The translations under genes were made by a program, and so were the position numbers. Source: Oscillospiraceae bacterium (GTDB lineage Bacteria; Bacillota; Clostridia; Oscillospirales; Oscillospiraceae). From it: 64,000 nucleotides of DNA. Where the stretch lies: contig CACYXE010000014.1 of the NCBI GenBank assembly GCA_902778275.1, positions 38,150 through 102,149 on the forward strand. Reading direction: 5' to 3'. Shown here piece after piece: positions 1 through 64,000 of this stretch (the first letter of the stretch is position 1; every line of letters starts with the position of its first letter). The notes under the pieces are model-generated. The model was not told the origin of the DNA, did not search any database, and saw nothing but the letters and a program-made list of their open reading frames with translations.

Positions 1-1
1 G

Positions 2-814
2 TCGGAGGCGAAGGATCAGGGGATCGTGACCGTGACGATCAACGACACCCGGATCTCGGCGGAGCAGATCGCGGACCGGATCAAAAACATCTACAAGATC
101 AGCGACATCAGCATCGTCCCCGACGGGGAGAACGACGGCGTCACCAATGCGAAGGTGGCGGAGGTGGCCTTCAATCAGTACTTCAGCCGGGCCAATGACG
201 GCAAGCGCGTCGGGATCGGCTGGGGGCTGATGATCGGCAAGATGGCAGATTACGCAAGCACCCTGGAGAACGCCAATCGCGCAAACGGCGTGATCTTCCC
301 GCTGGCCGGAGGGATCAACTCCATGACCCGCGACTATCACCTCAACGAGCTTGTGCGGATTTTCTCCCTGAAGACCGGACGGGCCCCGTATCTGCTCTAT
401 GCGCCGGCCTTGCATGACAACCCCATAGAGTATGCGATCGCGAAAAAGACGGAGGCCTATATCAGTATAAAGGAAGAATGGGAGTATATGGAGCAGGCGC
501 TGGTGGCCATCTCCAACTTCCCCTCCTACCCGGACCTGGCCGTCAAGTCTTTGTACGGAAACGCCCTGACGGAGAAAAAGGCCGTTGGCTGGATGCTGGC
601 TCACTACTTCGATTCTTACGGGCGGATCATATCTCCCGCGGCGGAAGCGACGCTGCAGGCCTCCGTCAAACAGCTGAAAACCACCGACGTGACAGCCGTG
701 TGCTCCAACCAGGTAAAGCCCCAGGCTGTGATCGGCGCCCTGCGTACCGGGATCATCGACCGGCTCATCATCCCCCTCGGCCTGGCCGAAAAGGTGTCCA
801 CCAACGTGTTTTAA
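2..814 (+). CDS. SorC/LsrR-type transcriptional regulator, effector-binding domain (5' truncated)
   Basis: The reading frame is open to the left edge, so the N-terminal helix-turn-helix (about 50-60 residues in this family) lies outside the window. The visible 270 residues match the SorC sugar-binding domain: an 'ISIVPDGEND' strand, then 'KRVGIGWGLMIGKMA' in the position of the family's phosphate-sugar-binding Gly-rich loop, and a C-terminal 'TGIIDRLII' segment. Proteins of this family (SorC, LsrR, DeoR of Bacillus, CggR) bind phosphorylated sugars and usually repress an adjacent catabolic operon. It lies directly upstream of the dhaL-dhaK-lsrF-ABC genes, with dyad sites over its stop codon and before dhaL, so it is the likely local regulator. 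Family is sure; ligand is unknown. Confidence 0.85.
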   Translation, partial: SEAKDQGIVTVTINDTRISAEQIADRIKNIYKISDISIVPDGENDGVTNAKVAEVAFNQYFSRANDGKRVGIGWGLMIGKMADYASTLENANRANGVIFPLAGGINSMTRDYHLNELVRIFSLKTGRAPYLLYAPALHDNPIEYAIAKKTEAYISIKEEWEYMEQALVAISNFPSYPDLAVKSLYGNALTEKKAVGWMLAHYFDSYGRIISPAAEATLQASVKQLKTTDVTAVCSNQVKPQAVIGALRTGIIDRLIIPLGLAEKVSTNVF

Positions 815-824
815 CATCTGTTAA
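811..824. promoter_or_regulatory. Candidate operator 1 (perfect dyad TTAACA-N2-TGTTAA)
   Basis: TTAACATCTGTTAA is a perfect inverted repeat overlapping the stop codon of the SorC-type regulator. The same core recurs at 973-984 on the other side of the dha promoter. Two matching dyads bracketing a promoter beside a regulator gene suggest the regulator's binding sites; assignment to that protein is inference. Confidence 0.5.
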
Positions 825-831
825 ATTTTGT

Positions 832-883
832 GACATTATTGCCTAAAGACCGGAAATCGGATTTGGCAATAATGTCTTTTTTT
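832..883 (+). terminator. Intrinsic terminator of the regulator gene
   Basis: Perfect 12-bp stem GACATTATTGCC / GGCAATAATGTC (832-843 with 865-876), followed by seven T residues at 877-883. It separates the regulator from the dha promoter. Confidence 0.85.
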
Positions 884-904
884 GCGAATAACGCACAAAT
901 TTAC

Positions 905-933
905 TTGACGCGCCTCTGAGAAAGTAGTAATAA
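905..933 (+). promoter_or_regulatory. Sigma-A type promoter for the dhaL-dhaK-ABC operon
   Basis: TTGACG at 905-910, a 17-bp spacer, and an imperfect TAATAA at 928-933. Candidate operator 2 lies 40 bp downstream, where a bound repressor would block transcription. The -10 box is weak. Confidence 0.45.
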
Positions 934-972
934 TTTATTGTGTAAATGATGGAATGGCATCGGCACAAAAGC

Positions 973-984
973 TAACATTTGTTA
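973..984. promoter_or_regulatory. Candidate operator 2 (dyad TAACA-N2-TGTTA)
   Basis: TAACATTTGTTA repeats the core of the 811-824 dyad and lies in the 5' leader just before the dhaL ribosome-binding site. Likely second site for the adjacent SorC-type regulator. Confidence 0.5.
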
Positions 985-1011
985 AAATTTAGCAAGAAGA
1001 AGGATGATCTT

Positions 1012-1623
1012 ATGATTTCAAAAGAAGAGCTGAAAAACAGGATCGTAAGCGCCTGTGAAAACGTGATCGCGGCCGAGGCGGAACTGACGGAGATCGACTC
1101 CAAGTTCGGCGACGCCGACCACGGCCTGACGATGCACAAGATCGGCGCCACGATCAAGGCCTCGGTCAGCGAGGCGGACGGCAACATCAAGGAGATGCTG
1201 GATGACGCCGCCATGGCGGTCATGGGCCTCAACGGCGGCAGCGCCGTTCCCCTGTGGAACACCTGGCTGGACGGCATGCAGGAAGGCGCCCCCGAGGCGG
1301 ACGAGATCGACGTGAAGGGTCTGCAGGCCATGTTCGCTTCGGCTTTTGAGGAACTGGACGATATGTCCGGGGCCAAGGTGGGCGACAAGACCATGATGGA
1401 CGCCTGCATCCCCGCTTCCCAGGCCATCGCCGATTATGCCGGCGACAGCGAGGCTGAGCTGTTCGACCTGGCGGCCAAGGCAGCCCTGCAGGGCGCGGAG
1501 GACAGCAAGAACTACACCTCCAAATTCGGCCGGGCCAAGAGCTACGGCGCCAAGACCATCGGCACCCCGGACGCGGGCGCGGTCTCCATGTCCAAGTTCT
1601 TTGAGGGCCTTGCCAAGGCATAA
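1012..1623 (+). CDS. dhaL: DhaL: nucleotide-binding subunit of a dihydroxyacetone-type kinase
   Basis: The start at 1012 is chosen because AGAAGAAGG precedes it at normal spacing; an in-frame TTG at 979 has no such site. The 203-residue protein has the DhaL Mg-nucleotide motif around residues 29-38 (D29, D34, D36 in 'FGDADHG'), equivalent to the three Asp ligands of E. coli DhaL, and a Gly-rich nucleotide loop ('GLNGGSAVP'). In the known system DhaL donates phosphate to the ketose held covalently on DhaK. No DhaM-like PTS protein is encoded nearby, so either ATP is used directly or DhaM is elsewhere. Gene order dhaL-dhaK is the reverse of E. coli. Confidence 0.9.
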   Translation: MISKEELKNRIVSACENVIAAEAELTEIDSKFGDADHGLTMHKIGATIKASVSEADGNIKEMLDDAAMAVMGLNGGSAVPLWNTWLDGMQEGAPEADEIDVKGLQAMFASAFEELDDMSGAKVGDKTMMDACIPASQAIADYAGDSEAELFDLAAKAALQGAEDSKNYTSKFGRAKSYGAKTIGTPDAGAVSMSKFFEGLAKA

Positions 1624-1688
1624 CGCAACCTTGCGTTCATACAAAACAATATAGAAGCAAAGGTGCGAATCTCTGCGTAAATCGCGCC

Positions 1689-1728
1689 GCAAGGGGGTAC
1701 CCCCTTGCACCTTTTCTGACGAAAAGGT
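1689..1728. repeat. Two adjacent perfect hairpins in the dhaL-dhaK gap
   Basis: A 20-bp perfect palindrome (arms GCAAGGGGGT / ACCCCCTTGC, 1689-1708) is followed at once by ACCTTTTC-tgac-GAAAAGGT (1709-1728). There is no T-run, so this is more likely an mRNA-processing or stability element, or a dispersed palindromic repeat, than a terminator. Confidence 0.55.
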
Positions 1729-1799
1729 GATAAACCGTTCCCAACAAGAAGTTCAAACAGAAGCCCAACAACAAAAATTTTGAGAGGAGAACAGACAAG

Positions 1800-2798
1800 A
1801 TGAAAATGAAGAAATTCATGAACAACCCCGAAACCCTGACCGACGAGCTGCTCGTTGGCATGGGCCTGGCGTACAGCGACGTCGTTGAAGTCGACGGCCA
1901 TCTGGTCATCAGCAAGGACCTGGCCAACGCGGACCGCGTCACCGTCGTCACCTATGGCGGCTCCGGCCATGAGCCCGCCGTGCAGGGCTTCACCGGCAGA
2001 GGCATGCTGGATATCGTCGCCGTCGGCGACATCTTCGCCGCGCCCTCCGGCCAGCTGGTCTTTGAGGCCATGCAGCGGGCGGACAAGGGCCACGGCGTCC
2101 TGCTTCTCACCCTGAACTATGCCGGCGACCAGCTGGCTGGCAAGCAGGCCATGAAGCTGGCCAAGAAGGCCGGTATGAACGTGCGTCAGGTCGTCACCGA
2201 CGAAGAGATCCGCTTCGATCCCAACGGCGAGGACAACCGCCGCGGTCTGGGCGGCGCCGCTGCCCTGTACCACATCGCCGGCGCTGCGTGCGCGGCCGGC
2301 AAGTCCCTGGACGAGGTCGCCGACATCTGCGAGCGCTATGCCCGCAACATGGCTTCCATCGCGGTCCAGGTCGCCTGCGCCACCCATCCCCAGAACGGCA
2401 TGTCCTTCGGCGATCTGGCTGAGAGCGACATGATGGAGATCGGCGCCGGTCAGCACGGCGAAGGCGGCGGCGTCCGCGTTCCCATGATGAGCGCGAAGGA
2501 CACCATCGCGACGGTCGCCAAGCCCATCGCCGAGCATCTGGGCCTGAAGGCCGGCGACAAGGCCTTCGTCATGATCAACGGCAGCGGCTCCACCACCCTG
2601 ATGGAGATGTACATCCTCTTCAAGGAAGCGGTTGCTTACCTGGAGAACATGGGCGTGAAGGTCGTCGGCAGCATGGTCGGCGAGATCCTGACCGTTCAGG
2701 AGGCCGGCGGCTTCCAGCTGAACATGGCCAAGTGGGATGACGAGATCGAGGCGCTGTGGAATACGCCCGCTCACGCCACTGTCTTCTTCAAAGAGTAA
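1800..2798 (+). CDS. dhaK: DhaK: substrate-binding subunit of a dihydroxyacetone-type kinase
   Basis: The 332-residue protein has the whole DhaK catalytic set: H57 in 'GGSGHEP', D110 in 'NYAGD', and H219 in 'GAGQHGEGGG'. These correspond to E. coli H56, D109 and H218; the last forms the covalent hemiaminal with the substrate ketone. DhaK enzymes phosphorylate the terminal hydroxyl of dihydroxyacetone, erythrulose and similar 1-hydroxy-2-ketones. AGAGGAG precedes the ATG. The operon context (LsrF-type aldolase, Lsr-type importer) suggests the natural substrate is larger than dihydroxyacetone, perhaps a four- or five-carbon ketose or the AI-2 precursor; that is inference. Confidence 0.93.
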   Translation: MKMKKFMNNPETLTDELLVGMGLAYSDVVEVDGHLVISKDLANADRVTVVTYGGSGHEPAVQGFTGRGMLDIVAVGDIFAAPSGQLVFEAMQRADKGHGVLLLTLNYAGDQLAGKQAMKLAKKAGMNVRQVVTDEEIRFDPNGEDNRRGLGGAAALYHIAGAACAAGKSLDEVADICERYARNMASIAVQVACATHPQNGMSFGDLAESDMMEIGAGQHGEGGGVRVPMMSAKDTIATVAKPIAEHLGLKAGDKAFVMINGSGSTTLMEMYILFKEAVAYLENMGVKVVGSMVGEILTVQEAGGFQLNMAKWDDEIEALWNTPAHATVFFKE

Positions 2799-2816
2799 TA
2801 GGAGGAATAACAAAAC

Positions 2817-3695
2817 ATGGCAGACGCTGTCGGAAATATCAACGCACACGATTATCATCTGGATGTTCCCCCTGCCGACACCGGCTTTTTCGTGAAAGGC
2901 TTGGGCAACACCGATTGGGGCATGAAGAACCGCCTGTCCCGGATCTTCGATCCCAAGTCCGGAAACACCGTTATGCTGGCTTTCGACCATGGGTACTTCA
3001 TGGGAGCCACCGCAGGCCTGGAGCGTATGGACGTGACCATCGCCCCGCTGTGCGAGTACGCTGACGTGCTGATGGCCACCAGAGGCGCCATCAGAAGCTG
3101 CATCCCGCCCACGGCCAACAAGGCCACCTGCCTGAGAGCCACCCACGACACTTCCGTCCTGTTCGACGATCTGAGCACCGGCTCCGGCCTGGCGCTGGAC
3201 TTCGAGGACGCCATCCGTATGAACGCCTCCGCCCTGGCGATCCAGTGCTTCATCGGCGGCAAGGGCGAGGCTGCTTCTCTGGAGGCTCTGTGCAGAGCGG
3301 CGGATCAGGGTTACAAGTTCGGCATCCCCGTCCTGGGCGTCACCGCCGTGGGCAAGGAGATGGCCCGCACCAACCAGTACTTCACCCTGGCGACCCGTAT
3401 CCTCGCGGAGCTTGGCGCAAACTTCGTCAAGACCTACTACTGCGAGAACTTCGAGACCGTCGTGGCGGCCTGCCCGGTCCCCATCGTCATTGCCGGCGGC
3501 AAGAAGCTGCCCGAGAACGAGGCCCTGGAAATGGCCTACAAGGCCATCCAGAGCGGCGCGCACGGCGTCGACATGGGCAGAAACGTGTTCCAGAGCGAGC
3601 ATCCCGTTGAAATGCTCAAGTCCATCCGCAAGGTCGTGCACGAGGGCTTCACCGGAAAAGAAGCGTTCGAGTTCTACACGGACGCGATCAACTGA
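2817..3695 (+). CDS. lsrF: LsrF-type class I aldolase/thiolase
   Basis: The 292-residue protein resembles E. coli LsrF over its full length, with shared blocks 'GNTDWGMKNRLSRIF', 'VMLAFDHGYF', 'PVPIVIAGGKKLPE' and 'GVDMGRN'. The Schiff-base lysine is present as K205 in 'FVKTYYCE' (K203 in LsrF). LsrF transfers an acetyl group from 3-hydroxy-5-phosphonooxypentane-2,4-dione to CoA in AI-2 breakdown; relatives in the DeoC/FbaB superfamily are true aldolases. It starts 18 bases after dhaK behind TAGGAGGA, so it is co-translated with the kinase. The family call is strong; the exact substrate depends on the pathway and is not proven. Confidence 0.85.
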   Translation: MADAVGNINAHDYHLDVPPADTGFFVKGLGNTDWGMKNRLSRIFDPKSGNTVMLAFDHGYFMGATAGLERMDVTIAPLCEYADVLMATRGAIRSCIPPTANKATCLRATHDTSVLFDDLSTGSGLALDFEDAIRMNASALAIQCFIGGKGEAASLEALCRAADQGYKFGIPVLGVTAVGKEMARTNQYFTLATRILAELGANFVKTYYCENFETVVAACPVPIVIAGGKKLPENEALEMAYKAIQSGAHGVDMGRNVFQSEHPVEMLKSIRKVVHEGFTGKEAFEFYTDAIN

Positions 3696-3719
3696 TTGTA
3701 AAGAAAGGGGTAAAAAAAC

Positions 3720-4058
3720 ATGGCAGCCGAATACATGCATGTGGGAATTCCCGTACTGAACAAAAAGCCCAATATGGTCTACAACGACTGGGGCAAGTTC
3801 TGGGTCAATGAGAGCGTTGACGCGTATGACTTCAAGATCGAGTACCTGAAATTCGACGAGGGGACCATCTTCCCCGAGATCCTGTCCAAGCAGCCCCATG
3901 TGGCCTACAACGTAGACAACATCGAGTTCTATGCCGAGCAGGCCCAGCAGGTCATCTTCGGGCCCGCGCATGTCAACAACGACCCCAACATCCGTCTTGC
4001 TTTCGTCATTTGGGACGATGCCATCATCGAGCTCTACGAGGATAAGACCAACGGCTGA
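3720..4058 (+). CDS. Small VOC-like protein of the lsr-like operon
   Basis: 112 residues behind AAAGGGG. I do not recognise a characterised family member. The N-terminal 'HVGIPV' strand, the central 'HVAYNVDNIEFY' and the C-terminal 'IIELYE' resemble the metal-ligand strands of one glyoxalase/VOC half-module (His and Glu ligands), suggesting a small dimeric isomerase, lyase or epimerase. It sits between the LsrF-type aldolase and the importer, where the phospho-DPD isomerase LsrG would be needed in an AI-2 pathway, so it may isomerise the phosphorylated intermediate. The fold assignment is tentative and the role is inference. Confidence 0.55.
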   Translation: MAAEYMHVGIPVLNKKPNMVYNDWGKFWVNESVDAYDFKIEYLKFDEGTIFPEILSKQPHVAYNVDNIEFYAEQAQQVIFGPAHVNNDPNIRLAFVIWDDAIIELYEDKTNG

Positions 4059-4132
4059 TTCACTGTGCTTTAACAACTTGTCCAAAGAGGAAGGATAAGT
4101 TTTAAAGAAAAAAGAAATTAAGGAGGAACCCA

Positions 4133-5257
4133 ATGAAAAAGGTACTAGCAATCATCCTGGCGCTGGTCATGGTATTCGCACTTGCTGCGTGTGGCCAGCA
4201 GGCTGCTTCCGGCGGAAGCAACCAGAGCGTTTCCCAGCAGGGCAGCGCTGGATCCCCCAAGCAGGACATCGCTGATGCCACCGCGGCTGAGCCCGCCGGC
4301 GAGCTGAAGCACGTCAAGATGGGTCTGTCCATGCAGAGCCTCCAGGCTGCGGCTTTCCACGCCTGGGCTGACTACCTCCAGTATCGTCTGGACTACGAAG
4401 CCTCCCAGCGCGGCTACGAGGTGGAGCTCGTCACCCTCAACGCTGATAACGACGTGACCAAGCAGGCCACCGATATCCGCGACCTGATCGCACAGGGCTG
4501 CGAAGTCATCTTCTGCCCCTGCCTTGACTCTCAGGCCATCCTGTCCTCTGTCAAGGAAGTGCATGACGCTGGCCTCATCTACGTCTCCTACTGCCGTGAG
4601 GTTTCTCACGATGCAGTCGGCGATGAGATCCCCGATCTGACCGTCAACTTCGCTTCCGAGGATCAGGCCTACTATGGCATGGTGGACCTGTTCGAGATCA
4701 TGAAGGCCGACGGCGTTGAGCCCGTGAAGATCATCGACTGCTACGGCGACAAGACCGACGAGAACGCCCACAACCGTGAGCGCGGCCTCCAGAAGGCGAT
4801 CAAGGAATACGGCTTTGAGAACGTTCCCATTGTTGAGGCCGAGTGCGGCCACTGGGAGCCCGACGTCTGCGGCCAGAACCTGGCGCCTGTCCTCGCTGCC
4901 AACCCCGATGCCAACTGCATGTATTCTTCCTCTGACTTCCTGAGCAGCGGCATCCAGAAGGCTATGGAAGATGCCGGCATGTGGCACAAGCACGGCGAGG
5001 AAGGCCACGTGTACTTCTCCGCTTCCGACCTGTATCCTCTCGGCATCCAGCATCTGCGTGAGGGCTACATGGACACCGGTGTTGACCAGGGCTGCTACAA
5101 CTTCGCCGTGGCCGCTGCTGCCGGCGCCTTTGATCTGCTCGAGGGCAAGGAAGTTGAGCCGGTGCAGCTGGTTCTCGGTACCCGCGCCACCTATGCTGAC
5201 ATCGAAGAGATCCTGGCCACCATTCCTCTGTGGGGCAACGACTACGCTGACTATTAA
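4133..5257 (+). CDS. Sugar ABC transporter substrate-binding lipoprotein (LsrB/RbsB class)
   Basis: A lipoprotein signal peptide with lipobox 'LAAC' (Cys at residue 20), then a Ser/Gln-rich linker, then a periplasmic-binding-protein type I fold: 'VKMGLSMQSLQAAAFHAWAD', 'TDIRDLIAQGCEVIFCPC', and 'NPDANCMYSSSD'. AAGGAGG lies ahead of the ATG. It is followed by a hairpin and then the membrane components, the usual arrangement for over-expressing the binding protein. It should capture the sugar that the DhaK/LsrF enzymes degrade. Type I folds of this class bind pentoses, hexoses, inositol, erythritol or AI-2; I cannot read the ligand from the sequence. Confidence 0.9.
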   Translation: MKKVLAIILALVMVFALAACGQQAASGGSNQSVSQQGSAGSPKQDIADATAAEPAGELKHVKMGLSMQSLQAAAFHAWADYLQYRLDYEASQRGYEVELVTLNADNDVTKQATDIRDLIAQGCEVIFCPCLDSQAILSSVKEVHDAGLIYVSYCREVSHDAVGDEIPDLTVNFASEDQAYYGMVDLFEIMKADGVEPVKIIDCYGDKTDENAHNRERGLQKAIKEYGFENVPIVEAECGHWEPDVCGQNLAPVLAANPDANCMYSSSDFLSSGIQKAMEDAGMWHKHGEEGHVYFSASDLYPLGIQHLREGYMDTGVDQGCYNFAVAAAAGAFDLLEGKEVEPVQLVLGTRATYADIEEILATIPLWGNDYADY

Positions 5258-5304
5258 TCCAGTCGGCGCTCTTCGAACCGCTATCAACACTTAGCATTTT
5301 CCTG

Positions 5305-5331
5305 GGGGGCGAGGCTAACTGCCTCGCCCCC
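5305..5331 (+). terminator. Intercistronic hairpin between binding protein and permease
   Basis: 11-bp perfect stem GGGGGCGAGGC / GCCTCGCCCCC with a 5-base loop, and a T/C-rich stretch further downstream (5340-5355). Probably an attenuator or 3'-end stabiliser that raises binding-protein mRNA over permease mRNA. Confidence 0.65.
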
Positions 5332-5392
5332 GATCCTGATTTTTCTTTTTTCTTTCAGACTTACTCAGCTTCCAAGAATGGAGGGAACACGA

Positions 5393-6349
5393 TTGTCAGA
5401 GAAACTAAAACGCTTCGGAAGCAACAATAAAACGCTATTGATCATGCTCGGCGTCATCGCCGTCGTGTTTATCATACTTTCGTTGGCGGTTCCTAATTTT
5501 GCCACCGTTCGCAATCTTACCAACCTTTTGCAGATGATCGCCCCCATCGCCGTTATGGCCTGCGGCGCGACCTATGTGCTGGTCATTGGCGGTATGGACA
5601 TTTCCAACCCCGCTGTCATGGCGGCCTCCGCCGTGGTAGGCGTGTATTACATGACCACGATGGGCGGCAACCTGGTCGTCGGCACCTTCGTCATCATTCT
5701 GAGTGCGGCCTTTCTCGGTCTCATCAACGGCTTTGCCATCGCGAAGCTGAAGATGGTCCCGATGGTGGTGACCCTGTCCATGATGACGATCGGCACGGGC
5801 CTTGCCACGTTCCTCAGCGGTGTGCGTGGCCTTCCCCGCCTGCCGGATTCTTTCTCGATCTTTTTCAACAAGACGGCCGTCATCATCATCCTTCTGCTCG
5901 TCATGCTGGTTATGGATTTTATTCTGACCCGCACGAAATTCGGCAGAAAGCTCTATTACATCGGCAACAATGCCAGGACCACCAAGGTCTCCGGTATCGA
6001 CAGTGAGAACATCATCATGCTCACCTATGTGATCAGCGGTATCTGCGCCGGCATCGCGGGTGTCATCAACACTGCGTCCATCGGCACCGCCAGAGCGAAC
6101 ATGGGCCCCCAGTCCCAGATCCTGGACATCATCAGTGCGGCCGTCATCGGCGGCGTCTCCACCAGCGGCGGAAGCGGCAGAGTCCGGGATGCCGTTCTCG
6201 GCGCATTCCTGGTCTGCGGTCTGACCAACGTGATGAATCTGCTCAACGTGTCGGACTATTATACGACGCTGATCAAGGGTGCTATCATTATCGGCGCCAT
6301 GGGCATCGCCTCCTTCCGGCAGCAGCAGGCCGCAAAGAAAGGGGTGTAA
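5393..6349 (+). CDS. ABC sugar transporter permease (RbsC/LsrC class), first copy
   Basis: I place the start at TTG 5393, 7 bases after GGAGGG; the in-frame ATG at 5378 overlaps that ribosome-binding site and has none of its own. The product (318 residues) is highly hydrophobic with about eight to ten membrane segments, and has the family's 'GGMDISNPAVMAASAV' and 'ATTKVSGI'-like cytoplasmic EAA-type loop ('GNNARTTKVSGIDSENI'). It forms half of the membrane channel with the permease at 7869. Four bases separate it from the ATPase gene. Confidence 0.9.
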   Translation: MSEKLKRFGSNNKTLLIMLGVIAVVFIILSLAVPNFATVRNLTNLLQMIAPIAVMACGATYVLVIGGMDISNPAVMAASAVVGVYYMTTMGGNLVVGTFVIILSAAFLGLINGFAIAKLKMVPMVVTLSMMTIGTGLATFLSGVRGLPRLPDSFSIFFNKTAVIIILLLVMLVMDFILTRTKFGRKLYYIGNNARTTKVSGIDSENIIMLTYVISGICAGIAGVINTASIGTARANMGPQSQILDIISAAVIGGVSTSGGSGRVRDAVLGAFLVCGLTNVMNLLNVSDYYTTLIKGAIIIGAMGIASFRQQQAAKKGV

Positions 6350-6352
6350 GGG

Positions 6353-7888
6353 ATGGACAACAATCTTTCTCTGGAGCTGAGACACATCAGCAAAACATTC
6401 CCGGGCGTAAAGGCCCTGAACGATGTTTCGTTCTCTGCGCAGCCCGGCAAGGTGTGCGGCATCGTGGGCGTCAACGGCGCCGGCAAGTCCACCCTGATGA
6501 ACATCCTCGGCGGCATCCATCAGCCGGACGAGGGCGGCGAGATCATCATCAACGGCAAAAAGGTCGTGATCGCAGATCCCAAGGCCTCCACGGACCTGGG
6601 CATCGCCTTTATCCAGCAGGAGGTCCAGGCCTTCGACACGATGAATGTGTATGAAAATGTCCTGGCTGCCGACTTGAACAAGTGGCGAAAGAAGAAGGGT
6701 CTCGGCCTTGACTTCAAGGCCATGAAGAAGGAAGCGCAGATCTATCTGGACACGCTGGACAGCCGCATTGATGTCGATGCGCCGGTATACACCCTCACCG
6801 TCGGCGACAAGCAGATCATCCAGATCGCCCGCGCACTGTGCCAGGGCGGCCGGATCCTGCTGTTTGACGAGCCCACATCCTCCCTCTCCGACCATGAGGT
6901 CGCCATGCTGTTCCAGGTGATCCACAGACTGCGGGAGCAGGGCTATATCATCTTCTATATCTCCCACTTCCTGGATGAGATTTTCGAGTTGTGCGACAAT
7001 GTGGTGGTCCTGCGTGACGGCCAGGTGGTCGGCCAGGCGGAGATCGGAGACATCAACAAAGAGCAGCTGGTCGAGATGATGCTGGGCTACCAGGTCGAGG
7101 GCCGTGTCCACAACCGTGAAGGCGCTCTGAATGATGTGATCTTCAAGGCGGAGCACATCTCCGGCGAAAAGCTGCCGAGAGATTTCAGCTTTACGCTCAA
7201 CAAGGGCGAGATCCTGGGCGTCTGGGGCCTGCTGGGTTCGGGCAGAAGCGAGCTGTTCAACACCATCCTGGGTATCGACAAGATGATGGACGGCAGGCTT
7301 TACTTCAAGCAGGACGGCGAACTCAAAGAAGTCACCCAGAAGGATCTCTACAAGCATGTCGGTTATCTGACCGAGGGCAGACACTATGACGGCCTGTTCC
7401 TGAATATGCCCATCTGCCAGAACATCACCAGTTCCAACCTGAATCAGTTTTCGGCAAAAGGGACCGGTATCCTGAACACCGCCAAGGAGCATGTGGAATC
7501 CCGCAAGCTGATCGAGCAGGTGGGCGTCAAGACCCCGGATGAGAACGTGAAGGTCTCCAAGCTCTCCGGCGGCAACCAGCAGAAGGTCATCATTGCCAAA
7601 TGGTTCCTGAAGGATCCGGAGATCCTGTTCATGGACGAGCCCACCAAGGGCGTGGACGTGGGCGCCAAAAACGACATCAAGGAATTGATCTTTGAGAAGG
7701 CCGAGAAGGGCACCTCCTTTGTGGTCATCTCGTCCGAGTTGGAAGAGATCATGAGCCTGTGCGACAGGATCATCGTGATCTATGAGGGCAGACTGGTGGG
7801 CGAGGTCGCGAAAGCGGACTTTTCCAAGGAGAGCCTGATGAAGGGCATTGTCAGTCAGGAGGAGAAAAATGCAGAAAAAGAAATTTGA
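6353..7888 (+). CDS. Tandem-domain sugar ABC transporter ATPase (RbsA/LsrA class)
   Basis: 511 residues with two ABC domains. Domain 1 has Walker A 'GVNGAGKST' (residues 39-47) and Walker B 'ILLFDEPTS'. Domain 2 has the degenerate P-loop 'GLLGSGRSE' usual for the second half of RbsA/MglA proteins, a canonical 'LSGGNQQK' signature and 'LFMDEPTKG'. It powers import by the two flanking permeases. One ATPase flanked by two different permeases is the lsrACD/xylose-like layout rather than the single-permease rbs layout. The 3' end overlaps the next gene by 20 bases, implying coupled translation. Confidence 0.93.
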   Translation: MDNNLSLELRHISKTFPGVKALNDVSFSAQPGKVCGIVGVNGAGKSTLMNILGGIHQPDEGGEIIINGKKVVIADPKASTDLGIAFIQQEVQAFDTMNVYENVLAADLNKWRKKKGLGLDFKAMKKEAQIYLDTLDSRIDVDAPVYTLTVGDKQIIQIARALCQGGRILLFDEPTSSLSDHEVAMLFQVIHRLREQGYIIFYISHFLDEIFELCDNVVVLRDGQVVGQAEIGDINKEQLVEMMLGYQVEGRVHNREGALNDVIFKAEHISGEKLPRDFSFTLNKGEILGVWGLLGSGRSELFNTILGIDKMMDGRLYFKQDGELKEVTQKDLYKHVGYLTEGRHYDGLFLNMPICQNITSSNLNQFSAKGTGILNTAKEHVESRKLIEQVGVKTPDENVKVSKLSGGNQQKVIIAKWFLKDPEILFMDEPTKGVDVGAKNDIKELIFEKAEKGTSFVVISSELEEIMSLCDRIIVIYEGRLVGEVAKADFSKESLMKGIVSQEEKNAEKEI

Positions 7889-8837
7889 TGTTTTTAGCTT
7901 ATCTTCCTACCTGGTGCTGCTGGCCATTTTGATCGTCTTTGGCATCACCGGGAACAACTTCCTGACCCTGAAAAGCATTTATGCCACGATCAACAACGGC
8001 ACGCCTCTGATCCTGATCACCTGTGCCGTCACCTTCAGCCTCCTGGTGGGGATCATCGACCTGTCCTGCGCTGCCATCGGTTACGCGGCAGGCGTCTCCT
8101 CCGGTATGCTGATGCACTGGTACGGCGTGCCCTTCGCCGTGGCCCTTCTTGTGGGCATCGCCATCGGCGTGTTCCTGGGCTGGATCAACTCCCTGCTGAT
8201 CGTCAAGCTCAAGATGAACGGCATGCTGGTCACCTTCGGTATGATGCTGGTCCTGCGTGCCTACGGGCGCATCATCACAAACGACAACACCATTACCTTG
8301 GGCGACCATGTAAAAGCGATCCGTCAGGCGCGTATCGCTGCGCTGGGCGGTCTGCAGGTCACGGTCATCGTGGTGATTGTATTCGCGGTGATCCTTCACC
8401 TGGTGCTGAAGTATACCGCCTTCGGGCGCAGGCTGCTGCTGGTCGGCTGCGACGAGAACGTGGCCAAGAGGATCGGCATCAATTCCGACAAGGTCAAGAC
8501 CCAGGCCCTTCTGCTGGAAGGCCTGCTCTGCGGCATCGCCGGCTCCTTCTTCTGGATCGTCGTCGAGAACGCGATCGTGACCACCGGCCTGAACAGCTAT
8601 GAGTTCCTGGCCATTGCGGGCGCCTGCCTTGGCGGCATCAGCCTGCTGGGCGGCCGCGGCAGCATCTTCCCGGGCGCGGTGATCGGTTCGCTGATCCTTC
8701 TGTTTTTGGCGGCCGGTATGGCAAACGCGGGCATCTCCATTTTTGTCACGCCTTTCGTCCGCGGCGTCATCATCTTCATAGCCATGTACATCGACTCTCT
8801 GCGCACCAGAAGAATGATGGGCAACAAGCTGGGATAA
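7869..8837 (+). CDS. ABC sugar transporter permease (RbsC/LsrD class), second copy
   Basis: Start at ATG 7869, behind AGGAGGAG and inside the 3' end of the ATPase gene; an upstream in-frame TTG at 7848 has no better site. The 322-residue product is a multi-spanning permease with 'GIIDLSCAAIGYAAG' and the cytoplasmic 'CDENVAKRIGINSDKVK' loop that contacts the ATPase. It is clearly divergent from the permease at 5393, so the pair would form a heterodimeric channel as LsrC/LsrD do. Last gene of the operon; a strong terminator follows. Confidence 0.9.
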   Translation: MQKKKFDVFSLSSYLVLLAILIVFGITGNNFLTLKSIYATINNGTPLILITCAVTFSLLVGIIDLSCAAIGYAAGVSSGMLMHWYGVPFAVALLVGIAIGVFLGWINSLLIVKLKMNGMLVTFGMMLVLRAYGRIITNDNTITLGDHVKAIRQARIAALGGLQVTVIVVIVFAVILHLVLKYTAFGRRLLLVGCDENVAKRIGINSDKVKTQALLLEGLLCGIAGSFFWIVVENAIVTTGLNSYEFLAIAGACLGGISLLGGRGSIFPGAVIGSLILLFLAAGMANAGISIFVTPFVRGVIIFIAMYIDSLRTRRMMGNKLG

Positions 8838-8851
8838 ACAAACATAAACAG

Positions 8852-8892
8852 AAAGATGATACAGGTCTGCGCGGCCTGTATCATCTTTTTTT
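8852..8892 (+). terminator. Intrinsic terminator of the lsr-like operon
   Basis: Stem AGATGATACAGG / CCTGTATCATCT closed by a short GC-rich loop and followed by seven T residues. It isolates the operon from the amidase gene. Confidence 0.9.
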
Positions 8893-8927
8893 AAAGCATG
8901 CCTGCAGGCAGACAGGAGGATCGAAGC

Positions 8928-9872
8928 ATGCAGCTTGTGAAGCGAGATCAGGTATACAACACTTTGGATAAAGCCCACGCGCCCGCCGCCACGGTCAAAT
9001 CCGGGGAGACCGTCCGGATCCAGACCCAGCTGCAGAGCGGCACATGGCTCAATTCCATCGAGGACCGCTGGGGACCCTCAAAGAGCAAGGGCCCGAACCT
9101 CTGCACGGTCGTAGGCGTTGAGGGCGCCATGCCGGGCGACACGCTGGTGGTGGAGATCCTGGACGTGGTCCCGGAAAAGCTGGGCTACACCGGCTTTGCG
9201 GGCTGGCGGACGCCGCTGGTGGGGCAGATCCTGCCCGAGGGGAAGGATTGGGGGACCGTGACCCATACGGTGGAGATCACGAAAGAGGGCATCCTGTGGA
9301 GCCCGGCGCTCACCATCCCCCTCAAGCCCATGATCGGGACCATCGGCACCGCCCCCGCAGGCGAGGCCCAGACCAACAAATATGCCTACCGCAACGGCGG
9401 CAACATGGATGTGCAGGAGATCTGCGCCGGGGCGACCTTATATCTGCCGGTGGAGGTGGAGGGCGCCCTGCTGCATGTGGGCGACTGCCACGCCATCATG
9501 GGCGACGGGGAGATCCCCCACGGCGGCGCCATTGAGTGCGCGGCGGAGGTCACATTGAAGCTCAGCCTTCGCAAGGGCTACGCGGCAAAAGAGTGGCTCC
9601 GGGCGGAGAATGACGAATACCTCATGACCATCGCCAACGAGATCCGGATGAAGGATTCCTTCTGCGGCGCGGTGCGGGAGCTGATCCGCTGGATGTGTGA
9701 GGACTACGGCTTTACCGCGCAGGAGGCCTATCTGCTGCTGGGTCAGGTGCTGGAGGCGCGGTGTACCATGCTCCACGGCGACGATTGCCCCTTCAGCCCC
9801 TATGTTGCGAAGATCCCCAAAAAGTATCTGAAACCGGATAAAGATTTTGACTGGAGCGGCCCGGCGGAATGA
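8928..9872 (+). CDS. Acetamidase/formamidase family amidohydrolase
   Basis: The ATG at 8928 is chosen for the AGGAGG just upstream; an in-frame ATG at 8898 precedes that site. The 314-residue product has the FmdA/AmdA hallmarks: 'GWRTPLVGQILPEG', 'PMIGTIGTAPAG', 'NGGNMDVQEICAGATLYLPV' and 'HVGDCHAIMGDGEI', the last carrying the likely metal ligands. These cytosolic enzymes hydrolyse short amides such as formamide or acetamide to ammonia and the acid. It is separated by a terminator from the upstream ABC operon. If it makes formate, the formate-tetrahydrofolate ligase 1.6 kb downstream could use it; that link is inference. Confidence 0.85.
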   Translation: MQLVKRDQVYNTLDKAHAPAATVKSGETVRIQTQLQSGTWLNSIEDRWGPSKSKGPNLCTVVGVEGAMPGDTLVVEILDVVPEKLGYTGFAGWRTPLVGQILPEGKDWGTVTHTVEITKEGILWSPALTIPLKPMIGTIGTAPAGEAQTNKYAYRNGGNMDVQEICAGATLYLPVEVEGALLHVGDCHAIMGDGEIPHGGAIECAAEVTLKLSLRKGYAAKEWLRAENDEYLMTIANEIRMKDSFCGAVRELIRWMCEDYGFTAQEAYLLLGQVLEARCTMLHGDDCPFSPYVAKIPKKYLKPDKDFDWSGPAE

Positions 9873-9897
9873 CGGGGCGCAAGCAAAAATACGAGCA

Positions 9898-9925
9898 GCC
9901 GGACTGCGGATAAACGCAGTCCGGC
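9898..9925. terminator. Hairpin between convergent genes
   Basis: 11-bp perfect stem GCCGGACTGCG / CGCAGTCCGGC with a 6-base loop, between the amidase (+) and the small membrane gene (-). It probably stops transcription from both sides, although the T-rich tract is weak. Confidence 0.6.
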
Positions 9926-9965
9926 GGCCTTGTGTCTTTTATGGGAAGGTCTCGAAGCGGGCGCC

Positions 9966-10268
9966 TTATGCCGCCGCGCTTTCGCGCAGGCGGTCCAGTC
10001 TCCGGTTGCGGAAGTACAGCACGATATCGATGGAAACCATGGCGATGTCGGCAAAGTAGAACCAGATGGAGTAGGCCCAGACGCCGGTGCGGCTGTAGGT
10101 GATCAGCTTGCCCAGCACGCCCACCAGGTAGCCGAATACGACGATGAATTCAAAGGTGACGCTCTTGCCCTTCGCTGTGCGGGAGCGCAGGGATTTGGAG
10201 ATGTTGAAGGGCCAGGAGAAGCCGAAGGCGATCAGCATCCCGATCTCACAAAGCTGTACGATATCCAT
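9966..10268 (-). CDS. Small PQ-loop-like membrane protein
   Basis: 100 residues with three predicted membrane segments (about residues 3-20, 38-57 and 65-86) and a basic C-terminus. The first loop, 'FSWPFNISKSLRSRTAKGKS', resembles the PQ-loop/SemiSWEET motif (Pro in helix 1, then a KSxxSxT basic loop), so it may be a half-transporter that dimerises. AGAAAGGA precedes the ATG and a good minus-strand promoter lies at 10346-10374. No partner gene is evident. Function unknown. Confidence 0.7.
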   Translation of the reverse strand: MDIVQLCEIGMLIAFGFSWPFNISKSLRSRTAKGKSVTFEFIVVFGYLVGVLGKLITYSRTGVWAYSIWFYFADIAMVSIDIVLYFRNRRLDRLRESAAA

Positions 10269-10345
10269 AAGACTGGGTCCTTTCTGCGGGCTGCAGCTGA
10301 AAACGGGGCTTTCTTCTGCAGCCGTTTTTCCTGTATGCGGAGCAC

Positions 10346-10374
10346 AGTATACCGCAAGGAGCGGCGCTTGTCAA
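10346..10374 (-). promoter_or_regulatory. Sigma-A promoter of the small membrane gene
   Basis: On the minus strand, TTGACA (10374-10369), a 17-bp spacer, and TATACT (10351-10346). Confidence 0.65.
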
Positions 10375-10467
10375 TTTTGTCCGCTGTCCGGATCGATTTG
10401 TTCTTTTCACGGAGATTGAATCTTGCGCAGGACAGGTTAAAATGTTAAAATCCACGAAGGAATGGTA

Positions 10468-10496
10468 TTTACGGATGAGAAGAAATATCGTATGAT
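10468..10496 (+). promoter_or_regulatory. Promoter of panB
   Basis: TTTACG (10468-10473), 17-bp spacer, TATGAT (10491-10496), ending 42 bp before the panB start. Confidence 0.5.
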
Positions 10497-10537
10497 AGAA
10501 CAAAAGCCGAAAGCGCAGAACGAAAAGGAGAAACATC

Positions 10538-11374
10538 ATGGCTAAGAAAAAAATGACAGTTCCGGATTTCAGGAAGTACAAAGAAGAAGGCCGCAAATTT
10601 GCCTATGCCACAGCCTATGATTACACGACCGCTTCTATTGTCAATGAGAGTGAAGTTGAAATCATCCTGGTGGGCGATTCCCTGGGCATGATCATGCTGG
10701 GCTATGACACCACGGTCGGCGTCACACTGGATGATATGATCCATCACATCCGCCCGGTGGTCAAAGGGGCTCCGGACTCCTTCATTGTGGGCGATATGCC
10801 CTTCGGCTCCTATCAGGAGAGCCCGGAACAGGCGATCCGCAGCGCCTGCAGGATTTTGGCCGAGACCAATTGTGACTGTGTCAAGCTGGAAGGCGGCGTG
10901 GAGATGGCCGAGACGATCCGCCGCATGACCAAAGTGGGGATTCCTGTCATGGGGCATATCGGCCTTACGCCCCAGTCCGCCGCCTCCTTCGGCGGGTTCC
11001 GGATGCAGGGCGGTACGCCCGAGACAGCGAAAAAGCTGATTCAGGATGCCAGGGCCATTGAAGCGGCAGGCGCGTTTTCCATTGTGTTGGAATGTGTGCC
11101 CAGCGTGGTGGGCAAGGCCGTGGCGGAAGCTGTGAGCATCCCCATCCTCGGGATCGGTGCGGGGCCGGATGTGGATTGCCAGGTGCTGCTGACGCACGAC
11201 ATGCTGGACATGTACGGCGGGCACAAGGCCAAGTTTGTCAAGACCTTCGCGCATATTCGTGAGGAGATGGTCAAGGGCCTGAACCAATTCCATGCGGAGA
11301 CGATTTCCGGCGCCTTCCCCACCCCGGAATACAGCTACAACCGGCAGGTGGAGATCCCGCCGCTGGATGACTGA
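10538..11374 (+). CDS. panB: 3-methyl-2-oxobutanoate hydroxymethyltransferase
   Basis: 278 residues, the normal PanB length, with 'LVGDSLGMIMLGYDTT' (Mg-binding Asp), 'VGDMPFGSY', 'VKLEGG' and 'VMGHIGLTPQS'. It transfers a hydroxymethyl group from 5,10-methylene-tetrahydrofolate to 2-oxoisovalerate, the first step to pantothenate and CoA. AAAAGGAG precedes the ATG. panC and panD are not in the window. It is followed at 75 bp by fhs-fchA-folD, which make the methylene-folate it consumes, so the neighbourhood is functionally coherent. Confidence 0.95.
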   Translation: MAKKKMTVPDFRKYKEEGRKFAYATAYDYTTASIVNESEVEIILVGDSLGMIMLGYDTTVGVTLDDMIHHIRPVVKGAPDSFIVGDMPFGSYQESPEQAIRSACRILAETNCDCVKLEGGVEMAETIRRMTKVGIPVMGHIGLTPQSAASFGGFRMQGGTPETAKKLIQDARAIEAAGAFSIVLECVPSVVGKAVAEAVSIPILGIGAGPDVDCQVLLTHDMLDMYGGHKAKFVKTFAHIREEMVKGLNQFHAETISGAFPTPEYSYNRQVEIPPLDD

Positions 11375-11448
11375 GCGGCACGATCGCCGCAGCGGCGCGG
11401 GAAAGAGAAGAACGGGCGCTTATATAGAACCATTTCAGGAGGAGAATC

Positions 11449-13119
11449 ATGGGCTTCAAATCTGACATTGAAATTGCGCAGGAGGCAAAGCTGCTTCCCA
11501 TCAATGACATTGCCGCCTCCCTGGGCATCCCCGAGGACGCGGTGGAGAACTACGGCCGCTACAAGGCCAAGCTGGATATCCATGCTCTGAAGGAGCTGCC
11601 CGAGAAGGGCAAGCTGATCCTGGTCACCGCCATCACGCCGACTCCGGCCGGCGAGGGAAAAACCACGACCTCTGTGGGCCTCACCGACGGCCTTCGGAAG
11701 ATCGGCAAGAACGCCGTGGTCGCCCTGCGGGAGCCTTCCCTGGGACCTGTGTTCGGCGTCAAGGGCGGCGCTGCCGGCGGCGGCTATGCCCAGGTGGTGC
11801 CCATGGAGGACATCAACCTCCACTTCACCGGGGACTTTCACGCCATCGGCGCTGCCAACAATCTGCTGGCAGCGATGCTGGACAACCACATCCAGCAGGG
11901 CAACAGCCTGGGCATCGACCCCAAAGCCATCACCTGGAAGCGGGCCGTGGACATGAACGACCGGCAGCTGCGCCACATCGTGGACGGCCTGGGCGGAAAG
12001 GTGCAGGGCGTCCCTCGCGAGGACGGCTTTGAGATCACGGTCGCCTCCGAGATCATGGCCGTGCTGTGTCTGGCCGCCGACCTGAAGGATCTGAAGGAAC
12101 GCCTGGCCCGGATCATCGTGGCCTACACCTACGACGGCAAGCCTGTCACCGCGGCCGATCTGAAGGCCCAGGGCGCCATGGCGGCCCTGTTGAAGGACGC
12201 CATCAAGCCCAATCTGGTGCAGACTCTGGAGGGCACTCCCGCCTTCATCCACGGCGGACCCTTCGCCAACATCGCCCACGGCTGCAACTCCGTCACCGCC
12301 ACCCGCACAGCTTTGAAGCTGGCGGACTATGTGGTCACCGAGGCGGGCTTCGCCGCCGACCTGGGCGCGGAGAAGTTTGTGGACATCAAGTGCCGCATGG
12401 CAGGCCTCCATCCCTCCGCGGTTGTCATCGTGGCCACGGTGCGCGCCCTCAAGTACCACGGCGGCGTGCCCAAGGCGGAGCTGAACAACGAGAATCTGGA
12501 GGCGCTGGAAAAGGGGCTGCCCAACCTGCTGCAGCATGTTGGCAATGTGAAGAATGTGTTCGGCCTGCCCTGTGTGGTGGCCATCAACGCCTTCCCCACG
12601 GACACCGAGGCGGAGCTCCGGCTGGTGGAAAAGCGCTGCAATGAGCTGGGCGTGAACGTGGCCCTCTCGGAGGTCTGGGCCAAGGGCGGCGAGGGCGGCA
12701 AGGCCCTGGCCGGGGAAGTGGTGAAGCTCTGCGAGCAGCCCAACGACTTCTCCTTCACCTACCCCCTGGATATGTCCATCGAGGACAAGCTGGAGACCAT
12801 CTGCAAACGCATTTACCATGCCGACGGCGTGGCGCTGACGCCCAATGCCAAAAAGCAGGCCCAGCAGCTGACGGAGCTGGGCTTCGCGGGCATGCCCATC
12901 TGCATGGCCAAGACCCAGTACTCCTTCTCCGACGACGCCGGCCTGCTGGGCGCGCCCTCGGGCTTCACCGTCACGGTGCGGAATTTGAAGGTCGCCGCCG
13001 GCGCGGGCTTCATCGTGGCCTTGACCGGCGATATCATGACCATGCCCGGCCTGCCCAGGGTGCCCGCCGCCGAGAAGATCGACGTGGACGAAAACGGGAA
13101 GATCACAGGCCTGTTCTGA
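11449..13119 (+). CDS. fhs: Formate-tetrahydrofolate ligase
   Basis: 556 residues, standard for the bacterial monofunctional enzyme. The ATP-binding P-loop '[14 protein letters not shown]' and the '[24 protein letters not shown]' region (shown in part) are typical, as is the C-terminal '[16 protein letters not shown]'. It joins formate to tetrahydrofolate using ATP, giving 10-formyl-folate for purines or the methyl branch of the Wood-Ljungdahl route. CAGGAGGAG precedes the ATG. fchA and folD follow directly, completing formate to methylene-folate. No THF riboswitch is visible in the 75-base leader. Confidence 0.97.
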
Positions 13120-13173
13120 AGAGCGACCCGATCCCCTCACCGCCGCGCCTTGCGGCTGCCGAAAGGAGCAAAT

Positions 13174-13812
13174 ATGAGCGAGAAATGGATGCTGCACAGC
13201 TGCGCCGATTTTGTGGAAAAGCTGGCCTCCAAAGACCCGGTGCCCGGCGGCGGCGGGGCGGCGGCCCTGATGGGCGCTCTGGGGGCGGCCCTGTGTGAGA
13301 TGGCGGGCAACCTGACCGTGGGGAAAAAGAAATACGCGGCCTATGAGGACGATCTGCGCCGGATGATCACCGAGGCGGACGATCTGCGCCGGCGGCTGCT
13401 GGAGCTGATCGACGAGGACGCCCGGGCCTTTGCGCCCCTGTCCAAGGCCTACTCCCTCCCCAAGGACAGCCCGGATTACGAGGACACCCTGCGTCTTGTC
13501 ACCATCAACGCCTGCAAGGCGCCCTACGAGATGATGGAGAGCTGCGCCAAGGCCGTCGCCCTGCTGGAAGAGATGCAGGAAAAATGCAGCGCGCTGCTGC
13601 TCTCCGACGTGGGCTGCGGCGCCATCGCCGCGAAAGCCGCCCTGGAAGCGGCGGCCATGAATGTGTTTATCAACACCCGTTCTCTTCCCGGCAACGGCGA
13701 GGCCCTTCTGCTGGAGCGGAAGGCGGAGGCCCTGCTCAGCGAGTATATGCCCCGGGCCCGGAAAATCGCGGACTCGGTGATGGAAAGTCTGCGGAGGAAG
13801 AACAATGGCTGA
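13174..13812 (+). CDS. fchA: Methenyl-tetrahydrofolate cyclohydrolase (FchA type)
   Basis: Start ATG 13174 behind GAAAGGAG; a TTG at 13150 is less likely. The 212-residue protein belongs to the FTCD_C/FchA family: 'KDPVPGGGGAAALMGALG' near residue 20, 'MAGNLTVGKKKY', and a helical C-terminal half. It interconverts 5,10-methenyl- and 10-formyl-tetrahydrofolate. It sits between fhs and folD, with its stop overlapping the folD start. The next gene lacks key cyclohydrolase residues, so FchA is probably the only cyclohydrolase of this pathway here. Confidence 0.9.
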   Translation: MSEKWMLHSCADFVEKLASKDPVPGGGGAAALMGALGAALCEMAGNLTVGKKKYAAYEDDLRRMITEADDLRRRLLELIDEDARAFAPLSKAYSLPKDSPDYEDTLRLVTINACKAPYEMMESCAKAVALLEEMQEKCSALLLSDVGCGAIAAKAALEAAAMNVFINTRSLPGNGEALLLERKAEALLSEYMPRARKIADSVMESLRRKNNG

Positions 13813-14662
13813 GATCTTAAAAGGCGCGCCGGCGGCGGCAGCCATTACCGAGGACCTGATCACCCGGGCCGAAAAGTTGAAGGCGGCGGGCGTCACGCCC
13901 TGTCTGGCCATCCTGCGCGTGGGCCGGCGGCCGGACGATCTGGCCTATGAGCGAGGCGCGATCAAGCGCTGCGAGAAGATCGGGATCCGGGTGGTCTCTG
14001 TGGTTCTGCCTGCCGAATGCAGCCAGGAAGATCTGCTGGCTCAGCTCCGGACCATTAACCGGGACGCCGCCATCCACGGCTGTCTGATGTTCCGGCCCCT
14101 GCCGAAGCATCTGGACGAGCAGGCGGCCTGCGAGACACTTGCGCCGGAGAAGGATGTGGACAGCATGACGGCCGCATCCCTCAACACGGTATTCACCGGC
14201 CGGGGCAAGGGCTATGCCCCCTGCACGGCCCAGTCCTGCCTGGAGATCCTGGACCACTATGGGATCGACCCGGCGGGGAAAAACGTGGCGGTCATTGGTC
14301 GGAGCCTGGTCATCGGCAAGCCGGTGTCCATGATGCTCCAGAGCCGCAACGCCACCGTCACCATGTGTCACACCAAAACCGTGGATATGCCCGCAGTTTG
14401 CCGCCGGGCGGAGATCCTGGTGGTGGCCGCCGGCAAGGCTGGCGTGGTGGACGGGAGCTTTACCAATCCCGACCAGGTGATCATCGACGTGGGCGTCAAT
14501 GCCGCGCCCGGCGGCGGCATCTGCGGCGACGTGCAGTTCGATGCGGTGGAGCCGCGGGTCCGGGCCATCAGTCCGGTGCCCAGCGGCGTAGGCGCCGTCA
14601 CCACGGCGGTGCTGTGCAAGCATGTGATCGAGGCGGCCGAGAAAGCGGCAGCCGGAGCCTGA
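13805..14662 (+). CDS. folD: FolD-family methylene-tetrahydrofolate dehydrogenase, altered cyclohydrolase site
   Basis: 285 residues with the FolD Rossmann half ('VIGRSLVIGKPVSMML', 'VDMPAVCRRAEILVVAAGKAG', 'ISPVPSGVGAVTTAVL'). In the folate-binding half Y48 is kept, but the residue at the position of the catalytic Lys (K56 in the human enzyme, Y-x-x-x-K) is A52 ('YERGAIK'), and the usual Gln of 'VQLPLP' is F96 ('MFRPLP'). The Asp of 'EKDVD' is retained. Loss of that Lys abolishes cyclohydrolase but not dehydrogenase activity in the human enzyme, so this FolD is probably dehydrogenase-only. It overlaps fchA by 8 bases. Confidence 0.92.
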   Translation: MAEILKGAPAAAAITEDLITRAEKLKAAGVTPCLAILRVGRRPDDLAYERGAIKRCEKIGIRVVSVVLPAECSQEDLLAQLRTINRDAAIHGCLMFRPLPKHLDEQAACETLAPEKDVDSMTAASLNTVFTGRGKGYAPCTAQSCLEILDHYGIDPAGKNVAVIGRSLVIGKPVSMMLQSRNATVTMCHTKTVDMPAVCRRAEILVVAAGKAGVVDGSFTNPDQVIIDVGVNAAPGGGICGDVQFDAVEPRVRAISPVPSGVGAVTTAVLCKHVIEAAEKAAAGA

Positions 14663-14681
14663 ACGCCGCAGCACAGACCAA

Positions 14682-14730
14682 AAATCTCCCGTACCGCGAC
14701 CCTTTTCGGTCACGGTACGGGAGATTTTTT
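14682..14730 (+). terminator. Terminator of the panB-fhs-fchA-folD cluster
   Basis: Long stem AAATCTCCCGTACCG / CGGTACGGGAGATTT around a 17-base loop, followed by a T-run ending at 14730. Confidence 0.9.
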
Positions 14731-14749
14731 ATGGAGCGCTTGCGGCGGC

Positions 14750-15544
14750 TCACCAGTCACTGTCCCAGTCGGTGCTGCCGCTGTCCCAGTCACTGTCGCC
14801 CCAGTCCCAGTCGTCATCGTCGTCCCAGTCGCTGTCGTAGCTGGGAGCCACATAGTAGCTGCTGTCGCTGAAATCCTCGACGCCGTAGCTGGAGGAGTAG
14901 TCGGAGGAGCTGTAGTAATCGGAGTAGTTTTCCTCCAGCTCCGTGTCAACGACGGCGGGGATCCAGTCATAATCGTCATCATAGGTGTACCAGGTGTCGT
15001 TCTGGTTGTAGTAATAGCTGCCGTTGTACTGATAGTAGCCGTTGTGATTGTAGCGGTTTCGGATGTGGCTTCCCACGGACAGGAGAAGGTTTATAAGCAG
15101 GAGGATGACAAGAACCATCCAGACCAGGCTCTTGCCGCCGCTGTTCCTGCTGCGGCTGGACGCAGTGCTACGGTTGACCCGCTGTCGCTGGAGATCGACC
15201 TCGCTGCGCAGCTTCTGGTAGATTTCATTGACCGCATAGGCTTCATCTTCGCCCCGGTAGCGGATGGCCCGGCTGCCGTCGGCCTTGTTTTTGTACACCA
15301 CGAACATGCCCTCGTCATCCTGATAGATGCCGAAGGCCTTGGGTGCCCGGTAATCCTGGCCCAGAAAGAAGCGCATCTTCGCCAGCGGCAGCTTCTTCGC
15401 CGCGCAGAAGTTCTGCAGCTCCGCGATGGTTTTCGGCACACCGGAGGCGCTGCGCTGCATGTGATCATTGGGGGCGCCGCAGCTGGGGCAGACGGCGTCC
15501 GTATCCTTGATATAGTTGCCGCAGTAGTCGCATTTGACCTTCAT
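14750..15544 (-). CDS. Zinc-ribbon single-pass membrane protein with Asp/Trp/Tyr/Ser-rich tail
   Basis: 264 residues. An N-terminal zinc ribbon (CxxC 'CDYCG' and 'CPSCG', residues 5-22) is followed by a mixed cytosolic domain, a membrane helix at about 143-160 ('LVWMVLVILLLINLLL'), and a tail of about 100 residues that is almost entirely Tyr, Ser, Asp, Asn and Trp, ending in repeated D-W/D-S-D-W units. With a cytosolic ribbon the acidic aromatic tail would be outside the membrane. The start overlaps the stop of the upstream gene (ATGA), so the two are translated together. I do not recognise a characterised homologue. Confidence 0.75.
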   Translation of the reverse strand: MKVKCDYCGNYIKDTDAVCPSCGAPNDHMQRSASGVPKTIAELQNFCAAKKLPLAKMRFFLGQDYRAPKAFGIYQDDEGMFVVYKNKADGSRAIRYRGEDEAYAVNEIYQKLRSEVDLQRQRVNRSTASSRSRNSGGKSLVWMVLVILLLINLLLSVGSHIRNRYNHNGYYQYNGSYYYNQNDTWYTYDDDYDWIPAVVDTELEENYSDYYSSSDYSSSYGVEDFSDSSYYVAPSYDSDWDDDDDWDWGDSDWDSGSTDWDSDW

Positions 15545-15825
15545 GATTTGATTTTCCCCTTGGCCAGATAGTAAATCATGAAGCGGTGACGGATCTCCTT
15601 TACGTCGGGCCCGTCACCCGAGAAGATCACCTTGGTGCATGGCAGAACGATGAAGCCGCCGATGACCTGAGCCGCGCCGATGACCTCATCCGGCATTTCC
15701 GTCACCTCCACCTCACAGGCGCCGAAGTGAAAGCGGCCGGGGGCGACCTCCTCCACATCGGGCTGGCTGCGGAAAAAGCCCTCCGCCCGGGCATAAGGGA
15801 TCGCCCATTTTTCCGGAAAAATCAT
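15541..15825 (-). CDS. Conserved-looking hypothetical protein, 94 residues
   Basis: Begins behind AGGAGG with 5-base spacing and ends overlapping the zinc-ribbon gene by 4 bases. The protein is mixed alpha/beta without a membrane segment or Cys motif; 'FHFGACEVEVTEMP' and a hydrophobic 'VIGGFIVLPCTKVIFSG' strand pair suggest a small beta-rich domain. Coupling to the zinc-ribbon membrane protein implies a shared job. No function can be assigned. Confidence 0.7.
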   Translation of the reverse strand: MIFPEKWAIPYARAEGFFRSQPDVEEVAPGRFHFGACEVEVTEMPDEVIGAAQVIGGFIVLPCTKVIFSGDGPDVKEIRHRFMIYYLAKGKIKS

Positions 15826-15912
15826 AAGTACCTCCTGCTGCTGAAAACAGATCTGCCGGGACCTCGCTGCAGCGCATCAAGGGCCGGGTCGTATGTGTTC
15901 GGGTTCGCCTCT

Positions 15913-15941
15913 ATCATATACCAAAACGCGCCGCTTGGAAA
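15913..15941 (-). promoter_or_regulatory. Promoter of the 94-residue/zinc-ribbon gene pair
   Basis: Minus strand TTTCCA (15941-15936), 17-bp spacer, TATGAT (15918-15913). The region 15826-16135 between the divergent genes holds this and the 16006-16034 promoter; I see nothing else in it. Confidence 0.45.
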
Positions 15942-16005
15942 GTCTTTCTTTTTCTGCGCGGGCGGGCTGTCAGGCGCCCGGCCATGACAAGAGCTTGACG
16001 ATGGC

Positions 16006-16034
16006 TTGCAAGCGGCGCTTTTTTGAAGTATGAT
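16006..16034 (+). promoter_or_regulatory. Promoter of the iron alcohol dehydrogenase gene
   Basis: TTGCAA (16006-16011), 17-bp spacer, TATGAT (16029-16034). The leader to the ATG is about 95 bases. Confidence 0.5.
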
Positions 16035-16135
16035 AAATGAAAAGACAGATGACCGTTTGGCGAAGCGCGGGCGTTGTGCTGCGTCATCTCCGGCGGCCGC
16101 TCGATCTTACGGAACATCAGAGGAGGAACCTGAAC

Positions 16136-17347
16136 ATGGGCGCGATCAAAAAGGCGTATTACCGCAGCTTTCAGGCGGTATTCAATGTGGGGGCGCGGGC
16201 CCTGTACTGGCGGCGGCCGATCCCGGTCTCCGGCGTGGGCAGCGTACAGAAGATCCCGGAGCTGTTGAAAAAGGAGAAGGTCGGCAAGGTCATGGTGGTC
16301 ACGGGTCCCACTGTGGGCAAGCGTCTGGCGCCCAGGATCCTGACGGAGCTGGACAAGGCAGGCATCCAATATACGCACTTTGACCAGGTGGAGGCCAACC
16401 CCTCCGTGAACACGGTCAACAAGATCCAGAAGCTGTATCTGGACAGCGGCTGCGAGGGCTTTATCGCCATCGGCGGCGGCTCGCCCATGGACGCGGCCAA
16501 GGCCGCCGCGGCGCGGGTGGTGCGGCCCCGGACCTCCGTGGGCCAGATGGCCGGGCTGCTGAAGGTGGGCAAAAAGATCCCGCCCTATATCGCGGTGCCT
16601 ACTACCGCCGGTACCGGTTCGGAGACCACCATCGCCGCTGTTATCACCGACAGCGACACCCATCACAAGTACGCCCTGATGGACCTGCACCTGGTGCCCA
16701 AGTACGCGGTGCTGGACCCGGAGATGACCCGGGAGCTGCCCAGGAAGATCACCTCCACCACCGGCATGGACGCGCTGACCCATGCGGTGGAAGCCTATGT
16801 GTGCTGGACCTACAACACCAATGAGAGCATCCGCCTGGCCGAGGAGGCCGTGTGTGAGATCTTCCGCTACCTGGAGCGGGCATACAACGACGGCAGCGAC
16901 ATGGAGGCCCGGACCCAGATGCTCATCGCCGCCTACAAGGCGGGCTTCGCCTTTACCCGGGCGGGCGTGGGCAATGTGCACGCCATCGCCCATACCCTGG
17001 GCGGCCTGTACAACACGCCCCACGGCCTGGCCAACGCGGTGATCCTGCCCATCGTGCTGGAGGACTACGGCGCGGCGGTGCACGAAAAGCTGGCCCATCT
17101 GGCGGAGCTGACCGGCGTGAAGTTTAACGGGACCGACGCGGAGAAGGCCAGGGCTTTCATCGACGAGATCCGCGCCATGAACCGGCGCATGGACATCCCC
17201 ACCGGCTTTGATTTCATCCAGGAAAAAGATATCCCCCAGATGATCGAATGGGCACTGGCGGAGGCGAATCCCGTCTACCCGGTGCCTGTGGTCTATGACA
17301 GGAAACGCTGTGAGAAGGTCATCCGCCGCATCATCGCGGAGGCCTGA
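16136..17347 (+). CDS. Iron-containing (group III) alcohol dehydrogenase
   Basis: The ATG at 16136 follows AGAGGAGGA; upstream in-frame starts lack such a site. 403 residues with the NAD(P)-binding 'GGGSPMDAAKAAA', 'PTTAGTGSETT', and the metal-ligand segments 'GMDALTHAVEAYV' (Asp, His) and 'HAIAHTLGGLYNTPHG' (two His). These cytosolic enzymes reduce aldehydes to alcohols or the reverse; candidates include butanol, 1,3-propanediol and lactaldehyde dehydrogenases, which cannot be told apart here. Monocistronic, with a strong terminator after it. Confidence 0.92.
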   Translation: MGAIKKAYYRSFQAVFNVGARALYWRRPIPVSGVGSVQKIPELLKKEKVGKVMVVTGPTVGKRLAPRILTELDKAGIQYTHFDQVEANPSVNTVNKIQKLYLDSGCEGFIAIGGGSPMDAAKAAAARVVRPRTSVGQMAGLLKVGKKIPPYIAVPTTAGTGSETTIAAVITDSDTHHKYALMDLHLVPKYAVLDPEMTRELPRKITSTTGMDALTHAVEAYVCWTYNTNESIRLAEEAVCEIFRYLERAYNDGSDMEARTQMLIAAYKAGFAFTRAGVGNVHAIAHTLGGLYNTPHGLANAVILPIVLEDYGAAVHEKLAHLAELTGVKFNGTDAEKARAFIDEIRAMNRRMDIPTGFDFIQEKDIPQMIEWALAEANPVYPVPVVYDRKRCEKVIRRIIAEA

Positions 17348-17367
17348 ACAGCGTATACACCGGGCAG

Positions 17368-17409
17368 AAACGGACAGCAGCCGCCCGATCGGGCGGCTGC
17401 TGTCCGTTT
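17368..17409. terminator. Bidirectional terminator, 42-bp perfect palindrome
   Basis: Perfectly palindromic from AAACGGACAGCAGCCGCCC through central GATC to its complement, with T-runs on both sides. It lies between the convergent dehydrogenase and TauE genes. Confidence 0.85.
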
Positions 17410-17424
17410 TGCCGGATTTGAAGT

Positions 17425-18183
17425 TCATTCCGTCAGGATCTTGATGAGCAGAAGGGCCAGCACCACCAGGATGATGGGCCGTACGATCCTCGCCCCCTTG
17501 CTCAGCACCAGGCCGGAGCCGATGTAATTGCCCAGCATGTTGCAGGCGGCGGCCGCCAGTCCCAGGGGGATCAGCACCGTCCCGTTGAGGAGAAAGACCG
17601 CCAGCGAGGTGATGTTGGTGGTCAGGTTGATGACCTTGGCCTGGGCGTTGGCGGCGCCAACGCTGAGCCTGGCGAAAACCGTAAAGGCGATGATGAGAAA
17701 GGTTCCGGTGCCGGGCCCGTAAAAGCCGTCGTAGACCCCGATGAGCAGGGCGGCCAGAACGCAGACCGTCAGCGTGCGCCGGTCCACGACGATCCTGTCG
17801 CTGCCGGTCTCGGGAAAGAGCCGCCGGTTGAGTACGAAGAAGGCTGCCGCCGGCAGGGCGATGAAAAGAATGCCGCGGATCAGCTGCTCGCTGGCCAGCA
17901 GGGAGAGATTGGAGCCCAGGGCGGAACCGACCATAGCCGCCGCGATGCCGGGGAGCACCAGCTTGAAATTGACCAGGCCCTTGCGGATGAAGCGGGCGGT
18001 GGCCAGGGAGGTGCCGCAGGCGGAGGACAGCTTGTTGGTGCCGATGGCCAGATGCATGGGCAGCCCCGCGAAGATATAGGCGGGCAGGGAGATCAGGCCC
18101 CCGCCCCCGGCGATGGAGTCCACAAAGCCGGCCAGAAACAGCAGCGGGCAGACGATCAAAAACATTTTCGGCGTCAGCGCCAT
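17425..18183 (-). CDS. TauE/SafE-family transporter
   Basis: Start ATG 18183 behind GGGAGGG; longer versions run into the promoter. 252 residues with about eight membrane segments and the family signature 'AGFVDSIAGGGGLISLPAYI' plus 'LAIGTNKLSSACGTS' in the first half, echoed by 'GVYDGFYGPGTGTFLIIAF' in the second (internal repeat typical of the family). Members export sulfite, sulfoacetate or other organosulfur anions, or take up anions. No sulfur gene is adjacent, so the substrate is unknown. Confidence 0.9.
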   Translation of the reverse strand: MALTPKMFLIVCPLLFLAGFVDSIAGGGGLISLPAYIFAGLPMHLAIGTNKLSSACGTSLATARFIRKGLVNFKLVLPGIAAAMVGSALGSNLSLLASEQLIRGILFIALPAAAFFVLNRRLFPETGSDRIVVDRRTLTVCVLAALLIGVYDGFYGPGTGTFLIIAFTVFARLSVGAANAQAKVINLTTNITSLAVFLLNGTVLIPLGLAAAACNMLGNYIGSGLVLSKGARIVRPIILVVLALLLIKILTE

Positions 18184-18211
18184 AATATCCCTCCCTTCCC
18201 TCGCGGTGCAC

Positions 18212-18240
18212 ATTTTGCCACAGCGGCAACACTTTGTCAA
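18212..18240 (-). promoter_or_regulatory. Promoter of the TauE/SafE gene
   Basis: Minus strand TTGACA (18240-18235), 17-bp spacer, CAAAAT (18217-18212). It is immediately upstream of the thrE promoter on the other strand. Confidence 0.5.
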
Positions 18241-18258
18241 ATGCTCTTTTGAAAAGGC

Positions 18259-18287
18259 TTGCAATGGGGCGGCGACTGTGATATAAA
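18259..18287 (+). promoter_or_regulatory. Promoter of the ThrE-type exporter genes
   Basis: TTGCAA (18259-18264), 17-bp spacer, TATAAA (18282-18287). Confidence 0.55.
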
Positions 18288-18377
18288 GGGTGTCCTGTCA
18301 GGGAAAAACAAGATCCGCCGTATGTGCGCAGGCGGCGGGGCTTCGTATCGATATGGGATAAGAGGAGCATCAAAGAG

Positions 18378-19151
18378 ATGACACTTTCAAAAGAAGAGCA
18401 GAGCGTGCTGCTGGACAGCCTGCTGGAGATGGGCGAGCTGCTGCTGGACGCGGGGGCGGAGATCAGCCGCGTGGAGGACACGCTGAGCCGCATGGGGACC
18501 GCCTACGGCGCCCAGCGGATGGACGTGTTCGTGATCACCTCCATCATCAGCATGACCATGGAATTTCCCGGCCAGGAGGCCCTGACCGAGACCCGGCGCA
18601 TCCGCGCCAACGGGCAGACGGATTTTTACCGGGTGGAAAAGCTCAATGAGCTGAGCCGGACTTGCTGCGCCGGGCCGCTGCCCCTGGCCGAGCTCCGGCA
18701 GCGGCTGGATCGGATCGCCGCCGGGCACAAGCCCTTTGCCGCCGTGCTGGGCGGCAGTATTCTGGCGGGCGGCAGCTTTGCCCTGTTTTTCGGCGGGACG
18801 CTGTGGGACGGGCTGGCCGCCGCCGTGTTTGGCGCGGCGATCTGTTTTCTGCAGGATCGGCTGGGCCATACCCGGCTCAATGCCGCAGCCTACAACCTTT
18901 TGATCTCCCTGCTGATCGGCCTGGGCGTGGGCCTTGCCGCGGCTTTGCTCCCGGCTTTACACATGGACAAGATCCTGATCGGCGATATCATGCTGCTGAT
19001 CCCGGGGCTTGCCATGACCAACGCCATACGCAACATGCTGCTGGGGGATACCATATCCGGCGTGGTGCGTCTGGCGGAGAGCCTGATCTGGGCGGCAGCC
19101 CTGGCGGGCGGTTTTATGGTGGCGCTGACGATAGTCAACGTCCTGCACTGA
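18378..19151 (+). CDS. Threonine/serine exporter, N-terminal component (ThrE/DUF1212)
   Basis: Start ATG 18378 behind AGAGGAG. 257 residues: a cytosolic segment with 'LLLDAGAEISRVEDTLSRMG', characteristic of DUF1212, then about five membrane helices from residue 120. In Corynebacterium ThrE this domain and the next are fused; in many Firmicutes they are two adjacent genes, as here. The complex is expected to export Thr, Ser or small peptides. The partner follows 11 bases after the stop. Confidence 0.88.
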   Translation: MTLSKEEQSVLLDSLLEMGELLLDAGAEISRVEDTLSRMGTAYGAQRMDVFVITSIISMTMEFPGQEALTETRRIRANGQTDFYRVEKLNELSRTCCAGPLPLAELRQRLDRIAAGHKPFAAVLGGSILAGGSFALFFGGTLWDGLAAAVFGAAICFLQDRLGHTRLNAAAYNLLISLLIGLGVGLAAALLPALHMDKILIGDIMLLIPGLAMTNAIRNMLLGDTISGVVRLAESLIWAAALAGGFMVALTIVNVLH

Positions 19152-19162
19152 GGAGGGATCGC

Positions 19163-19591
19163 ATGCACGATATCATCATCCAGCTGGTGACGGCGTTCAC
19201 CGGCTCTCTGGGCTTTTCCCTGCTGTTCGGCCTGCGCAGGCGCTATCTGCCCCCGGCCTCCCTGGGCGGCATGCTGGCCTGGGGGATCTATCTGGCGGTG
19301 GACGCCTGGCTGCAGAGCGGTTTTCTGGCCTGCCTGCTGGGCGCGGCTTTCGCGGTGCTGTATGCGGAGCTGCTGGCCAGACGGCTGAAGACTCCGGCGA
19401 TCCTGTTTGTGGTCCCGGCGATCCTGCCCCTGGTACCCGGGAGCTTCCTCTATTACGCCATGAGCAGCGCCGTGCGGGGCGAGCTGGAGCTGGCCCGCAG
19501 CTACGGCAGACAGACCGCGCTCTACGCCCTGGCCATCGCCGCCGGCATCAGCTTTATGATCGCCGCCCGGGAGCTGCGCACCAGGCGCTGA
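19163..19591 (+). CDS. Threonine/serine exporter, C-terminal component (ThrE_2)
   Basis: 142 residues, nearly all membrane helices (about four), with 'LGGMLAWGIYL' and 'PAILPLVPGSFLYYAM', the ThrE_2 signature. It starts behind GAGGAGGG, 11 bases after the N-terminal component, so the two are translated as a pair and together equal one ThrE. A bidirectional terminator follows. Confidence 0.85.
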   Translation: MHDIIIQLVTAFTGSLGFSLLFGLRRRYLPPASLGGMLAWGIYLAVDAWLQSGFLACLLGAAFAVLYAELLARRLKTPAILFVVPAILPLVPGSFLYYAMSSAVRGELELARSYGRQTALYALAIAAGISFMIAARELRTRR

Positions 19592-19619
19592 ACCCGGACA
19601 AACGCCGTAAATGTATAAG

Positions 19620-19643
19620 GCCTGCGTGCAGATGCACGCAGGC
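19620..19643. terminator. Bidirectional terminator
   Basis: 10-bp perfect stem GCCTGCGTGC / GCACGCAGGC with an AGAT loop and T-rich 3' flank, between the convergent ThrE and S24-repressor genes. Confidence 0.8.
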
Positions 19644-19654
19644 TTTATTGCGTT

Positions 19655-20350
19655 TCAGCTCAGCACCTTGCCCAGCACCCGCAGAGGCAGAGTGGAGGAT
19701 ACGACGATGTCGCGGTATTTGGGGTTGAGGGAGTGAAGCCGGGCGGCGCCGTCGGCCAGGACCAGCTCCTTCAGATAGGCCTCCCCGTCATAGAGGAAGA
19801 TGCCGATCTCCCCGGACATGAGCGTGCGCTGTTGGCGCACCCAGATGGTCTGGCCGTTGTGGAAGCGGGGCTCCATACTGTCCCCCGCCACCCGGACGCC
19901 GAAGTTGGAGCCTTCGGGCACCTCGACGCCGCACTCCACCATCTCGTAGTTTTCTCCGTCCAAAAACTGTCCGGTGCCGGCGGAGACGGCCAGCTCGTAC
20001 AGGGGCAGCATCCGAAGGGGGCGGGGCGGCTCCTCCCGCAGCGGCTGGCGGAACTGCGCGCTTTTGCGCAGGAGCGCGGCGTATTCCCGCACCCGCTCCC
20101 GGCCCAGCCGGTTCAAGCCGCTGAAGACGTCCCCGGGCTGGTTCAGGAACTCCCCCAGCACGTCCTGGATCCGGAGGATCTTGCACAGCGCCAGAAATTG
20201 CTCCGCGTTGGGCGTCACCCGGTCGGTCTCCCACTTGGAGACGGCCTGCTTGGTGACCTGGATATCCTCCTGCTCCAGCCGCGCCACCAGCGCATTCTGG
20301 GACAGGCCCAACGCCTTTCGCCGGGCGGACAGTACACTGCCGATGCTCAT
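19655..20350 (-). CDS. XRE-type repressor with S24 (LexA-like) autopeptidase domain
   Basis: 231 residues. An N-terminal helix-turn-helix (residues 5-60, 'LGLSQNALVARLEQ...TKQAVSKWE') is joined to a LexA/CI-type S24 domain: probable cleavage site A124-G125 ('VSAGTG'), nucleophile S158 in 'GDSMEP', and general base K194 in 'YLKEL'. Such proteins repress genes until RecA filaments trigger self-cleavage on DNA damage. It is the last gene of an operon whose first gene is a Y-family polymerase, with 4-base overlaps throughout, so it probably represses its own operon. The whole layout reads as a self-contained SOS cassette. Confidence 0.88.
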   Translation of the reverse strand: MSIGSVLSARRKALGLSQNALVARLEQEDIQVTKQAVSKWETDRVTPNAEQFLALCKILRIQDVLGEFLNQPGDVFSGLNRLGRERVREYAALLRKSAQFRQPLREEPPRPLRMLPLYELAVSAGTGQFLDGENYEMVECGVEVPEGSNFGVRVAGDSMEPRFHNGQTIWVRQQRTLMSGEIGIFLYDGEAYLKELVLADGAARLHSLNPKYRDIVVSSTLPLRVLGKVLS

Positions 20351-20667
20351 AGTGTTCCCTCGCTTTCTTCGATGCTCAAAATGTCGTCCAGCGGGATCTT
20401 CAGCCCGCCGGTCAGGAGGCGGCGCGCGTCCAGGTCGATCCGCTTCAGGGCGCCCCGCGCCTCCACATATTGTCCGTTGAGATAATAGGTCACGCAGATC
20501 CGCTTCCCCGGGCAGAGCGCCCGCAGCTGCCGGTCCAGCGCCGCCTGGGCGTCCTCGCCCAGGAGCACCCGGGGGACGCTCTGCTCTTCCGCGGCGGAGA
20601 TGAAATCCCCGAAGCCCTTCAGCGCCGCGTAGGGAGCGAAGATCTTCGCCCGCTGTCCGTTGTTCAT
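20347..20667 (-). CDS. YolD-like protein
   Basis: 106 residues, between the polymerase and repressor genes and overlapping both by 4 bases (ATGA junctions). 'AKIFAPYAALKGFGDFI' and 'YYLNGQYVEARGALKRIDLDARRL' match the YolD family, small SH3-like proteins nearly always encoded beside UvrX/YqjW-type polymerases in Firmicutes and proposed to act like UmuD. There is no peptidase motif. The role as polymerase accessory is by association. Confidence 0.8.
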   Translation of the reverse strand: MNNGQRAKIFAPYAALKGFGDFISAAEEQSVPRVLLGEDAQAALDRQLRALCPGKRICVTYYLNGQYVEARGALKRIDLDARRLLTGGLKIPLDDILSIEESEGTL

Positions 20668-22040
20668 CCTGCTCTGTGCCCTCCTACCTGGCTGTTGCGT
20701 TCGATGGTCTTGGCGCCTTCCAGCAGGTTCATCCCCTTGAAGATGCCGTTTCTGCCGTATTTTTTCTTGATGCCCACGATGGTCTTCTGCAGACGCTTTT
20801 CTTTTTCCTGCTGCTGGGGGGAGGAAAAAATGTCATACTGCCAGTTCAGCTCGTCCTGTACCCGGTTGAAGCAGACGCCCACGTGGAAGACCGGCAGATC
20901 GTGGACGGCGATCCGATCGTACAGGGCCGCCGTATGCTCCAGGATCACCCTGGTGGAGCTGGTGGGCGCACCCAGGGCGATGGTACCGTGGGCGGGCTTG
21001 TGGTCCGCGGAGAAGCCGTAGGCCAGGGTGATGCTGACGGAGGCGGCGGACAGGCCTCTGTCCGCCAAGTCCAGACTCAGCAGCTCCGCCATCTCCAACA
21101 CCAGCAGCCGGGCCCCCGGAATGTCATAGCCGGTATGGAGCGTCTGCCCGGAGGAGAGAGACTGCTCCCGGGGGACGTAGGCCTTGATGTCCGCCATGGT
21201 GGTGCTCTCCCGCCCCCAGGCGTGGTCGATGAGCAGCTGGGCGTTGATGCCGAAGGCCCGATACAGCGGGGCCTCCTGGGCCTGGGCCACGTCCCGCATG
21301 CTGCGCAGACCCAGATGCTCCAGCCGCCCCACGGTACCCCGGTTGATCATCCAGAAATCCGTCAGCGGTCGGTGATCCCACAGGAGCTCTCGATAGCTCT
21401 CCTCGGTGAGAATGCCGATATAATCCGCCGCACGTTTGGAGATGATGTCCAGCGCCACCTTGGCCAGGTAGAGATTCGGCCCGATGCCGCAGGTGGCGGT
21501 GATGCCGGTGGTTTCCAGGATGTCCGCCATGAGCATGCGCGCAAAGCCCTTGGGGTCTGTGCGCCAGAAGCCCATGTAATCGGTGATGTCCAGAAAGGAC
21601 TCGTCGATGGAGTAGACGTGGATATGCTCCTTGGCCACATACTTTAAAAGCGTGGCGTAGATGCGCGCCGAGCAGGCCATGTAGTGGGTCATCTGGGGCG
21701 GCGCGACGATATAGTCCAGCTCCAGGGAGGGGTCGGCGCGCAGGGCCGGGGCGCTGTATGAGCGGCCGGTGAAGCGGCGGCCCGGCGCCTGCGCCCGGCG
21801 GCGGGCGTTGATTTCGGCGACCTTTTCGACCACCGTGAACAGCCGCGGGCGGCCGGGCACCCCCAGCGCCTTCAGACTGGGGGACACGGCGAGACAGATC
21901 GTCCTGTCCGTCCGCTCCGGGTCCGCCACCACCAGATTGGTACTCAGCGGATCCAGCCCCCGCTCCACGCATTCCACGGAGGCATAGTAGGATTTCAGAT
22001 CGATGCAGAGATAGCTTCTCTCCTTAGCCAAGCGCCTCAC
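20664..22040 (-). CDS. Y-family DNA polymerase (UvrX/YqjW class)
   Basis: 458 residues with a GTG start at 22040 (a TTG at 22031 is possible). The palm has 'CIDLKSYYASVECVERG' for the first catalytic Asp and 'YSIDESFLDIT' for the Asp-Glu pair; 'TATCGIGPNLYLAKVALDI' and the little-finger region follow. 'DLKSYYASVEC' rather than 'DMDCFFASVE' marks the UvrX/UmuC-like Gram-positive branch, not DinB. It should perform lesion bypass after DNA damage. First gene of the pol-yolD-repressor operon, with a consensus promoter and a dyad over its -35 at 22073-22103. Confidence 0.9.
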   Translation of the reverse strand: MRRLAKERSYLCIDLKSYYASVECVERGLDPLSTNLVVADPERTDRTICLAVSPSLKALGVPGRPRLFTVVEKVAEINARRRAQAPGRRFTGRSYSAPALRADPSLELDYIVAPPQMTHYMACSARIYATLLKYVAKEHIHVYSIDESFLDITDYMGFWRTDPKGFARMLMADILETTGITATCGIGPNLYLAKVALDIISKRAADYIGILTEESYRELLWDHRPLTDFWMINRGTVGRLEHLGLRSMRDVAQAQEAPLYRAFGINAQLLIDHAWGRESTTMADIKAYVPREQSLSSGQTLHTGYDIPGARLLVLEMAELLSLDLADRGLSAASVSITLAYGFSADHKPAHGTIALGAPTSSTRVILEHTAALYDRIAVHDLPVFHVGVCFNRVQDELNWQYDIFSSPQQQEKEKRLQKTIVGIKKKYGRNGIFKGMNLLEGAKTIERNSQVGGHRAG

Positions 22041-22072
22041 CCCAACAATATCCCAATAAGATACTTAACTAC

Positions 22073-22103
22073 ATTATAATCTCTAAACAAGCAACTTGTC
22101 AAG
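22073..22103 (-). promoter_or_regulatory. Consensus promoter with overlapping dyads for the polymerase operon
   Basis: Minus strand TTGACA (22102-22097), 18-bp spacer, TATAAT (22078-22073). Two dyads overlap it: ACAAG-caa-CTTGT (22087-22099) in the spacer and CTTG-t-CAAG (22095-22103) over the -35. Such a strong promoter needs repression; the S24 repressor at the end of the operon is the obvious candidate. Confidence 0.7.
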
Positions 22104-22130
22104 AAGGTTTTTGTTGACAGAGGATAAAAA

Positions 22131-22171
22131 ACAGCAGTGGGCCTTCCGTGTGGAAGGTCCACTGCTGCTGT
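22131..22171 (-). terminator. Terminator of the 140-residue hypothetical gene
   Basis: On the minus strand a stem ACAGCAGCAGTGG / CCACTGCTGT with inner CCTTCC / GGAAGG pairing, followed by a T-run. It ends just upstream of the polymerase promoter. Confidence 0.8.
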
Positions 22172-22184
22172 CTTCAGCGATGTT

Positions 22185-22607
22185 TTAGGAGCGGAAGCTC
22201 TGCACGGGAATGCCCATGATCGTGGGGGCGAAGCCCTTCATGATGGCCTCGTAAGTCCCGGTGAAGAAGGGACTCTTGGGATAGCGGTCGTTCCATTGGC
22301 GGCAAAGAGTATCAGCAAACGCCATGGCAGCACCGCCCCGGAGGGAGGCGGCGGGGGCGAGGAACAGTGCCAGAACGCGTCGCTCCTCCTCAAAGGCGCG
22401 CTTTTTCGCCCGGCGGGGCAGCTGGGCCCGGCCTTTTTCCAGCGCGTCGATCAGTCCGGCGGCAGCGGCCTCCGGGTCCATGTCCTCCACAGCAGCGAAC
22501 AGCGGGGCGCAGTCCGCCGCAAAGGCCTGGAAGCAGGCGGGATAATGGGTCTCATCAAAGCGGGTGAGATAGCTCCGGGCTGCGGAGATCAGTTCAACAA
22601 ATTCCAT
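22185..22607 (-). CDS. Hypothetical protein, 140 residues
   Basis: Starts behind CTGGAGG. Predominantly helical and soluble; 'RRAKKRAFEEERRVLALFLAPAA' is a basic amphipathic helix followed by a small hydrophobic stretch, and 'DTLCRQWNDRYPKSPFFTGTYEAIMKGF' forms a recognisable C-terminal block that I cannot name. It has its own promoter (22639-22666) and terminator, so it is a monocistronic gene divergent from the TraX-like gene. No function assigned. Confidence 0.65.
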   Translation of the reverse strand: MEFVELISAARSYLTRFDETHYPACFQAFAADCAPLFAAVEDMDPEAAAAGLIDALEKGRAQLPRRAKKRAFEEERRVLALFLAPAASLRGGAAMAFADTLCRQWNDRYPKSPFFTGTYEAIMKGFAPTIMGIPVQSFRS

Positions 22608-22638
22608 AGCGGCCTCCAGTCGATGTGTTCTTGCCTCT

Positions 22639-22689
22639 ATTATAATGGTTTTTTCCCGGCTTGCAAGGGGAAGCCGTTTATACTACAAT
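22639..22689. promoter_or_regulatory. Divergent promoters sharing one palindromic -35
   Basis: TTGCAA at 22661-22666 is its own complement. To the right it pairs with TACAAT (22684-22689, 17-bp spacer) for the TraX-like gene; to the left with TATAAT (22644-22639, 16-bp spacer) for the hypothetical gene. Confidence 0.55.
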
Positions 22690-22719
22690 AAAGAGCGAAA
22701 AGCGGAAGGGGAAGACGGC

Positions 22720-23505
22720 ATGGAAGAACGGCAGAACAGGCATACAGGTATAACGGCGGCGACCCTGAAAGGGACGGCGCTGGTCTCCATGCTGATCGAT
22801 CATATCGGCTATGTGCTGCTGCCGGCGCTGATCCTCTATGGCAAGAGCCAGCCGCTGCCCTGGGACAGTGAGACGCTGCGTTCCGTCTATTGGACGCTGC
22901 GCAGCCTGGGCCGCCCGGCCTTCCCGCTGTACCTGTTTTTGCTGATGGAGGGCTTTCAGCATACCCGCAGCCGGGGGAAATATCTGCTGCGGCTGAGTCT
23001 GTTTGCCTTGCTGTCGGAGATCCCTTTTGATCTGGCACTGTACAAAACGCCCCTGGAATTCAGCCATCAGAATGTGTTTTTCACCCTGGCCACCGGCTTT
23101 GCCGCGCTGATGGGAATCGACGCCCTGCGCCGCGCTCCCGGAAGCCGCATACTGCGGGGCGCCGGGATCGCGGCAGTCTTTGCGGCGGCTCCGCTGCTGG
23201 CCCGGCTGCTGCATACGGATTACCGCGCGCAGGGGGTGCTGGCGCTGGAGCTGCTGTACGCGGCCACCTGGCTGCGGGATCGCCGGGGCGGCGAGACGCC
23301 GGGCGGCCGGGCGCTGCGCTGGTGTGTCATGCTGCCGGCGCTGCTGTGGAGCTCCCGGCGGGAATGGTGGTATCTGCTGGCGCTGCCCCTGGTGTACTGC
23401 TATAACGGGGAAAAGGGGCGGCAGGCAAACCGCTGGTTTTTCTATGGCTTCTACCCGGCGCATTTTCTGCTGTTGGCGGCGCTGCGGGCACTGCTGTTCG
23501 GATAG
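22720..23505 (+). CDS. TraX-family membrane protein
   Basis: Start ATG 22720 behind GGAAGGGGA. 261 residues with seven or more membrane segments. 'LKGTALVSMLIDHIGYVL', 'LGRPAFPLYLFLLMEGFQHT', 'SEIPFDLALY', 'NVFFTLATGF' and 'WFFYGFYPAHFLLL' together are diagnostic of TraX. The F-plasmid TraX acetylates pilin; chromosomal Firmicute copies are outside conjugation loci, and no conjugation gene is seen here, so it is more likely an acyltransferase-type membrane protein acting on a surface component. The exact substrate is unknown. Confidence 0.88.
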   Translation: MEERQNRHTGITAATLKGTALVSMLIDHIGYVLLPALILYGKSQPLPWDSETLRSVYWTLRSLGRPAFPLYLFLLMEGFQHTRSRGKYLLRLSLFALLSEIPFDLALYKTPLEFSHQNVFFTLATGFAALMGIDALRRAPGSRILRGAGIAAVFAAAPLLARLLHTDYRAQGVLALELLYAATWLRDRRGGETPGGRALRWCVMLPALLWSSRREWWYLLALPLVYCYNGEKGRQANRWFFYGFYPAHFLLLAALRALLFG

Positions 23506-23522
23506 GCTGCGCAAACAGAAAG

Positions 23523-23556
23523 GGACCCAGGCACGTCAAAGGGCGCGCCTGGGTCC
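23523..23556. terminator. Hairpin between convergent TraX-like and feo operons
   Basis: 10-bp perfect stem GGACCCAGGC / GCCTGGGTCC with a 14-base loop; the minus-strand flank is T-rich (CCCTTTCTGTTT). Likely ends the feo operon. Confidence 0.6.
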
Positions 23557-23565
23557 TCGCTTTCA

Positions 23566-23814
23566 TCAGCGGGAAAAGAGAGAAGTCTTTTTACAGGGGG
23601 TGCTGGCGATATCCAGCGCCCGATATCCGGCGGCGCCGATGATCTGGCGCAGCTTCTGCGGGTCCGGCGCCTCCTCGCTGAGGATCACGGTCTCCCCTTT
23701 CCGATGGGAGGACGCGACCTTCTTCACAGAGAAGGCCCTGCGCACGGCGTCGTTGATGTGGGCTTCGCACATGCCGCACATCATGCCGTCCACTTTTACG
23801 GTGGTCCGGATCAT
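23566..23814 (-). CDS. Heavy-metal-associated (HMA) domain protein of the feo operon
   Basis: Start ATG 23814 behind GGAAGGAGG, overlapping the upstream Cys-rich gene by 4 bases. 82 residues: one ferredoxin-like HMA domain with 'GMMCGMCEAHI' (metal-binding CxxC near residues 13-16) and 'VASSHRKGETVILSEE'. It resembles CopZ and the HMA domains of metal pumps. Last gene of the feoA-feoA-feoB-Cys-rich operon, which suggests a metallochaperone for iron or for a co-regulated metal; that role is inference. Confidence 0.85.
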   Translation of the reverse strand: MIRTTVKVDGMMCGMCEAHINDAVRRAFSVKKVASSHRKGETVILSEEAPDPQKLRQIIGAAGYRALDIASTPCKKTSLFSR

Positions 23815-24035
23815 GGGCGGCCTCCTTCCTTTATCCCGGGGCTCCGGCAGGCGCTGCACCCGGCGCATCCGGCACAGCTGCCGCAGCTTCCGCCGCAGGA
23901 GGACTTGCCGGCCTTTTTATCCCGGATCATGGACTTTTTATCCCGGATCATGGATCGGAGCAAAAAGCCGACAACCAGAACGATGACCGCAACCAGAACG
24001 ATATTGATGAGATTGGCAGAAAGCCATTCCAACAT
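23811..24035 (-). CDS. FeoB-associated Cys-rich membrane protein
   Basis: 74 residues: one N-terminal membrane helix (residues 8-27), a short basic segment, and a tail with six Cys spaced two or three residues apart ('CGGSCGSCAGCAGC'). This is the small protein that follows FeoB in many Firmicutes and may act in place of FeoC, binding metal or an Fe-S cluster. The linker contains 'SMIRDKK' twice in a row, encoded by a perfect 21-bp tandem duplication (23913-23954). GGAAGTGA precedes the ATG. Confidence 0.85.
   Translation of the reverse strand: MLEWLSANLINIVLVAVIVLVVGFLLRSMIRDKKSMIRDKKAGKSSCGGSCGSCAGCAGCSACRSPGIKEGGRP
23913..23954. repeat. 21-bp perfect tandem duplication inside the Cys-rich gene
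   Basis: Two identical head-to-tail copies (23913-23933 and 23934-23954) encode the doubled heptapeptide SMIRDKK. The frame is kept, so it only lengthens the linker between the membrane helix and the Cys tail. Perfect identity suggests recent slippage. Confidence 0.9.
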
Positions 24036-24120
24036 AAGATCACTTCCTTAAAAGGGCGGCGGCATTGCGGGGCTGAGGTGTGTAAGCTCACAGCGCCGCC
24101 GTATAGAGAGGGTCGAAAGA

Positions 24121-26385
24121 TTACTTTACGGTAAGCTTCTGGGCTTCCTTGTAGGGCTTGAAGAGCTGCCACAGGAGAAGCGCAAGCATCACCAGCGCAA
24201 GCACCAGCCCGACGACGTTCATGCCGCCCGCGAAGAGACGGCCCAGCTGCCAGACGATGAAGGCGGTCACCCAGGCAAAGCCGCACTGGTAGCCAATGGC
24301 GAACCAGGTCCACTTTGCGCTGTTCATCTCCCGCTTGATGGCGCCGATGGCCGCAAAGCAGGGGGCGCAGAGCAGGTTGAAGATCATGAAGGCGAAGGCC
24401 GCCAGCTTGCCGTGGCCGCCGGAGAAAGTGTTGAAGTCCTCAGCCACTCGGTCCCAGATCTGGTCGCCGTTCTCCTCCAGCTCCTCCTCGCCGTCGTTGT
24501 CGTCATAGGCGTACATGATGCCGAAGTTGGCGACGACCTCCTCCTTCGCAACCAAACCGGTGACGGTGGCGGCAGTGGGCTTCCAGTCGCCGAAGCCCAG
24601 AGGCTTGAATACAACAGAGACAGGCTGGGCGATACGGGCGAGGAGGGAGTCGTCCATCGGCTCGACCTCGTCCTCGGGGATGCCCATGCGGTCGGCCACA
24701 ACAGACACGTACTCTTCGGTCACAACCGTGTCGTCCTCATAGAGATCGTCCACCATGCCGAAGCGGCCGTTGACGGTGCCGAAGCTGGACAGGAACCAGA
24801 TGATGATGGAGCTGAGCACGATGACAGTGCCGGCGCGCTTGATGAAGGACCAGCCCCGTTCCCAGGTGCCCCGGAGCACATTGCCCAGGGAGGGCACGTG
24901 GTAGGCGGGCAGCTCCATGACGAAGGGGGCGGGATCGCCGGCGAACATCTTGGTCTTCTTGAGCATGATGCCGGAGAGAATGATGGCGGCCACACCGATG
25001 AAGTACGCGGAGACGGCCACGATCCCGCTGCCGCCGAAGAGAGCGCCGGCGATCAGGCCGATGATGGGCATCTTGGCGCCGCAGGGGATAAAGCAGGTGG
25101 TCATGATGGTCATGCGGCGGTCACGCTCATTCTCGATGGTACGGGAGGCCATGACGCCGGGGACGCCGCAGCCAGTACCCACCAGCATGGGGATAAAGGA
25201 TTTGCCGGACAAGCCGAAGCGGCGGAAGATCCGGTCCATGATGAAGGCAATGCGTGCCATGTAGCCGCAGTCCTCCAGCAGGCAGAGCATCAGGAACAGG
25301 ACCAGCATCTGGGGCACGAAGCCCAGCACGGCGCCCACGCCGGCCAGGATGCCGTCGGAGATCAGGCCGGTGAGCCAACCCGTGACGCCCCAGCCCTCCA
25401 GGATGGCGCGGGAGCCGTCGGTCAGCCAGGCGCCGCCCAGCACATCGTTGGTCCAGTCGGTCAGGAAGGAGCCGAAGGGACCCATGGCGATCCAGTAGAC
25501 CAGCCACATCACCACGGCGAAAATGGGCAGGGCCAGGATCCGGTTGGTGACGACCCGGTCGATCTTGTCAGAGCGGGTCAGCAGGCCCTGACCGGCCTTC
25601 TTGCAGCAGGCTTTCATCAGCTGGCCTATGTAGATGTAGCGCTCGTTGGTGATAATGCTCTCCGCGTCGTCGTCCAGCTCCGTCTCGGCGGCGGCGATAT
25701 CCTTCTCGATGTGCTCGCGGATGCCGGGATCCAGATTCAGCTTTTCGATGACCTTCTCATCCCGCTCAAAGAGCTTGATGGCGTACCAGCGCTGCTGCTC
25801 TTCGGGCAGGTTGTGAACGGTGACCTCCTCGATATGGGCCAGCGCATGCTCCACCACGCCGGAGAAGCTGTGCTGAGGGGTGGTCTTGGTCCCCTTGGCC
25901 GCGGCGACGGCGGCCTCGGCCGCCTCGTTGATGCCGTCGCGCTTGAGGGCGGAGATTTCCACGATCCTGCAGCCCAGCTGGCGGGAAAGCTCTTCGGTGT
26001 TGATCTTGTCCCCGCTGCGCTTGACCAGATCCATCATGTTCAGGGCGATGACCACGGGAATGCCCAACTCGGTCAGCTGGGTGGTCAGGTAGAGGTTGCG
26101 CTCCAGGTTGGTGCCATCCACGATGTTCAGGATCACGTCGGGGCGCTCTTCGATCAGATAATTGCGGGCCACCACTTCCTCCAGCGTGTAGGGGGAGAGG
26201 GAGTAGATGCCGGGCAGGTCGGTGACGATCACGTCGTCATGCTTCTGCAGCTTGCCCTCCTTCTTCTCCACAGTGACGCCGGGCCAGTTGCCCACGTACT
26301 GGTTGGTGCCCGTCAGGGCGTTGAACAGCGTGGTCTTGCCGCAGTTCGGGTTGCCCGCCAGGGCGATGCGAATCGGATTAGCCAT
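24121..26385 (-). CDS. feoB: Ferrous iron transport protein B
   Basis: 754 residues, standard length. The N-terminal G-protein domain has G1 'GNPNCGKTT' (residues 11-19), G3 'DLPG' and G4 'NMMD'; a helical spacer follows, then the membrane region with two Gate repeats ('GTGCGVPGVMASRTIENE', 'IPCGAKMPIIGL') carrying the Cys residues linked to Fe(II) passage. An acidic insertion ('DDNDGEEELEENGDQ') before the last helices is common in Clostridia. Imports Fe(II) across the cytoplasmic membrane. AAAGGAG precedes the ATG; the two feoA genes lie upstream and the Cys-rich and HMA genes downstream. Confidence 0.97.
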   Translation of the reverse strand: MANPIRIALAGNPNCGKTTLFNALTGTNQYVGNWPGVTVEKKEGKLQKHDDVIVTDLPGIYSLSPYTLEEVVARNYLIEERPDVILNIVDGTNLERNLYLTTQLTELGIPVVIALNMMDLVKRSGDKINTEELSRQLGCRIVEISALKRDGINEAAEAAVAAAKGTKTTPQHSFSGVVEHALAHIEEVTVHNLPEEQQRWYAIKLFERDEKVIEKLNLDPGIREHIEKDIAAAETELDDDAESIITNERYIYIGQLMKACCKKAGQGLLTRSDKIDRVVTNRILALPIFAVVMWLVYWIAMGPFGSFLTDWTNDVLGGAWLTDGSRAILEGWGVTGWLTGLISDGILAGVGAVLGFVPQMLVLFLMLCLLEDCGYMARIAFIMDRIFRRFGLSGKSFIPMLVGTGCGVPGVMASRTIENERDRRMTIMTTCFIPCGAKMPIIGLIAGALFGGSGIVAVSAYFIGVAAIILSGIMLKKTKMFAGDPAPFVMELPAYHVPSLGNVLRGTWERGWSFIKRAGTVIVLSSIIIWFLSSFGTVNGRFGMVDDLYEDDTVVTEEYVSVVADRMGIPEDEVEPMDDSLLARIAQPVSVVFKPLGFGDWKPTAATVTGLVAKEEVVANFGIMYAYDDNDGEEELEENGDQIWDRVAEDFNTFSGGHGKLAAFAFMIFNLLCAPCFAAIGAIKREMNSAKWTWFAIGYQCGFAWVTAFIVWQLGRLFAGGMNVVGLVLALVMLALLLWQLFKPYKEAQKLTVK

Positions 26386-26446
26386 TTTTATTACTCCTTT
26401 GGTTAAATCTCTCTAACGATCAAACAAAAAAAGAATGCGCCTCGGA

Positions 26447-26668
26447 TCACTCCACTTCGATCATTTCCGCGTCTGCCTTGCGCAGCGAAAGCTCATAGCC
26501 GCGGACATTGACCTCCACAGGATCGCCCAGCGGCGCCACCTTGCGCACATAGACCTCGACGCCCTTGGTGATGCCCATGTCCATGATCCGGCGCTTGACC
26601 GCGCCCTCACCGTGGAGCTTGACGACCCTGACGGTATCGCCGATGGGAACTTCTCTGAGAGTTTTCAT
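26447..26668 (-). CDS. feoA: FeoA, second copy in the operon
   Basis: 73 residues, an SH3-like FeoA domain: 'LREVPIGDTVRVVKLHGEG', 'RRIMDMGITKGVEVYVRKVAPLGDPV'. AAGGAG precedes the ATG. FeoA stimulates FeoB GTPase or gating in the cytosol. It lies 61 bases upstream of feoB and 13 bases downstream of the first feoA; the two copies are divergent from each other. Confidence 0.93.
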   Translation of the reverse strand: MKTLREVPIGDTVRVVKLHGEGAVKRRIMDMGITKGVEVYVRKVAPLGDPVEVNVRGYELSLRKADAEMIEVE

Positions 26669-26681
26669 CTGTCATTTCTCC

Positions 26682-26894
26682 TTAAATCATGATTTTTCCG
26701 GCCATTTCCCGGCTGATGGCAACGCGGGATTCCTTGACCTTGACGATCAGGTTCCCGCCGATGGTGGAAACCACGGTGACCGTGCCGCCGACGACAAAAC
26801 CCATGTCCTCCAGATGCTTTTTGGTCTCGGGATTTCCGCCGACCTTGCGGATGATGTTTTCCTCACCGGGGGTGGACAGCAGAAGCGGCATCAT
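26682..26894 (-). CDS. FeoA-domain protein, first copy in the operon
   Basis: 70 residues with the same SH3-like FeoA fold: 'GGNPETKKHLEDMGFVVGGTVTVVSTIGGNLIVKVKESRVAI' shown in part; the 'HLEDMGFVVG' block equals 'RIMDMGITKG' of the second copy. AAAGGAGG precedes the start (two ATGs in tandem). First gene of the feo operon, downstream of a consensus promoter with inverted repeats. Paired FeoA proteins ahead of FeoB are frequent in Clostridia; why two are needed is unknown. Confidence 0.9.
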   Translation of the reverse strand: MMPLLLSTPGEENIIRKVGGNPETKKHLEDMGFVVGGTVTVVSTIGGNLIVKVKESRVAISREMAGKIMI

Positions 26895-26920
26895 ACAGCA
26901 GCCTCCTTTACAGCTCTTCA

Positions 26921-26994
26921 GGTTAGAGTGAGCTTACAAAAATTAGGCTTCTCTAACCACCTGACAGTTTAATACCCCTAACTCTTTTTGTCAA
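26921..26994 (-). promoter_or_regulatory. feo promoter with inverted repeats (candidate metalloregulator site)
   Basis: Minus strand TTGACA (26994-26989), 17-bp spacer, TAAACT (26971-26966). Just downstream, GGTTAGAG (26921-26928) and CTCTAACC (26951-26958) form an 8-bp inverted repeat, and TTAGGCTTCTCTAA inside it has TTAG/CTAA ends like DtxR/IdeR boxes. Probably an iron-responsive DtxR-family operator; the regulator is not in the window. Confidence 0.55.
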
Positions 26995-27007
26995 TAGGGA
27001 ATCCGCG

Positions 27008-27055
27008 AAAAAGGGACAGCGGACACATGTTTCACGTGTCCGCTGTCCCTTTTTT
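27008..27055. terminator. Bidirectional terminator after the glycan operon
   Basis: 14-bp stem GGGACAGCGGACAC / GTGTCCGCTGTCCC with T-runs on both sides. It ends the operon of the spermidine-synthase-like gene and insulates it from the feo promoter. Confidence 0.85.
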
Positions 27056-27092
27056 AAACCCATATACAGCAGCGGCGCGGAGCTTTTGCGGA

Positions 27093-28700
27093 TCACAGGC
27101 CGTTGATCACGCCCTGGATGCCGTATTCCGCATAGATGCCCTTGTAGTATTCCACCTCGTCGTGAATGAGATCGTCTATGACCTGCATGCCCAGCAGCTC
27201 TACCGGCGCCCGGTCATCGGTCATCAGATAGTCCCCGGCCTCGTAGGGGCTGAGCCCGTCGGAGATCCGGCCCAGCATGGCGCGCAGCTCCGCGTCGCCG
27301 CAGAGGGAGGCGTTCCGCTCCATGACGGCGAGCATCTCCGGATTGTTGGAGGCGAACAGCTCCCGGTTGGTGCTGCGGGACACGTCCACCGTATAGACGG
27401 CGGAGAAGACCCGGGAGATGGTGTCGGCCAGATACTGGTTGATGTTCCCCTCCTTCTGGCCGCGCATGTTCATGTTGACCACCATGACCCCGTCGGGCCG
27501 CAGATGGTCACGCACCAGGGTGAAGAACTCGACGGAGGACATCTGGAACGGGATGGTGATGTCCTGATAGGCGTCCACCATGATCACATCGTACTGCTTG
27601 TCTACCGCGTTGAGATAGGCCCGTCCGTCATAAGTGGTGACAGGCATGCTCTCCGGCAGGGCAAAGTATTCCCGGGCCAGATCGGTGATCTTCTGATCGA
27701 TCTCCACGCCCGCAATGGACAGCTCCGGGTAATAGCGGGCGCACTGGCTGCCGAAGGTGCCGGTGCCCATGCCCAGGATCAGCACGTCCAGCGGCTCTCC
27801 CGCCGCCTGGCGGTCCTCCACTCCGGCCATAAAGGGGGCGGCCATGGCATAGTCATAGTACATGCCGGTGAGCCCCTCCTGTTTCATGCGGATGGACTGG
27901 ACGCCGAAGAGCACGTTGGTGGAGAGGATGATGCTGTCGTCGGTGTCTTCCACCTGCAGGTAGTTGTAAATGGACTCGCCCTCGTAGACCAGATCGTTCT
28001 TCCAAAAGGCGAAGTTGGAGCTGTGGCCCAGCGCGCAGCTGAGCAGGAAGATCAGCACGCCGGCGATGGCGCCGCCGCTTTTGACCTTGCCGCTGATGAA
28101 GTAGATCAGCGCCAGAGCCAGCAGGATGCCGGCGAAGATCAGAAAGGTGATGGAGGTGCCCACGGCGGGGATGGTGACGAAGGTGGGTACGAAGGTGCCG
28201 ATGATGCTGCCGATGGTGTTGGCGGCTCCCAGGGTGCCTACGATCCGGGCGTTGTCCTCCAGGTTCTCCATGGTGTACTTGGCCAGGGAGGGGGTGACGG
28301 TGCCCAGCAGGAACAGCGGAAATACAAAGATCACCATGCAGGCGGCAAAGGCGGCCCAGATCAGGAAATTGCTGTTGACGGAGAACACCAGCAGGGCGGA
28401 GATCCCCAGGATCACATACTTGCCCGCCGCCGGGATCAGGGCGATCCAAATGGCGGCAACGGTGATGCGCCGGTAGAGCTTGTCCGGGTCCGGGTCCTTG
28501 TCCGCCTTGCGGCCGCCATAGATGTTGCCCAGGGCCATGGCGATCATGATGGTGCCGATGATGATGGTCCATACGATCTGGGAGGAGCTGAAATAGGGGG
28601 CCAGCAGACGGCTGGCGCCAAGCTCCACCGCCATGACGGACATGCCGGCGAAGAATTCGGTCAGATACAGATACAGCTTGTTTTTTAAGATGGGTCTCAT
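27093..28700 (-). CDS. Membrane-anchored spermidine-synthase-like protein
   Basis: Start ATG 28700 behind CTGGAG, 4 bases after the DegT gene. 535 residues: the N-terminal 220 form about seven or eight membrane helices ('GASRLLAPYFSSSQIVWTIIIG'), and the C-terminal half is a spermidine-synthase/SAM-type Rossmann domain with 'LGMGTGTFG', 'GVEIDQKI' and 'IMVDAYQD' (the catalytic Asp position). Such fused proteins are widespread but mostly uncharacterised; the aminopropyl- or methyl-transfer substrate is unknown. Last gene of a surface-glycan operon, suggesting it modifies or transports a glycan precursor rather than making free polyamines. That is inference. Confidence 0.8.
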   Translation of the reverse strand: MRPILKNKLYLYLTEFFAGMSVMAVELGASRLLAPYFSSSQIVWTIIIGTIMIAMALGNIYGGRKADKDPDPDKLYRRITVAAIWIALIPAAGKYVILGISALLVFSVNSNFLIWAAFAACMVIFVFPLFLLGTVTPSLAKYTMENLEDNARIVGTLGAANTIGSIIGTFVPTFVTIPAVGTSITFLIFAGILLALALIYFISGKVKSGGAIAGVLIFLLSCALGHSSNFAFWKNDLVYEGESIYNYLQVEDTDDSIILSTNVLFGVQSIRMKQEGLTGMYYDYAMAAPFMAGVEDRQAAGEPLDVLILGMGTGTFGSQCARYYPELSIAGVEIDQKITDLAREYFALPESMPVTTYDGRAYLNAVDKQYDVIMVDAYQDITIPFQMSSVEFFTLVRDHLRPDGVMVVNMNMRGQKEGNINQYLADTISRVFSAVYTVDVSRSTNRELFASNNPEMLAVMERNASLCGDAELRAMLGRISDGLSPYEAGDYLMTDDRAPVELLGMQVIDDLIHDEVEYYKGIYAEYGIQGVINGL

Positions 28701-28704
28701 ACGG

Positions 28705-29805
28705 TTACTCCAGGATGATCTTGCAGATGCGGTCCACATCCGCAAGGGACAGGTCCGCATACAGGGGAAGGGTCAGCACCCGGTCGGCCATGTAGGCCGC
28801 CACCGGCGTATCGGCCGGATCGAAACCGGGCTTGCCCGCATAACAGGCGAAGCTGTTGGTCAGGGGATAAAAATATTTTCGGGCGATGATGTCCTCCGCC
28901 GCCAGCCGGTCGTAGACTTCGTCCCGGCTGTACTTGTAGCCGTCGAAGACAACGGGGTAGTAGGCGTAGTTGGCCTGTACGCCCCGCTGCGCCCGGTTGA
29001 GCTTCAGCCCCGGGACGCCGGACAGCTGCGCGTCATAGCGCTCCGCCGCAAGTCTGCGCTTGGCGATCTCCGCTTCCAGATGGCGCAGATTGCAGATGCC
29101 CATGGCGGCGGCAAACTCGTTCATCTTGGCGTTGCCGCCCACAAAGGGCACGTCCTCAGGCCCGTGGATGCCGAAGTTTTTCAGATCGCACAGGCGCTGG
29201 CGGGTCTCTGCGTCCCGGCAGCAGACCGCGCCGCCCTCGATGCTGTGGAAGACCTTGGTGGCGTGGAAGCTGAACATGGCCGCGTCTCCGAAATTGGCGG
29301 AACTGACGCCGTCCTTGAACACGCCGAAGCTGTGGGCCGCGTCGTAGATCACCGGCAGGCCGTGCCGTTTGGCGACGGCGCCGATGGCCTCCACATCGCA
29401 GAGGTTGCCGTAGACGTGCACCGGCAGAATGGCCGCGGTCTTGTCCGTGATCAGCGCCTCCAGCTCGTCCGGGTCCAGGGTATAGTTGTCCGGCTCAATG
29501 TCGCAAAACACAGGCCTGCAGCCGCAGCGGACGATGGCGTGGGTAGTGGAGGCAAAGGTGAAGGGCGTGGTAATGATCTCCCCGTGGAGATCAAAAGCCG
29601 CCAGAATGGTTTCCAGGGCCAGATGGCCGTTGGTGAACAGCGCCAGATATTCACAGCCCAGGTAGCGGGAAAGCGCTTCTTCCAAGGCCTGGTGCTTGAC
29701 GCCCATGTTGGTCAGCCAGTGGCTGTCCCAGATCTCCCGGATCTCCGCGCAGTATTCCTCAAAGGGCGGCAGAGAGGACCGGGTCACGTTGATGCGTTCC
29801 GGCAT
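28705..29805 (-). CDS. DegT/DnrJ/EryC1 sugar aminotransferase
   Basis: 366 residues of the PLP fold-type I sugar aminotransferase family: 'FTNGHLALETIL', 'TPFTFASTTHAIV', 'YDAAHSFGV' and the PLP lysine in 'SFHATKVFHSIEGG'. It transfers an amino group to a nucleotide-linked keto-sugar (typically dTDP- or UDP-4-keto-6-deoxyhexose). It follows an acyltransferase gene without a gap (stop next to start), so the pair probably makes an N-acylated amino-deoxy sugar. AAAGGAGCGAGAG precedes the ATG. Confidence 0.92.
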   Translation of the reverse strand: MPERINVTRSSLPPFEEYCAEIREIWDSHWLTNMGVKHQALEEALSRYLGCEYLALFTNGHLALETILAAFDLHGEIITTPFTFASTTHAIVRCGCRPVFCDIEPDNYTLDPDELEALITDKTAAILPVHVYGNLCDVEAIGAVAKRHGLPVIYDAAHSFGVFKDGVSSANFGDAAMFSFHATKVFHSIEGGAVCCRDAETRQRLCDLKNFGIHGPEDVPFVGGNAKMNEFAAAMGICNLRHLEAEIAKRRLAAERYDAQLSGVPGLKLNRAQRGVQANYAYYPVVFDGYKYSRDEVYDRLAAEDIIARKYFYPLTNSFACYAGKPGFDPADTPVAAYMADRVLTLPLYADLSLADVDRICKIILE

Positions 29806-30375
29806 TCAGCTCTCGCTCCTTTCCGATTCCAGTTTTTCGCACAGGGTCAGCAGTTCCCGGCTGCGCTCCTTCTGGCGCCGGGCGGGGATGCCGTAATAAA
29901 TGCCCCAGGGCTCACAGTCCCCGCGCAGCAGGGACATGGCGCCCACGGCGCAGCCCTCCCCCACGGTGACGCCGGGGAGGATGGTGCTGCCGGTACCCAC
30001 GATCACGTGGCGGCCGACGGAGACCGGCTGCTGGGTCACATGGGTGTAGGCCTCCGGCACGGTGGGATTGGTCATGGCCGCACCGGAATAATCGTCCGTC
30101 AGGGCGTAGACCGCGCAGCGGGAGGACAGGGTGCTGTAGTCGCCGACAGTGATCCCGGCGTCCCCGGCAAAAAGCAGCACGCCGGCGGCCAGGTGGATGA
30201 AACTGCCCAGGCTGATGTTCCCCGAGAGCAGGCAGAAGTCGTCGATGCGCACATGGTCCCCCAGGGAGATATGCTCCGCGCCGTAAAGGCAGGCCTTGCG
30301 GCTGATGCGCACATCCCGGCCGTAGGCTTTCAGGCCCAGGGCGGCCAGTTCTTCTTCCGTGTAAAAGCTTGTCAT
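29806..30375 (-). CDS. Hexapeptide-repeat (LbH) sugar acyltransferase
   Basis: 189 residues, starting at ATG 30375 behind AAGGAGGT and overlapping the flippase stop by 4 bases. The left-handed beta-helix repeats are clear: 'ISLGDHVRIDDF', 'ISLGSFIHLAAG', 'ITVGDYSTLSSR', then 'VSVGRHVIVGTGSTILPGV' and 'VTVGEGCAVGAMS' with the xenobiotic/NodL-type ending 'GIYYGIPARR'. It likely acetylates the amino sugar formed by the adjacent DegT aminotransferase, using acetyl-CoA. Confidence 0.88.
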   Translation of the reverse strand: MTSFYTEEELAALGLKAYGRDVRISRKACLYGAEHISLGDHVRIDDFCLLSGNISLGSFIHLAAGVLLFAGDAGITVGDYSTLSSRCAVYALTDDYSGAAMTNPTVPEAYTHVTQQPVSVGRHVIVGTGSTILPGVTVGEGCAVGAMSLLRGDCEPWGIYYGIPARRQKERSRELLTLCEKLESERSES

Positions 30376-31829
30376 TCCCGCACCTCCTTGGACTGTCCGG
30401 GCAGGAAGCGCCGGACGATGGAGAGAATGTATTGGAAGCTGTCCAGCTTCAGAAGCGCCGAAAGGGCCACATAGACCAGCACGCCCAGGGGGATCTGCAG
30501 CAGCAGGGTCAGGAAGTCCCCCAGACCCAGCAGCCGGATCAGGAAGACGACCGCGGCCATGCCCAGACTCAGCAGCACCGCCGGACCGATATCCTTCAGC
30601 TGCTGCAGGTAGGCGTAATCCAGCAGCTTCCGGTTGGGCCAGGCGTTGATCAGCTGGGCGGCCACACCGGAGCACAGCTGGCCCAGCGCCATGGCAAACA
30701 CGCCGAAGCGCATGGTGAAGAGCAGGATCAGAGTCTCCAGCACCTTCTTGATGACCTCCAGCTTTAAAAACACGTCGCTGCGGCCCATGGCCTTGATGGC
30801 GTTGAGATTGGCGGTGTGCAGGGGATAGAGGGCGTAAATGGCGCAGAAGACCTGCAGAAAAGGCACCGCGGGCACCCATTTCTCCGTCATCAGCAGCCGC
30901 ACCAGCGGCTCGGCACAGACAGCCAGGCCCGCCATCAGCGGCATCATGATGTAGGAGCTGGTCTTGATGGCCCGGCGGGTCATCTCCCGCACTTGGTGCC
31001 GGTGGTCCTGCTGGCCGCTCATCACCGGCAGCAGCACGCTGTCGATGGAGTAGTTGATGTTCTCCACCACCAGATTGGGCCAGTTGCGGCCCCGCTCGAA
31101 GAAGGCCAGGTCCGCGTCCGCATAGCGGACGCCGATGATCAGCGGATAGAGCTGGAGATAGACCGTATCCAGCAGAGAGGCGCTCAGCAGCTTCCAGCCG
31201 TAGCTGAGCAGGCCCTTCAGCCGCGGGAAGGAGAACATGCGTTTGGGCCGCCAGCCCACCGTGAACCAGAGGATCACGGTGTTGACCGTCACGTTGGACA
31301 GCTGCTGGGCCACCAGTGCCCAGACGCCGAAGCCCCGCAGGGCCATGGTGATGCCCAGCACAGCGGAAAACAGGGTGCCGCCCAGCGTGGCGAAGAAGAA
31401 GCGCTTGAACTGCAGGGTCTTGGATACGTAAGCCTGCTGCACGTTCTTCACGCCCGCCACCACCACGGTCAGCCCCAGAACGCGTACAATGGGCGTCAGC
31501 TCCGGCGATTTGTAAAAGGCGGCGATCAGCGGCGCGAAGAGAAACAGCAGGATGTACAGCAGCAGACAGAAGCAGACGTTGAAAAAGAACACCGAGGAGA
31601 AATCCAGATCGTCCGGGTCCTTTTTCTGGATCAGGGCGTTGGCCATGCCGCTGTCCACGAACACCATCAAAATGGCGGTGATCACCGTCACCTTGCTGAT
31701 GGGTGCGTAGAGGCTGGGCTCCAGGATCCGGGCCAGCACGATGGACACCGCGAAGGACACCAGCTGGGCGCCGCAGCGCTCAAAAAAACGCCATATGAGA
31801 TTGGAAACGACTTTGGTTTTGTTGTCCAT
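30372..31829 (-). CDS. Polysaccharide flippase (Wzx/MOP superfamily)
   Basis: 485 residues from ATG 31829; CAGGAG lies 11 bases upstream. Twelve to fourteen membrane segments with WzxC/PST features: 'NLIWRFFERCGAQLVSFAVSIVLARIL' (shown in part), 'PDDLDFSSVFFFNV', 'YGWKLLSASLLDTVYLQLYPLIIG'. It flips lipid-linked oligosaccharide units across the membrane. It sits between the glycosyltransferase and the amino-sugar genes in one minus-strand operon. No Wzy polymerase is seen in the window, so the polymer or glycan type is not defined. Confidence 0.9.
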   Translation of the reverse strand: MDNKTKVVSNLIWRFFERCGAQLVSFAVSIVLARILEPSLYAPISKVTVITAILMVFVDSGMANALIQKKDPDDLDFSSVFFFNVCFCLLLYILLFLFAPLIAAFYKSPELTPIVRVLGLTVVVAGVKNVQQAYVSKTLQFKRFFFATLGGTLFSAVLGITMALRGFGVWALVAQQLSNVTVNTVILWFTVGWRPKRMFSFPRLKGLLSYGWKLLSASLLDTVYLQLYPLIIGVRYADADLAFFERGRNWPNLVVENINYSIDSVLLPVMSGQQDHRHQVREMTRRAIKTSSYIMMPLMAGLAVCAEPLVRLLMTEKWVPAVPFLQVFCAIYALYPLHTANLNAIKAMGRSDVFLKLEVIKKVLETLILLFTMRFGVFAMALGQLCSGVAAQLINAWPNRKLLDYAYLQQLKDIGPAVLLSLGMAAVVFLIRLLGLGDFLTLLLQIPLGVLVYVALSALLKLDSFQYILSIVRRFLPGQSKEVRE

Positions 31830-31883
31830 CCGTATGCTGACTCCTGGCAAAAAACAATATCACGGTTCGGGAAATACCCCGGA

Positions 31884-32864
31884 TCAGTCTCCGTAGCCCC
31901 GGCGCCGGCGGTACAGCCGGTGCAGGCCGGGGAGCCTGCGCTTGAGAAAATGCTTGGCTTTATAGGAGGCGCTCTGCGCCCGATAGATCGCATCGTAAGG
32001 GGGACGGATCTGCTCGTCCGCCTTCCCCTGGAGCTCCAGCAGCTCATACTCCCGCTCCAGGATCACCTGCCGCACCGCGTCGGCCCGGTTCCCGGAGACC
32101 TGGGGCAGCAGAGCCTGCAGCATCTCGAGCTCCCCGGTGACGAATTCCTTGAACTTGGCATAGTTCCTGTCCACGCCGCTGCTCCAGGCGGATGGGTTGC
32201 TGCCCACCCGGTAGACGGACATGCAGCGGTCCAGATAACGGACCCTGCCCCGCATGGTCAGCCAGATGCCCACAGGGTAATCGGTGAAGCCGCGGCGGAA
32301 AGCGACCGCGCGGAAGTCCGGGGGAGAGAGCAGAAATTCCCGCCGGGCCATGATGGAGCTGGTGTGGAAGGCCCCGGCCATGCCCCGGACCACGGTCTCA
32401 AAGGCCACGTCCTGTTCTTCGCGCCCGGTGAACAGCGGCGCGTCGGGCCGGGAGTTATCGGTATAGTGCAGCAGAGTGTTGTGCACACAGGCGGAGTAGT
32501 CCGGATGCGCGTCCAAAAAATCTGCCTGCCGCTGGAGCTTCTCCGGGTCGGACCAATAATCGTCCCCTTCGCAGAGGGCGATGTATTCCCCCCGGGCGGC
32601 CGGGTACAGCACCGCATCGTAGATGTTGACGCCCTGGGAATAAAGGTTCCGCTCCTGGCAGAAGGGGCGGATGATCGCCGGGTACTTCTCCGCGTATTCC
32701 CGGATCACAGCGGCGGTGTCGTCGGTGGAGGCGTCGTCGTTGACCAGCACCTCAAAGGGAAAGTCGGTTTTCTGGCTGACGAAGCCCTCCAGGGCGTCGC
32801 GGATATAAGCGCCGTGATTGAAGGCGGTACAGGCCACTGAGACCTTGCATCTTGGCTGCTCCAT
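31884..32864 (-). CDS. Family 2 glycosyltransferase
   Basis: 326 residues. ATG 32864 is preferred to an in-frame ATG at 32891 because GCAGGAG precedes it. GT-A fold: 'VACTAFNHGAYIRDAL', 'VLVNDDASTDDT', 'YIALCEGDDYW' (metal-binding DxD-like Asp pair), ending in a basic segment 'KRRLPGLHRLYRRRRG' likely to touch the membrane. It transfers a sugar from a nucleotide donor to a glycan acceptor. First gene of the five-gene glycan operon. Confidence 0.9.
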   Translation of the reverse strand: MEQPRCKVSVACTAFNHGAYIRDALEGFVSQKTDFPFEVLVNDDASTDDTAAVIREYAEKYPAIIRPFCQERNLYSQGVNIYDAVLYPAARGEYIALCEGDDYWSDPEKLQRQADFLDAHPDYSACVHNTLLHYTDNSRPDAPLFTGREEQDVAFETVVRGMAGAFHTSSIMARREFLLSPPDFRAVAFRRGFTDYPVGIWLTMRGRVRYLDRCMSVYRVGSNPSAWSSGVDRNYAKFKEFVTGELEMLQALLPQVSGNRADAVRQVILEREYELLELQGKADEQIRPPYDAIYRAQSASYKAKHFLKRRLPGLHRLYRRRRGYGD

Positions 32865-32894
32865 GGCACACTCCTGCAGATAATTATTCATTCT

Positions 32895-32923
32895 ATTATA
32901 CTGCCAAAGCCTGTCCTTTTCAA
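32895..32923 (-). promoter_or_regulatory. Promoter of the glycan operon
   Basis: Minus strand TTGAAA (32923-32918), 17-bp spacer, TATAAT (32900-32895). It begins directly after the psuG terminator. Confidence 0.7.
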
Positions 32924-32926
32924 CAG

Positions 32927-32964
32927 AAAAAAGACGCCCTCCGCACAGCTGTGCAGAGGGCGTA
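32927..32964 (-). terminator. Terminator of the nucleoside/pseudouridine operon
   Basis: Minus-strand stem ACGCCCTC / GAGGGCGT with further TGCACA/TGTGCA-type pairing in the loop, followed by TTTTTT. Confidence 0.8.
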
Positions 32965-32974
32965 GATAAAACGC

Positions 32975-33886
32975 TCAGATATTCAGTTGGATAGCGGTCT
33001 GCGCCGCCACACGGGCGTTGTTCAGCACCAGCTGGATGTTGGATTCCAGGCTCTCCCCGCCGGTGAGCTCCACTACCCGGGCCAGCAGGAAGGGCGTGGT
33101 CTCCTTGCCCTTGATCCCCTGCGCCCGGCTCTCGGCCAGGGCCTGTTCGATGGCCGCGTCGATGACGGCCTTGTCCATGGCATACTGCTCGGGGATGGGG
33201 TTGGTGACCAGCATGCCGCCCTTGTAGCCCAGTTCCCGCTGGGCCCGGAACAGCCCGGCCAGCTCCGCGGGGCTGTCCACCCGATAGTCCACGCCGAAGC
33301 CGCTCTGCCGGGTGTAGAAGGCGGGCAGCTCGTCGGTGCCGTAGCCGATGACCGGCACGCCCTTGGTCTCCAGGTATTCCAGGGTCAGCCCCAGGTCCAG
33401 GATGGACTTGGCCCCGGCGCAGACCACCATCACCGGGGTCTGGGCCAGCTCCTCCAGGTCGGCGGAGATGTCCATGGTGGTCTCCGCGCCCCGGTGTACG
33501 CCGCCGATGCCGCCGGTGGCGAAAACCTGGATCCCGGCCATGTGGGCGATGATCATGGTGGTGGCCACGGTGGTGGCGCCGTCTGCCTCCCAGGCAACCA
33601 GCGCGGGCAGATCCCGGCGGCTGGCCTTGGTCACGTTGCGGCCCATCTTGCCCAGATATTCGATCTCCTCCTGGGTCAATCCGGCCTTCAGCCGGCCGCC
33701 GATGACAGCGATGGTGGCGGGGATGGCGCCCGCGTCGCGGATGGTCTGCTCCACCATCAGCGCGGTCTCCACGTTTTTGGGATAGGGCATGCCGTGGGAG
33801 ATGATGGTGCTCTCCAGAGCCACGATGGGCAGGCCCATAGCCTGGGCGGAGCCCACTTCATAGGAAATATCCAGATGCTTGTTCAT
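32975..33886 (-). CDS. psuG: Pseudouridine-5'-phosphate glycosidase
   Basis: 303 residues, the usual PsuG length: 'VALESTIISHGMPYP', 'TKASRRDLPAL', 'FATGGIGGVHRGAETTMDISADL' shown in part, 'VVCAGAKSILDLG' with the Schiff-base Lys, and 'GGESLESNIQLVLNNA'. It cleaves pseudouridine-5'-phosphate to uracil and ribose-5-phosphate. TCGGAGG precedes the ATG. It lies at the end of the nucleoside-importer genes, which could supply pseudouridine. The matching kinase gene psuK is about 19 kb away at 52781. Confidence 0.95.
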   Translation of the reverse strand: MNKHLDISYEVGSAQAMGLPIVALESTIISHGMPYPKNVETALMVEQTIRDAGAIPATIAVIGGRLKAGLTQEEIEYLGKMGRNVTKASRRDLPALVAWEADGATTVATTMIIAHMAGIQVFATGGIGGVHRGAETTMDISADLEELAQTPVMVVCAGAKSILDLGLTLEYLETKGVPVIGYGTDELPAFYTRQSGFGVDYRVDSPAELAGLFRAQRELGYKGGMLVTNPIPEQYAMDKAVIDAAIEQALAESRAQGIKGKETTPFLLARVVELTGGESLESNIQLVLNNARVAAQTAIQLNI

Positions 33887-33913
33887 TGAAACCTCCGAAA
33901 AATCAGAATGAAG

Positions 33914-33940
33914 CCGGGGATATGGAAGCCATATCCCCGG
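33914..33940. terminator. Hairpin between nupQ and psuG
   Basis: 12-bp perfect stem CCGGGGATATGG / CCATATCCCCGG with a 3-base loop. The minus-strand flank has only interrupted T residues, so partial readthrough into psuG is likely. Confidence 0.55.
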
Positions 33941-33961
33941 GTGTTTTCTAAAACTGCGGGA

Positions 33962-34906
33962 TCACTTTGCCTTGATATAGGGCTTGCCGTTGGCGGAGGG
34001 CACGCGGGACTTGCCCACGAACAGCACCAGCACGATGACCGTGACCACATAGGGGATCATGGAAATGAGCTGCATGTCGATGCCCGAGGAGCCGCCCAGG
34101 ACCACTTTCAGACCGGAGCAGAAGCCAAACAGCAGGCAGCCGATCAGAGCGCCGTGAGGCCGGAACTTACCGAAGATGACGGCGGCGATGGCGATGAAGC
34201 CCTGGCCCACGATGGAGATGGGACGGAACTGCGTGGAGATGGTCATGGTGACGCAGGCGCCGCCCAGACCGGCCAGGAAGCCGGAGATGCACACGCACAG
34301 GAAACGCATCTTGATCACGTCGATGCCCAGAGTCTCACAGGCCTGGGGATGCTCGCCGCAGGCCCGCAGACGCAGGCCGAAGCGGGTCTTGTAGAAGATA
34401 AACCAGACCAGGACCGCCGCGATGAATACCAGGTAAGTGGACGCATAGTTGGCAAAGACGTTGTCCATAAAGCGGCCGAACACAGTGGAGGTGTCGAAGG
34501 TGCCGGAGAACAGCTTGGGGATCTTCTGGGCCTGGGTCAGGGGAATGGTGTCGGTGGAGTTGAACATCACCTTTGCCAGCATGATGGCGATACCGGGGCC
34601 CAGCATGTTGATGGCGGTGCCGGCGATGGTCTGGTCCGCACCCAGGTTCACGGTGGCGATGGCGTGCAGCGCGCCGAAGAGGGCGCCGGCCAGGCCGCCG
34701 CAGAGGAAGCCGAGCCAGGGGTTGCCGGTGAAGTAGGCGATCACCGTACCGGCAAAGGCGCCGGCGGTCATCATGCCTTCAATGCCGATGTTGACCACAC
34801 CGGAGACTTCGGAGAAGCAGGAGCCCAGCGCCGCATAGAGCAGCGGCGTGGAATAGGCAAGAGTGGCAAACAGAATGATGCCGAGACTGTTGACAAAGTT
34901 GTTCAT
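33962..34906 (-). CDS. nupQ: Nucleoside ABC transporter permease (NupQ class)
   Basis: 314 residues with about eight to ten membrane segments, and family blocks 'FSEVSGVVNIGIEGMM', 'GADQTIAGTAINML', 'TRFGLRLRACGEHPQACETLGI' (cytoplasmic loop), 'GQGFIAIAAVIFGKFRPHGAL'. This is the YufQ/NupQ partner of BmpA-type nucleoside importers. Starts behind AAGGAGGAG, overlapping nupP by 4 bases. Confidence 0.9.
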   Translation of the reverse strand: MNNFVNSLGIILFATLAYSTPLLYAALGSCFSEVSGVVNIGIEGMMTAGAFAGTVIAYFTGNPWLGFLCGGLAGALFGALHAIATVNLGADQTIAGTAINMLGPGIAIMLAKVMFNSTDTIPLTQAQKIPKLFSGTFDTSTVFGRFMDNVFANYASTYLVFIAAVLVWFIFYKTRFGLRLRACGEHPQACETLGIDVIKMRFLCVCISGFLAGLGGACVTMTISTQFRPISIVGQGFIAIAAVIFGKFRPHGALIGCLLFGFCSGLKVVLGGSSGIDMQLISMIPYVVTVIVLVLFVGKSRVPSANGKPYIKAK

Positions 34907-36036
34907 GACTTCTCCTCCTTCCGTTCATCCGCTTTCTTTGGTTTGGGAGCCTCCGCTTTGCGCCTGGAGCGGGATTTGAGGCGCTTGAGGTTTTCAAAGA
35001 TCACGGAGATGGCGATGAAGAACACCACCGTGCCTACGATGACGTTGATGAGCTGGGTGGGCACGCCCACCAGGTTCAGCTTGCTGCCGCCGTACATCAG
35101 CGCGCCGTAGAAGAGACCGGCCACGAACACGCCAAAGGGATTGGAGCAGCCGATCAGGGCCACCACGATGCCGGCGAAGCCGTAGCCTTCCTGGCTGGTG
35201 AAGATGCTGATGCGTCCGCCCATGCCCATCAGCTGCAGGGCGCCGCCCAGGCCCGCCAGGGCGCCGGAGATGGCCAGCGCGGTGAGGATGGAGCGGTTCA
35301 CGTGGATGCCGCCGTACTCCGCGGCGAATTTGTTGTAGCCCACGGCCTTGAGCTCATAGCCCAGGGTGGTCTTTTCAATGATGAACCAGACCAGGACCGT
35401 AACAGCCATGGCCACGAAGATGCCCCAGTTGGCGGTGGGGCAGAGGCCCAGGGAGTTGATGAAATCCTTGGAGAAGAGGGTGCTGGCGTTGGCGGCGATG
35501 TTCTTGGTGGCCTCGGCAGTACCTTCGTTTTTAATGGCGGGCAGGCCCGCAATGAAGTTGGACAGATAGAAGGCGATCCAGTTGAACATGATCATGCTCA
35601 ACACTTCGTTGATGCCCCACTTGGTTTTCAAAAAGCCCACGATGATGCCCCAGACGGCGCCGGCGATCATGGCGGTCAGGAAGCACAGGATGATCAGCAC
35701 GGGCTTCGGAAGACCGCCGCAGAGGATGCTGGTACAGCAGGCGGCCATGGAGCCCACCACGTACTGACCCTCGGCGCCGATATTGAAGACGCCGGTTTTG
35801 AAGGAGAAGGCCACCGACAGGCCCACCACGATATAGGGGATGGCGTAGACCACCACATAGGAGAAGCCCTTCAGGTTGGTCACGCTGGAGAGCAGCCGCC
35901 CGTAGGCCTCGCCCACGGACAGACCCATGGCGATCAGGAAAATGGCGCCCACCAAAAAGCCCAGCAGGATGGACAGCAGGATGTGGATAAAACGGTTTTC
36001 CGAAATCACATCCAGAAAGTTTTTCTTCTTTGTCAT
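34903..36036 (-). CDS. nupP: Nucleoside ABC transporter permease (NupP class)
   Basis: 377 residues, with 'NIGAEGQYVVGSMAACCTSIL', 'WGINEVLSMIMFNWIAFYLSNF' (shown in part) and 'EGYGFAGIVVALIGCSNPFGV', plus a long Lys/Arg/Glu-rich cytosolic C-terminus. It is the larger permease of the heterodimeric nucleoside channel. GGGAGGTGAG precedes the ATG; 4-base overlaps on both sides (nupO and nupQ) show tight translational coupling. Confidence 0.9.
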   Translation of the reverse strand: MTKKKNFLDVISENRFIHILLSILLGFLVGAIFLIAMGLSVGEAYGRLLSSVTNLKGFSYVVVYAIPYIVVGLSVAFSFKTGVFNIGAEGQYVVGSMAACCTSILCGGLPKPVLIILCFLTAMIAGAVWGIIVGFLKTKWGINEVLSMIMFNWIAFYLSNFIAGLPAIKNEGTAEATKNIAANASTLFSKDFINSLGLCPTANWGIFVAMAVTVLVWFIIEKTTLGYELKAVGYNKFAAEYGGIHVNRSILTALAISGALAGLGGALQLMGMGGRISIFTSQEGYGFAGIVVALIGCSNPFGVFVAGLFYGALMYGGSKLNLVGVPTQLINVIVGTVVFFIAISVIFENLKRLKSRSRRKAEAPKPKKADERKEEKS

Positions 36037-37571
36037 GCCTTCTCACCTCCCGCCATCAGCAGGCCCAGATCGTTCTCATTGGCCTCTTTGCCGGGGATGG
36101 CGGCCACGATCTGCCCGTCGAAAATCACGTCGATAATATCGGAGAGACTCATGATCTCATCCAGCTCAAAGGAGACCAGCAGAACGGCCTTCCCCTTGTT
36201 GCGCTGGTCCACGATGTACTTGTGCACGTACTCGATGGCGCCCACGTCCAGACCGCGGGTGGGGTTGACGGCGATGAGCAGGTCCTTGTCGTTCTGCACC
36301 TCGCGGGCGATGATGACCTTCTGCTGGTTGCCGCCGGAGAGGGTGCCCGCCGGGCGCTTCTCGCTCTGCTTGGGGCGGATATCGTACTGCTCAATGGACT
36401 CCGTGGCGTGGGCGAAGATGGGATCCCGCTGCAGCACGCTCTTTTTGGAGTAAGGCGCTTCGCCGTAGTTTTGCAGGATCAGATTGTCCTCGATGGAGAA
36501 GTCCAGCACCAGACCGTGCTTCTGCCGGTCCGCGGGGATGGAGGACACGCCGTGGTCAAAGCCAAAGGCAGGGGACTTGTTGAACACGTCCACGCCGTTG
36601 ACCAGCACCTGACCGGAGACGCCCTTGCGCAGACCGGTGATGACCTCCACCAGCTCGGTCTGGCCGTTGCCGTCGATGCCGGCGATGCCTACGATCTCGC
36701 CCCGGCGCACCTGCAGATTCAGACCCTTGACGATCTCAATATCCCGGTAGTCCTTGCAGTGCAGGTCCTTCACGTCCAGCACCACCTCGCCGGGCTCCTG
36801 CTCGGGCTTGTCCACCTTGAAGGTGACGTTGCGGCCCACCATCATGCTGGCCAGACCGTTCTCGTCCACTTCATCCACATCCACGGTGCCGATGTACTTG
36901 CCCAGGCGGATGATGGTGCAGTAGTCGGCGGACTCCTTGATCTCTTTCAGCTTGTGGGTAATGATGATGATGCTCTTGCCGTCCTTGACCAGGTTGTGCA
37001 TGATGGCGATCAGTTCGGTGATCTCCTGGGGGGTCAGGGAGGAAGTAGGCTCGTCCAGGATCAGAATGTCCGCGCCGCGGTAGAGGGCCTTCAGGATCTC
37101 CACACGCTGCTGCATGCCCACGGAGATATCCTCGATCCTGGCGTCCGGGTCGATGGAAAGGCCGTAACGCTCGGAGATCTCCACCACGTTCCTGCGGGCG
37201 GTGGCCATATCCAGCTTGGGACCCTTGGTGGGCTCGGTGCCCAGGACGATGTTTTCCGTCACGGTAAAGGGCTGGACCAGCATGAAGTGCTGGTGGACCA
37301 TGCCGATGCCGGCTGCGATGGCATCGCGGGGATTGTTCATCTCGATTTTCCTGCCGTTGACCAGAATGTCGCCGGAGGTGGGCTTGAGCAGGCCGTAGAG
37401 CTGGTTCATCAGCGTGGATTTGCCGGCGCCGTTTTCGCCCAGGATCGCATGGATCTCGCCTTTGTGGACGGTGAGGTTGATCCCGTCGTTGGCCACAAAA
37501 TCGCCGAATTTCTTGACGATGTTGCGCATTTCAATGACGGGGGTATTCAGGTCCACGTATTCTTTTGCCAA
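36033..37571 (-). CDS. nupO: Nucleoside ABC transporter ATPase (NupO class)
   Basis: 512 residues with two ABC domains: Walker A 'GENGAGKST' and signature 'ISVGMQQRVEILKAL' in the first half, degenerate P-loop 'GIDGNGQTE' and 'LSGGNQQKVIIAREV' in the second. The start is TTG at 37571 behind AGGGGGCGA. Homologues power guanosine/inosine/pseudouridine uptake with BmpA/NupN-type binding proteins. It follows the binding-protein gene after a hairpin terminator-like element. Confidence 0.92.
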   Translation of the reverse strand: MAKEYVDLNTPVIEMRNIVKKFGDFVANDGINLTVHKGEIHAILGENGAGKSTLMNQLYGLLKPTSGDILVNGRKIEMNNPRDAIAAGIGMVHQHFMLVQPFTVTENIVLGTEPTKGPKLDMATARRNVVEISERYGLSIDPDARIEDISVGMQQRVEILKALYRGADILILDEPTSSLTPQEITELIAIMHNLVKDGKSIIIITHKLKEIKESADYCTIIRLGKYIGTVDVDEVDENGLASMMVGRNVTFKVDKPEQEPGEVVLDVKDLHCKDYRDIEIVKGLNLQVRRGEIVGIAGIDGNGQTELVEVITGLRKGVSGQVLVNGVDVFNKSPAFGFDHGVSSIPADRQKHGLVLDFSIEDNLILQNYGEAPYSKKSVLQRDPIFAHATESIEQYDIRPKQSEKRPAGTLSGGNQQKVIIAREVQNDKDLLIAVNPTRGLDVGAIEYVHKYIVDQRNKGKAVLLVSFELDEIMSLSDIIDVIFDGQIVAAIPGKEANENDLGLLMAGGEKA

Positions 37572-37719
37572 AATAGATCGCCCCCTGTTGTTGGTTTATT
37601 TCCGTTTCGCCCGGCGACAGAGGCAGCCGCGCGAAAGCAAATGCTGTATGAAATATCTTACCATAGTTCCGGCTATATTTCTACATTTTCTTTGCCGGGC
37701 ATTCAGAATTTTTGCATGG

Positions 37720-37752
37720 AAAAAGCAGGCACCGGAAAACCGGTGCCTGCCA
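37720..37752 (-). terminator. Terminator/attenuator between bmpA and nupO
   Basis: 11-bp perfect stem GCAGGCACCGG / CCGGTGCCTGC with a TTTT loop and a following T-run on the minus strand. No consensus promoter is obvious between it and nupO, so partial readthrough probably sets a high binding-protein to transporter ratio. Confidence 0.75.
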
Positions 37753-37778
37753 GGAAATGCTTAGGGGAATCGTTCGGA

Positions 37779-38798
37779 TCAGCCGAGCTCGAACTGGGGG
37801 CAGTCGGCGGTGCTGGTGGGAACGGTCATCTTGCCTTCGATGATGGCCTGCTTGGCAGCCTCCACCTTCTCCAGCACGTCGGCGGGGATGTGATCGCCGG
37901 TGGTGGCGATGTTGATGGCGCCGTCAGCCAGAGTGTAGTGGTGCTCGCCGCCGGAGAAGGTACCGGCCTTCACGTCCTTGGCGATGGCGACACAGCCGGC
38001 GCCGGCATCCTTCAGAGCGGAGCAGAGGATGCAGTCCATGCCCAGAACGGCAGCCTGGTCGGAGTCAACACCGATGGCCCAGATGCCTTCCTCATCGCAG
38101 GCGTTGATCATGCCCAGGCCGGTGCCGCCGGCAGCGTGGTAGATCACGTCCGCGCCCTTGGTGATCATATCCTTGGCAGCGGTGTTGCCGCCGGCGATGT
38201 CACCAAACGCGTTGGCATTGTACTGCAGGACGGTAGCGTCGGGGCAAGCCTCAAGCACGCCGGTGATGTAGCCAACACCGAACAGGTTCATGGTGTCAGA
38301 AACCATGCCCTGGATGTAGCCGACAGTCTTGGACTCGGTCATGTAACCGGCGACCAGACCCACCAGGTAGGAGCACTGCTCCTGCGCGAAGGTCAGGCAG
38401 GCAACGTTTTCCAGATCCGCATTGGTGGCGTCGTCAACGATGGCGAACTTCTGATCGGGGTTGGCCTGTGCGGCCTCGCGGGTGGCGTCAGCCAGCATGT
38501 AGCCCACACAGATGATCAGGTCATAGCCCTCATCGATGAAGGTGTTGATGTTGGTCTGATAGTCAGCGTCGGTCTTGGACTCCAGATAGTTGACCTCAAA
38601 GCTGCTGTCCTCAGCGGCCAGAGCCTGCAGACCGGCCCAGGCAAACTGGTTGAAGGACTGGTCGTTGACGCCGCCGACGTCGGTTACCATGCCGACCTTG
38701 GTCTTGGCAGCGGCGGCGGGAGCGGTGCTGCTGCTTCCGCAGGCGGCCAGGGCAAAGACCATGCACAGGGCAAGAACAAGTGCGAGAATCTTTTTCAT
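37779..38798 (-). CDS. bmpA: BmpA/Med-type nucleoside-binding lipoprotein
   Basis: 339 residues from ATG 38798 behind GGAGG. Lipoprotein signal with lipobox 'LAAC', then an Ala/Thr linker and a BMP-type binding fold: 'VGMVTDVGGVNDQSFNQFAW', 'YDLIICVGYMLADATREAA', 'DVIYHAAGGTGLGMINAC'. It should capture purine or other nucleosides outside the cell and hand them to NupOPQ. deoD lies just upstream in the same orientation, and psuG downstream, giving a salvage pathway from import to base. Confidence 0.92.
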   Translation of the reverse strand: MKKILALVLALCMVFALAACGSSSTAPAAAAKTKVGMVTDVGGVNDQSFNQFAWAGLQALAAEDSSFEVNYLESKTDADYQTNINTFIDEGYDLIICVGYMLADATREAAQANPDQKFAIVDDATNADLENVACLTFAQEQCSYLVGLVAGYMTESKTVGYIQGMVSDTMNLFGVGYITGVLEACPDATVLQYNANAFGDIAGGNTAAKDMITKGADVIYHAAGGTGLGMINACDEEGIWAIGVDSDQAAVLGMDCILCSALKDAGAGCVAIAKDVKAGTFSGGEHHYTLADGAINIATTGDHIPADVLEKVEAAKQAIIEGKMTVPTSTADCPQFELG

Positions 38799-38867
38799 GT
38801 TTTTTCCTCCATAAAAATATTTTGGGTACAAAGTTATTCACCAGGGCGCAGGGCCCATAGCTTGTTT

Positions 38868-38897
38868 ATTATATCATGGATCAAGGGGGCAAAGCAA
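38868..38897 (-). promoter_or_regulatory. Promoter of bmpA-nupOPQ
   Basis: Minus strand TTGCTT (38897-38892), 18-bp spacer, TATAAT (38873-38868). Confidence 0.55.
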
Positions 38898-38946
38898 TAA
38901 GAAACTGTAAAAACCGCGGATTTTGCCGTTTTTTGTTGCGTTGGGC

Positions 38947-39681
38947 TCAGAGCTTGCTCATCTCAACCGCCGTGTCCAGCGCAACCTCCATCATGTCACG
39001 GAAGGAGTTCTGGCGCTCCTCGGCGGGGAGGTTGTCCTCCGGGCGGTAGATGTGGTCGGAGATGGTGCAGATGCACAGGGCCCGCTTGCCGGCGTAGGCG
39101 GCGTTGGCATAGAGACCGGCGGCCTCCATCTCCACGGCCAGCACGCCCATGCGCTTCCACTGGTCGTTCTTGCCGCAGCCCTCGGCGGCGTAGAAGGGAT
39201 CAGAGGAGAGGATGTTGCCCACGCGCATGTCCAGCCCGTGCTCTTTCGCCACGCGCACGGCGGTGGACAGCAGGGTATAGTCCGCGATGGGGGCGTAGGT
39301 AGCGGTCTCCCCCAGACCGAAGCTCTTCACATAGTTGGAGTTGGTGCAGGCGGCCTGTCCGGCTACCAGGTCCCGCAGCTTCAGATCGTCCTGCAGGGCG
39401 CCGGCGGAGCCGATGCGGATGATGTTGTCCACATCGTAAAAGTTGAACAGCTCCCAGCTGTAGATGCCGATGGAGGGGATGCCCATGCCGGAGGCCATCA
39501 CCGTCACGGGGACGCCCTTCCAGGTGCCGGTGTGGCCCTGGACGCCGCGGACGTTGTTGACCAGGACCGGGTCGGTCAGAAAGGTCTCGGCGATGAATTT
39601 GGCCCGCAGGGGATCACCGGGCATCAGCACAGTCTTGGCGAAAGCTTCTTTCTTTGCGTTGATATGAGGGGTGGGGATCAT
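38947..39681 (-). CDS. deoD: Purine nucleoside phosphorylase (DeoD type)
   Basis: 244 residues, close to E. coli DeoD (239): 'TPHINAKKEAFAKTVLMPGDPLRAKFIAE' shown in part, 'GSAGALQ', 'VEMEAAGLY' (nucleoside-ribose Met-Glu pair) and 'TISDHIYRPED' with the catalytic Asp. It phosphorolyses purine (deoxy)nucleosides to base and (deoxy)ribose-1-phosphate. AAAGGAGG precedes the ATG. Its promoter is back to back with that of udk. Confidence 0.95.
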   Translation of the reverse strand: MIPTPHINAKKEAFAKTVLMPGDPLRAKFIAETFLTDPVLVNNVRGVQGHTGTWKGVPVTVMASGMGIPSIGIYSWELFNFYDVDNIIRIGSAGALQDDLKLRDLVAGQAACTNSNYVKSFGLGETATYAPIADYTLLSTAVRVAKEHGLDMRVGNILSSDPFYAAEGCGKNDQWKRMGVLAVEMEAAGLYANAAYAGKRALCICTISDHIYRPEDNLPAEERQNSFRDMMEVALDTAVEMSKL

Positions 39682-39713
39682 GGATGTGTCCTCCTTTGTC
39701 TTCGATTGCCTCC

Positions 39714-39772
39714 ATTATACGGAAGAAAAAGTGCAAAGTCAAATTGAAACGGCGGAGCGGATATGCTATGAT
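39714..39772. promoter_or_regulatory. Back-to-back divergent promoters of deoD and udk
   Basis: Minus: TTGACT (39742-39737), 17 bp, TATAAT (39719-39714). Plus: TTGAAA (39744-39749), 17 bp, TATGAT (39767-39772). The two -35 boxes are separated by one base, so polymerases should exclude each other. Confidence 0.75.
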
Positions 39773-39803
39773 AAGGAAAAAGATAGAAGCAGGGGGCGGA
39801 ACT

Positions 39804-40433
39804 ATGAGCGACGTTATGGTGATCGGGATCGCCGGCGGCACCGGCAGCGGCAAAACCACGATAACCCGGAAGCTGATGAAGGAATTCGGCGCCGATGTGT
39901 GGGTGATCCACCACGACAACTATTACAAGGCCCATCACGACATGAGCTACGAGGAGCGCGCCAAGCTCAACTACGACCATCCCAACGCCTTTGAGACCGA
40001 ACGGCTGATCCGCGACCTGCGGCGGCTGAAGCTGGGGCACCCCATCGAGTGTCCGGTCTATGACTACAGCATCCACGACCGCACCGAGGAGACGGTGACC
40101 GTCTGCCCCACCCGGGTCATCATCGTGGAGGGCATCCTCATCTACGAGAACCGGGAGCTCTGCCGGGAGATGGACATCAAGCTTTATGTGGACACGGACG
40201 CGGACGTGCGCATTCTGCGCCGCATCGTGCGGGACGTGCGGGACCGGGGCCGCAGTCTGGACAGCGTCATCGACCAGTACCTGACCACGGTCAAGCCCAT
40301 GCACGAGGAGTTCGTGGAACCCAGCAAGCGCAACGCCGACATCATCATCCCCCAGGGCGGACACAACCAGGTGGCCATGCAGATGGTGGTGGAGCGGGTG
40401 CGCGCCCATCTGAGCCGGGAAGATAAGGAGTAA
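39804..40433 (+). CDS. udk: Uridine kinase
   Basis: 209 residues from ATG 39804 behind AGGGGGCGG. P-loop 'GIAGGTGSGKTT', the 'HHDNYYKAHHDM' nucleoside-site segment, 'DHPNAFET', and the lid 'RRIVRDVRDRGRSLDSVIDQY' (shown in part), all standard for Udk. It phosphorylates uridine and cytidine to the monophosphates. Pairs with tdk 4 bases downstream to form a pyrimidine-salvage operon opposite the purine-salvage genes. Confidence 0.95.
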   Translation: MSDVMVIGIAGGTGSGKTTITRKLMKEFGADVWVIHHDNYYKAHHDMSYEERAKLNYDHPNAFETERLIRDLRRLKLGHPIECPVYDYSIHDRTEETVTVCPTRVIIVEGILIYENRELCREMDIKLYVDTDADVRILRRIVRDVRDRGRSLDSVIDQYLTTVKPMHEEFVEPSKRNADIIIPQGGHNQVAMQMVVERVRAHLSREDKE

Positions 40434-40437
40434 AACG

Positions 40438-41022
40438 ATGGCAAAGCTGTATTTCAAATATGGGGCCATGGGCTCCTCCAAATCCGCCCAGGCGCTGATC
40501 ACCAAGTTCAATTACGAGGAGCTGGGCATGAGCGTCTGGCTCATCAAGCCCAGCGTGGACACCCGGGACGGAGCGGGCGTGATCCGCAGCCGCATCGGGC
40601 TTTCCTGCGCGGCCCAGGTCATCACGCCGGAGCAGAACGTGGCGGAGGAATACCGCAAAGTGGGACGGCACGATGTGATCATTGCCGACGAAGCCCAGTT
40701 CTTCGTCCCGGAGCAGATCGACCAGCTGCGGGACCTGGTGGACGAGGAGGACCTGCCGGTGCTGTGCTTCGGCCTGCGCACGGACTTTCTGACCCACTTC
40801 TTCCCTGGCGCGCAGCGGCTGATGGAGCTGGCGGATTCCCTGACGGAGATCAAGACCGTCTGCGCCTGCGGCCGCAAGGCCACCGTCAACGCCCGCATCG
40901 ACGGCCAGGGCCGGATCATCACCCACGGCGACCAGGTGTTCCTGGGCGGCAACGACAGCTACCAGGCCATGTGCCACAAGTGCTGGAAGGAAAAGATCAA
41001 GGCCCAGCAGGAAGCGGAATAA
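40438..41022 (+). CDS. tdk: Thymidine kinase (type II)
   Basis: 194 residues. Walker A region 'GAMGSSKSAQ', 'IADEAQFF' (Walker B and catalytic Glu), 'FGLRTDFLTHFFPGAQRLMELAD', and a structural zinc site of four Cys ('VCACGRKA' and 'MCHKCW'). The P-loop has Ser where most type II enzymes have Gly (S-S-K instead of S-G-K). It makes dTMP from thymidine. It follows udk by 4 bases. Confidence 0.94.
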   Translation: MAKLYFKYGAMGSSKSAQALITKFNYEELGMSVWLIKPSVDTRDGAGVIRSRIGLSCAAQVITPEQNVAEEYRKVGRHDVIIADEAQFFVPEQIDQLRDLVDEEDLPVLCFGLRTDFLTHFFPGAQRLMELADSLTEIKTVCACGRKATVNARIDGQGRIITHGDQVFLGGNDSYQAMCHKCWKEKIKAQQEAE

Positions 41023-41036
41023 AAGAGAACAAAGCC

Positions 41037-41072
41037 AAAAGGCTCTGCCGCGAACCGCGGCAGAGCCTTTTT
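41037..41072. terminator. Bidirectional terminator of udk-tdk and the DUF4349 gene
   Basis: 12-bp-plus stem GGCTCTGCCGCG / CGCGGCAGAGCC flanked by A4 on the left and T5 on the right. Confidence 0.88.
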
Positions 41073-41082
41073 GACGCTTGGC

Positions 41083-42129
41083 TTATTCGTTTTTCGCTTC
41101 CTCCGCCGGGGCGGGCGCCGCGGCAGCGGCGGCCATGGCGGCACGCTTTGCCTCCTTGCGGGCCTTCCGGCGGGCGTGAGCCTTGCGGATGAGCCAGACG
41201 ATCAGGAAGATCAGCAGGCCCAGCACGATCAGCATGGGCAGGCAGGCGGCCAGGATCACCAGGGCCTCCTTGAAGAAGTCGCCCACGGCCTCCAGCCCGT
41301 CCTGCAGGGCGCCCAGCAGCTCCTCGCCGTAGCTGATGCGCCGCTCCGGCTCGGGGGTGTACGCTTTGACCTCGTTGATCTCCAGGTAGATGCTGCTGTA
41401 GCTGACCCGGCGGTCCCAGTTGTTCAGGGTGGACTGCAGGCTCTCGATCTGATAGCGCAGCTCGCTGAGCCGGGACTCCAGGGCGATCACGTCCTCCACC
41501 GTCTCCGCCAGCTCCATCATCTCCAGCAGGCGGGTCTCCTGGGCCTCATAGGCGGTCAGCCGGGCCTGCACGTCGTAGTACTGGGCGGTGACGTTTTCGG
41601 TGTAGGTGTGGCTGTAGGGGATGTTGCCCAGATCGGAGAGGCTCCCCATCAGCTCGCTGAAGCGATTGCTGGGGATGCGCAGAGAATAGCTGGCGCTGCG
41701 GTTGCGGGAATAACCCCGGGAGCTGTCGTAATAGTTGGCGCCGTTGACGCTGCTGGACTCGATCCAGCCGCCGTAGGCCTTGACCAGGGCTTCCACTTTG
41801 GCGATGGTATCCTCAAATTCGGTGGTCTCCACGGTCACATCGGAGGAGTAGATGATCTTCTCCGGATCCACCTCGGGAACGTCGGAGCCGTTCGCCTCGT
41901 CGCCGCTGCCCGTTTTGGCGGCGGCGGAGAAGCCGTAGTCCCCGTCGTATTCGTAGGCGGCCTCCTCCATGGCGGCCATAGGGGTCTCATAGTCTGCGGC
42001 ATAATAGCTCTCCGCGGCGCCGGCAGCGGAAGAAGAGGCGGCCATGGGGGCCGCGTTCCTGGCGCTGCCGCAGGCACACAGGGAAAGGGTCATCAGGATC
42101 GCAAGGATCAGTGCAAGTAGCTTTTTCAT
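41083..42129 (-). CDS. DUF4349-type lipoprotein
   Basis: 348 residues from ATG 42129 behind GGAGGA. Lipobox 'LCAC', a low-complexity Ala/Tyr/Glu linker, then a DUF4349 core: 'KIIYSSDVTVETTEFEDTIAKVEALVKAYGGWIESS' shown in part, 'YSLRIPSNRFSELM', a coiled-coil 'QETRLLEMMELAETVEDVIALESRLSELRYQIESLQ' in part, then one membrane helix at about 285-310 and a basic Ala-rich tail. It is therefore anchored at both ends. Function unknown; the family is often an envelope or stress-related protein. Monocistronic. Confidence 0.85.
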   Translation of the reverse strand: MKKLLALILAILMTLSLCACGSARNAAPMAASSSAAGAAESYYAADYETPMAAMEEAAYEYDGDYGFSAAAKTGSGDEANGSDVPEVDPEKIIYSSDVTVETTEFEDTIAKVEALVKAYGGWIESSSVNGANYYDSSRGYSRNRSASYSLRIPSNRFSELMGSLSDLGNIPYSHTYTENVTAQYYDVQARLTAYEAQETRLLEMMELAETVEDVIALESRLSELRYQIESLQSTLNNWDRRVSYSSIYLEINEVKAYTPEPERRISYGEELLGALQDGLEAVGDFFKEALVILAACLPMLIVLGLLIFLIVWLIRKAHARRKARKEAKRAAMAAAAAAPAPAEEAKNE

Positions 42130-42182
42130 GGGAGCATCCTCCAATTAAAAAATTGTCCTCGATCCTATGACGGCAGGGCACC

Positions 42183-42214
42183 AAAAAAGTTTCCCGAAAA
42201 TCGGGAAACTTTTT
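42183..42214. terminator. Terminator of the foldase gene
   Basis: Stem AAAAAAGTTTCCCG / CGGGAAACTTTTT with a 4-base AAAT-type loop; works on either strand. Confidence 0.85.
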
Positions 42215-42232
42215 CGTTTTGCTTTATGCAGC

Positions 42233-43795
42233 TCAGCCTACCCGCTTGTAACCGGAGGCGTGTACCACTTCATAGCCGGCGGTCAGTTCGTCGAGCCAGG
42301 CAGTGATCGCCTCGCTGCTGAGCTCGCCGCGGGCGATATGATCGCTGTACAGCTCGCCCTCGCCCACGTAATACATTACGTGGTAACCGGCATAGCCGGC
42401 GCTCTCGCCATAGACGATGGCGGTGTCACCCGGTTTGTGGTTGTCAAAGCAAAAGGCGTCGAATTCTTCCACCATCTGGCCCTTGGCCACGGCGTCATAC
42501 AGACCGCCCTTGGTGTTGGAGCCTTCGTCCATGGAGTAAGCTTCCGCCAGGGCGGCAAAGCTGTCCTCGGTCTGATCGCCGGCCTTCCACTCGGCCAGGA
42601 TCTCCTCGGCCCGGGCCTTGGCAGCCGCCTTGGCCTCGTCGCTGTAAGTGCCGTCCTCGCCTGCCTCGGCCTTGATCAGGATGTGCCGCACCTGGGCGAG
42701 AGGATAGTGGTTGTCGTCACGGCCCAGGAAGAGCACCACATAGCTGCCGTTGGCGTCATCCGCCACGGTGACGTCGCCCGCCTTGCGGTCGGCCATGAGC
42801 CACTCTGCATAGGTGCTGCTGAGAGAGCTGCCGGAGACCTTGCTGCGCTCCGTGGACTTCTCGCCCGACAGCTGGGAGTCGATGGCCGCATTGAAGCGCT
42901 CAACAGCGTCTTCTTCCTCCCCGTCCTGATAGGCGGCGACCATGGCGTCGGCGGTGGCGCGGGCCACGGCCAGGGTCTGCTCGGTGGGCGCGGCGCTGGG
43001 CTCGCCGTCCTCACCCGTGGTCTCCTCGAGTTCCGCGGGCACATAATAATAGGCGTAGTCGAACACGTCGCGAGCGCCCTCCAGGCTCTGGTAGTAGTCC
43101 TCCAGCTCCTGGGCGCTGTAGGTGAAGCTGTCCTGCACGGTGTTGTAGGCCTTGCCGGCCAGGGCAGTGTCCAACTGCGCCTGGCGGGCAAGATCAACGG
43201 TAACGCCCGCGCCGTAGTTGACAGCCAGCAGGCTGTTGGCGCTGCCGTAGCCCAGGGACCTGGCGTAATCGTCCAGCCCTTCAAAGCTGGCGTCCACGTC
43301 CGCGATCTCATCCTCGGTGAGGGCGATGCCGTTGGCGGCGGCGTAGTCGGTCAGGGCCTTGGTCTGCATCAGGTTGTCCTCGGCGGCCAGGAGGAAATAC
43401 TCCTTCCAGGTGGCGCCCTCCATCATGGGGCAGTCCTGGCTGTCCAGCCCGGCCAGACCGGCGCTGGTATCCAGCCCAATGAGGGAGGCATAGCTGCCGT
43501 ACTGGTTGGCAAGGTTCAGATACTGTCCGGCGTAATTGTAATTGACCTCGGCTACGGAATAATTCCGGTCTCCGATGGTGAGAGCGGTGGTCTGCTTGGC
43601 AAAAAAGCCGGAATTGGTGGCCCAGTTCATAAAGATGATAGCGGCGATCAGCAGGACCACGAGGATAATGCCGATGGTCCAGCGGCGCTTGCTCTGGGCT
43701 TTCTTCCGGGCGGCCTCCTGGGCGGCCAGGGTCTTCTTGTCGGTCCCTGCCGCGCGGGCGGCCTGGCGATTTTTCTTTTCGGTTGAAGCGCTCAT
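42233..43795 (-). CDS. Membrane-anchored parvulin-type (PpiC) peptidyl-prolyl isomerase/foldase
   Basis: 520 residues from ATG 43795 with AAAGGA upstream. A basic cytosolic N-terminus, one membrane helix (about 39-57), a SurA-like helical domain, then a PpiC region 'LAQVRHILIKAEAG...SFAALAEAYSMDEGSNTKGGLYDAVAKGQMVEEF' (shown in part) with the parvulin 'HILIK' and 'GG' landmarks. It should help secreted proteins fold outside the membrane, as PrsA does, but anchored by a helix rather than a lipid. It has its own promoter (43830-43858). Confidence 0.88.
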   Translation of the reverse strand: MSASTEKKNRQAARAAGTDKKTLAAQEAARKKAQSKRRWTIGIILVVLLIAAIIFMNWATNSGFFAKQTTALTIGDRNYSVAEVNYNYAGQYLNLANQYGSYASLIGLDTSAGLAGLDSQDCPMMEGATWKEYFLLAAEDNLMQTKALTDYAAANGIALTEDEIADVDASFEGLDDYARSLGYGSANSLLAVNYGAGVTVDLARQAQLDTALAGKAYNTVQDSFTYSAQELEDYYQSLEGARDVFDYAYYYVPAELEETTGEDGEPSAAPTEQTLAVARATADAMVAAYQDGEEEDAVERFNAAIDSQLSGEKSTERSKVSGSSLSSTYAEWLMADRKAGDVTVADDANGSYVVLFLGRDDNHYPLAQVRHILIKAEAGEDGTYSDEAKAAAKARAEEILAEWKAGDQTEDSFAALAEAYSMDEGSNTKGGLYDAVAKGQMVEEFDAFCFDNHKPGDTAIVYGESAGYAGYHVMYYVGEGELYSDHIARGELSSEAITAWLDELTAGYEVVHASGYKRVG

Positions 43796-43829
43796 AGTTT
43801 TTCGTCCTTTTTTCATAAATTGCCGCAAT

Positions 43830-43858
43830 ATTATAACGCAAAGGCTCGTGTGATTCAA
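43830..43858 (-). promoter_or_regulatory. Promoter of the foldase gene
   Basis: Minus strand TTGAAT (43858-43853), 17-bp spacer, TATAAT (43835-43830). Confidence 0.65.
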
Positions 43859-43971
43859 GAACTATTCTCCCCGAAACGCCGATTGTTTGTAAAATATTCA
43901 TACAATTGGGAGGTTTTCGATTGCTTTTCCCCGCCCGGCAGGGTATTCTGGAGAAGAAAGAAGGTGAGGCG

Positions 43972-44802
43972 ATGGCGCAGCATATGGGGAAAACGGCCGC
44001 GGGGCTGACGGCGGCGGGCCTTTTGGCGGTCCTGGACAGCCGGTACCGGCTGGAAACCACCACCTATACCCTGCCTTTTGTCCGGCTGCCCGCCGCCTTC
44101 GACGGCTTTCGGATCGTGCAGCTTTCGGACCTGCACGGCTGTGTGTTCGGCAGGGAGAACCGACGACTGGCGCGGGCCGTTGCCGGGCAGCGGCCGGATC
44201 TGATCGCCCTGACCGGAGACCTCGCCGGGGCACGGACAGAGCTGGAGGCTGTGGAGGGACTGCTGCGGCAGCTCCAGGGCCTGGCGCCGATCTATTATGT
44301 CAGCGGGAATCACGAATGGGTCAGGGGGAGCATCTGGCCGATGCGGCAGCTGCTGGGGCGCTGCGGCGCCCACAGCCTGGAAAACCGCTGGGAGCTGGTG
44401 GAGAAAGACGGCGCGCAGCTGGTGATCGCCGGGGTGGAGGATCCCCAGGCCTGGGCAGAGCCGATAAGCCCCGAAGTCCTGGCCGAGCGCATCCGGCGGG
44501 AGTACCCGGAGGCATTTGTGCTGTGGCTGGGCCACCGCAATTTCTGGGTGAAAAAGTACCCGGAGCTGCCGGTGGATCTGGTCCTCTGCGGCCACGCCCA
44601 CGGGGGCGTCATACGCCTGCCGGGGATCGGCGGCCTGCTGAACAACGACCACAGCTTCGGCGCGGAATATGAGGCGGGCGTCTATGCCGGAGAACGCTTT
44701 CAAATGGCGGTCTCCCGCGGCCTGGGCAACTCCGTGCCGGTGCCGCGTCTGTTCAACCGTCCGGAGCTTGTGACGGTCGTTTTGAAAAGCGCACAGATAT
44801 AA
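43972..44802 (+). CDS. Calcineurin-like metallophosphoesterase (YkuE class)
   Basis: 276 residues; ATG 43972 follows GAAGGTGAGG. All metal-site motifs are present: 'LSDLHG', 'LTGDLAG', 'SGNHEW', 'LGHRNF' and 'CGHAHGGVIRLPG'. The N-terminal hydrophobic stretch ('AAGLTAAGLLAVLDS') may anchor it. YkuE-like enzymes act on phosphodiesters or lipid A-type precursors; the substrate here is unknown. A hairpin-controlled short ORF lies directly downstream. Confidence 0.88.
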   Translation: MAQHMGKTAAGLTAAGLLAVLDSRYRLETTTYTLPFVRLPAAFDGFRIVQLSDLHGCVFGRENRRLARAVAGQRPDLIALTGDLAGARTELEAVEGLLRQLQGLAPIYYVSGNHEWVRGSIWPMRQLLGRCGAHSLENRWELVEKDGAQLVIAGVEDPQAWAEPISPEVLAERIRREYPEAFVLWLGHRNFWVKKYPELPVDLVLCGHAHGGVIRLPGIGGLLNNDHSFGAEYEAGVYAGERFQMAVSRGLGNSVPVPRLFNRPELVTVVLKSAQI

Positions 44803-44818
44803 ACAGGCATAAAAAGCG

Positions 44819-44863
44819 CCCTCCCCGCATATCATGGTTGTATGTTGTGCATACAGGGGAGGG
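44819..44863 (+). promoter_or_regulatory. Stem-loop that sequesters a ribosome-binding site
   Basis: CCCTCCCC (44819-44826) pairs perfectly with GGGGAGGG (44856-44863), and an inner perfect stem TGTATG / CATACA (44839-44855) stacks on its right arm. The right arm is the Shine-Dalgarno sequence 6 bases upstream of ATG 44870. Could be translational control or part of a terminator without a T-run. Confidence 0.5.
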
Positions 44864-44869
44864 TTCTCG

Positions 44870-44932
44870 ATGGAAAAAGACATTGACGATATGATCTTCG
44901 GCGATGCGGATCCCGGTCCCAGCGGCCGATGA
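44870..44932 (+). CDS. Possible 20-residue small protein
   Basis: ATG 44870 with GGGGAGGG at ideal spacing opens a 20-codon frame (MEKDIDDMIFGDADPGPSGR), acidic with no membrane segment, ending directly before a terminator (44934-44964). The strong ribosome-binding site and the bracketing by hairpin and terminator argue for a real short gene or leader peptide, but 20 codons can arise by chance. Function unknown. Confidence 0.35.
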   Translation: MEKDIDDMIFGDADPGPSGR

Positions 44933-44933
44933 G

Positions 44934-44964
44934 GAAACCGGACGGCGTCTGCCGTCCGGTTTTC
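44934..44964 (+). terminator. Terminator after the metallophosphoesterase/short ORF
   Basis: Stem AAACCGGACGGC / GCCGTCCGGTTT with a GTCT loop; T-rich flank. It also lies 3' of prfB on the other strand. Confidence 0.8.
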
Positions 44965-44985
44965 CGCTTTACGGGGAGGGGCGCT

Positions 44986-46092
44986 TCAGCTGGCCGCCCG
45001 CATGGACAGGAAAGCGTTGATGAAGCCGTCCAGGTCTCCGTCCATCACATTCTGGATGTTGCCGTTTTCGTACTCGGTGCGGTGGTCCTTCACCAGCTGG
45101 TAGGGCATGAACACATAGGAGCGGATCTGGCTGCCCCATTCGATCTTCATCTGCACGCCCTTGATGTCGCTGATCTTTTCCAGGTGCTCCCGCTCCTTGA
45201 TCTCGGCCAGGCGCGCCCGCAGCATGTTCTTGCAGTTCTCCAGGTTCTGGAAGTGGCTGCGCTCCACCTGGCTGGATACCACGATGCCCGTGGGGATGTG
45301 GGTCAGGCGCACCGCCGAGGAGGTCTTGTTGACCTTCTGGCCGCCGGCGCCGGAGGAACGGAACACGTCCATCTTGATGTCCTCGTCCCGCAGCTCGATC
45401 TCGTTGTCGTCGCTGATCTCGGGCATGACCTCCACCGCGGCGAAGGAGGTGTGCCGCCTGCCCGCCGCATCGAAGGGGGAGACGCGTACCAGACGGTGGA
45501 TGCCGTGCTCGCTCTTGAGGAAGCCGTAGGCGTTTTCGCCCTCGATCATGATGGTGGCGCTCTTGAGTCCGGCCTCGTCGCCGTCCAGGTAATCCATGAC
45601 TTTCACCTTGTAGCCGTGGCGGTCGGCCCACATGTTGTACATGCGGTAGAGCATGGAGGCCCAGTCCTGGGCCTCGGTGCCGCCGGCGCCGGCGTGGAAG
45701 GTCAGAATGGCGTTGTTGCCGTCATACTCGCCGGTGAGCAGGGTGCTCAGCCGGGTGGCCTCCACCTTCTGGGAGAAGTCCGCGAACTCGCTCTGCAGCT
45801 CCTCCAGCATGGAGTCGTCGTTTTCCTCGATGGCCATCTCGCACATGACCATCATATCGTCCCATGCGGCACAGAGCTTTTGATAATTCTCCACCTTGCT
45901 TTTCAGGGTCTTCAGCCGCTTCTGGACCTTCTGGGAATTCTCCACATCGTTCCAGAAGCCTTCCCGCTCGCTGGCGGCCTCCAGCTCCTCGATCTCTTTC
46001 TGGGCGGCCTCCAGCTTCAGCGCGCCCCGCAGCACGTCCAGGGTGGGTTTGGCGGCGTTGAGTTTTCCTTTGTATTCTTCAAATTCCAGCAT
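44986..46092 (-). CDS. prfB: Peptide chain release factor 2
   Basis: 368 residues. The stop-codon-recognition tripeptide SPF ('LVRVSPFDAAGRRHTSFA') marks RF2 (UGA/UAA), and 'RSSGAGGQKVNKTSSAVRLTHIP' (shown in part) holds the GGQ that triggers peptide release at the ribosome. The frame is uninterrupted from ATG 46092, preceded by AAGGAA: the autoregulatory +1 frameshift with in-frame UGA found near codon 25 in most bacteria is absent. Transcribed away from prs. Confidence 0.95.
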   Translation of the reverse strand: MLEFEEYKGKLNAAKPTLDVLRGALKLEAAQKEIEELEAASEREGFWNDVENSQKVQKRLKTLKSKVENYQKLCAAWDDMMVMCEMAIEENDDSMLEELQSEFADFSQKVEATRLSTLLTGEYDGNNAILTFHAGAGGTEAQDWASMLYRMYNMWADRHGYKVKVMDYLDGDEAGLKSATIMIEGENAYGFLKSEHGIHRLVRVSPFDAAGRRHTSFAAVEVMPEISDDNEIELRDEDIKMDVFRSSGAGGQKVNKTSSAVRLTHIPTGIVVSSQVERSHFQNLENCKNMLRARLAEIKEREHLEKISDIKGVQMKIEWGSQIRSYVFMPYQLVKDHRTEYENGNIQNVMDGDLDGFINAFLSMRAAS

Positions 46093-46231
46093 ATTCGTCT
46101 CATTCCTTGTTTTATGTTATTATTTATAACTATGTTATTATAAACAAAATTCACGCGCTTGTAAATCTGTTTTTTATCTGCAATTTTGGCGCCGGGGAGC
46201 AATAGTTTTGCTTCCAATCCTTTTCCCCGTG

Positions 46232-46240
46232 TGCTATAAT
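46232..46240 (+). promoter_or_regulatory. Extended -10 promoter of prs-pth
   Basis: TG-n-TATAAT (TG at 46232-46233, TATAAT at 46235-46240) without a good -35; TTCCAA lies 17 bp upstream. Confidence 0.5.
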
Positions 46241-46321
46241 TAATCTGTATAAGAGTGCGAAGGCGCTGCCGGAGATCGCACGGGCAGCGGATAAGACCAT
46301 TCTATGGAGGATAAGAGAGAT

Positions 46322-47287
46322 ATGATTTCACACGGCAAGGAAATTAAGGTTTTCGCCGGCAACTCCAATCCCGCACTGGCACAGGACATCTGCTCGGAAC
46401 TGTACATGCCCCTGGGCAACGCCGCCGTCTCCCAGTTTGCGGACGGTGAATGCTCCATCTCCGTATACGAGCCTGTGCGCGGCAAGGACGTGTTCATCGT
46501 CCAGTCCACCTGCAACCATGTCAACGACAACCTGATGGAACTGCTCATCATGATCGACGCCATGCGCCGCGCTTCCGCCGGCCGCATCACCGCCGTTATC
46601 CCCTATTTCGGCTACGCCCGGCAGGACCGCAAGGCCAAGAGCCGCGATCCCATCTCCGCAAAGCTGGTAGCCAATCTGATCACCGCCGCCGGCGCCGACC
46701 GCGTGCTGACCATGGACCTGCACGCCGCCCAGATCCAGGGTTTTTTCGACATCCCGGTAGACAACCTGATGGGCGCCAACCTGTTCGTCAAGCACTTTAC
46801 CCGCAAATTCGGCAAGGGCAATGAGGACGTGATGGTGGTCTCCCCCGACGTGGGCAGCACCGCCCGCGCCCGGAATTTCTCCATGAAGCTGGGCGTGAAC
46901 ATGGCCATTGTGGACAAGCGCCGTGAGCGCGCCAACCAGTCCGAGGTCATGAACATCATCGGCAACGTGGAGGGCAAGACCTGCATCCTGCTGGACGATA
47001 TCGTGGATACCGCCGGTTCCCTCTGCGGCGCCGCCAAGGCCATCAAAGAGGTGGGCGGGGCCAAGGCGGTCTACGCCTGCGCCACCCACGGCGTGCTCTC
47101 CGGTCCGGCCATCGACCGGATCAATGAAAGCTATATCGAGGAGCTCCTGTTCCTCAACACCATCCCCTACCCGGCGGACAAGCCCGCCTGCGACAAGATC
47201 CAGTATATCTCCACGGCCTCCGTGTTCGCCGAAGCCATCCGGCGCATCTACGAGGAAGTGTCCATCGCCAACATGTTCGAGAACTGA
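46322..47287 (+). CDS. prs: Ribose-phosphate pyrophosphokinase
   Basis: 321 residues from ATG 46322; GGAGG is slightly far upstream, and an in-frame ATG at 46304 overlaps it. Conserved blocks: 'GNSNPALAQDI', 'FADGECSISVYEPVRGKDVFIVQS' in part, 'PYFGYARQDRK', 'MDLHAAQIQGFFDIPVDNL' (Mg site, in part) and the PRPP loop 'LLDDIVDTAGSLCGA'. It makes PRPP from ribose-5-phosphate and ATP for nucleotide, His and Trp synthesis and the salvage genes upstream. prs-pth linkage is typical of Firmicutes. Confidence 0.96.
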   Translation: MISHGKEIKVFAGNSNPALAQDICSELYMPLGNAAVSQFADGECSISVYEPVRGKDVFIVQSTCNHVNDNLMELLIMIDAMRRASAGRITAVIPYFGYARQDRKAKSRDPISAKLVANLITAAGADRVLTMDLHAAQIQGFFDIPVDNLMGANLFVKHFTRKFGKGNEDVMVVSPDVGSTARARNFSMKLGVNMAIVDKRRERANQSEVMNIIGNVEGKTCILLDDIVDTAGSLCGAAKAIKEVGGAKAVYACATHGVLSGPAIDRINESYIEELLFLNTIPYPADKPACDKIQYISTASVFAEAIRRIYEEVSIANMFEN

Positions 47288-47290
47288 GCG

Positions 47291-47881
47291 ATGTTGTTTT
47301 CCAAGCAGAACGGCGTGAGCTGGCTGGTGGTCTTTCTCGGGAACCCCGGGCCCCGTTATGAGGGCACCCGGCACAACGCCGGCTTCATGGCGGCGGACGC
47401 CCTGGCCAAAGAAAAGAATCTGCGCATCGATCGGCTGCGCTTTCGCGCCCTGACCGCCAGCTGCGAGCTGGGCGGGGAAAAGGTGCTGCTGATGAAGCCC
47501 CAGACCTATATGAATCTCAGCGGCGAGGCTGTGAGCCAGGCGGCTCGCTTTTACAAGATCCCGCCAGAACATATACTGGTGGTGTCGGACGAGACGGCCT
47601 TGGCCGTGGGCAAGCTGCGCATCCGGCAGAAGGGCTCCGCCGGCGGGCACAACGGACTGAAGAACATCATCGCCTGCCTGGGGACGGAAGGCTTCCCGCG
47701 CATCCGCCTGGGCGTCGGCGCGCCGCCCCACCCGGACTATGACATGATCGACTGGGTGCTGTCCGCGTTCAAAAACCAGGACGCGGAGGAGATGGCGAAA
47801 TGCGCCCAGCGCGCGGCCAAGGCGGTGGAGTGCTACATCACGCAGGGGCCGGACAAGGCCATGAACCTGTATAACGGATAG
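47291..47881 (+). CDS. pth: Peptidyl-tRNA hydrolase
   Basis: 196 residues with 'VVFLGNPGPRYEGTRHNAGFM' in part (catalytic His in 'TRHNAGF'), 'KPQTYMNLSGEAV', 'VVSDETALAVGKLRIRQKGSAGGHNGL' in part. The usual 'DD' of 'VVHDDLDLP' is replaced by 'SDETALA', a modest variation (Asp retained). It recycles peptidyl-tRNA released from stalled ribosomes. Three bases separate it from prs. Confidence 0.94.
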   Translation: MLFSKQNGVSWLVVFLGNPGPRYEGTRHNAGFMAADALAKEKNLRIDRLRFRALTASCELGGEKVLLMKPQTYMNLSGEAVSQAARFYKIPPEHILVVSDETALAVGKLRIRQKGSAGGHNGLKNIIACLGTEGFPRIRLGVGAPPHPDYDMIDWVLSAFKNQDAEEMAKCAQRAAKAVECYITQGPDKAMNLYNG

Positions 47882-47932
47882 ACCGGCAGGATTGCCGTTA
47901 ACGTACAAAACAAAAAAGATAGGAGGATGCAT

Positions 47933-49126
<1,194 letters not shown>

Positions 49127-49129
49127 GCG

Positions 49130-50242
49130 ATGAGAAACTTTCATGGAATTATCTTTGCCTACCATGCTCAGCCGGAGCTGCGCGAGCTGACCGCGGCCCG
49201 CACGGCGGCGTCTCTGCCCTTCTGCGGCCGTTACCGGCTGATCGATTTCCCCCTGTCCTCCCTGCGTAACGCCGGCATCCTGAACGTGGGCGTCATCATG
49301 CAGCGGGACTATCAGTCCCTGCTGGATCACATCGGCAGCGGCAAGGCCTGGGACATGAGCCGCAAGACCGGCGGTCTGCGGATGCTGCCCCCCTTCGGCC
49401 TGCCCGAGTATCACACCGGCGACTATAACGGCACCGTGGAAGCCCTGAACGCAGTCTCCACCTACATCCGTGACATCGAGGAAGAGTGGGTCGTGCTGAT
49501 GCTGGGCAACATGGCGGCCAACATCGACCTGCAGGCGGTCATCCACCAGCATCTGGAAACCGGCGCCGACGCCACCGCCATCTGCGCCGACCACACCCCC
49601 ATGGGCGTGCACCATCGCTATATCCTGGGTGAGGACGGTTTCGTGGAACGGATCGCCCTGTACCGCGAGGGCGAGAGCGAAGGCGTCGCTTCCCTGGAGG
49701 GCTACATCGTCCGCAAGGATCAGCTGGTGGACATCATGGACCGCTGCCGGGCGGAGAATCTGTTCCTTTTCCATCGCCATGCGGTGAACATGTTCCTGCA
49801 GGACGGCGGCAGGCTGGGCGTCTACATCCATCCCGGCTATGCCAACGCCATCAAGACGGTGGAGCAGTACTACAAGGTCAGCATGGACATGCTCAAGACG
49901 GCCAACCGCCGTCAGCTCTTCCCGGCGGACCGGCCGGTGCGCACCAAGGAGCACGAGGAAGTCAGCACCTATTACGGCGAGAACGCCGTGATCCGCAACA
50001 GCCTGATCGCCGACAACTGCATCATTGACGGCGAAGTGGAGAACTGCATCCTGTTTTCCGGCGCCCGGGTGGAAGCCGGCGCCAAGCTGCGTGACTGCAT
50101 CATCATGCGCGGCTGCGTGATCGGCAAGGATGTGGAGCTGGACTGTGTGATTTCGGACAAGTACGCTTCCTTTGGCCCCGGCGTGAAGCTGACGGGCAAT
50201 TCCAAGCTGCCCACCGTGGTCCCCAAGGGCACCAAGATCTAA
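49130..50242 (+). CDS. glgD: GlgD, regulatory paralogue of ADP-glucose pyrophosphorylase
   Basis: 370 residues, homologous to GlgC along its length ('GRYRLIDFPLSSLRNAGI', 'FEYHTGDYNGT'-like middle, LbH C-terminus), but the N-terminal loop 'IIFAYHAQPELRELTAART' lacks the GGxGxRL nucleotide motif. GlgD is catalytically inactive and activates GlgC in a GlgCD heterotetramer. Starts behind GAGGAGGT next to the glgC stop. Confidence 0.93.
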   Translation: MRNFHGIIFAYHAQPELRELTAARTAASLPFCGRYRLIDFPLSSLRNAGILNVGVIMQRDYQSLLDHIGSGKAWDMSRKTGGLRMLPPFGLPEYHTGDYNGTVEALNAVSTYIRDIEEEWVVLMLGNMAANIDLQAVIHQHLETGADATAICADHTPMGVHHRYILGEDGFVERIALYREGESEGVASLEGYIVRKDQLVDIMDRCRAENLFLFHRHAVNMFLQDGGRLGVYIHPGYANAIKTVEQYYKVSMDMLKTANRRQLFPADRPVRTKEHEEVSTYYGENAVIRNSLIADNCIIDGEVENCILFSGARVEAGAKLRDCIIMRGCVIGKDVELDCVISDKYASFGPGVKLTGNSKLPTVVPKGTKI

Positions 50243-50262
50243 GCAGCGTTTTTCAAGCACAG

Positions 50263-50292
50263 CCGACGGGCGGCCGAAAGACCGCCCGTCGG
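50263..50292. repeat. Hairpin between glgD and glgP
   Basis: 11-bp perfect stem CCGACGGGCGG / CCGCCCGTCGG with an 8-base loop and no T-run; possible attenuator or mRNA-end stabiliser. A weaker GGCGCAG / CTGCGCC hairpin follows at about 50311-50338. Confidence 0.5.
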
Positions 50293-50393
50293 AGCTGAAA
50301 ATGCAGAGGCGCGGCGCAGCGGTTTTGCTCCCTGCGCCGGGCCCCTGCACTTTCTGTGTGTAGTCATTCAAATAACGGAGGTACTACGTTTTT

Positions 50394-52796
50394 ATGATCG
50401 GAGAAATATCCCGCGACGAGATGCGCAGCGCCATTGAGGACAAGCTCTGCGCCCATTTCTCGACCACCAGCCAGGCCGCTACCGACGAGCAGGTCTTTCA
50501 GGCCACGGCCATTGTGATCCGGGAGATCATGAGCCGCTTTCTGGCGGTGGAGGATCCCCGCCATGCGGAAAAAGAGATCCACTATATGTCTATGGAGTTC
50601 CTCATGGGCAGGAGCTTGATGAAGAATGCCTTCAACATCGGCATAGGGGACGCCGTGGTCGGCGCCCTGGAGGATCTGGGCCGCAGCGCCGCGGATATCT
50701 TTGAGGAAGAGCCGGACGCGGGGCTGGGCAACGGCGGCCTGGGCCGTCTGGCTGCCTGCTATATGGACAGCATGGCCACGCTTGGCCTGGAGGCCACGGG
50801 CTATTCCATCTGCTATGAGCTGGGCATTTTCAAGCAGCGCTTCAAGGACGGCAAGCAGACCGAGGTGGCGGACAACTGGCGCACCGCGGCGGAGAGCTGG
50901 CTGGTCCCCCGCTATGAGGACGCGGTGGAGGTCCGTTTCGGCGGACAGATTTCCCCTCACTGGGACAGCTTCGGCCGCTATCACGCCGAGCATACCGGCT
51001 ACACCGCCGTCATTGCCGTGCCCCGGGATATGCTGATCGCCGGCTACGACGTCAACGAGATCAACACCCTGCGCCTGTGGGATGCCAAGAGCGCCAACTC
51101 TCTGGACATGTATCTGTTTTCCGAGGGCGAATATGTCAAGAGCATGGAACAGCGCACCATGGCCGAGGTCATCACCAAGGTGCTCTACCCGGCGGACGAC
51201 CATATCGAGGGCAAGACCCTGCGCCTTAAGCAGCAGTATTTCTTCGTCTCCGCCACCGCCCAGGATATCGTGCGCAAGCATATCCGGGTCTGGGGGGATA
51301 TCCGCAGCTTTGCCCAGCATCACACCATCCAGATCAACGATACGCATCCCACCCTCATCATCCCCGAGCTGATGCGCATCTTCATGGATGAGCATGACCT
51401 GGGCTGGGACGAGGCCTGGGATCTGGTACGTCAGAGCGTGGCCTATACCAACCATACCGTCATGAGCGAGGCCCTGGAGAAATGGCCCCAGGATCTGGTG
51501 CAGCAGCTGCTGCCCCGCCTGTGGGAGATCATGTGCGAGATCAACCGCCGCTGGTGCGACTATCTGGTCTACAATTTCAACTGGGACGAGCGGGTCGGCC
51601 GCAATCTGATCATCCGGGACGGCCAGGTCCACATGGCCAACATGTGCCTTGCCGCCTGCTATAAAGTCAACGGCGTGTCCCGTCTCCACGGGCAGATCCT
51701 GAGGGACGACCTGTTCCGGGATGTCTGCTCCCTGCGGCCGGAGCGCTTTACCTATGTGACCAACGGCATCGACCACCGCCGCTGGCTTGCCCAGATCAAC
51801 CCCGGCCTGCATGCGCTGGTCTGCGAGCTGCTGGGGGGCCCGGAGTATCTGACGAAGCCCGAGGAGCTGATTCGCCTGGCGGACTTCGCCTCCGACAGCG
51901 AGGTGCGCCGCCGCGTCAACGCCATCAAGTATGACAACAAGCTGCGCTTTGCCCAATTCACCCAGCGCAACGACAACTTTGCCCTGAACCCCGACGCCAT
52001 CGTGGATGTACAGGTCAAGCGTCTGCACGAGTATAAGCGCCAGCTGCTGTGCGCCATGAGCATCGCAAGCCTCCAGATGCAGCTGCACGACAATCCCAAC
52101 ATGGAGTTCCTGCCCCGGACCTTCATCTTCGGCGCCAAGGCCGCGGCGGGCTACAAGACCGCCAAGCGCATCATCGAGCTGCTGCTGAGTATGCAGGCGG
52201 ATATCAACAGCGATCCCATCTGCAAGGACAAGCTGCAGATCTGCTTTGTGGAGAACTACCGGGTCTCCGCCGCCGAGGCCATTGTGCCTGCGGCGCAGGT
52301 GTCAGAGCAGATCTCCACCGCCGGCAAGGAGGCTTCCGGCACCGGCTGCATGAAGCTGATGATGAACGGCGCGGTGACCATTGGCACGCTGGACGGCGCC
52401 AATGTAGAAATGTATGAGCGCCTGGGCGACGAGAACATGTTCCTCTTCGGCCTTCACACGGACGAGATCGCCCGCATGCGCCAGAACGGCTATGATCCGA
52501 ACGCTGCGGCGAATGCGGACTGGGAGATCCAGCGCATCCTGGGCCGCTTCAGCCAGGGCTTTGCCGACGGAAAGAGTTATTCAGACCTGGTCTCCGGCCT
52601 GCTCTACGGCGGCGACCCCTATATGCTCATCGCCGACTACCGGGCCTACGCCGACTGCCAGCGCCGCCTGTATGAGCGCATTGCCGACAGCGACGAGCTT
52701 GCCCGCCTGGCCATCATGAACACCGCCCAGAGCGGCTTCTTCGCGGCGGACCGCGCCATCGAAGAATACGCCAGGAACATATGGAACGTACAATAA
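50394..52796 (+). CDS. glgP: Glycogen/starch phosphorylase
   Basis: 800 residues, typical. 'EIHYMSMEFLMGRSL', 'LGNGGLGRLAACYMDSMATL', 'QINDTHPTLIIPELMRI', 'VQVKRLHEYKRQLL' and the PLP-lysine segment 'GKEASGTGCMKLMMNGAVTIGTLDGANVEM' (shown in part). It phosphorolyses alpha-1,4-glucan to glucose-1-phosphate, reversing the pathway of the adjacent glgCD. GGAGG lies 12 bases before the ATG. The 3' end overlaps psuK by 16 bases. Confidence 0.96.
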   Translation: MIGEISRDEMRSAIEDKLCAHFSTTSQAATDEQVFQATAIVIREIMSRFLAVEDPRHAEKEIHYMSMEFLMGRSLMKNAFNIGIGDAVVGALEDLGRSAADIFEEEPDAGLGNGGLGRLAACYMDSMATLGLEATGYSICYELGIFKQRFKDGKQTEVADNWRTAAESWLVPRYEDAVEVRFGGQISPHWDSFGRYHAEHTGYTAVIAVPRDMLIAGYDVNEINTLRLWDAKSANSLDMYLFSEGEYVKSMEQRTMAEVITKVLYPADDHIEGKTLRLKQQYFFVSATAQDIVRKHIRVWGDIRSFAQHHTIQINDTHPTLIIPELMRIFMDEHDLGWDEAWDLVRQSVAYTNHTVMSEALEKWPQDLVQQLLPRLWEIMCEINRRWCDYLVYNFNWDERVGRNLIIRDGQVHMANMCLAACYKVNGVSRLHGQILRDDLFRDVCSLRPERFTYVTNGIDHRRWLAQINPGLHALVCELLGGPEYLTKPEELIRLADFASDSEVRRRVNAIKYDNKLRFAQFTQRNDNFALNPDAIVDVQVKRLHEYKRQLLCAMSIASLQMQLHDNPNMEFLPRTFIFGAKAAAGYKTAKRIIELLLSMQADINSDPICKDKLQICFVENYRVSAAEAIVPAAQVSEQISTAGKEASGTGCMKLMMNGAVTIGTLDGANVEMYERLGDENMFLFGLHTDEIARMRQNGYDPNAAANADWEIQRILGRFSQGFADGKSYSDLVSGLLYGGDPYMLIADYRAYADCQRRLYERIADSDELARLAIMNTAQSGFFAADRAIEEYARNIWNVQ

Positions 52797-53683
52797 AACG
52801 GGTCGCCGTCATCGGCGGCGCCAACATGGATATCTGCGGAAGTCCCGCGGGACAGCTGGTCCCGCGGGATTCCAACCCCGGGACCGTGACGTTGCGGCCC
52901 GGCGGCGTGGGACGGAACATCGCCCACGGTCTGCGCCTGCTGGGGGTGGAGGTGAGCCTCATCACCGCCGTGGGCGGGGATGTGTACGGCGCCGGCCTGC
53001 TGGAAAACTGCAGGAGCCTGGGCATCGATATGAGTATGAGCCTGGTCCTGCCGGAGCAGCGCAGCTCCACCTATCTGTATGTGACCGATCAACGGGGAGA
53101 GATGCAGACGGCGGTGGCGGATATGGAGATCACCGAGTGTATCACGCCCCGTGCTTTGGCGCCTCTCATGGCGCAGATCAACAGGGCGGATGCGGTGCTC
53201 ATCGACTGCAATCTGTCCGTGGAGACCCTGCGCTATGTGGCGCAGCGCTGCACCGCGCCCCTGTACGCAGACCCGGTGTCCACCGCCAAGGCCGGCCGCC
53301 TGGCAGGCCTGTTGGACCGGCTCACGGTGCTCAAGCCCAACGCCATGGAGGCGGAGGCCCTGACCGGGGAAGCCGACCCGGAGCGGGCGGCGAAGGCGCT
53401 GCTGGCCGCCGGCGTGAGGCGGATCTTTGTGACCCTGAGCGGAGATGGGATGCTGGCCGGATCGGGCGATACGCTGCTGCATCTGCCCTGTTATGAGACC
53501 CGGTTGGTGAACACCACCGGCGCGGGCGACGCGGCCATGGCCGCCCTGATCTGGGCGGAGCTGCAGGGCTTCGACCTGGAACGGACAGCCCGCGCGGCGC
53601 TGAAGGCCGGCGCCATCGCCTGCGCATATGCCGAGGCCAACAACCCGGCACTGGCAGAACTTCCAAAGGATAAGGATCTATGA
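52781..53683 (+). CDS. psuK: Pseudouridine kinase (PfkB family)
   Basis: 300 residues. The combination 'GGANMDICG', 'RDSNPGTVTLRPGGVGRNIAHGL' (in part), 'LIDCNLSVE', 'YADPVSTAK', 'LKPNAMEAEALTG', 'NTTGAGDA' and 'NNPAL' matches E. coli PsuK (YeiC) block by block; TGAGDA carries the catalytic Asp of PfkB kinases. It makes pseudouridine-5'-phosphate, the substrate of PsuG encoded at 32975. It starts inside the end of glgP, with no metabolic link to glycogen that I can see. Confidence 0.87.
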   Translation: MERTIKRVAVIGGANMDICGSPAGQLVPRDSNPGTVTLRPGGVGRNIAHGLRLLGVEVSLITAVGGDVYGAGLLENCRSLGIDMSMSLVLPEQRSSTYLYVTDQRGEMQTAVADMEITECITPRALAPLMAQINRADAVLIDCNLSVETLRYVAQRCTAPLYADPVSTAKAGRLAGLLDRLTVLKPNAMEAEALTGEADPERAAKALLAAGVRRIFVTLSGDGMLAGSGDTLLHLPCYETRLVNTTGAGDAAMAALIWAELQGFDLERTARAALKAGAIACAYAEANNPALAELPKDKDL

Positions 53684-55614
53684 AAAAACAAGCCCTGCTG
53701 AAAGCCTGTTTTGCTTTGCTGCTGTCGGCGGTGCTGGCGGTGGCTGTGGACGTATGCACAGCCCTCGCCGGGGCTCACCTGCCGATGGCGGCTTTTCTCG
53801 CCCTTTTTGGGCTGGGTTTTCTGCTCTTTGCCCTGCCGCGGCCTTTTTCCCTGCGCCTGGTACGGCGTCTGGCGCTCAGTCTGCTGTGCCTGGTCCTAGT
53901 TCTGGCCGCCGCAGCGGCGGGCTTTCTGCTGGGCTTTTCCAAACAAGGCGCCTACGCCCAGGTGGACGAGGGCAAAGCGGCCCTCTATGCGGGGCAGCGG
54001 GTAATGGTGATCGCGCCCCATGAGGACGATGAGATCAACATCGCCGGGGGCGTGATCGAGGAATATGTGCGTTACGGCAGCCGGGTGTTCCTGGTCTTTG
54101 TCACCAACGGGGACTACCTGGGCAAGGGCGAGACCCGCATGCGGGAGGCCTTGAATGTGGCGGCCCGGCTGGGCGTGCCGGAGGATCAGGTGATCTTCCT
54201 GGGCTACGGGGACGGCTGGTTTTACGACGGCGAAAAGAGCATCTATAACGCGCCGGCGGATGAAGAGGTCATTTCCCATGGGCGGCGCTGGGTTACCTAT
54301 GGGCTGCCGGAGCATCCGGCCTTCCGTGAGGACAGGAGCTATACACGCCGGCATCTGCTGGAGGATATGACCGAGGTACTGGACAGCTATAGACCGGACG
54401 TGATCCTCTGCAGCGACTATGAAAACCATGCGGACCACATCTCCACCTCTCTGTTCATGGAAGAGGCTTTGTGTCAAATCCTGAAGGCTGACGGGACGTA
54501 TCATCCCTTGGTTCTCAAGAGCTTCTGCTACAACACGGCCTATTTCAGCGTCGGCGATTTTTACGCCGAAAACATGCTGGCCACCCAGGATCCCGGCGAT
54601 ATCCCCTACTGCGATTGGGAAAGCCGTGTCCGCCTGCCGGTGAGTGCGCAGACCCTGTCCCGGTCCATGCTCTCCAGCAGTACTTACTGGCAGCTGCGGC
54701 TGCACGCCACCCAGGGCGCCAGCGACTGGGCAGAGCGCATCATCAGCGGCGACCGGGTCTACTGGCTGCGGGATACGGAGAACCTGGTCCTGCACAGCGA
54801 GATCTCCGTCAGCTCCGGGGAGCCAGGGGTCCTGAACGATTTTAAGCTCCGTGACTCGGCGGATATCAGCGCTGTGGGCGTGGCTGAGGACGGGGTGTGG
54901 ATCCCGGCAGCGGCGGACGCAGAACGCGAGGTGGAGATCCGCCTGCCGCAGGAGACGGCGCTCACCCGGCTGACGCTCTATGACAACCCCTCTCCCGCCG
55001 ACAATGTGCTGGACGCGGAGCTTCTCTTCGACGACGGCAGCAGCCTCCGCACCGGGGCGCTGCAGCCTACAGGCCAGGCCAATGAGATCCCATTGGAGGG
55101 CGTCCGCACCGGGCGTGTGCGTATCCGCCTGCTGCAGACAGAGGGGACGCGAGCGGGCCTGACGGAGATCGAAGCGGACGGCGAAGAACAGAGCCGGATG
55201 CCCCGGTACATCAAGCTGATGAATGAGCGCGGAGATTTCATCTACGATTACTATATCGACCCCTCCGGCCAGGAGAGCTTTCTGCTCTATGCCCCTGATG
55301 AGGCGGACCTGGACACTGCCGCGTACAGCCTCCAATGGGAGGGCGCGGGCTGCAGCGTACGGCTCGAGGACGGCAGACTGCAGGTGCGCTGCCCCAGGGG
55401 GAGGTCCTGCGTCCTCACCCTGACCACGGTGGATGGCGTCTGCGGGGATACCGTGCGCATCTCCAACCCCGGCGCCTTTATGCGAAGCACCGGACAGAAG
55501 ATCGAGATCGTCCTGCGCCGCTGGTGGGACAAAAGTCTGCCGGACAGCAACGCCTTTGTGCTGCTGCGGGATGTGTACCGCCTGGCTCGCTATGGTTCCA
55601 CCGCGTCCGCCTGA
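53680..55614 (+). CDS. Membrane-anchored PIG-L (LmbE-like) deacetylase with C-terminal beta domains
   Basis: 644 residues. Three membrane helices in the first 90 residues, then a PIG-L zinc deacetylase domain: 'MVIAPHEDDEINIAGG' (H-x-D-D-E zinc site, Glu in place of the common Pro), 'FVTNGDYLGKGETRMREAL', and 'DYENHADH' (third zinc His). About 250 C-terminal residues look like beta-sandwich modules ('ADAEREVEIRLPQETALTRLTLYD' in part). The active site would face outside. Family members remove N-acetyl groups from GlcNAc-type sugars. It overlaps psuK by 4 bases. The glycan substrate is unknown. Confidence 0.85.
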   Translation: MKKQALLKACFALLLSAVLAVAVDVCTALAGAHLPMAAFLALFGLGFLLFALPRPFSLRLVRRLALSLLCLVLVLAAAAAGFLLGFSKQGAYAQVDEGKAALYAGQRVMVIAPHEDDEINIAGGVIEEYVRYGSRVFLVFVTNGDYLGKGETRMREALNVAARLGVPEDQVIFLGYGDGWFYDGEKSIYNAPADEEVISHGRRWVTYGLPEHPAFREDRSYTRRHLLEDMTEVLDSYRPDVILCSDYENHADHISTSLFMEEALCQILKADGTYHPLVLKSFCYNTAYFSVGDFYAENMLATQDPGDIPYCDWESRVRLPVSAQTLSRSMLSSSTYWQLRLHATQGASDWAERIISGDRVYWLRDTENLVLHSEISVSSGEPGVLNDFKLRDSADISAVGVAEDGVWIPAAADAEREVEIRLPQETALTRLTLYDNPSPADNVLDAELLFDDGSSLRTGALQPTGQANEIPLEGVRTGRVRIRLLQTEGTRAGLTEIEADGEEQSRMPRYIKLMNERGDFIYDYYIDPSGQESFLLYAPDEADLDTAAYSLQWEGAGCSVRLEDGRLQVRCPRGRSCVLTLTTVDGVCGDTVRISNPGAFMRSTGQKIEIVLRRWWDKSLPDSNAFVLLRDVYRLARYGSTASA

Positions 55615-55632
55615 GGAAAAAACAACAAGAAA

Positions 55633-55661
55633 ACCGCTTCCCGATGGGAAGCGGATTTTTT
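55633..55661. terminator. Bidirectional terminator between the PIG-L gene and rplL
   Basis: 9-bp stem CCGCTTCCC / GGGAAGCGG with a GAT loop, AAA on the left and a T-run on the right. Confidence 0.88.
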
Positions 55662-55680
55662 GTGTGTAATTTGGTCGAAA

Positions 55681-56049
55681 TTACTTGATCTCGACAGTGG
55701 CGCCAACGGCCTCCAGCTGAGCCTTGAGAGCCTCGGCGTCTTCCTTGGAGATGCCTTCCTTGATCTTGGCGGGCACGCCTTCTACCAGGCCCTTGGCCTC
55801 GGCCAGGCCCAGACCGGTGATACCGCGGACTTCCTTGATGACCTTGATCTTCTCAGCGCCAAAGCTGGTCATGACAACGTCAAACTCAGTCTTCTCTTCC
55901 ACGACGGGGCCGGCAGCGACAGCGGGACCGGCGGCGACAGCGGCAGCGGAGACACCGAAGGTGTCTTCCAGGGCGTGAACGAGCTCGGACAGCTCCAGAA
56001 CGGACAGGCCCTTGATCTCTTCGATCATGGCAGCGATTTTTTCACTCAT
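55681..56049 (-). CDS. rplL: Ribosomal protein L7/L12
   Basis: 122 residues from ATG 56049 behind GGAGG. N-terminal dimerisation helices ('[20 protein letters not shown]'), an Ala/Gly hinge ('[15 protein letters not shown]'), and the conserved C-terminal domain '[24 protein letters not shown]' (in part). Forms the flexible ribosomal stalk with L10 and recruits elongation factors. It follows rplJ by 32 bases. A terminator follows; rpoB is not next, unlike the usual order. Confidence 0.98.
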
Positions 56050-56081
56050 TGTAATATCCTCCATTAATAATGTTGTGCCGC

Positions 56082-56615
56082 TTATTCAGCAGCTTCGGCA
56101 GCGGGCGCTTCCAGAGAGCCGCCCTTCTGCTCCAGAATCTGACCGAGGCAAACGGCCAGGCCGGTGATGGGTGCGATCATGGTTCCCAGGACCTTGGCGT
56201 ACAGAGCGTCCTTGCTGGGCAGCTCTGCCATCTCCGCGATCTCGGCTTCGTTCAGCACCTTGCCCTCCATGAAGGCGGCCTTGATGTTGAAGCGATCGCC
56301 CAGCTTCTTGCTGTAATCGCTGAGAATACGGAAGGGAGCGATGGGATCCTTCTCGGCGGTGGCCAGAGAGGTGGTGCCGTTGAGGACGTGGTCGAGCTCG
56401 CTCATCCCCAGCTTGTCCAGAGCCTTTCTGGTCAGGGTGTTCTTGACGACGGTGTAGTTGACTTCGTCCTTGCGCATCTCGGTACGCAGTGCGGTATCCT
56501 CGGCTACGGTGATGCCCTTGTAGTCCACGAGAACGCCGGCGGCTGCATTCTGGATTCGTTCGGCCAGAGCGTCTACGATCGCCTGCTTTTCGCTAAGAAC
56601 CTTTGCGTTTGGCAT
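56082..56615 (-). CDS. rplJ: Ribosomal protein L10
   Basis: 177 residues from ATG 56615 behind GGAGGTG. '[30 protein letters not shown]', '[12 protein letters not shown]' and the C-terminal Ala/Glu-rich L7/L12-binding helix are typical. L10 anchors L7/L12 to the 50S subunit and represses its own operon by binding the leader mapped at 56619-56759. Confidence 0.97.
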
Positions 56616-56618
56616 GTG

Positions 56619-56759
56619 TGTTTTCACCTCCACACGATTGATCAGTCGCGCCCAAAAAGAAAAGCCCCTGCATCCCAAGACGCAAAGGCACAAAAACAAT
56701 CAAGAAATTTGTTGATGTCCTCGGCAGGATTTACGGCCTGAGCCACCTGCTGTCTTCGG
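56619..56759 (-). promoter_or_regulatory. L10 leader (autoregulatory rplJL leader RNA) with attenuator
   Basis: Minus-strand RNA contains the L10-leader signature: GAAGACAGCAGGTG pairing region and AATCCTGCCGAGG (56719-56759). Downstream at 56654-56691 a GCC...GGC hairpin followed by TTTTCTTTTT forms an attenuator before the rplJ ribosome-binding site. Free L10(L12) complex binding should lower expression. Confidence 0.85.
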
Positions 56760-56770
56760 AGCGCTCAAAT

Positions 56771-56799
56771 AATATACACGATTTGACAGGGCTTGTCAA
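56771..56799 (-). promoter_or_regulatory. Promoter of rplJL
   Basis: Minus strand TTGACA (56799-56794), 17-bp spacer, TATATT (56776-56771). Confidence 0.8.
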
Positions 56800-56823
56800 G
56801 GCTTTTTCCACGAAAAGTTTACA

Positions 56824-56853
56824 GAATCAAATTTCCCGCGGCGGGAAATAATA
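56824..56853 (+). promoter_or_regulatory. Candidate sigma-F/G-type promoter of sigG with palindromic spacer
   Basis: GAATC (56824-56828), 18-bp spacer, AATAATA (56847-56853) approximates the sigma-F/G pattern GHATR-N18-CATWHTA. A perfect palindrome ATTTCCCG-cgg-CGGGAAAT (56831-56849) fills the spacer. No sigma-A boxes are evident on this strand. Matches are imperfect. Confidence 0.4.
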
Positions 56854-56895
56854 ACACTCGCTTTCATTTTCAAAAAACGGGAAGGGAGTGTTCGT

Positions 56896-57672
56896 GTGCA
56901 GGGAAAGGTTGAGATCTGCGGGGTGAACACGGCAAGCCTGCCGGTGCTCAAGGGCACGGAGACCAGACAGCTGTTGGAGAAGGCCCGCTGCGGCGATAAG
57001 GCTGCCAGGGAGGAATTGATCTCCGGAAATCTCCGGCTGGTGCTGAGCGTAGTGCAGAAGTTCGCCGGGCGCGGCGAGAGCATGGACGACTTGTTCCAGG
57101 TGGGGGTCATCGGCCTCATCAAGGCGGTGGACTGCTTCGACCTGAACCAGAACGTGCAGTTTTCCACCTACGGCGTTCCCATGATCGCCGGGGAGCTCCG
57201 GCGCTTTCTGCGGGATCACAGCGCGGTGCGGGTATCCCGGTCCATGCGGGACACGGCCTATAAGGTCCTGCAGGCCAAGGAGAAGCTGACGGCGGAGACT
57301 GGGCGGGAGCCGGACATCGAGACCATCGCCAAAACCCTGGGGCTGCCCCGGCAGGAGGTGGTTTTCGCCCTGGAAGCCATCTGCGACCCGGTCTCTCTGT
57401 ACGAGCCGGTCTACAGCGACGCGGGCGAGAGCGCCACGGTGATGGACCAGATCGGCGACAACCGCAACACGGACGAGCACTGGCTGGAGCAGATCGCGCT
57501 GGAGGAAGCGCTGCATCGGCTGGGCAAACGGGAAAAACGGATCCTGGCTCTGCGCTTTTACGACGGACGGACCCAGATGGAGGTGGCCCGTGAAGTGGGG
57601 ATCTCCCAGGCCCAGGTATCCCGGCTGGAAAAGAACGCGATCCAGCAGATCAAGAAAAGCATCGGCGCCTGA
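56896..57672 (+). CDS. sigG: RNA polymerase sporulation sigma factor G
   Basis: 258 residues with GTG start behind GGGAAGGGAG. The N-terminus 'KVEICGVNTASLPVLK' is the SigG-specific peptide; regions 2 ('GNLRLVLSVVQKF', 'DDLFQVGVIGLIKAVDCFDL', 'FSTYGVPMI'), 3 and 4 ('TQMEVAREVGISQAQVSRLEK') follow, with 'DPVSLYEPVYSD' also typical. SigG drives late forespore genes. Its presence indicates an endospore former or recent descendant. spoIIGA-sigE, its neighbours in many Firmicutes, are not here. Confidence 0.95.
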   Translation: MQGKVEICGVNTASLPVLKGTETRQLLEKARCGDKAAREELISGNLRLVLSVVQKFAGRGESMDDLFQVGVIGLIKAVDCFDLNQNVQFSTYGVPMIAGELRRFLRDHSAVRVSRSMRDTAYKVLQAKEKLTAETGREPDIETIAKTLGLPRQEVVFALEAICDPVSLYEPVYSDAGESATVMDQIGDNRNTDEHWLEQIALEEALHRLGKREKRILALRFYDGRTQMEVAREVGISQAQVSRLEKNAIQQIKKSIGA

Positions 57673-57701
57673 AGCACAGCCGGCAGCGTTCGGGAAAAGA
57701 C

Positions 57702-57730
57702 TTGCAAATCCCCCACACTGCCCCTATAAT
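57702..57730 (+). promoter_or_regulatory. Promoter of the small phosphoesterase gene
   Basis: TTGCAA (57702-57707), 17-bp spacer, TATAAT (57725-57730), 47 bp before the GTG start. Confidence 0.65.
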
Positions 57731-57776
57731 AAACCCACGATGCTTGCGTTTTTTGCCAGAGGAAGGGGGTCCGGCG

Positions 57777-58373
57777 GTGAAGATCCTGCTGGTCTCGGAT
57801 GAGGAAGACAAATATCTCTGGGATTACTATCAGCCCGGCCATCTGGCGGGCGTGGACATGATCCTTTCGGCGGGGGACCTGAGCGCCGCTTACCTGAGTT
57901 TTCTGGTCACCATGGCCAACTGTCCGCTGCTGTATGTACACGGCAACCACGACGGCGCCTATGACCGGGTCGAGCCGGAGGGCTGCGAGTGTGTGGACGA
58001 CAGGCTGGTGACGGTCAGGGGTCTGCGGATCCTGGGGCTGGGCGGCTCCTCCTGGTATAACGGCGGCCCCTATCAGTACACCGAGCGGGAGATGGCCCGG
58101 CGGATCCGGCGGCTGTCCCGGAAGCTGCGGCAGGCCGGCGGGGTGGACATCGTGCTGACCCACGCGCCGGTGCGGGGCTATGGGGATCAGGAAAACCAGA
58201 GCCACCGGGGCTTTGAGGCCTTCCTGACGCTGCTGGACCGCTGGCAGCCCCGCTATCTGGTCTACGGCCATGTGCACAAGCGCTATCAGCCGGGCCAGCA
58301 GCGGATCCTGCAATACGGGAACACCACCCTCATCAACGCAAACGGGAAATATATGCTGACTCTTGAGGAATAA
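57777..58373 (+). CDS. YfcE/MJ0936-like small metallophosphoesterase
   Basis: 198 residues from GTG 57777 behind GGAAGGGGG. Motifs: 'LLVSDEED' (first metal Asp; the usual D-x-H His is replaced by Glu), 'LSAGDLSA', 'VHGNHDG', 'LTHAPV' and 'YGHVHKRY'. A compact cytosolic phosphoesterase of the YfcE class with a variant first motif (D-E-E instead of D-x-H), which may change metal preference. Monocistronic with its own promoter; a hairpin cluster follows. Confidence 0.85.
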   Translation: MKILLVSDEEDKYLWDYYQPGHLAGVDMILSAGDLSAAYLSFLVTMANCPLLYVHGNHDGAYDRVEPEGCECVDDRLVTVRGLRILGLGGSSWYNGGPYQYTEREMARRIRRLSRKLRQAGGVDIVLTHAPVRGYGDQENQSHRGFEAFLTLLDRWQPRYLVYGHVHKRYQPGQQRILQYGNTTLINANGKYMLTLEE

Positions 58374-58377
58374 AAAG

Positions 58378-58587
58378 CTAAGCGCCATGAGCGGATCGCC
58401 CATGGCGCTTAGACTGCAAACAAACCACTTGCCGGTATGATCGGACAAGTAAGGGGGATTGTGAAGGGGGACGGGGAGTCCCCCTTCACGTACAATCCAT
58501 GCAAAAAGGAAACTTTTTCGGAAGTTTCCTTTTTTGCGCTCAAGCTGTTGACAGCTTGAGCGCCATGAGCAGTTCGCTCATGGCGCT
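58378..58587. repeat. Cluster of five hairpins including a duplicated inverted repeat
   Basis: Stems: CTAAGCGCCATG / CATGGCGCTTAG (58378-58412); GTGAAGGGGGA / TCCCCCTTCAC (58461-58489); a terminator (58501-58537); CTCAAGCTGT / ACAGCTTGAG (58539-58560); AGCGCCATGAGC / GCTCATGGCGCT (58559-58587). The first and last are copies of one ~32-bp element. The region is the intergenic gap between convergent genes and carries no ORF that I believe. Confidence 0.75.
58501..58537. terminator. Bidirectional terminator within the hairpin cluster
   Basis: Stem AAAAGGAAACTT / AAGTTTCCTTTT with a TTTCGG loop; T-run on the plus side and matching A-run on the left. Confidence 0.85.
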
Positions 58588-58623
58588 TAGCTGTTTGTTT
58601 GGAGACTTGTCAGCAAGGCCAAC

Positions 58624-60585
58624 TCAGGCTGCGGCCGCGGCTTTCTTGCCGGTCAGATACTGGAAAACGACCGCACCGGCCAGCAGCACGATGCCGATCA
58701 GGTCTGTGGTGACGGAGGGATCCAGCATCAGCAGACCGCCGGCGGCCAGCACCAGGCGCATCAGAGGATTGATGTGCTTGAACAGATATCCGTTCAAGGC
58801 GGCTGCCACGCCGAAGATGCCGATGATGGAGGTGACCACCACCAGCACCACCTGCACGGCGGTGGTGTCGATCAGCAGCATGGCCGGGTTCATGGCGAAG
58901 ATATAGGGCACGACGAAGGCGCCGATGGCCAGCTTGGAGGCGTTGAAGGCGGTCTTCATGGGCGGTGCCTTGGCGATGGCGGAGCCGGCATAGGCGGCCA
59001 GAGCCACAGGCGGGGTAATGTCTGCCACGATACCGAAGTAGAACACGAAGAAGTGGGCGGCCACCTGGGGCACGCCGATGGCGATCAGGATGGGCGCACA
59101 GGTAGAGGCCATGATGCAGTAGTTGGCAGTGGTGGGAACGCCCATGCCCAGCACGATGCAGCAGAGCATGGTCAGCAGCAGGGCGATCAGGATCCGCCCC
59201 TGGGAAATAGTGACCACCGCGGTGATCAGCTTGGAGGCCAGACCCGTGGAGGTGATGGAGCCCGCCACCAGACCCGCCATGGCGCAGGCCACGGCCACGG
59301 TGATGGTGCTCTTGGCGCCGGCTTCCAGCGCGTCGATGAACTTGGCCAGCGTCAGGTTATCGCTCTTGTCCTGACTCTTGGTGGCGATGGTGACCAGGTT
59401 GTTGTACAGGCCCACCAGAATGGTGATGCCGATGGCCACGGCGGCGGAGAACTGCATGGTGCGCTTGTTGGTGGCCACCAGCCAGACCAGCACCACCAGG
59501 GGCAGCAGCAGATAGATCCGCGGCAGCAGCTGCCGGAACCTGGGCAGTTCCTCCCGGGGAATGCCCTTCAGGCCCAGCTTTTTCGCCTCCAGGTGGACGG
59601 CGATATAGATGCCGGTGAAGTACAGCACCGCGGGCAGGATGGCCTTCAGGGCCACCTGGCCGTAGGGGATGCCCATATATTCCGCCATCAGGAAGGCGGC
59701 GGCGCCCATGATGGGGGGCATGATCTGTCCGCCGGTGGAGGCTGCGGCTTCCACGGCGCCGGAAAACTCGGGCTTGTAGCCGGTGCGCTTCATCATGGGG
59801 ATGGTAACAGAGCCGGTGGTCACGGTGTTGCCCACGGAGGAGCCGGACACCATACCGCAGAGGGCGGAGGAGATGACGGCCACCTTGGCGGGACCGCCGG
59901 AGGACGCGCCGGCAATGGAATTGGCCAGATTGATAAAGAAGTTGGAAATGCCCGTCCGCTCCAGGAATGCGCCGAAGATGATGAACACCACGATATACTT
60001 GGCGCAGACATTGATGGGCGTGCTCATCATGCCCGTGGTGGTATAAAACAGGTCATAGATGACTTTGCCGAAACGCACATTGCTGAAAGCATAGACCAGC
60101 AGCGCGCCGACCACGCAGAGGATAGGGATGCCAACACAGCGGCGGCACAGCTCCATAAAGGACAGGATCGCAACAACAGCCATGGCGACCATTTTGGGAT
60201 CGCGGGTGACGCGAGTGGCCAATGCGATGATCGCATGGGCGTGGGAGGCGAAATAGAAAAACGGGATGGCACCTACGACCATGATGACGATATCATACCA
60301 GGGGATAAAATTGGGACGCACATGGTGCTTGCTGATGGGATAATTGAGATAACCGATGATCAGAATCAAGCCGAGAAACAGATTCAGCTTTTCTTCGGGC
60401 ATCATGGTGCTGAACAGGGTCACATAGATGCAATATACCGAGAACGCCGCACAGATGTACCGGATCACCTGTTTGGGCACGCCCTCCCAGATGCGGACAT
60501 TGGACTCCCGGTCATATTTTTTCATCAATTCTTCCGCGCCCAGTTCCTTGTCCGGGACGGACTGCTTCTTTTTGCCGAATGCCAT
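58624..60585 (-). CDS. TRAP transporter fused permease (4TM/12TM), TAXI type
   Basis: 653 residues from ATG 60585 behind AAAGGAG. A cytosolic start, about four helices equal to DctQ, then the 12-helix DctM-like part with 'FINLANSIAGASSGGPAKVAVISSALCGMVSGSSVGNTVTTGSVTIPMM' (only partly quoted), 'PPIMGAAAFLMAEYMGIPYG' and 'MGVPTTANYCIMASTCAPIL'. Fused permeases of this type work with TAXI-family receptors, as encoded upstream. TRAP systems use ion gradients to import organic acids such as glutamate or dicarboxylates; the substrate is unknown. Confidence 0.93.
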   Translation of the reverse strand: MAFGKKKQSVPDKELGAEELMKKYDRESNVRIWEGVPKQVIRYICAAFSVYCIYVTLFSTMMPEEKLNLFLGLILIIGYLNYPISKHHVRPNFIPWYDIVIMVVGAIPFFYFASHAHAIIALATRVTRDPKMVAMAVVAILSFMELCRRCVGIPILCVVGALLVYAFSNVRFGKVIYDLFYTTTGMMSTPINVCAKYIVVFIIFGAFLERTGISNFFINLANSIAGASSGGPAKVAVISSALCGMVSGSSVGNTVTTGSVTIPMMKRTGYKPEFSGAVEAAASTGGQIMPPIMGAAAFLMAEYMGIPYGQVALKAILPAVLYFTGIYIAVHLEAKKLGLKGIPREELPRFRQLLPRIYLLLPLVVLVWLVATNKRTMQFSAAVAIGITILVGLYNNLVTIATKSQDKSDNLTLAKFIDALEAGAKSTITVAVACAMAGLVAGSITSTGLASKLITAVVTISQGRILIALLLTMLCCIVLGMGVPTTANYCIMASTCAPILIAIGVPQVAAHFFVFYFGIVADITPPVALAAYAGSAIAKAPPMKTAFNASKLAIGAFVVPYIFAMNPAMLLIDTTAVQVVLVVVTSIIGIFGVAAALNGYLFKHINPLMRLVLAAGGLLMLDPSVTTDLIGIVLLAGAVVFQYLTGKKAAAAA

Positions 60586-60631
60586 GATGCTCTCCTTTCT
60601 TTGCGAAATAGTAACGGAGGGATAAGTACGT

Positions 60632-60661
60632 CTGACCCGCACCTGAAAAGATGCGGGTCAG
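60632..60661 (-). terminator. Intercistronic hairpin between TAXI receptor and TRAP permease
   Basis: 10-bp perfect stem CTGACCCGCA / TGCGGGTCAG with a 10-base loop and no T-run; third example in the window of a hairpin separating a binding-protein gene from its membrane partner. Confidence 0.6.
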
Positions 60662-60684
60662 GATCAGGTTCGTGCTTATGTGAT

Positions 60685-61737
60685 TTACTTGCCGGGGACG
60701 GTGATGCCCTTGTCGGCAAAGTACTGGACAGCGCCCGGGTGATAGGGCACGTCTGTGACAGAGCTGGCGAACTCCAGGCTCAGCTCGTTGGCCTTGTCAT
60801 GGGCCAGATTGTCCAGGTTCTCGAACACGCCGTAGAGGAAGTTGTACACGTCCACATCGGACACATCGTCGCCGGCGACGACCACAGCGCCAACGGCCAC
60901 GGTGGTCACATCCTCATCGGTGCCGTAGGCATCGGCGGGGATGATGTTCTTGGAGTAGTAGGGGGAGGAGGCGATCAGGGCGTCGATGTGCTCGTCGTCC
61001 AGGCTCACCAGGTAGACGTCCTTGGTGGCGGCCAGGGAGGTGACGGCGGTGGTGGGAGCGCCGGCCACGATGAAGGCGGCGTCGATCTGGCCGTCCTGCA
61101 GGGCCTCAGCGCTGTCGGCAAAGGACTGGTAGGTGGGCTTGATGTCGTCTTCGGTCAGACCGTAGGCACCCAGCACGTCGATGGCGTTGAAGTACACACC
61201 GGAACCGGCGGCGCCGATGGATACGCTCTTGCCGGCCAGGTCGGCGACCGTCTTGATCTCGGGATTCAGGGTGACGATCTGCACCTGCTCCATGTACAGA
61301 GCGGCAACAGTGGAGATGCTGGTGACAGCACCGGTCTCCTCAAAGAGACGGGCGCCGGTGTAGCCGTAGGACAGAACGTCGGACTGGGAGAAGCCCAACT
61401 GGGCGTCGCCCATCTCCAGAGCCTCGATGTTGGCCTTGGAGCCGCCGGAAGTGATGGCAGTGACCTTGGTGCTGGTGACCTCGCTCACCTTCTGGGACAT
61501 AACGCCGCCGAAAGCAAAGTAGGTACCGGCTTCACCGCCGGTGGTGAAGGTCAGGCTGGAGCCGCCGTCCTTGGGACCGAAAGCGGGTTCAGCCGCAGGC
61601 TCGGCAGCGGGCTCAGCCGCGGGTTCGGCCGCGGGCGCCTCGGTGGCGGCGGGAGCGGCAGGGGTGGAGCTGGAGCCGCAGGCGGCCAGCGCAAATACCA
61701 TGCACAGGGCCAGCAGCAGAGCTGCAAACTTTTTCAT
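60685..61737 (-). CDS. TAXI-family TRAP transporter solute receptor (lipoprotein)
   Basis: 350 residues from ATG 61737 behind AGGAGG. Lipobox 'LAAC', then a linker with four EPAA repeats, then the TAXI fold: 'LTFTTGGEAGTYFAFGGVMSQ', 'SGGSKANIEALEMGDAQLGFSQSD' (in part), 'GKSVSIGAAGSGVYFNAIDVL', 'GQIDAAFIVAGAPTTAV'. It is tethered outside the membrane and delivers solute to the fused permease. Two dyads at 61751-61799 lie over its promoter, so import is probably under a dedicated repressor. Confidence 0.92.
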   Translation of the reverse strand: MKKFAALLLALCMVFALAACGSSSTPAAPAATEAPAAEPAAEPAAEPAAEPAFGPKDGGSSLTFTTGGEAGTYFAFGGVMSQKVSEVTSTKVTAITSGGSKANIEALEMGDAQLGFSQSDVLSYGYTGARLFEETGAVTSISTVAALYMEQVQIVTLNPEIKTVADLAGKSVSIGAAGSGVYFNAIDVLGAYGLTEDDIKPTYQSFADSAEALQDGQIDAAFIVAGAPTTAVTSLAATKDVYLVSLDDEHIDALIASSPYYSKNIIPADAYGTDEDVTTVAVGAVVVAGDDVSDVDVYNFLYGVFENLDNLAHDKANELSLEFASSVTDVPYHPGAVQYFADKGITVPGK

Positions 61738-61750
61738 TTTGTTTTCCTCC

Positions 61751-61820
61751 TGTATACAAGTATACAATCCATGACGGATCATTGCTTTGTAAGTATACAG
61801 CATGCGGCCGGAGATTGCAA
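61751..61820 (-). promoter_or_regulatory. TAXI/TRAP promoter with two GntR-like dyads
   Basis: Minus strand TTGCAA (61820-61815), 17-bp spacer, TATACT (61797-61792). TGTAAGTATACA (61788-61799) overlaps the -10; TGTATAC-aa-GTATACA (61751-61766) lies downstream of the start point. TGTA/TACA dyads resemble GntR-family operators. The regulator is not in the window. Confidence 0.65.
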
Positions 61821-61891
61821 GAGAAAAATAGGAGACAAAGGCCAGAAAATGGAAAAATATGCACAATCAACCGACACTGACCAAAAAAGAC

Positions 61892-61920
61892 TTGCCAACC
61901 GGGAAGATTTGGGGGATAAT
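61892..61920 (+). promoter_or_regulatory. Promoter of the HAD-plsY genes
   Basis: TTGCCA (61892-61897), 17-bp spacer, GATAAT (61915-61920). Confidence 0.6.
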
Positions 61921-61945
61921 AAAGCCCTTGAAAGGGTGAAAGCAT

Positions 61946-62791
61946 TTGTACAGGCTGATGGCGTTCGACCTGGATGGAACGCTGCTTGATGATAAAAAGA
62001 AGCTGCCGGAGGAAAACCGGCAGGCCTTGATCGAGGCGGCGGCGCGGGGCATGATCCTCGTCCCGGCTACCGGGCGGATCCTGCGGGGGATCCCCGAGGC
62101 CATTAAGGATCTGCCGTTTATCCGGTATTACATCGTGTCCAACGGCGCGGCGGTCGTCGACACGCGGGAGGGCAAAACACTCTATCAGGCGGACGTGCCT
62201 CTGGAGTTGGCTCTGCGCGCCTATGATTATATGGATACCCTGCCGGTGATCTATGACTGCTACCAGGATGAAATCGGCTGGATGAGTCGGGAGATGTATG
62301 AGCGCTGCGCGCCCTACTTCGCCTATGAGCCGGGGATCCTGGATCTGGTGAACCGGCTGCGCATCCGGGTGGAGGATTTCAAGGGGACCCTGCGGGAAAA
62401 GGGCAGGCCTCTGCAGAAGCTGCAGATGTACTTTTTGCCCGAGGACGAGGAGGAGCGGCAGCGGCAGCTGAAGCGGATCCCGGAGCTGTTTCCGGACTTG
62501 GTCGCCACCAGCTCGACCAGCAACAACATCGAGCTCAACCATGCGGACGCCAACAAGGGCAAGGCTATGCTTGCCCTGGCTCAAGTCCTGGGCGTCGCGC
62601 GGGAAGAGACCCTGGCCTTTGGTGACGGCAGCAATGACAGCTCCATGCTCCGCGCCGCCGGCTGGGGCGTGGCCATGGCCAACAGCACCCCTGACGTGAA
62701 AGACGCGGCGGATGAGGTGACAATGAGCAACAACGACGCCGGCGTGGCTAAGGCGCTGCGGCGGATTTTGGCAACAGAGGAGAAGCTATGA
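61946..62791 (+). CDS. Cof-type HAD-family phosphatase
   Basis: 281 residues; the start is TTG 61946 behind GAAAGGGTG, giving the normal Cof N-terminus 'MYRLMAFDLDGTLLDD' with the nucleophile and acid Asp pair. 'PATGR' (motif II), 'GKAMLALAQVLG' with its Lys (motif III) and 'AFGDGSNDSSML' (motif IV) complete the HAD set; a C2B cap lies between. Acts on sugar phosphates or similar small phosphates in the cytosol. The plsY start overlaps its stop by 4 bases. Confidence 0.92.
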   Translation: MYRLMAFDLDGTLLDDKKKLPEENRQALIEAAARGMILVPATGRILRGIPEAIKDLPFIRYYIVSNGAAVVDTREGKTLYQADVPLELALRAYDYMDTLPVIYDCYQDEIGWMSREMYERCAPYFAYEPGILDLVNRLRIRVEDFKGTLREKGRPLQKLQMYFLPEDEEERQRQLKRIPELFPDLVATSSTSNNIELNHADANKGKAMLALAQVLGVAREETLAFGDGSNDSSMLRAAGWGVAMANSTPDVKDAADEVTMSNNDAGVAKALRRILATEEKL

Positions 62792-63435
62792 AGCAAACAA
62801 TCCTGCTGCAGGTGCTGTCCTGCGTCGTGATCGGCTACCTGCTGGGCAGTATCAGCCCCTCGTTTCTGATCGGTCTGGTCAAGGGCTACGATCCCCGCCG
62901 GGAGGGCTCCGGCAACGCGGGCGCCTCCAACACGGTGATCATGGCGGGCAAGCTGGCGGGCCTGCTGGTGGCGCTGCTGGATATTTTAAAGGCGGCGGCC
63001 TCCTGGTGGATTTGCCAGTGGCTGTTCCCCGCCCTGCGCCTGGCGGGCATTCTGGGCGGCGTTGCCGCGCTGCTGGGACACCTGTTCCCCGTCTGGCTGC
63101 GTTTTCATGGCGGCCGGGGCCTGGCCTGCCTTGGCGGACTGTGCCTGGCCCATGATCCCAAGTTCCTGCTGATGATGCTGGGCGTCGCGCTGCTGATCGG
63201 CATCATCACCAACTATGTGTGCATCGTCACCGTGTCCATGTCTGCGATCGTCCCCATCTGCTATGGGTTCCTGACCGCTTTTTGGCTGGGGGCGGCAGTG
63301 ATGGCCATCCCTGTCATACCGATCTTCTGTAAGCACCTGGTGAATTTCCGCCGCATCAAAAGCGGTGACGAGCTGCGTTTAAGCTTCCTGTTCAACAAGC
63401 AGAAGGAGCTGGAGCGCATCGGCCGCGCCGAATAA
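62788..63435 (+). CDS. plsY: Glycerol-3-phosphate acyltransferase PlsY
   Basis: 215 residues with five or more membrane segments and the three PlsY cytosolic motifs: 'GYLLGSISPSFLIG' with 'REGSGNAGASNT', 'GHLFPVWLRFHGGRGLA', and the third loop near 'CKHLVNFRRIKSGDE'. It acylates glycerol-3-phosphate from acyl-phosphate, the first step of phospholipid synthesis. The usual 'KGGKG' is 'HGGRG'. GAGGAGAAG precedes the ATG. A terminator follows. Confidence 0.93.
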   Translation: MKQTILLQVLSCVVIGYLLGSISPSFLIGLVKGYDPRREGSGNAGASNTVIMAGKLAGLLVALLDILKAAASWWICQWLFPALRLAGILGGVAALLGHLFPVWLRFHGGRGLACLGGLCLAHDPKFLLMMLGVALLIGIITNYVCIVTVSMSAIVPICYGFLTAFWLGAAVMAIPVIPIFCKHLVNFRRIKSGDELRLSFLFNKQKELERIGRAE

Positions 63436-63441
63436 TGATCT

Positions 63442-63478
63442 ACCCGGGGTATGCGTCTTGCATACCCCGGGTATTTTT
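63442..63478 (+). terminator. Terminator of HAD-plsY
   Basis: Stem TACCCGGGGTATGC / GCATACCCCGGGTA with a short loop and TTTTTT; also usable from the right. Confidence 0.88.
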
Positions 63479-63533
63479 TGCTTGTTCCGGTCGAAAAGAC
63501 AGGCGGCGCCGCAGCGGAGCGGCCTCGCTGTAT

Positions 63534-64000
63534 TTATTTTGCGAAGGCTTTGAGTTCGGGATATCCTTCATCCACGATCATGACGATGTAATACAGGGCG
63601 TCGTAAGCGATCTCGCCGGCGTTTTCGTCATCGCGAAGCGGACAATCGATTTGCGCATCCACGGACAGTTCTTTTTCATCTACCTGGAATCTGACGAATT
63701 TGTAGTCGTTGTTCAGTTTGTTGACCAGTTTCAGGACCTCGGGGAGGTCGGCTTCATCGAACTCGATGATATACCAGGAGCACATGCTGACAGAGTCCAG
63801 ATCCTCGTCGAAATAGATATTCACGTTGATGTCATCCAAATAATCGCCCTCGAACGTCACTTTGATCTGTTCGTCGTCGTCCTCATCGATACCCATGTAA
63901 TTGTATTTGTGACCTTCCCGGTCCATAACTTTCAGAAACGCCTTGGTGGGGCCGTACTGCGCGTTGACTGCAAAAGCCGAAACGCTTAAGCTCAGGATCA
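63534..64000 (-). CDS. YbjN-like domain protein (N-terminus beyond right edge)
   Basis: The frame stays open to the right edge. Upstream of an internal ATG at 63926 it reads 'LSLSVSAFAVNAQYGPTKAFL', which looks like the end of a hydrophobic leader followed by the mature start, so the true start is outside the window and the protein may be exported. The visible domain (about 150 residues) is acidic, with 'FLKVMDREGHKYNYMGIDEDDDEQIKVTFEGD' (in part) and 'VLKLVNKLNNDYKFVRFQVDE', resembling the YbjN / secretion-chaperone-like fold. Function unknown. Confidence 0.7.
   Translation of the reverse strand, partial: ILSLSVSAFAVNAQYGPTKAFLKVMDREGHKYNYMGIDEDDDEQIKVTFEGDYLDDINVNIYFDEDLDSVSMCSWYIIEFDEADLPEVLKLVNKLNNDYKFVRFQVDEKELSVDAQIDCPLRDDENAGEIAYDALYYIVMIVDEGYPELKAFAK

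Follow-up and report, generated by a model that had tools for sequence, protein, structure and literature searches.

In E. coli, degradation of autoinducer-2 (AI-2, DPD) runs through phosphorylation (LsrK), isomerisation (LsrG) and thiolysis (LsrF), and phospho-DPD is the inducer of LsrR. According to passages of PMC8016206, LsrG converts P-DPD to 3,4,4-trihydroxy-2-pentanone-5-phosphate, and LsrF thiolyses the product to DHAP and acetyl-CoA. The window, a stretch of 64,000 nucleotides from an uncultured Oscillospiraceae bacterium, carries an lsrF gene beside the subunits of a dihydroxyacetone-type kinase. This raises the question of what such a locus degrades, and in which order its enzymes would act.

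Layout of the locus

The genes form a same-strand run, sorC-dhaL-dhaK-lsrF-VOC-SBP-permease-ATPase-permease, and every gene named by a sequence-only reading of this DNA was found on the + strand of the window.

1..814, + strand: SorC/LsrR-type regulator, C-terminal part (Pfam Sugar-bind PF04198, 1e-25)
1012..1623, + strand: DhaL-type (Dak2) nucleotide-binding kinase subunit (Pfam Dak2, 2e-34)
1800..2798, + strand: DhaK-type (Dak1) substrate-binding kinase subunit with altered residues (Pfam Dak1, 1.8e-81)
2817..3695, + strand: LsrF, class I aldolase-fold thiolase (PRK08227, 414.2 bits)
3720..4058, + strand: 112-aa VOC-fold protein, proposed metal-dependent isomerase (AF2 model, Foldseek)
4133..5257, + strand: substrate-binding lipoprotein (SBP) of a CUT2-type ABC importer (Pfam Peripla_BP_4, 8e-28)
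5378..6349, + strand: ABC importer permease 1 (PF02653, 6e-34)
6353..7888, + strand: ABC importer tandem ATPase (PF00005, two stretches)
7869..8837, + strand: ABC importer permease 2 (PF02653, 5e-24; ATG at 7869 preceded by AGGAGG)

Shared control of a downstream amidase gene (8928-9872) is not supported: the operator-like palindrome is confined to the sorC-dhaL gap, and tblastn with the amidase protein gave no match in 80 loci.

LsrF and the kinase subunits

Judged by its sequence, the thiolase gene is a true LsrF. The protein exceeds the curated equivalog cut-off of PRK08227 (297 bits), while the second-best NCBIfam family reaches 174.4 bits, under that family's cut-off; it is 54% identical to E. 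coli LsrF and matches PDB 3gkf/3glc with an E-value of 3e-100. The Schiff-base lysine picked out beforehand, K205, aligns with E. coli K203. Passages of PMC2728841 name Lys203 (Schiff base), Asp57 and Asp251 as site residues, with H58, G226, G227, G253 and R254 as phosphate ligands, and give alanine at the D251 position of other close LsrF homologues. In E. coli numbering, K203, D57, H58, G226, G227, D251, G253 and R254 are invariant across 28 rows with the DhaK-type gene set (Dha-type), the window among them, and 72 Lsr-type rows, in which E. coli is counted twice; the LsrF of L100, which is split between two frames as two pieces, was left out of the tree. Five other columns separate the two classes.

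The identity of the thiolase bears on whether the locus could be a ketose pathway, in which DhaKL would phosphorylate a tetrulose, pentulose or deoxyketose at C1, an LsrF-like class I aldolase would release DHAP and an aldehyde, and the VOC protein would act as a sugar epimerase or isomerase. Kinases of the DhaK family that act on erythrulose-type sugars are known, the SBP and permeases resemble ribose/arabinose-type systems, and in L111 and L112 relatives of the VOC protein adjoin other genes of sugar type. We nevertheless regard this route as improbable: the aldolase scores as LsrF proper, with the second-best family under its cut-off, it retains the aspartate that is alanine in other close homologues (PMC2728841, in the passages cited above), and the VOC, DhaKL and LsrF genes are closely linked.

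The kinase shares with the dihydroxyacetone (DHA) kinase DhaKL(M) its two-subunit Dak1/Dak2 make-up, the covalent-histidine site of DhaK and the metal-binding aspartates of DhaL. DhaK residues H57, D110 and H219, already recognised together with DhaL from the sequence alone, align with E. coli H56, D109 and H218 and are kept in 29/29 module DhaKs; DhaL D29, D34 and D36 are invariant in 27 module DhaLs. The two systems differ in several respects. DhaK scores 244 bits against TIGR02363 (cut-off 406.25) and DhaL 101.8 bits against TIGR02365 (cut-off 138.3). At the positions of E. coli DhaK T79, S80 and K104, which we take to line the substrate pocket, all 29 module DhaKs have Ala-Ala-Leu; K104 is kept in 6/9 other DhaKs. 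Finally, the partner gene is lsrF, and no DhaM was found in the 84%-complete assembly of the window's genome, which points to a kinase dependent on ATP and not on the PTS.

The presence of all DHA kinase catalytic residues would suit an ordinary dihydroxyacetone kinase that lies beside lsrF by chance, feeding DHA into glycolysis while LsrF works independently. Scores far below both equivalog cut-offs, the three substitutions in every module DhaK and a linkage that persists across 29 loci despite varied flanks and gene orders make this explanation very improbable.

The VOC-fold protein

The 112-aa protein encoded after lsrF matches no Pfam or NCBIfam family, and a Pfam scan of 13 VOC members returned chance matches only (best E 0.012). 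Its AF2 model (pLDDT 91; confident in two of the five models) has the paired beta-alpha-beta-beta-beta fold of the VOC superfamily, bearing out the description of a small VOC-like protein. The best Foldseek matches are methylmalonyl-CoA epimerase 6bu2 and glyoxalase I 2qh0/3hdp, with E-values of 8.9e-5 to 4.3e-4 and TM-scores by query length of 0.60-0.69. H7, E41, H60 and E104 are invariant in 13 VOC sequences and lie on strands E4-11, E40-45, E60-64 and E101-108, presumably where VOC metal ligands usually lie. On the strength of the model we propose that the protein is a metal-dependent isomerase. It would share its fold with glyoxalase I and methylmalonyl-CoA epimerase, and differs from them in standing outside every Pfam and NCBIfam family; its setting, adjoining DhaK and LsrF in 29 Dha-type loci, is also unlike that of known VOC isomerases.

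Recurrence and mutual exclusivity with LsrK and LsrB

Loci bearing lsrF fall into two classes. Among 104 lsrF rows, 74 have LsrK and/or LsrB, 29 have DhaK and the VOC protein, and one lies at a contig end; not one of the 104 combines LsrK/LsrB with DhaK and VOC. The 29 Dha-type rows include the window, and chance co-location is excluded because DhaK, LsrF and VOC stay together in the 28 further loci. The VOC gene is present in 29/29 Dha-type and 0/74 canonical rows. Recurrence and mutual exclusivity together give strong support to the idea that a DhaKL-type kinase sits beside LsrF in the usual place of LsrK. A survey for a conserved dhaL-dhaK-lsrF-VOC order, suggested by the sequence-only reading, recovers DhaK, LsrF and VOC together in 29 loci, though not in a fixed order: in L155-L157 VOC lies between dhaL and dhaK.

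The same division is seen within the family of the source organism, where LsrF occurs in 19 of 300 genomes, 11 of them Dha-type, 8 with LsrK and LsrB, and none with both. The VOC protein was found in 14/300 family and 5/391 class genomes, the source genome included in each count, and in 0/5 other genomes of the genus; a canonical lsr locus is present in one of those five. LsrF is absent from 3 of the 14 VOC-bearing family genomes, and in one VOC-bearing family genome the VOC gene adjoins an FGGY kinase and an SDR. LuxS is present in the window's genome; its frequency is 2/11 in Dha-type genomes against 73/300 in the family, and 1/8 in canonical lsr genomes. Recycling of the cell's own signal was rejected as a general role on the Dha-type figure.

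Profile searches of the locus proteins agree with the earlier remark that the locus has no FGGY kinase or LsrG. Elsewhere in the assembly, three proteins are 25-28% identical to LsrK, whereas the LsrK proteins of the family's 8 canonical loci reach 48-50%; with only 84% of the genome represented, a true LsrK may have escaped notice. One ABM-domain protein is also encoded elsewhere in the genome. The absence of an adjacent LsrG was dropped as a distinctive feature, since canonical Bacillota lsr loci also have no recognisable LsrG: across 74 canonical rows, the only credible match to E. coli LsrG was E. coli itself, even at E<=10. A separate isomerase gene therefore need not be part of every such locus, a point that counts against the pathway proposed below.

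The importer and the substrate

The importer belongs to the general CUT2 sugar type; its best NCBIfam matches are AraH (permease 1) and AraG (tandem ATPase, with LsrA ninth), all below cut-off. Its likening to lsrACDB holds for the list of components (tandem ATPase, two permeases, lipoprotein) and fails for kinship. BLAST of the SBP against LsrB gave no meaningful match, and hhalign to the LsrB profile gave 16% identity, aligning Ser with K35 and Cys with D116, two positions that we take to be LsrB ligand residues; plasticity of the LsrB site is reportedly the subject named in one study's title. The AF2 model of the SBP, built from four near-identical sequences, reached a pLDDT of 45, too low to be of use. 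Of the 29 Dha-type loci, those of the window and of three close relatives have the importer. The other 25, many of them on short contigs, have no good importer homologue nearby on the module strand, three showing a 22%-identical ATPase match. An importer that is not Lsr-like and that was not found nearby in most Dha-type loci makes extracellular AI-2 uncertain as the source.

These features would fit a module that degrades some other R-CO-CO-CHOH-CH2OH or R-CO-CHOH-CO-CH2OH compound, for instance a deoxy-diulose of the Maillard/Amadori type other than DPD, by the same chemistry to an acyl-CoA and DHAP, with a different R. The scarcity of LuxS and the five LsrF columns that separate the two classes point the same way. 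The core site of LsrF is unchanged, however; the five discriminating positions fall outside the residues named as catalytic or phosphate-binding, and E. coli LsrF itself has the Dha-type residue at four of them. We consider a substrate of this kind rather unlikely, though less so than the ketose pathway.

Regulator and putative control sites

The regulator gene, cut by the window edge, encodes 313 aa in full, starting 128 bases upstream of the edge and ending at 814; the full sorC open reading frame lies at 13873-14814 in L002. Its SorC/LsrR type, named beforehand, is borne out by the Sugar-bind match, and its identity to E. coli LsrR is 23%. A SorC homologue lies near lsrF in 24/29 Dha-type loci. 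The following elements lie between sorC and dhaL or at the sorC end.

811..824, strand not assigned: predicted operator 1, palindrome TTAACATCTGTTAA, overlapping the sorC stop codon
832..876, + strand: 12-bp inverted repeat, arms 832-843 and 865-876, with a T run after it; probable sorC terminator
905..934, + strand: promoter-like site upstream of dhaL, TTGACG-18-AATAAT (10/12, consensus match only)
973..984, strand not assigned: predicted operator 2, TAACATTTGTTA, 27 bases upstream of dhaL

The window's genome contains the 14-bp pattern TTAACANNTGTTAA once, at 811..824. The pattern TAACATNTGTTA has 2 matches in the window against 0 in 100 shuffles, and the whole genome yields the same 2 matches only, both between sorC and dhaL. 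A related palindrome is present in the sorC-dhaL gap of L003, L004, L007, L011, L012, L013 and L101, and the alignment shows the terminator arms unbroken in L003 and L004. We read the locus, at about even odds, as a SorC-regulated catabolic operon on a conserved core of DhaL, DhaK, LsrF and VOC; the restriction of the operator-like palindrome to this gap is one point in favour.

A proposed isomerise-first pathway

DhaK chemistry needs a terminal hydroxymethyl ketone, and DPD itself has none. The suggestion that DhaK ligands are chemically close to DPD therefore needs amending: the isomer of DPD, the LsrG-type product without phosphate, has such a group, so isomerisation would have to come first. 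The substrate would be a 1-deoxy-2,3-diulose, most likely DPD (CH3-CO-CO-CHOH-CH2OH), perhaps entering the cell through the CUT2 importer. The VOC protein, acting with a metal, would shift the carbonyl through an enediolate, giving 3,5-dihydroxypentane-2,4-dione (CH3-CO-CHOH-CO-CH2OH). DhaK H219 would hold the terminal hydroxymethyl ketone while DhaL-ATP phosphorylates the CH2OH, and LsrF with CoA would cleave the phosphorylated product to acetyl-CoA and DHAP. In this order (isomerise, phosphorylate, thiolyse) phospho-DPD would not form.

We put the probability of this pathway (VOC, then DhaKL, then LsrF with CoA, with its reactions, substrate, step order and importer role as we infer them) at about 0.5. 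It is favoured by LsrF membership with an invariant site and D251 kept, by the mutual exclusivity of Dha-type and LsrK/LsrB-type loci with VOC in every Dha-type locus, and by the T79A/S80A/K104L changes in 29/29 module DhaKs together with a VOC model nearest to metal-dependent epimerase and glyoxalase I. Counted against it were the importer unlike Lsr, the uncommonness of the module, the scarcity of LuxS and the three VOC genomes without LsrF. A full-text literature search for LsrF or autoinducer-2 with dihydroxyacetone kinase gave, among the matches listed, titles on other subjects.

The chances are likewise balanced that the locus represents the AI-2 (DPD) degradation branch with its kinase exchanged. 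With the E. coli/Salmonella lsr operon (lsrKR-ACDBFG) it has in common the LsrF equivalog and its active-site residues, a SorC/LsrR-family regulator with a CUT2 ABC importer and, as we read it, the logic of kinase, isomerase and thiolase. It has DhaKL in place of the FGGY kinase LsrK and a VOC protein in place of the ABM protein LsrG; its SBP is not LsrB, its regulator is distant from LsrR, and its first two steps would run in reversed order. Of the sequence-only reading, the DhaKL-type kinase in place of LsrK survives; the lsrACDB likeness of the importer is not supported, and the chemical link to DPD needs amending.

Implications

At slightly short of even odds, some Bacillota may possess another route for dismantling AI-2, in which an unnamed VOC enzyme makes a dihydroxyacetone-like diketone for a re-tooled DhaKL and LsrF, so that AI-2 or an AI-2-like diketose serves as food without formation of phospho-AI-2, the driver of Lsr-type signalling. 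Consumers of AI-2 are as a rule identified through LsrB together with a full lsr operon that includes LsrK (for example in passages of PMC2561040). If the operons described here consume AI-2, searches based on LsrB and LsrK overlook a group of Bacillota that would take away the signal and never produce its phosphorylated form. The locus is also an example of non-orthologous replacement that can be put to the test, one where a swap of kinase fold would force the reversal of two steps, and it suggests what a small VOC family absent from Pfam may do. The association of LsrF with an unrelated kinase and a VOC protein suggests a second, differently ordered breakdown of AI-2 or a close chemical relative.

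Gene content and limits of the operon

The SorC/LsrR-family regulator gene is cut by the window start, and the complete gene, recovered from the same contig, encodes 313 aa. Downstream on the + strand come dhaL, dhaK, lsrF and a gene for a 112-aa protein (VOC), and then the importer genes, which encode a binding lipoprotein, one permease, a tandem ATPase and another permease. The lsrF product clearly belongs to its NCBIfam equivalog, scoring 414.2 bits against a cut-off of 297; DhaK and DhaL score well under the dihydroxyacetone-kinase equivalog cut-offs. An acetamidase/formamidase-family gene begins 90 bases past the stop codon of the last permease, and is excluded from the unit because its product has no tblastn match among the 80 lsrF loci scanned.

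Window 8928-14662, downstream of the operon: acetamidase/formamidase-family gene (by Pfam), then PanB-like, formate-THF ligase-like and FolD-like ORFs (named from sequence reading)

The last permease gene and the amidase gene are separated by a probable operon terminator, a long inverted repeat plus T run at about 8853-8890. The dhaL-dhaK gap (1624-1799) measures 176 bases, against about 54-70 in three related loci (L003-L005), and contains a terminator-like, G+C-rich 8-bp hairpin at 1689-1708, possibly an attenuator separating the two kinase subunits. A tyrosine-recombinase-like ORF, so named from its sequence, stands after tRNA-Asp and tRNA-Thr genes about 2.5-3.7 kb before the window (10281-11497 of L002, the window's contig with upstream DNA); this region may once have been an integration site.

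Recurrence of the module

A scan of genome contigs for LsrF relatives gave 555 stretches, the best 80 of which were scanned with the proteins of the window and of E. coli. DhaK, LsrF and VOC occur together in 14 of these 80 (Dha-type loci), LsrK and/or LsrB in 65 (canonical loci); the remaining one, L009, begins at the end of a contig. Adding ten further module loci of the family and four of the class, together with eight canonical loci, E. coli and the window, brings the comparison to 104 rows: 29 Dha-type, 74 canonical, one unplaced and none with both, the canonical rows including repeats (the LsrF proteins of L147 and L148 equal those of L019 and L018, on contigs of matching length and so probably the same records, and the L057 protein equals that of L051). 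A Dha-type kinase thus stands where LsrK normally does, as the sequence-only reading had proposed. The survey it suggested for a conserved dhaL-dhaK-lsrF-VOC order upheld the co-occurrence (29 of 104 rows). The order is not frozen: the VOC gene sits between dhaL and dhaK in L155-L157, and the regulator gene lies 3' of VOC in L048, L104 and L154. Flanking genes vary across the ten loci read. Oscillospiraceae, Lachnospiraceae and Phascolarctobacterium are among the carriers named in the records of the best 80 of 555 stretches; several of the carriers are draft metagenome bins.

The LsrF encoded in L009 (69-2213) belongs to the module clade (78% to the window) and is preceded, at the contig start, by a class II aldolase and by a UPF0047 protein; DhaKL may lie past the contig end or be absent. 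In L100 (G204:C36, about 1707-2577, draft assembly) the module lsrF is split into two pieces in different frames. A metK-like ORF (SAM synthetase; named from sequence) lies just upstream of sorC in L010 (2315-3529) and L013 (5871-7052). AI-2 derives from the SAM cycle, and this adjacency may be chance.

LsrF (E <= 1e-70) is present in 19 of 300 family genomes, 11 with the Dha-type locus and eight with LsrK and LsrB. Of 300 family genomes 14 have the VOC protein, as do 5 of 391 class genomes, the window's own genome counted each time; the four other VOC-bearing class genomes all have DhaK, DhaL and LsrF. It is absent from all five other genomes of the window's genus. One of these five, G174, lacks the VOC module and carries a canonical lsrK/lsrB-type locus (L146) instead; close relatives can thus differ in the version they have. 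Among 398 phylum genomes, DhaK at E <= 1e-60 is limited to the window's and eight others (36-39% identity), the latter with no LsrF or VOC within the stretch fetched. By these counts the module is recurrent yet uncommon and patchy.

In a tree of 100 LsrF proteins, two changes in all account for both contexts. Support for the deep split is weak (80/19) and the E. coli branch is long; the tree is compatible with a single origin.

Active sites of LsrF and the kinase

The residues given for E. coli LsrF in PMC2728841 (Lys203, Asp57, His58, Tyr205, Gly226, Gly227, Asp251, Gly253 and Arg254) do not vary across 28 Dha-type rows, L009 and 72 canonical rows, which contain E. coli twice. The conservation of Asp251 matters because, according to that paper, the other close homologues have alanine at this position. 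Five alignment columns separate the two LsrF classes, none among the named residues, and E. coli LsrF has the Dha-type letter at four of them.

All 29 module DhaKs retain the counterparts of E. coli DhaK H56, D109 and H218, confirming that the window's protein has the covalent-site residues claimed for it. T79, S80 and K104, which we take to line the dihydroxyacetone pocket, have become A, A and L in every one of the 29; at the K104 position nine other DhaK-like proteins have K (six), G (two) or A (one). All 27 DhaL rows compared keep the metal aspartates. The window's genome assembly (84% complete) gave no DhaM, which points to a likely ATP-dependent phosphorylation by DhaKL.

The VOC protein

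The 112-aa protein has no Pfam or NCBIfam match at E <= 0.001, only chance matches in Pfam at E <= 1, and no PDB match in a single-sequence search. A profile of 13 members matches best glyoxalase I of C. acetobutylicum (E about 1e-4, two weak stretches), followed by an unrelated putative transferase (0.004). The AF2 model has a pLDDT of 91, two of five models being confident, and Foldseek places methylmalonyl-CoA epimerase and glyoxalase I first, with modest TM-scores of 0.60-0.69 and rmsd of 4-5 A. H7, E41, H60 and E104 do not vary among the 13 sequences and fall in the model on the strands expected for VOC. The fold matches and these residues suggest a predicted metal-dependent enediolate isomerase or epimerase.

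Membership of the VOC family extends beyond the LsrF pathway, since 3 of 14 VOC-bearing family genomes have no LsrF. One of them has, in L111 (G212:C4, 7449-11228), a divergent relative (33%) flanked by an FGGY kinase (28% to LsrK) on one side and a short-chain dehydrogenase on the other; a SorC/LsrR-type regulator is close by and LsrF is missing, possibly a sister pathway.

Proposed mechanism

According to PMC8016206, LsrG converts P-DPD to 3,4,4-trihydroxy-2-pentanone-5-phosphate, and LsrF transfers the acetyl group of this product to CoA, releasing DHAP. Minus hydration and phosphate, the LsrG product is CH3-CO-CHOH-CO-CH2OH, which carries a terminal hydroxymethyl ketone. DhaK binds a ketone through its histidine, and the adjoining CH2OH is phosphorylated. 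This chemistry would fit CH3-CO-CHOH-CO-CH2OH and not DPD; if DPD is the substrate, isomerisation would therefore have to come first, and the VOC enzyme would act before the kinase. Loss of the polar T79, S80 and K104 would suit a bulkier, less polar substrate end.

Importer and other candidate transporters

The importer had been likened to lsrACDB, a resemblance that holds for the list of components and is otherwise not supported: NCBIfam ranks AraH/AraG/RbsA-type systems above LsrC/D/A, and the binding lipoprotein has no meaningful BLAST match to LsrB. Profile comparison places the two in a common family (probability 97%) at 16% identity, with Ser and Cys in the places of LsrB K35 and D116. 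Four Dha-type loci have the importer, those of the window and of L003-L005. In the remaining 25, several of them on short contigs, there is no good importer homologue nearby on the module strand; three have an ATPase match at 22% identity. A DUF1097 membrane protein, which may serve the substrate as channel or carrier, is encoded between lsrF and VOC in L011 (11053-11613) and L101 (about 9143-9703); a gap of similar size occurs at this place in L010, L012 and L013, the last with the same protein start.

Regulation

Two copies of the palindrome TAACATNTGTTA are present in the 64-kb window (812 and 973), both in the sorC-dhaL gap; 100 shuffles of the window contained no copy. The genome assembly (2.38 Mb, 84% complete) contains the same two copies only, and two of a reversed control pattern; the number is unremarkable, the placing remarkable. 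A 14-bp form occurs once in the assembly. The relaxed form TAACANNTGTTA lies in the sorC-dhaL gap of 8 of 30 rows (window, L003, L004, L007, L011, L012, L013 and L101) and outside it only in L107. This placing suggests that the SorC-family regulator probably controls this operon and little else through the predicted operators, which would tie kinase, thiolase, VOC and importer together.

Source and substrate

Lsr-type degradation is already known with LsrK and LsrG steps, whereas here DhaKL and VOC stand beside LsrF. LsrG itself is not recognisable in the Bacillota lsr loci either, E. coli being the sole match among the 74 canonical rows, so such a locus need not include a separate isomerase gene. 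Full-text searches found no paper on DhaKL with LsrF, weak evidence, most subscription papers being outside the search, that this version is apparently undescribed. The distribution of LuxS weighs against an AI-2 route: the protein is encoded by two of the 11 Dha-type genomes, one of the 8 canonical ones and 73 of 300 family genomes overall. By these counts the carriers are mostly not AI-2 makers; they may consume the AI-2 of others, or the module may act on another substrate.
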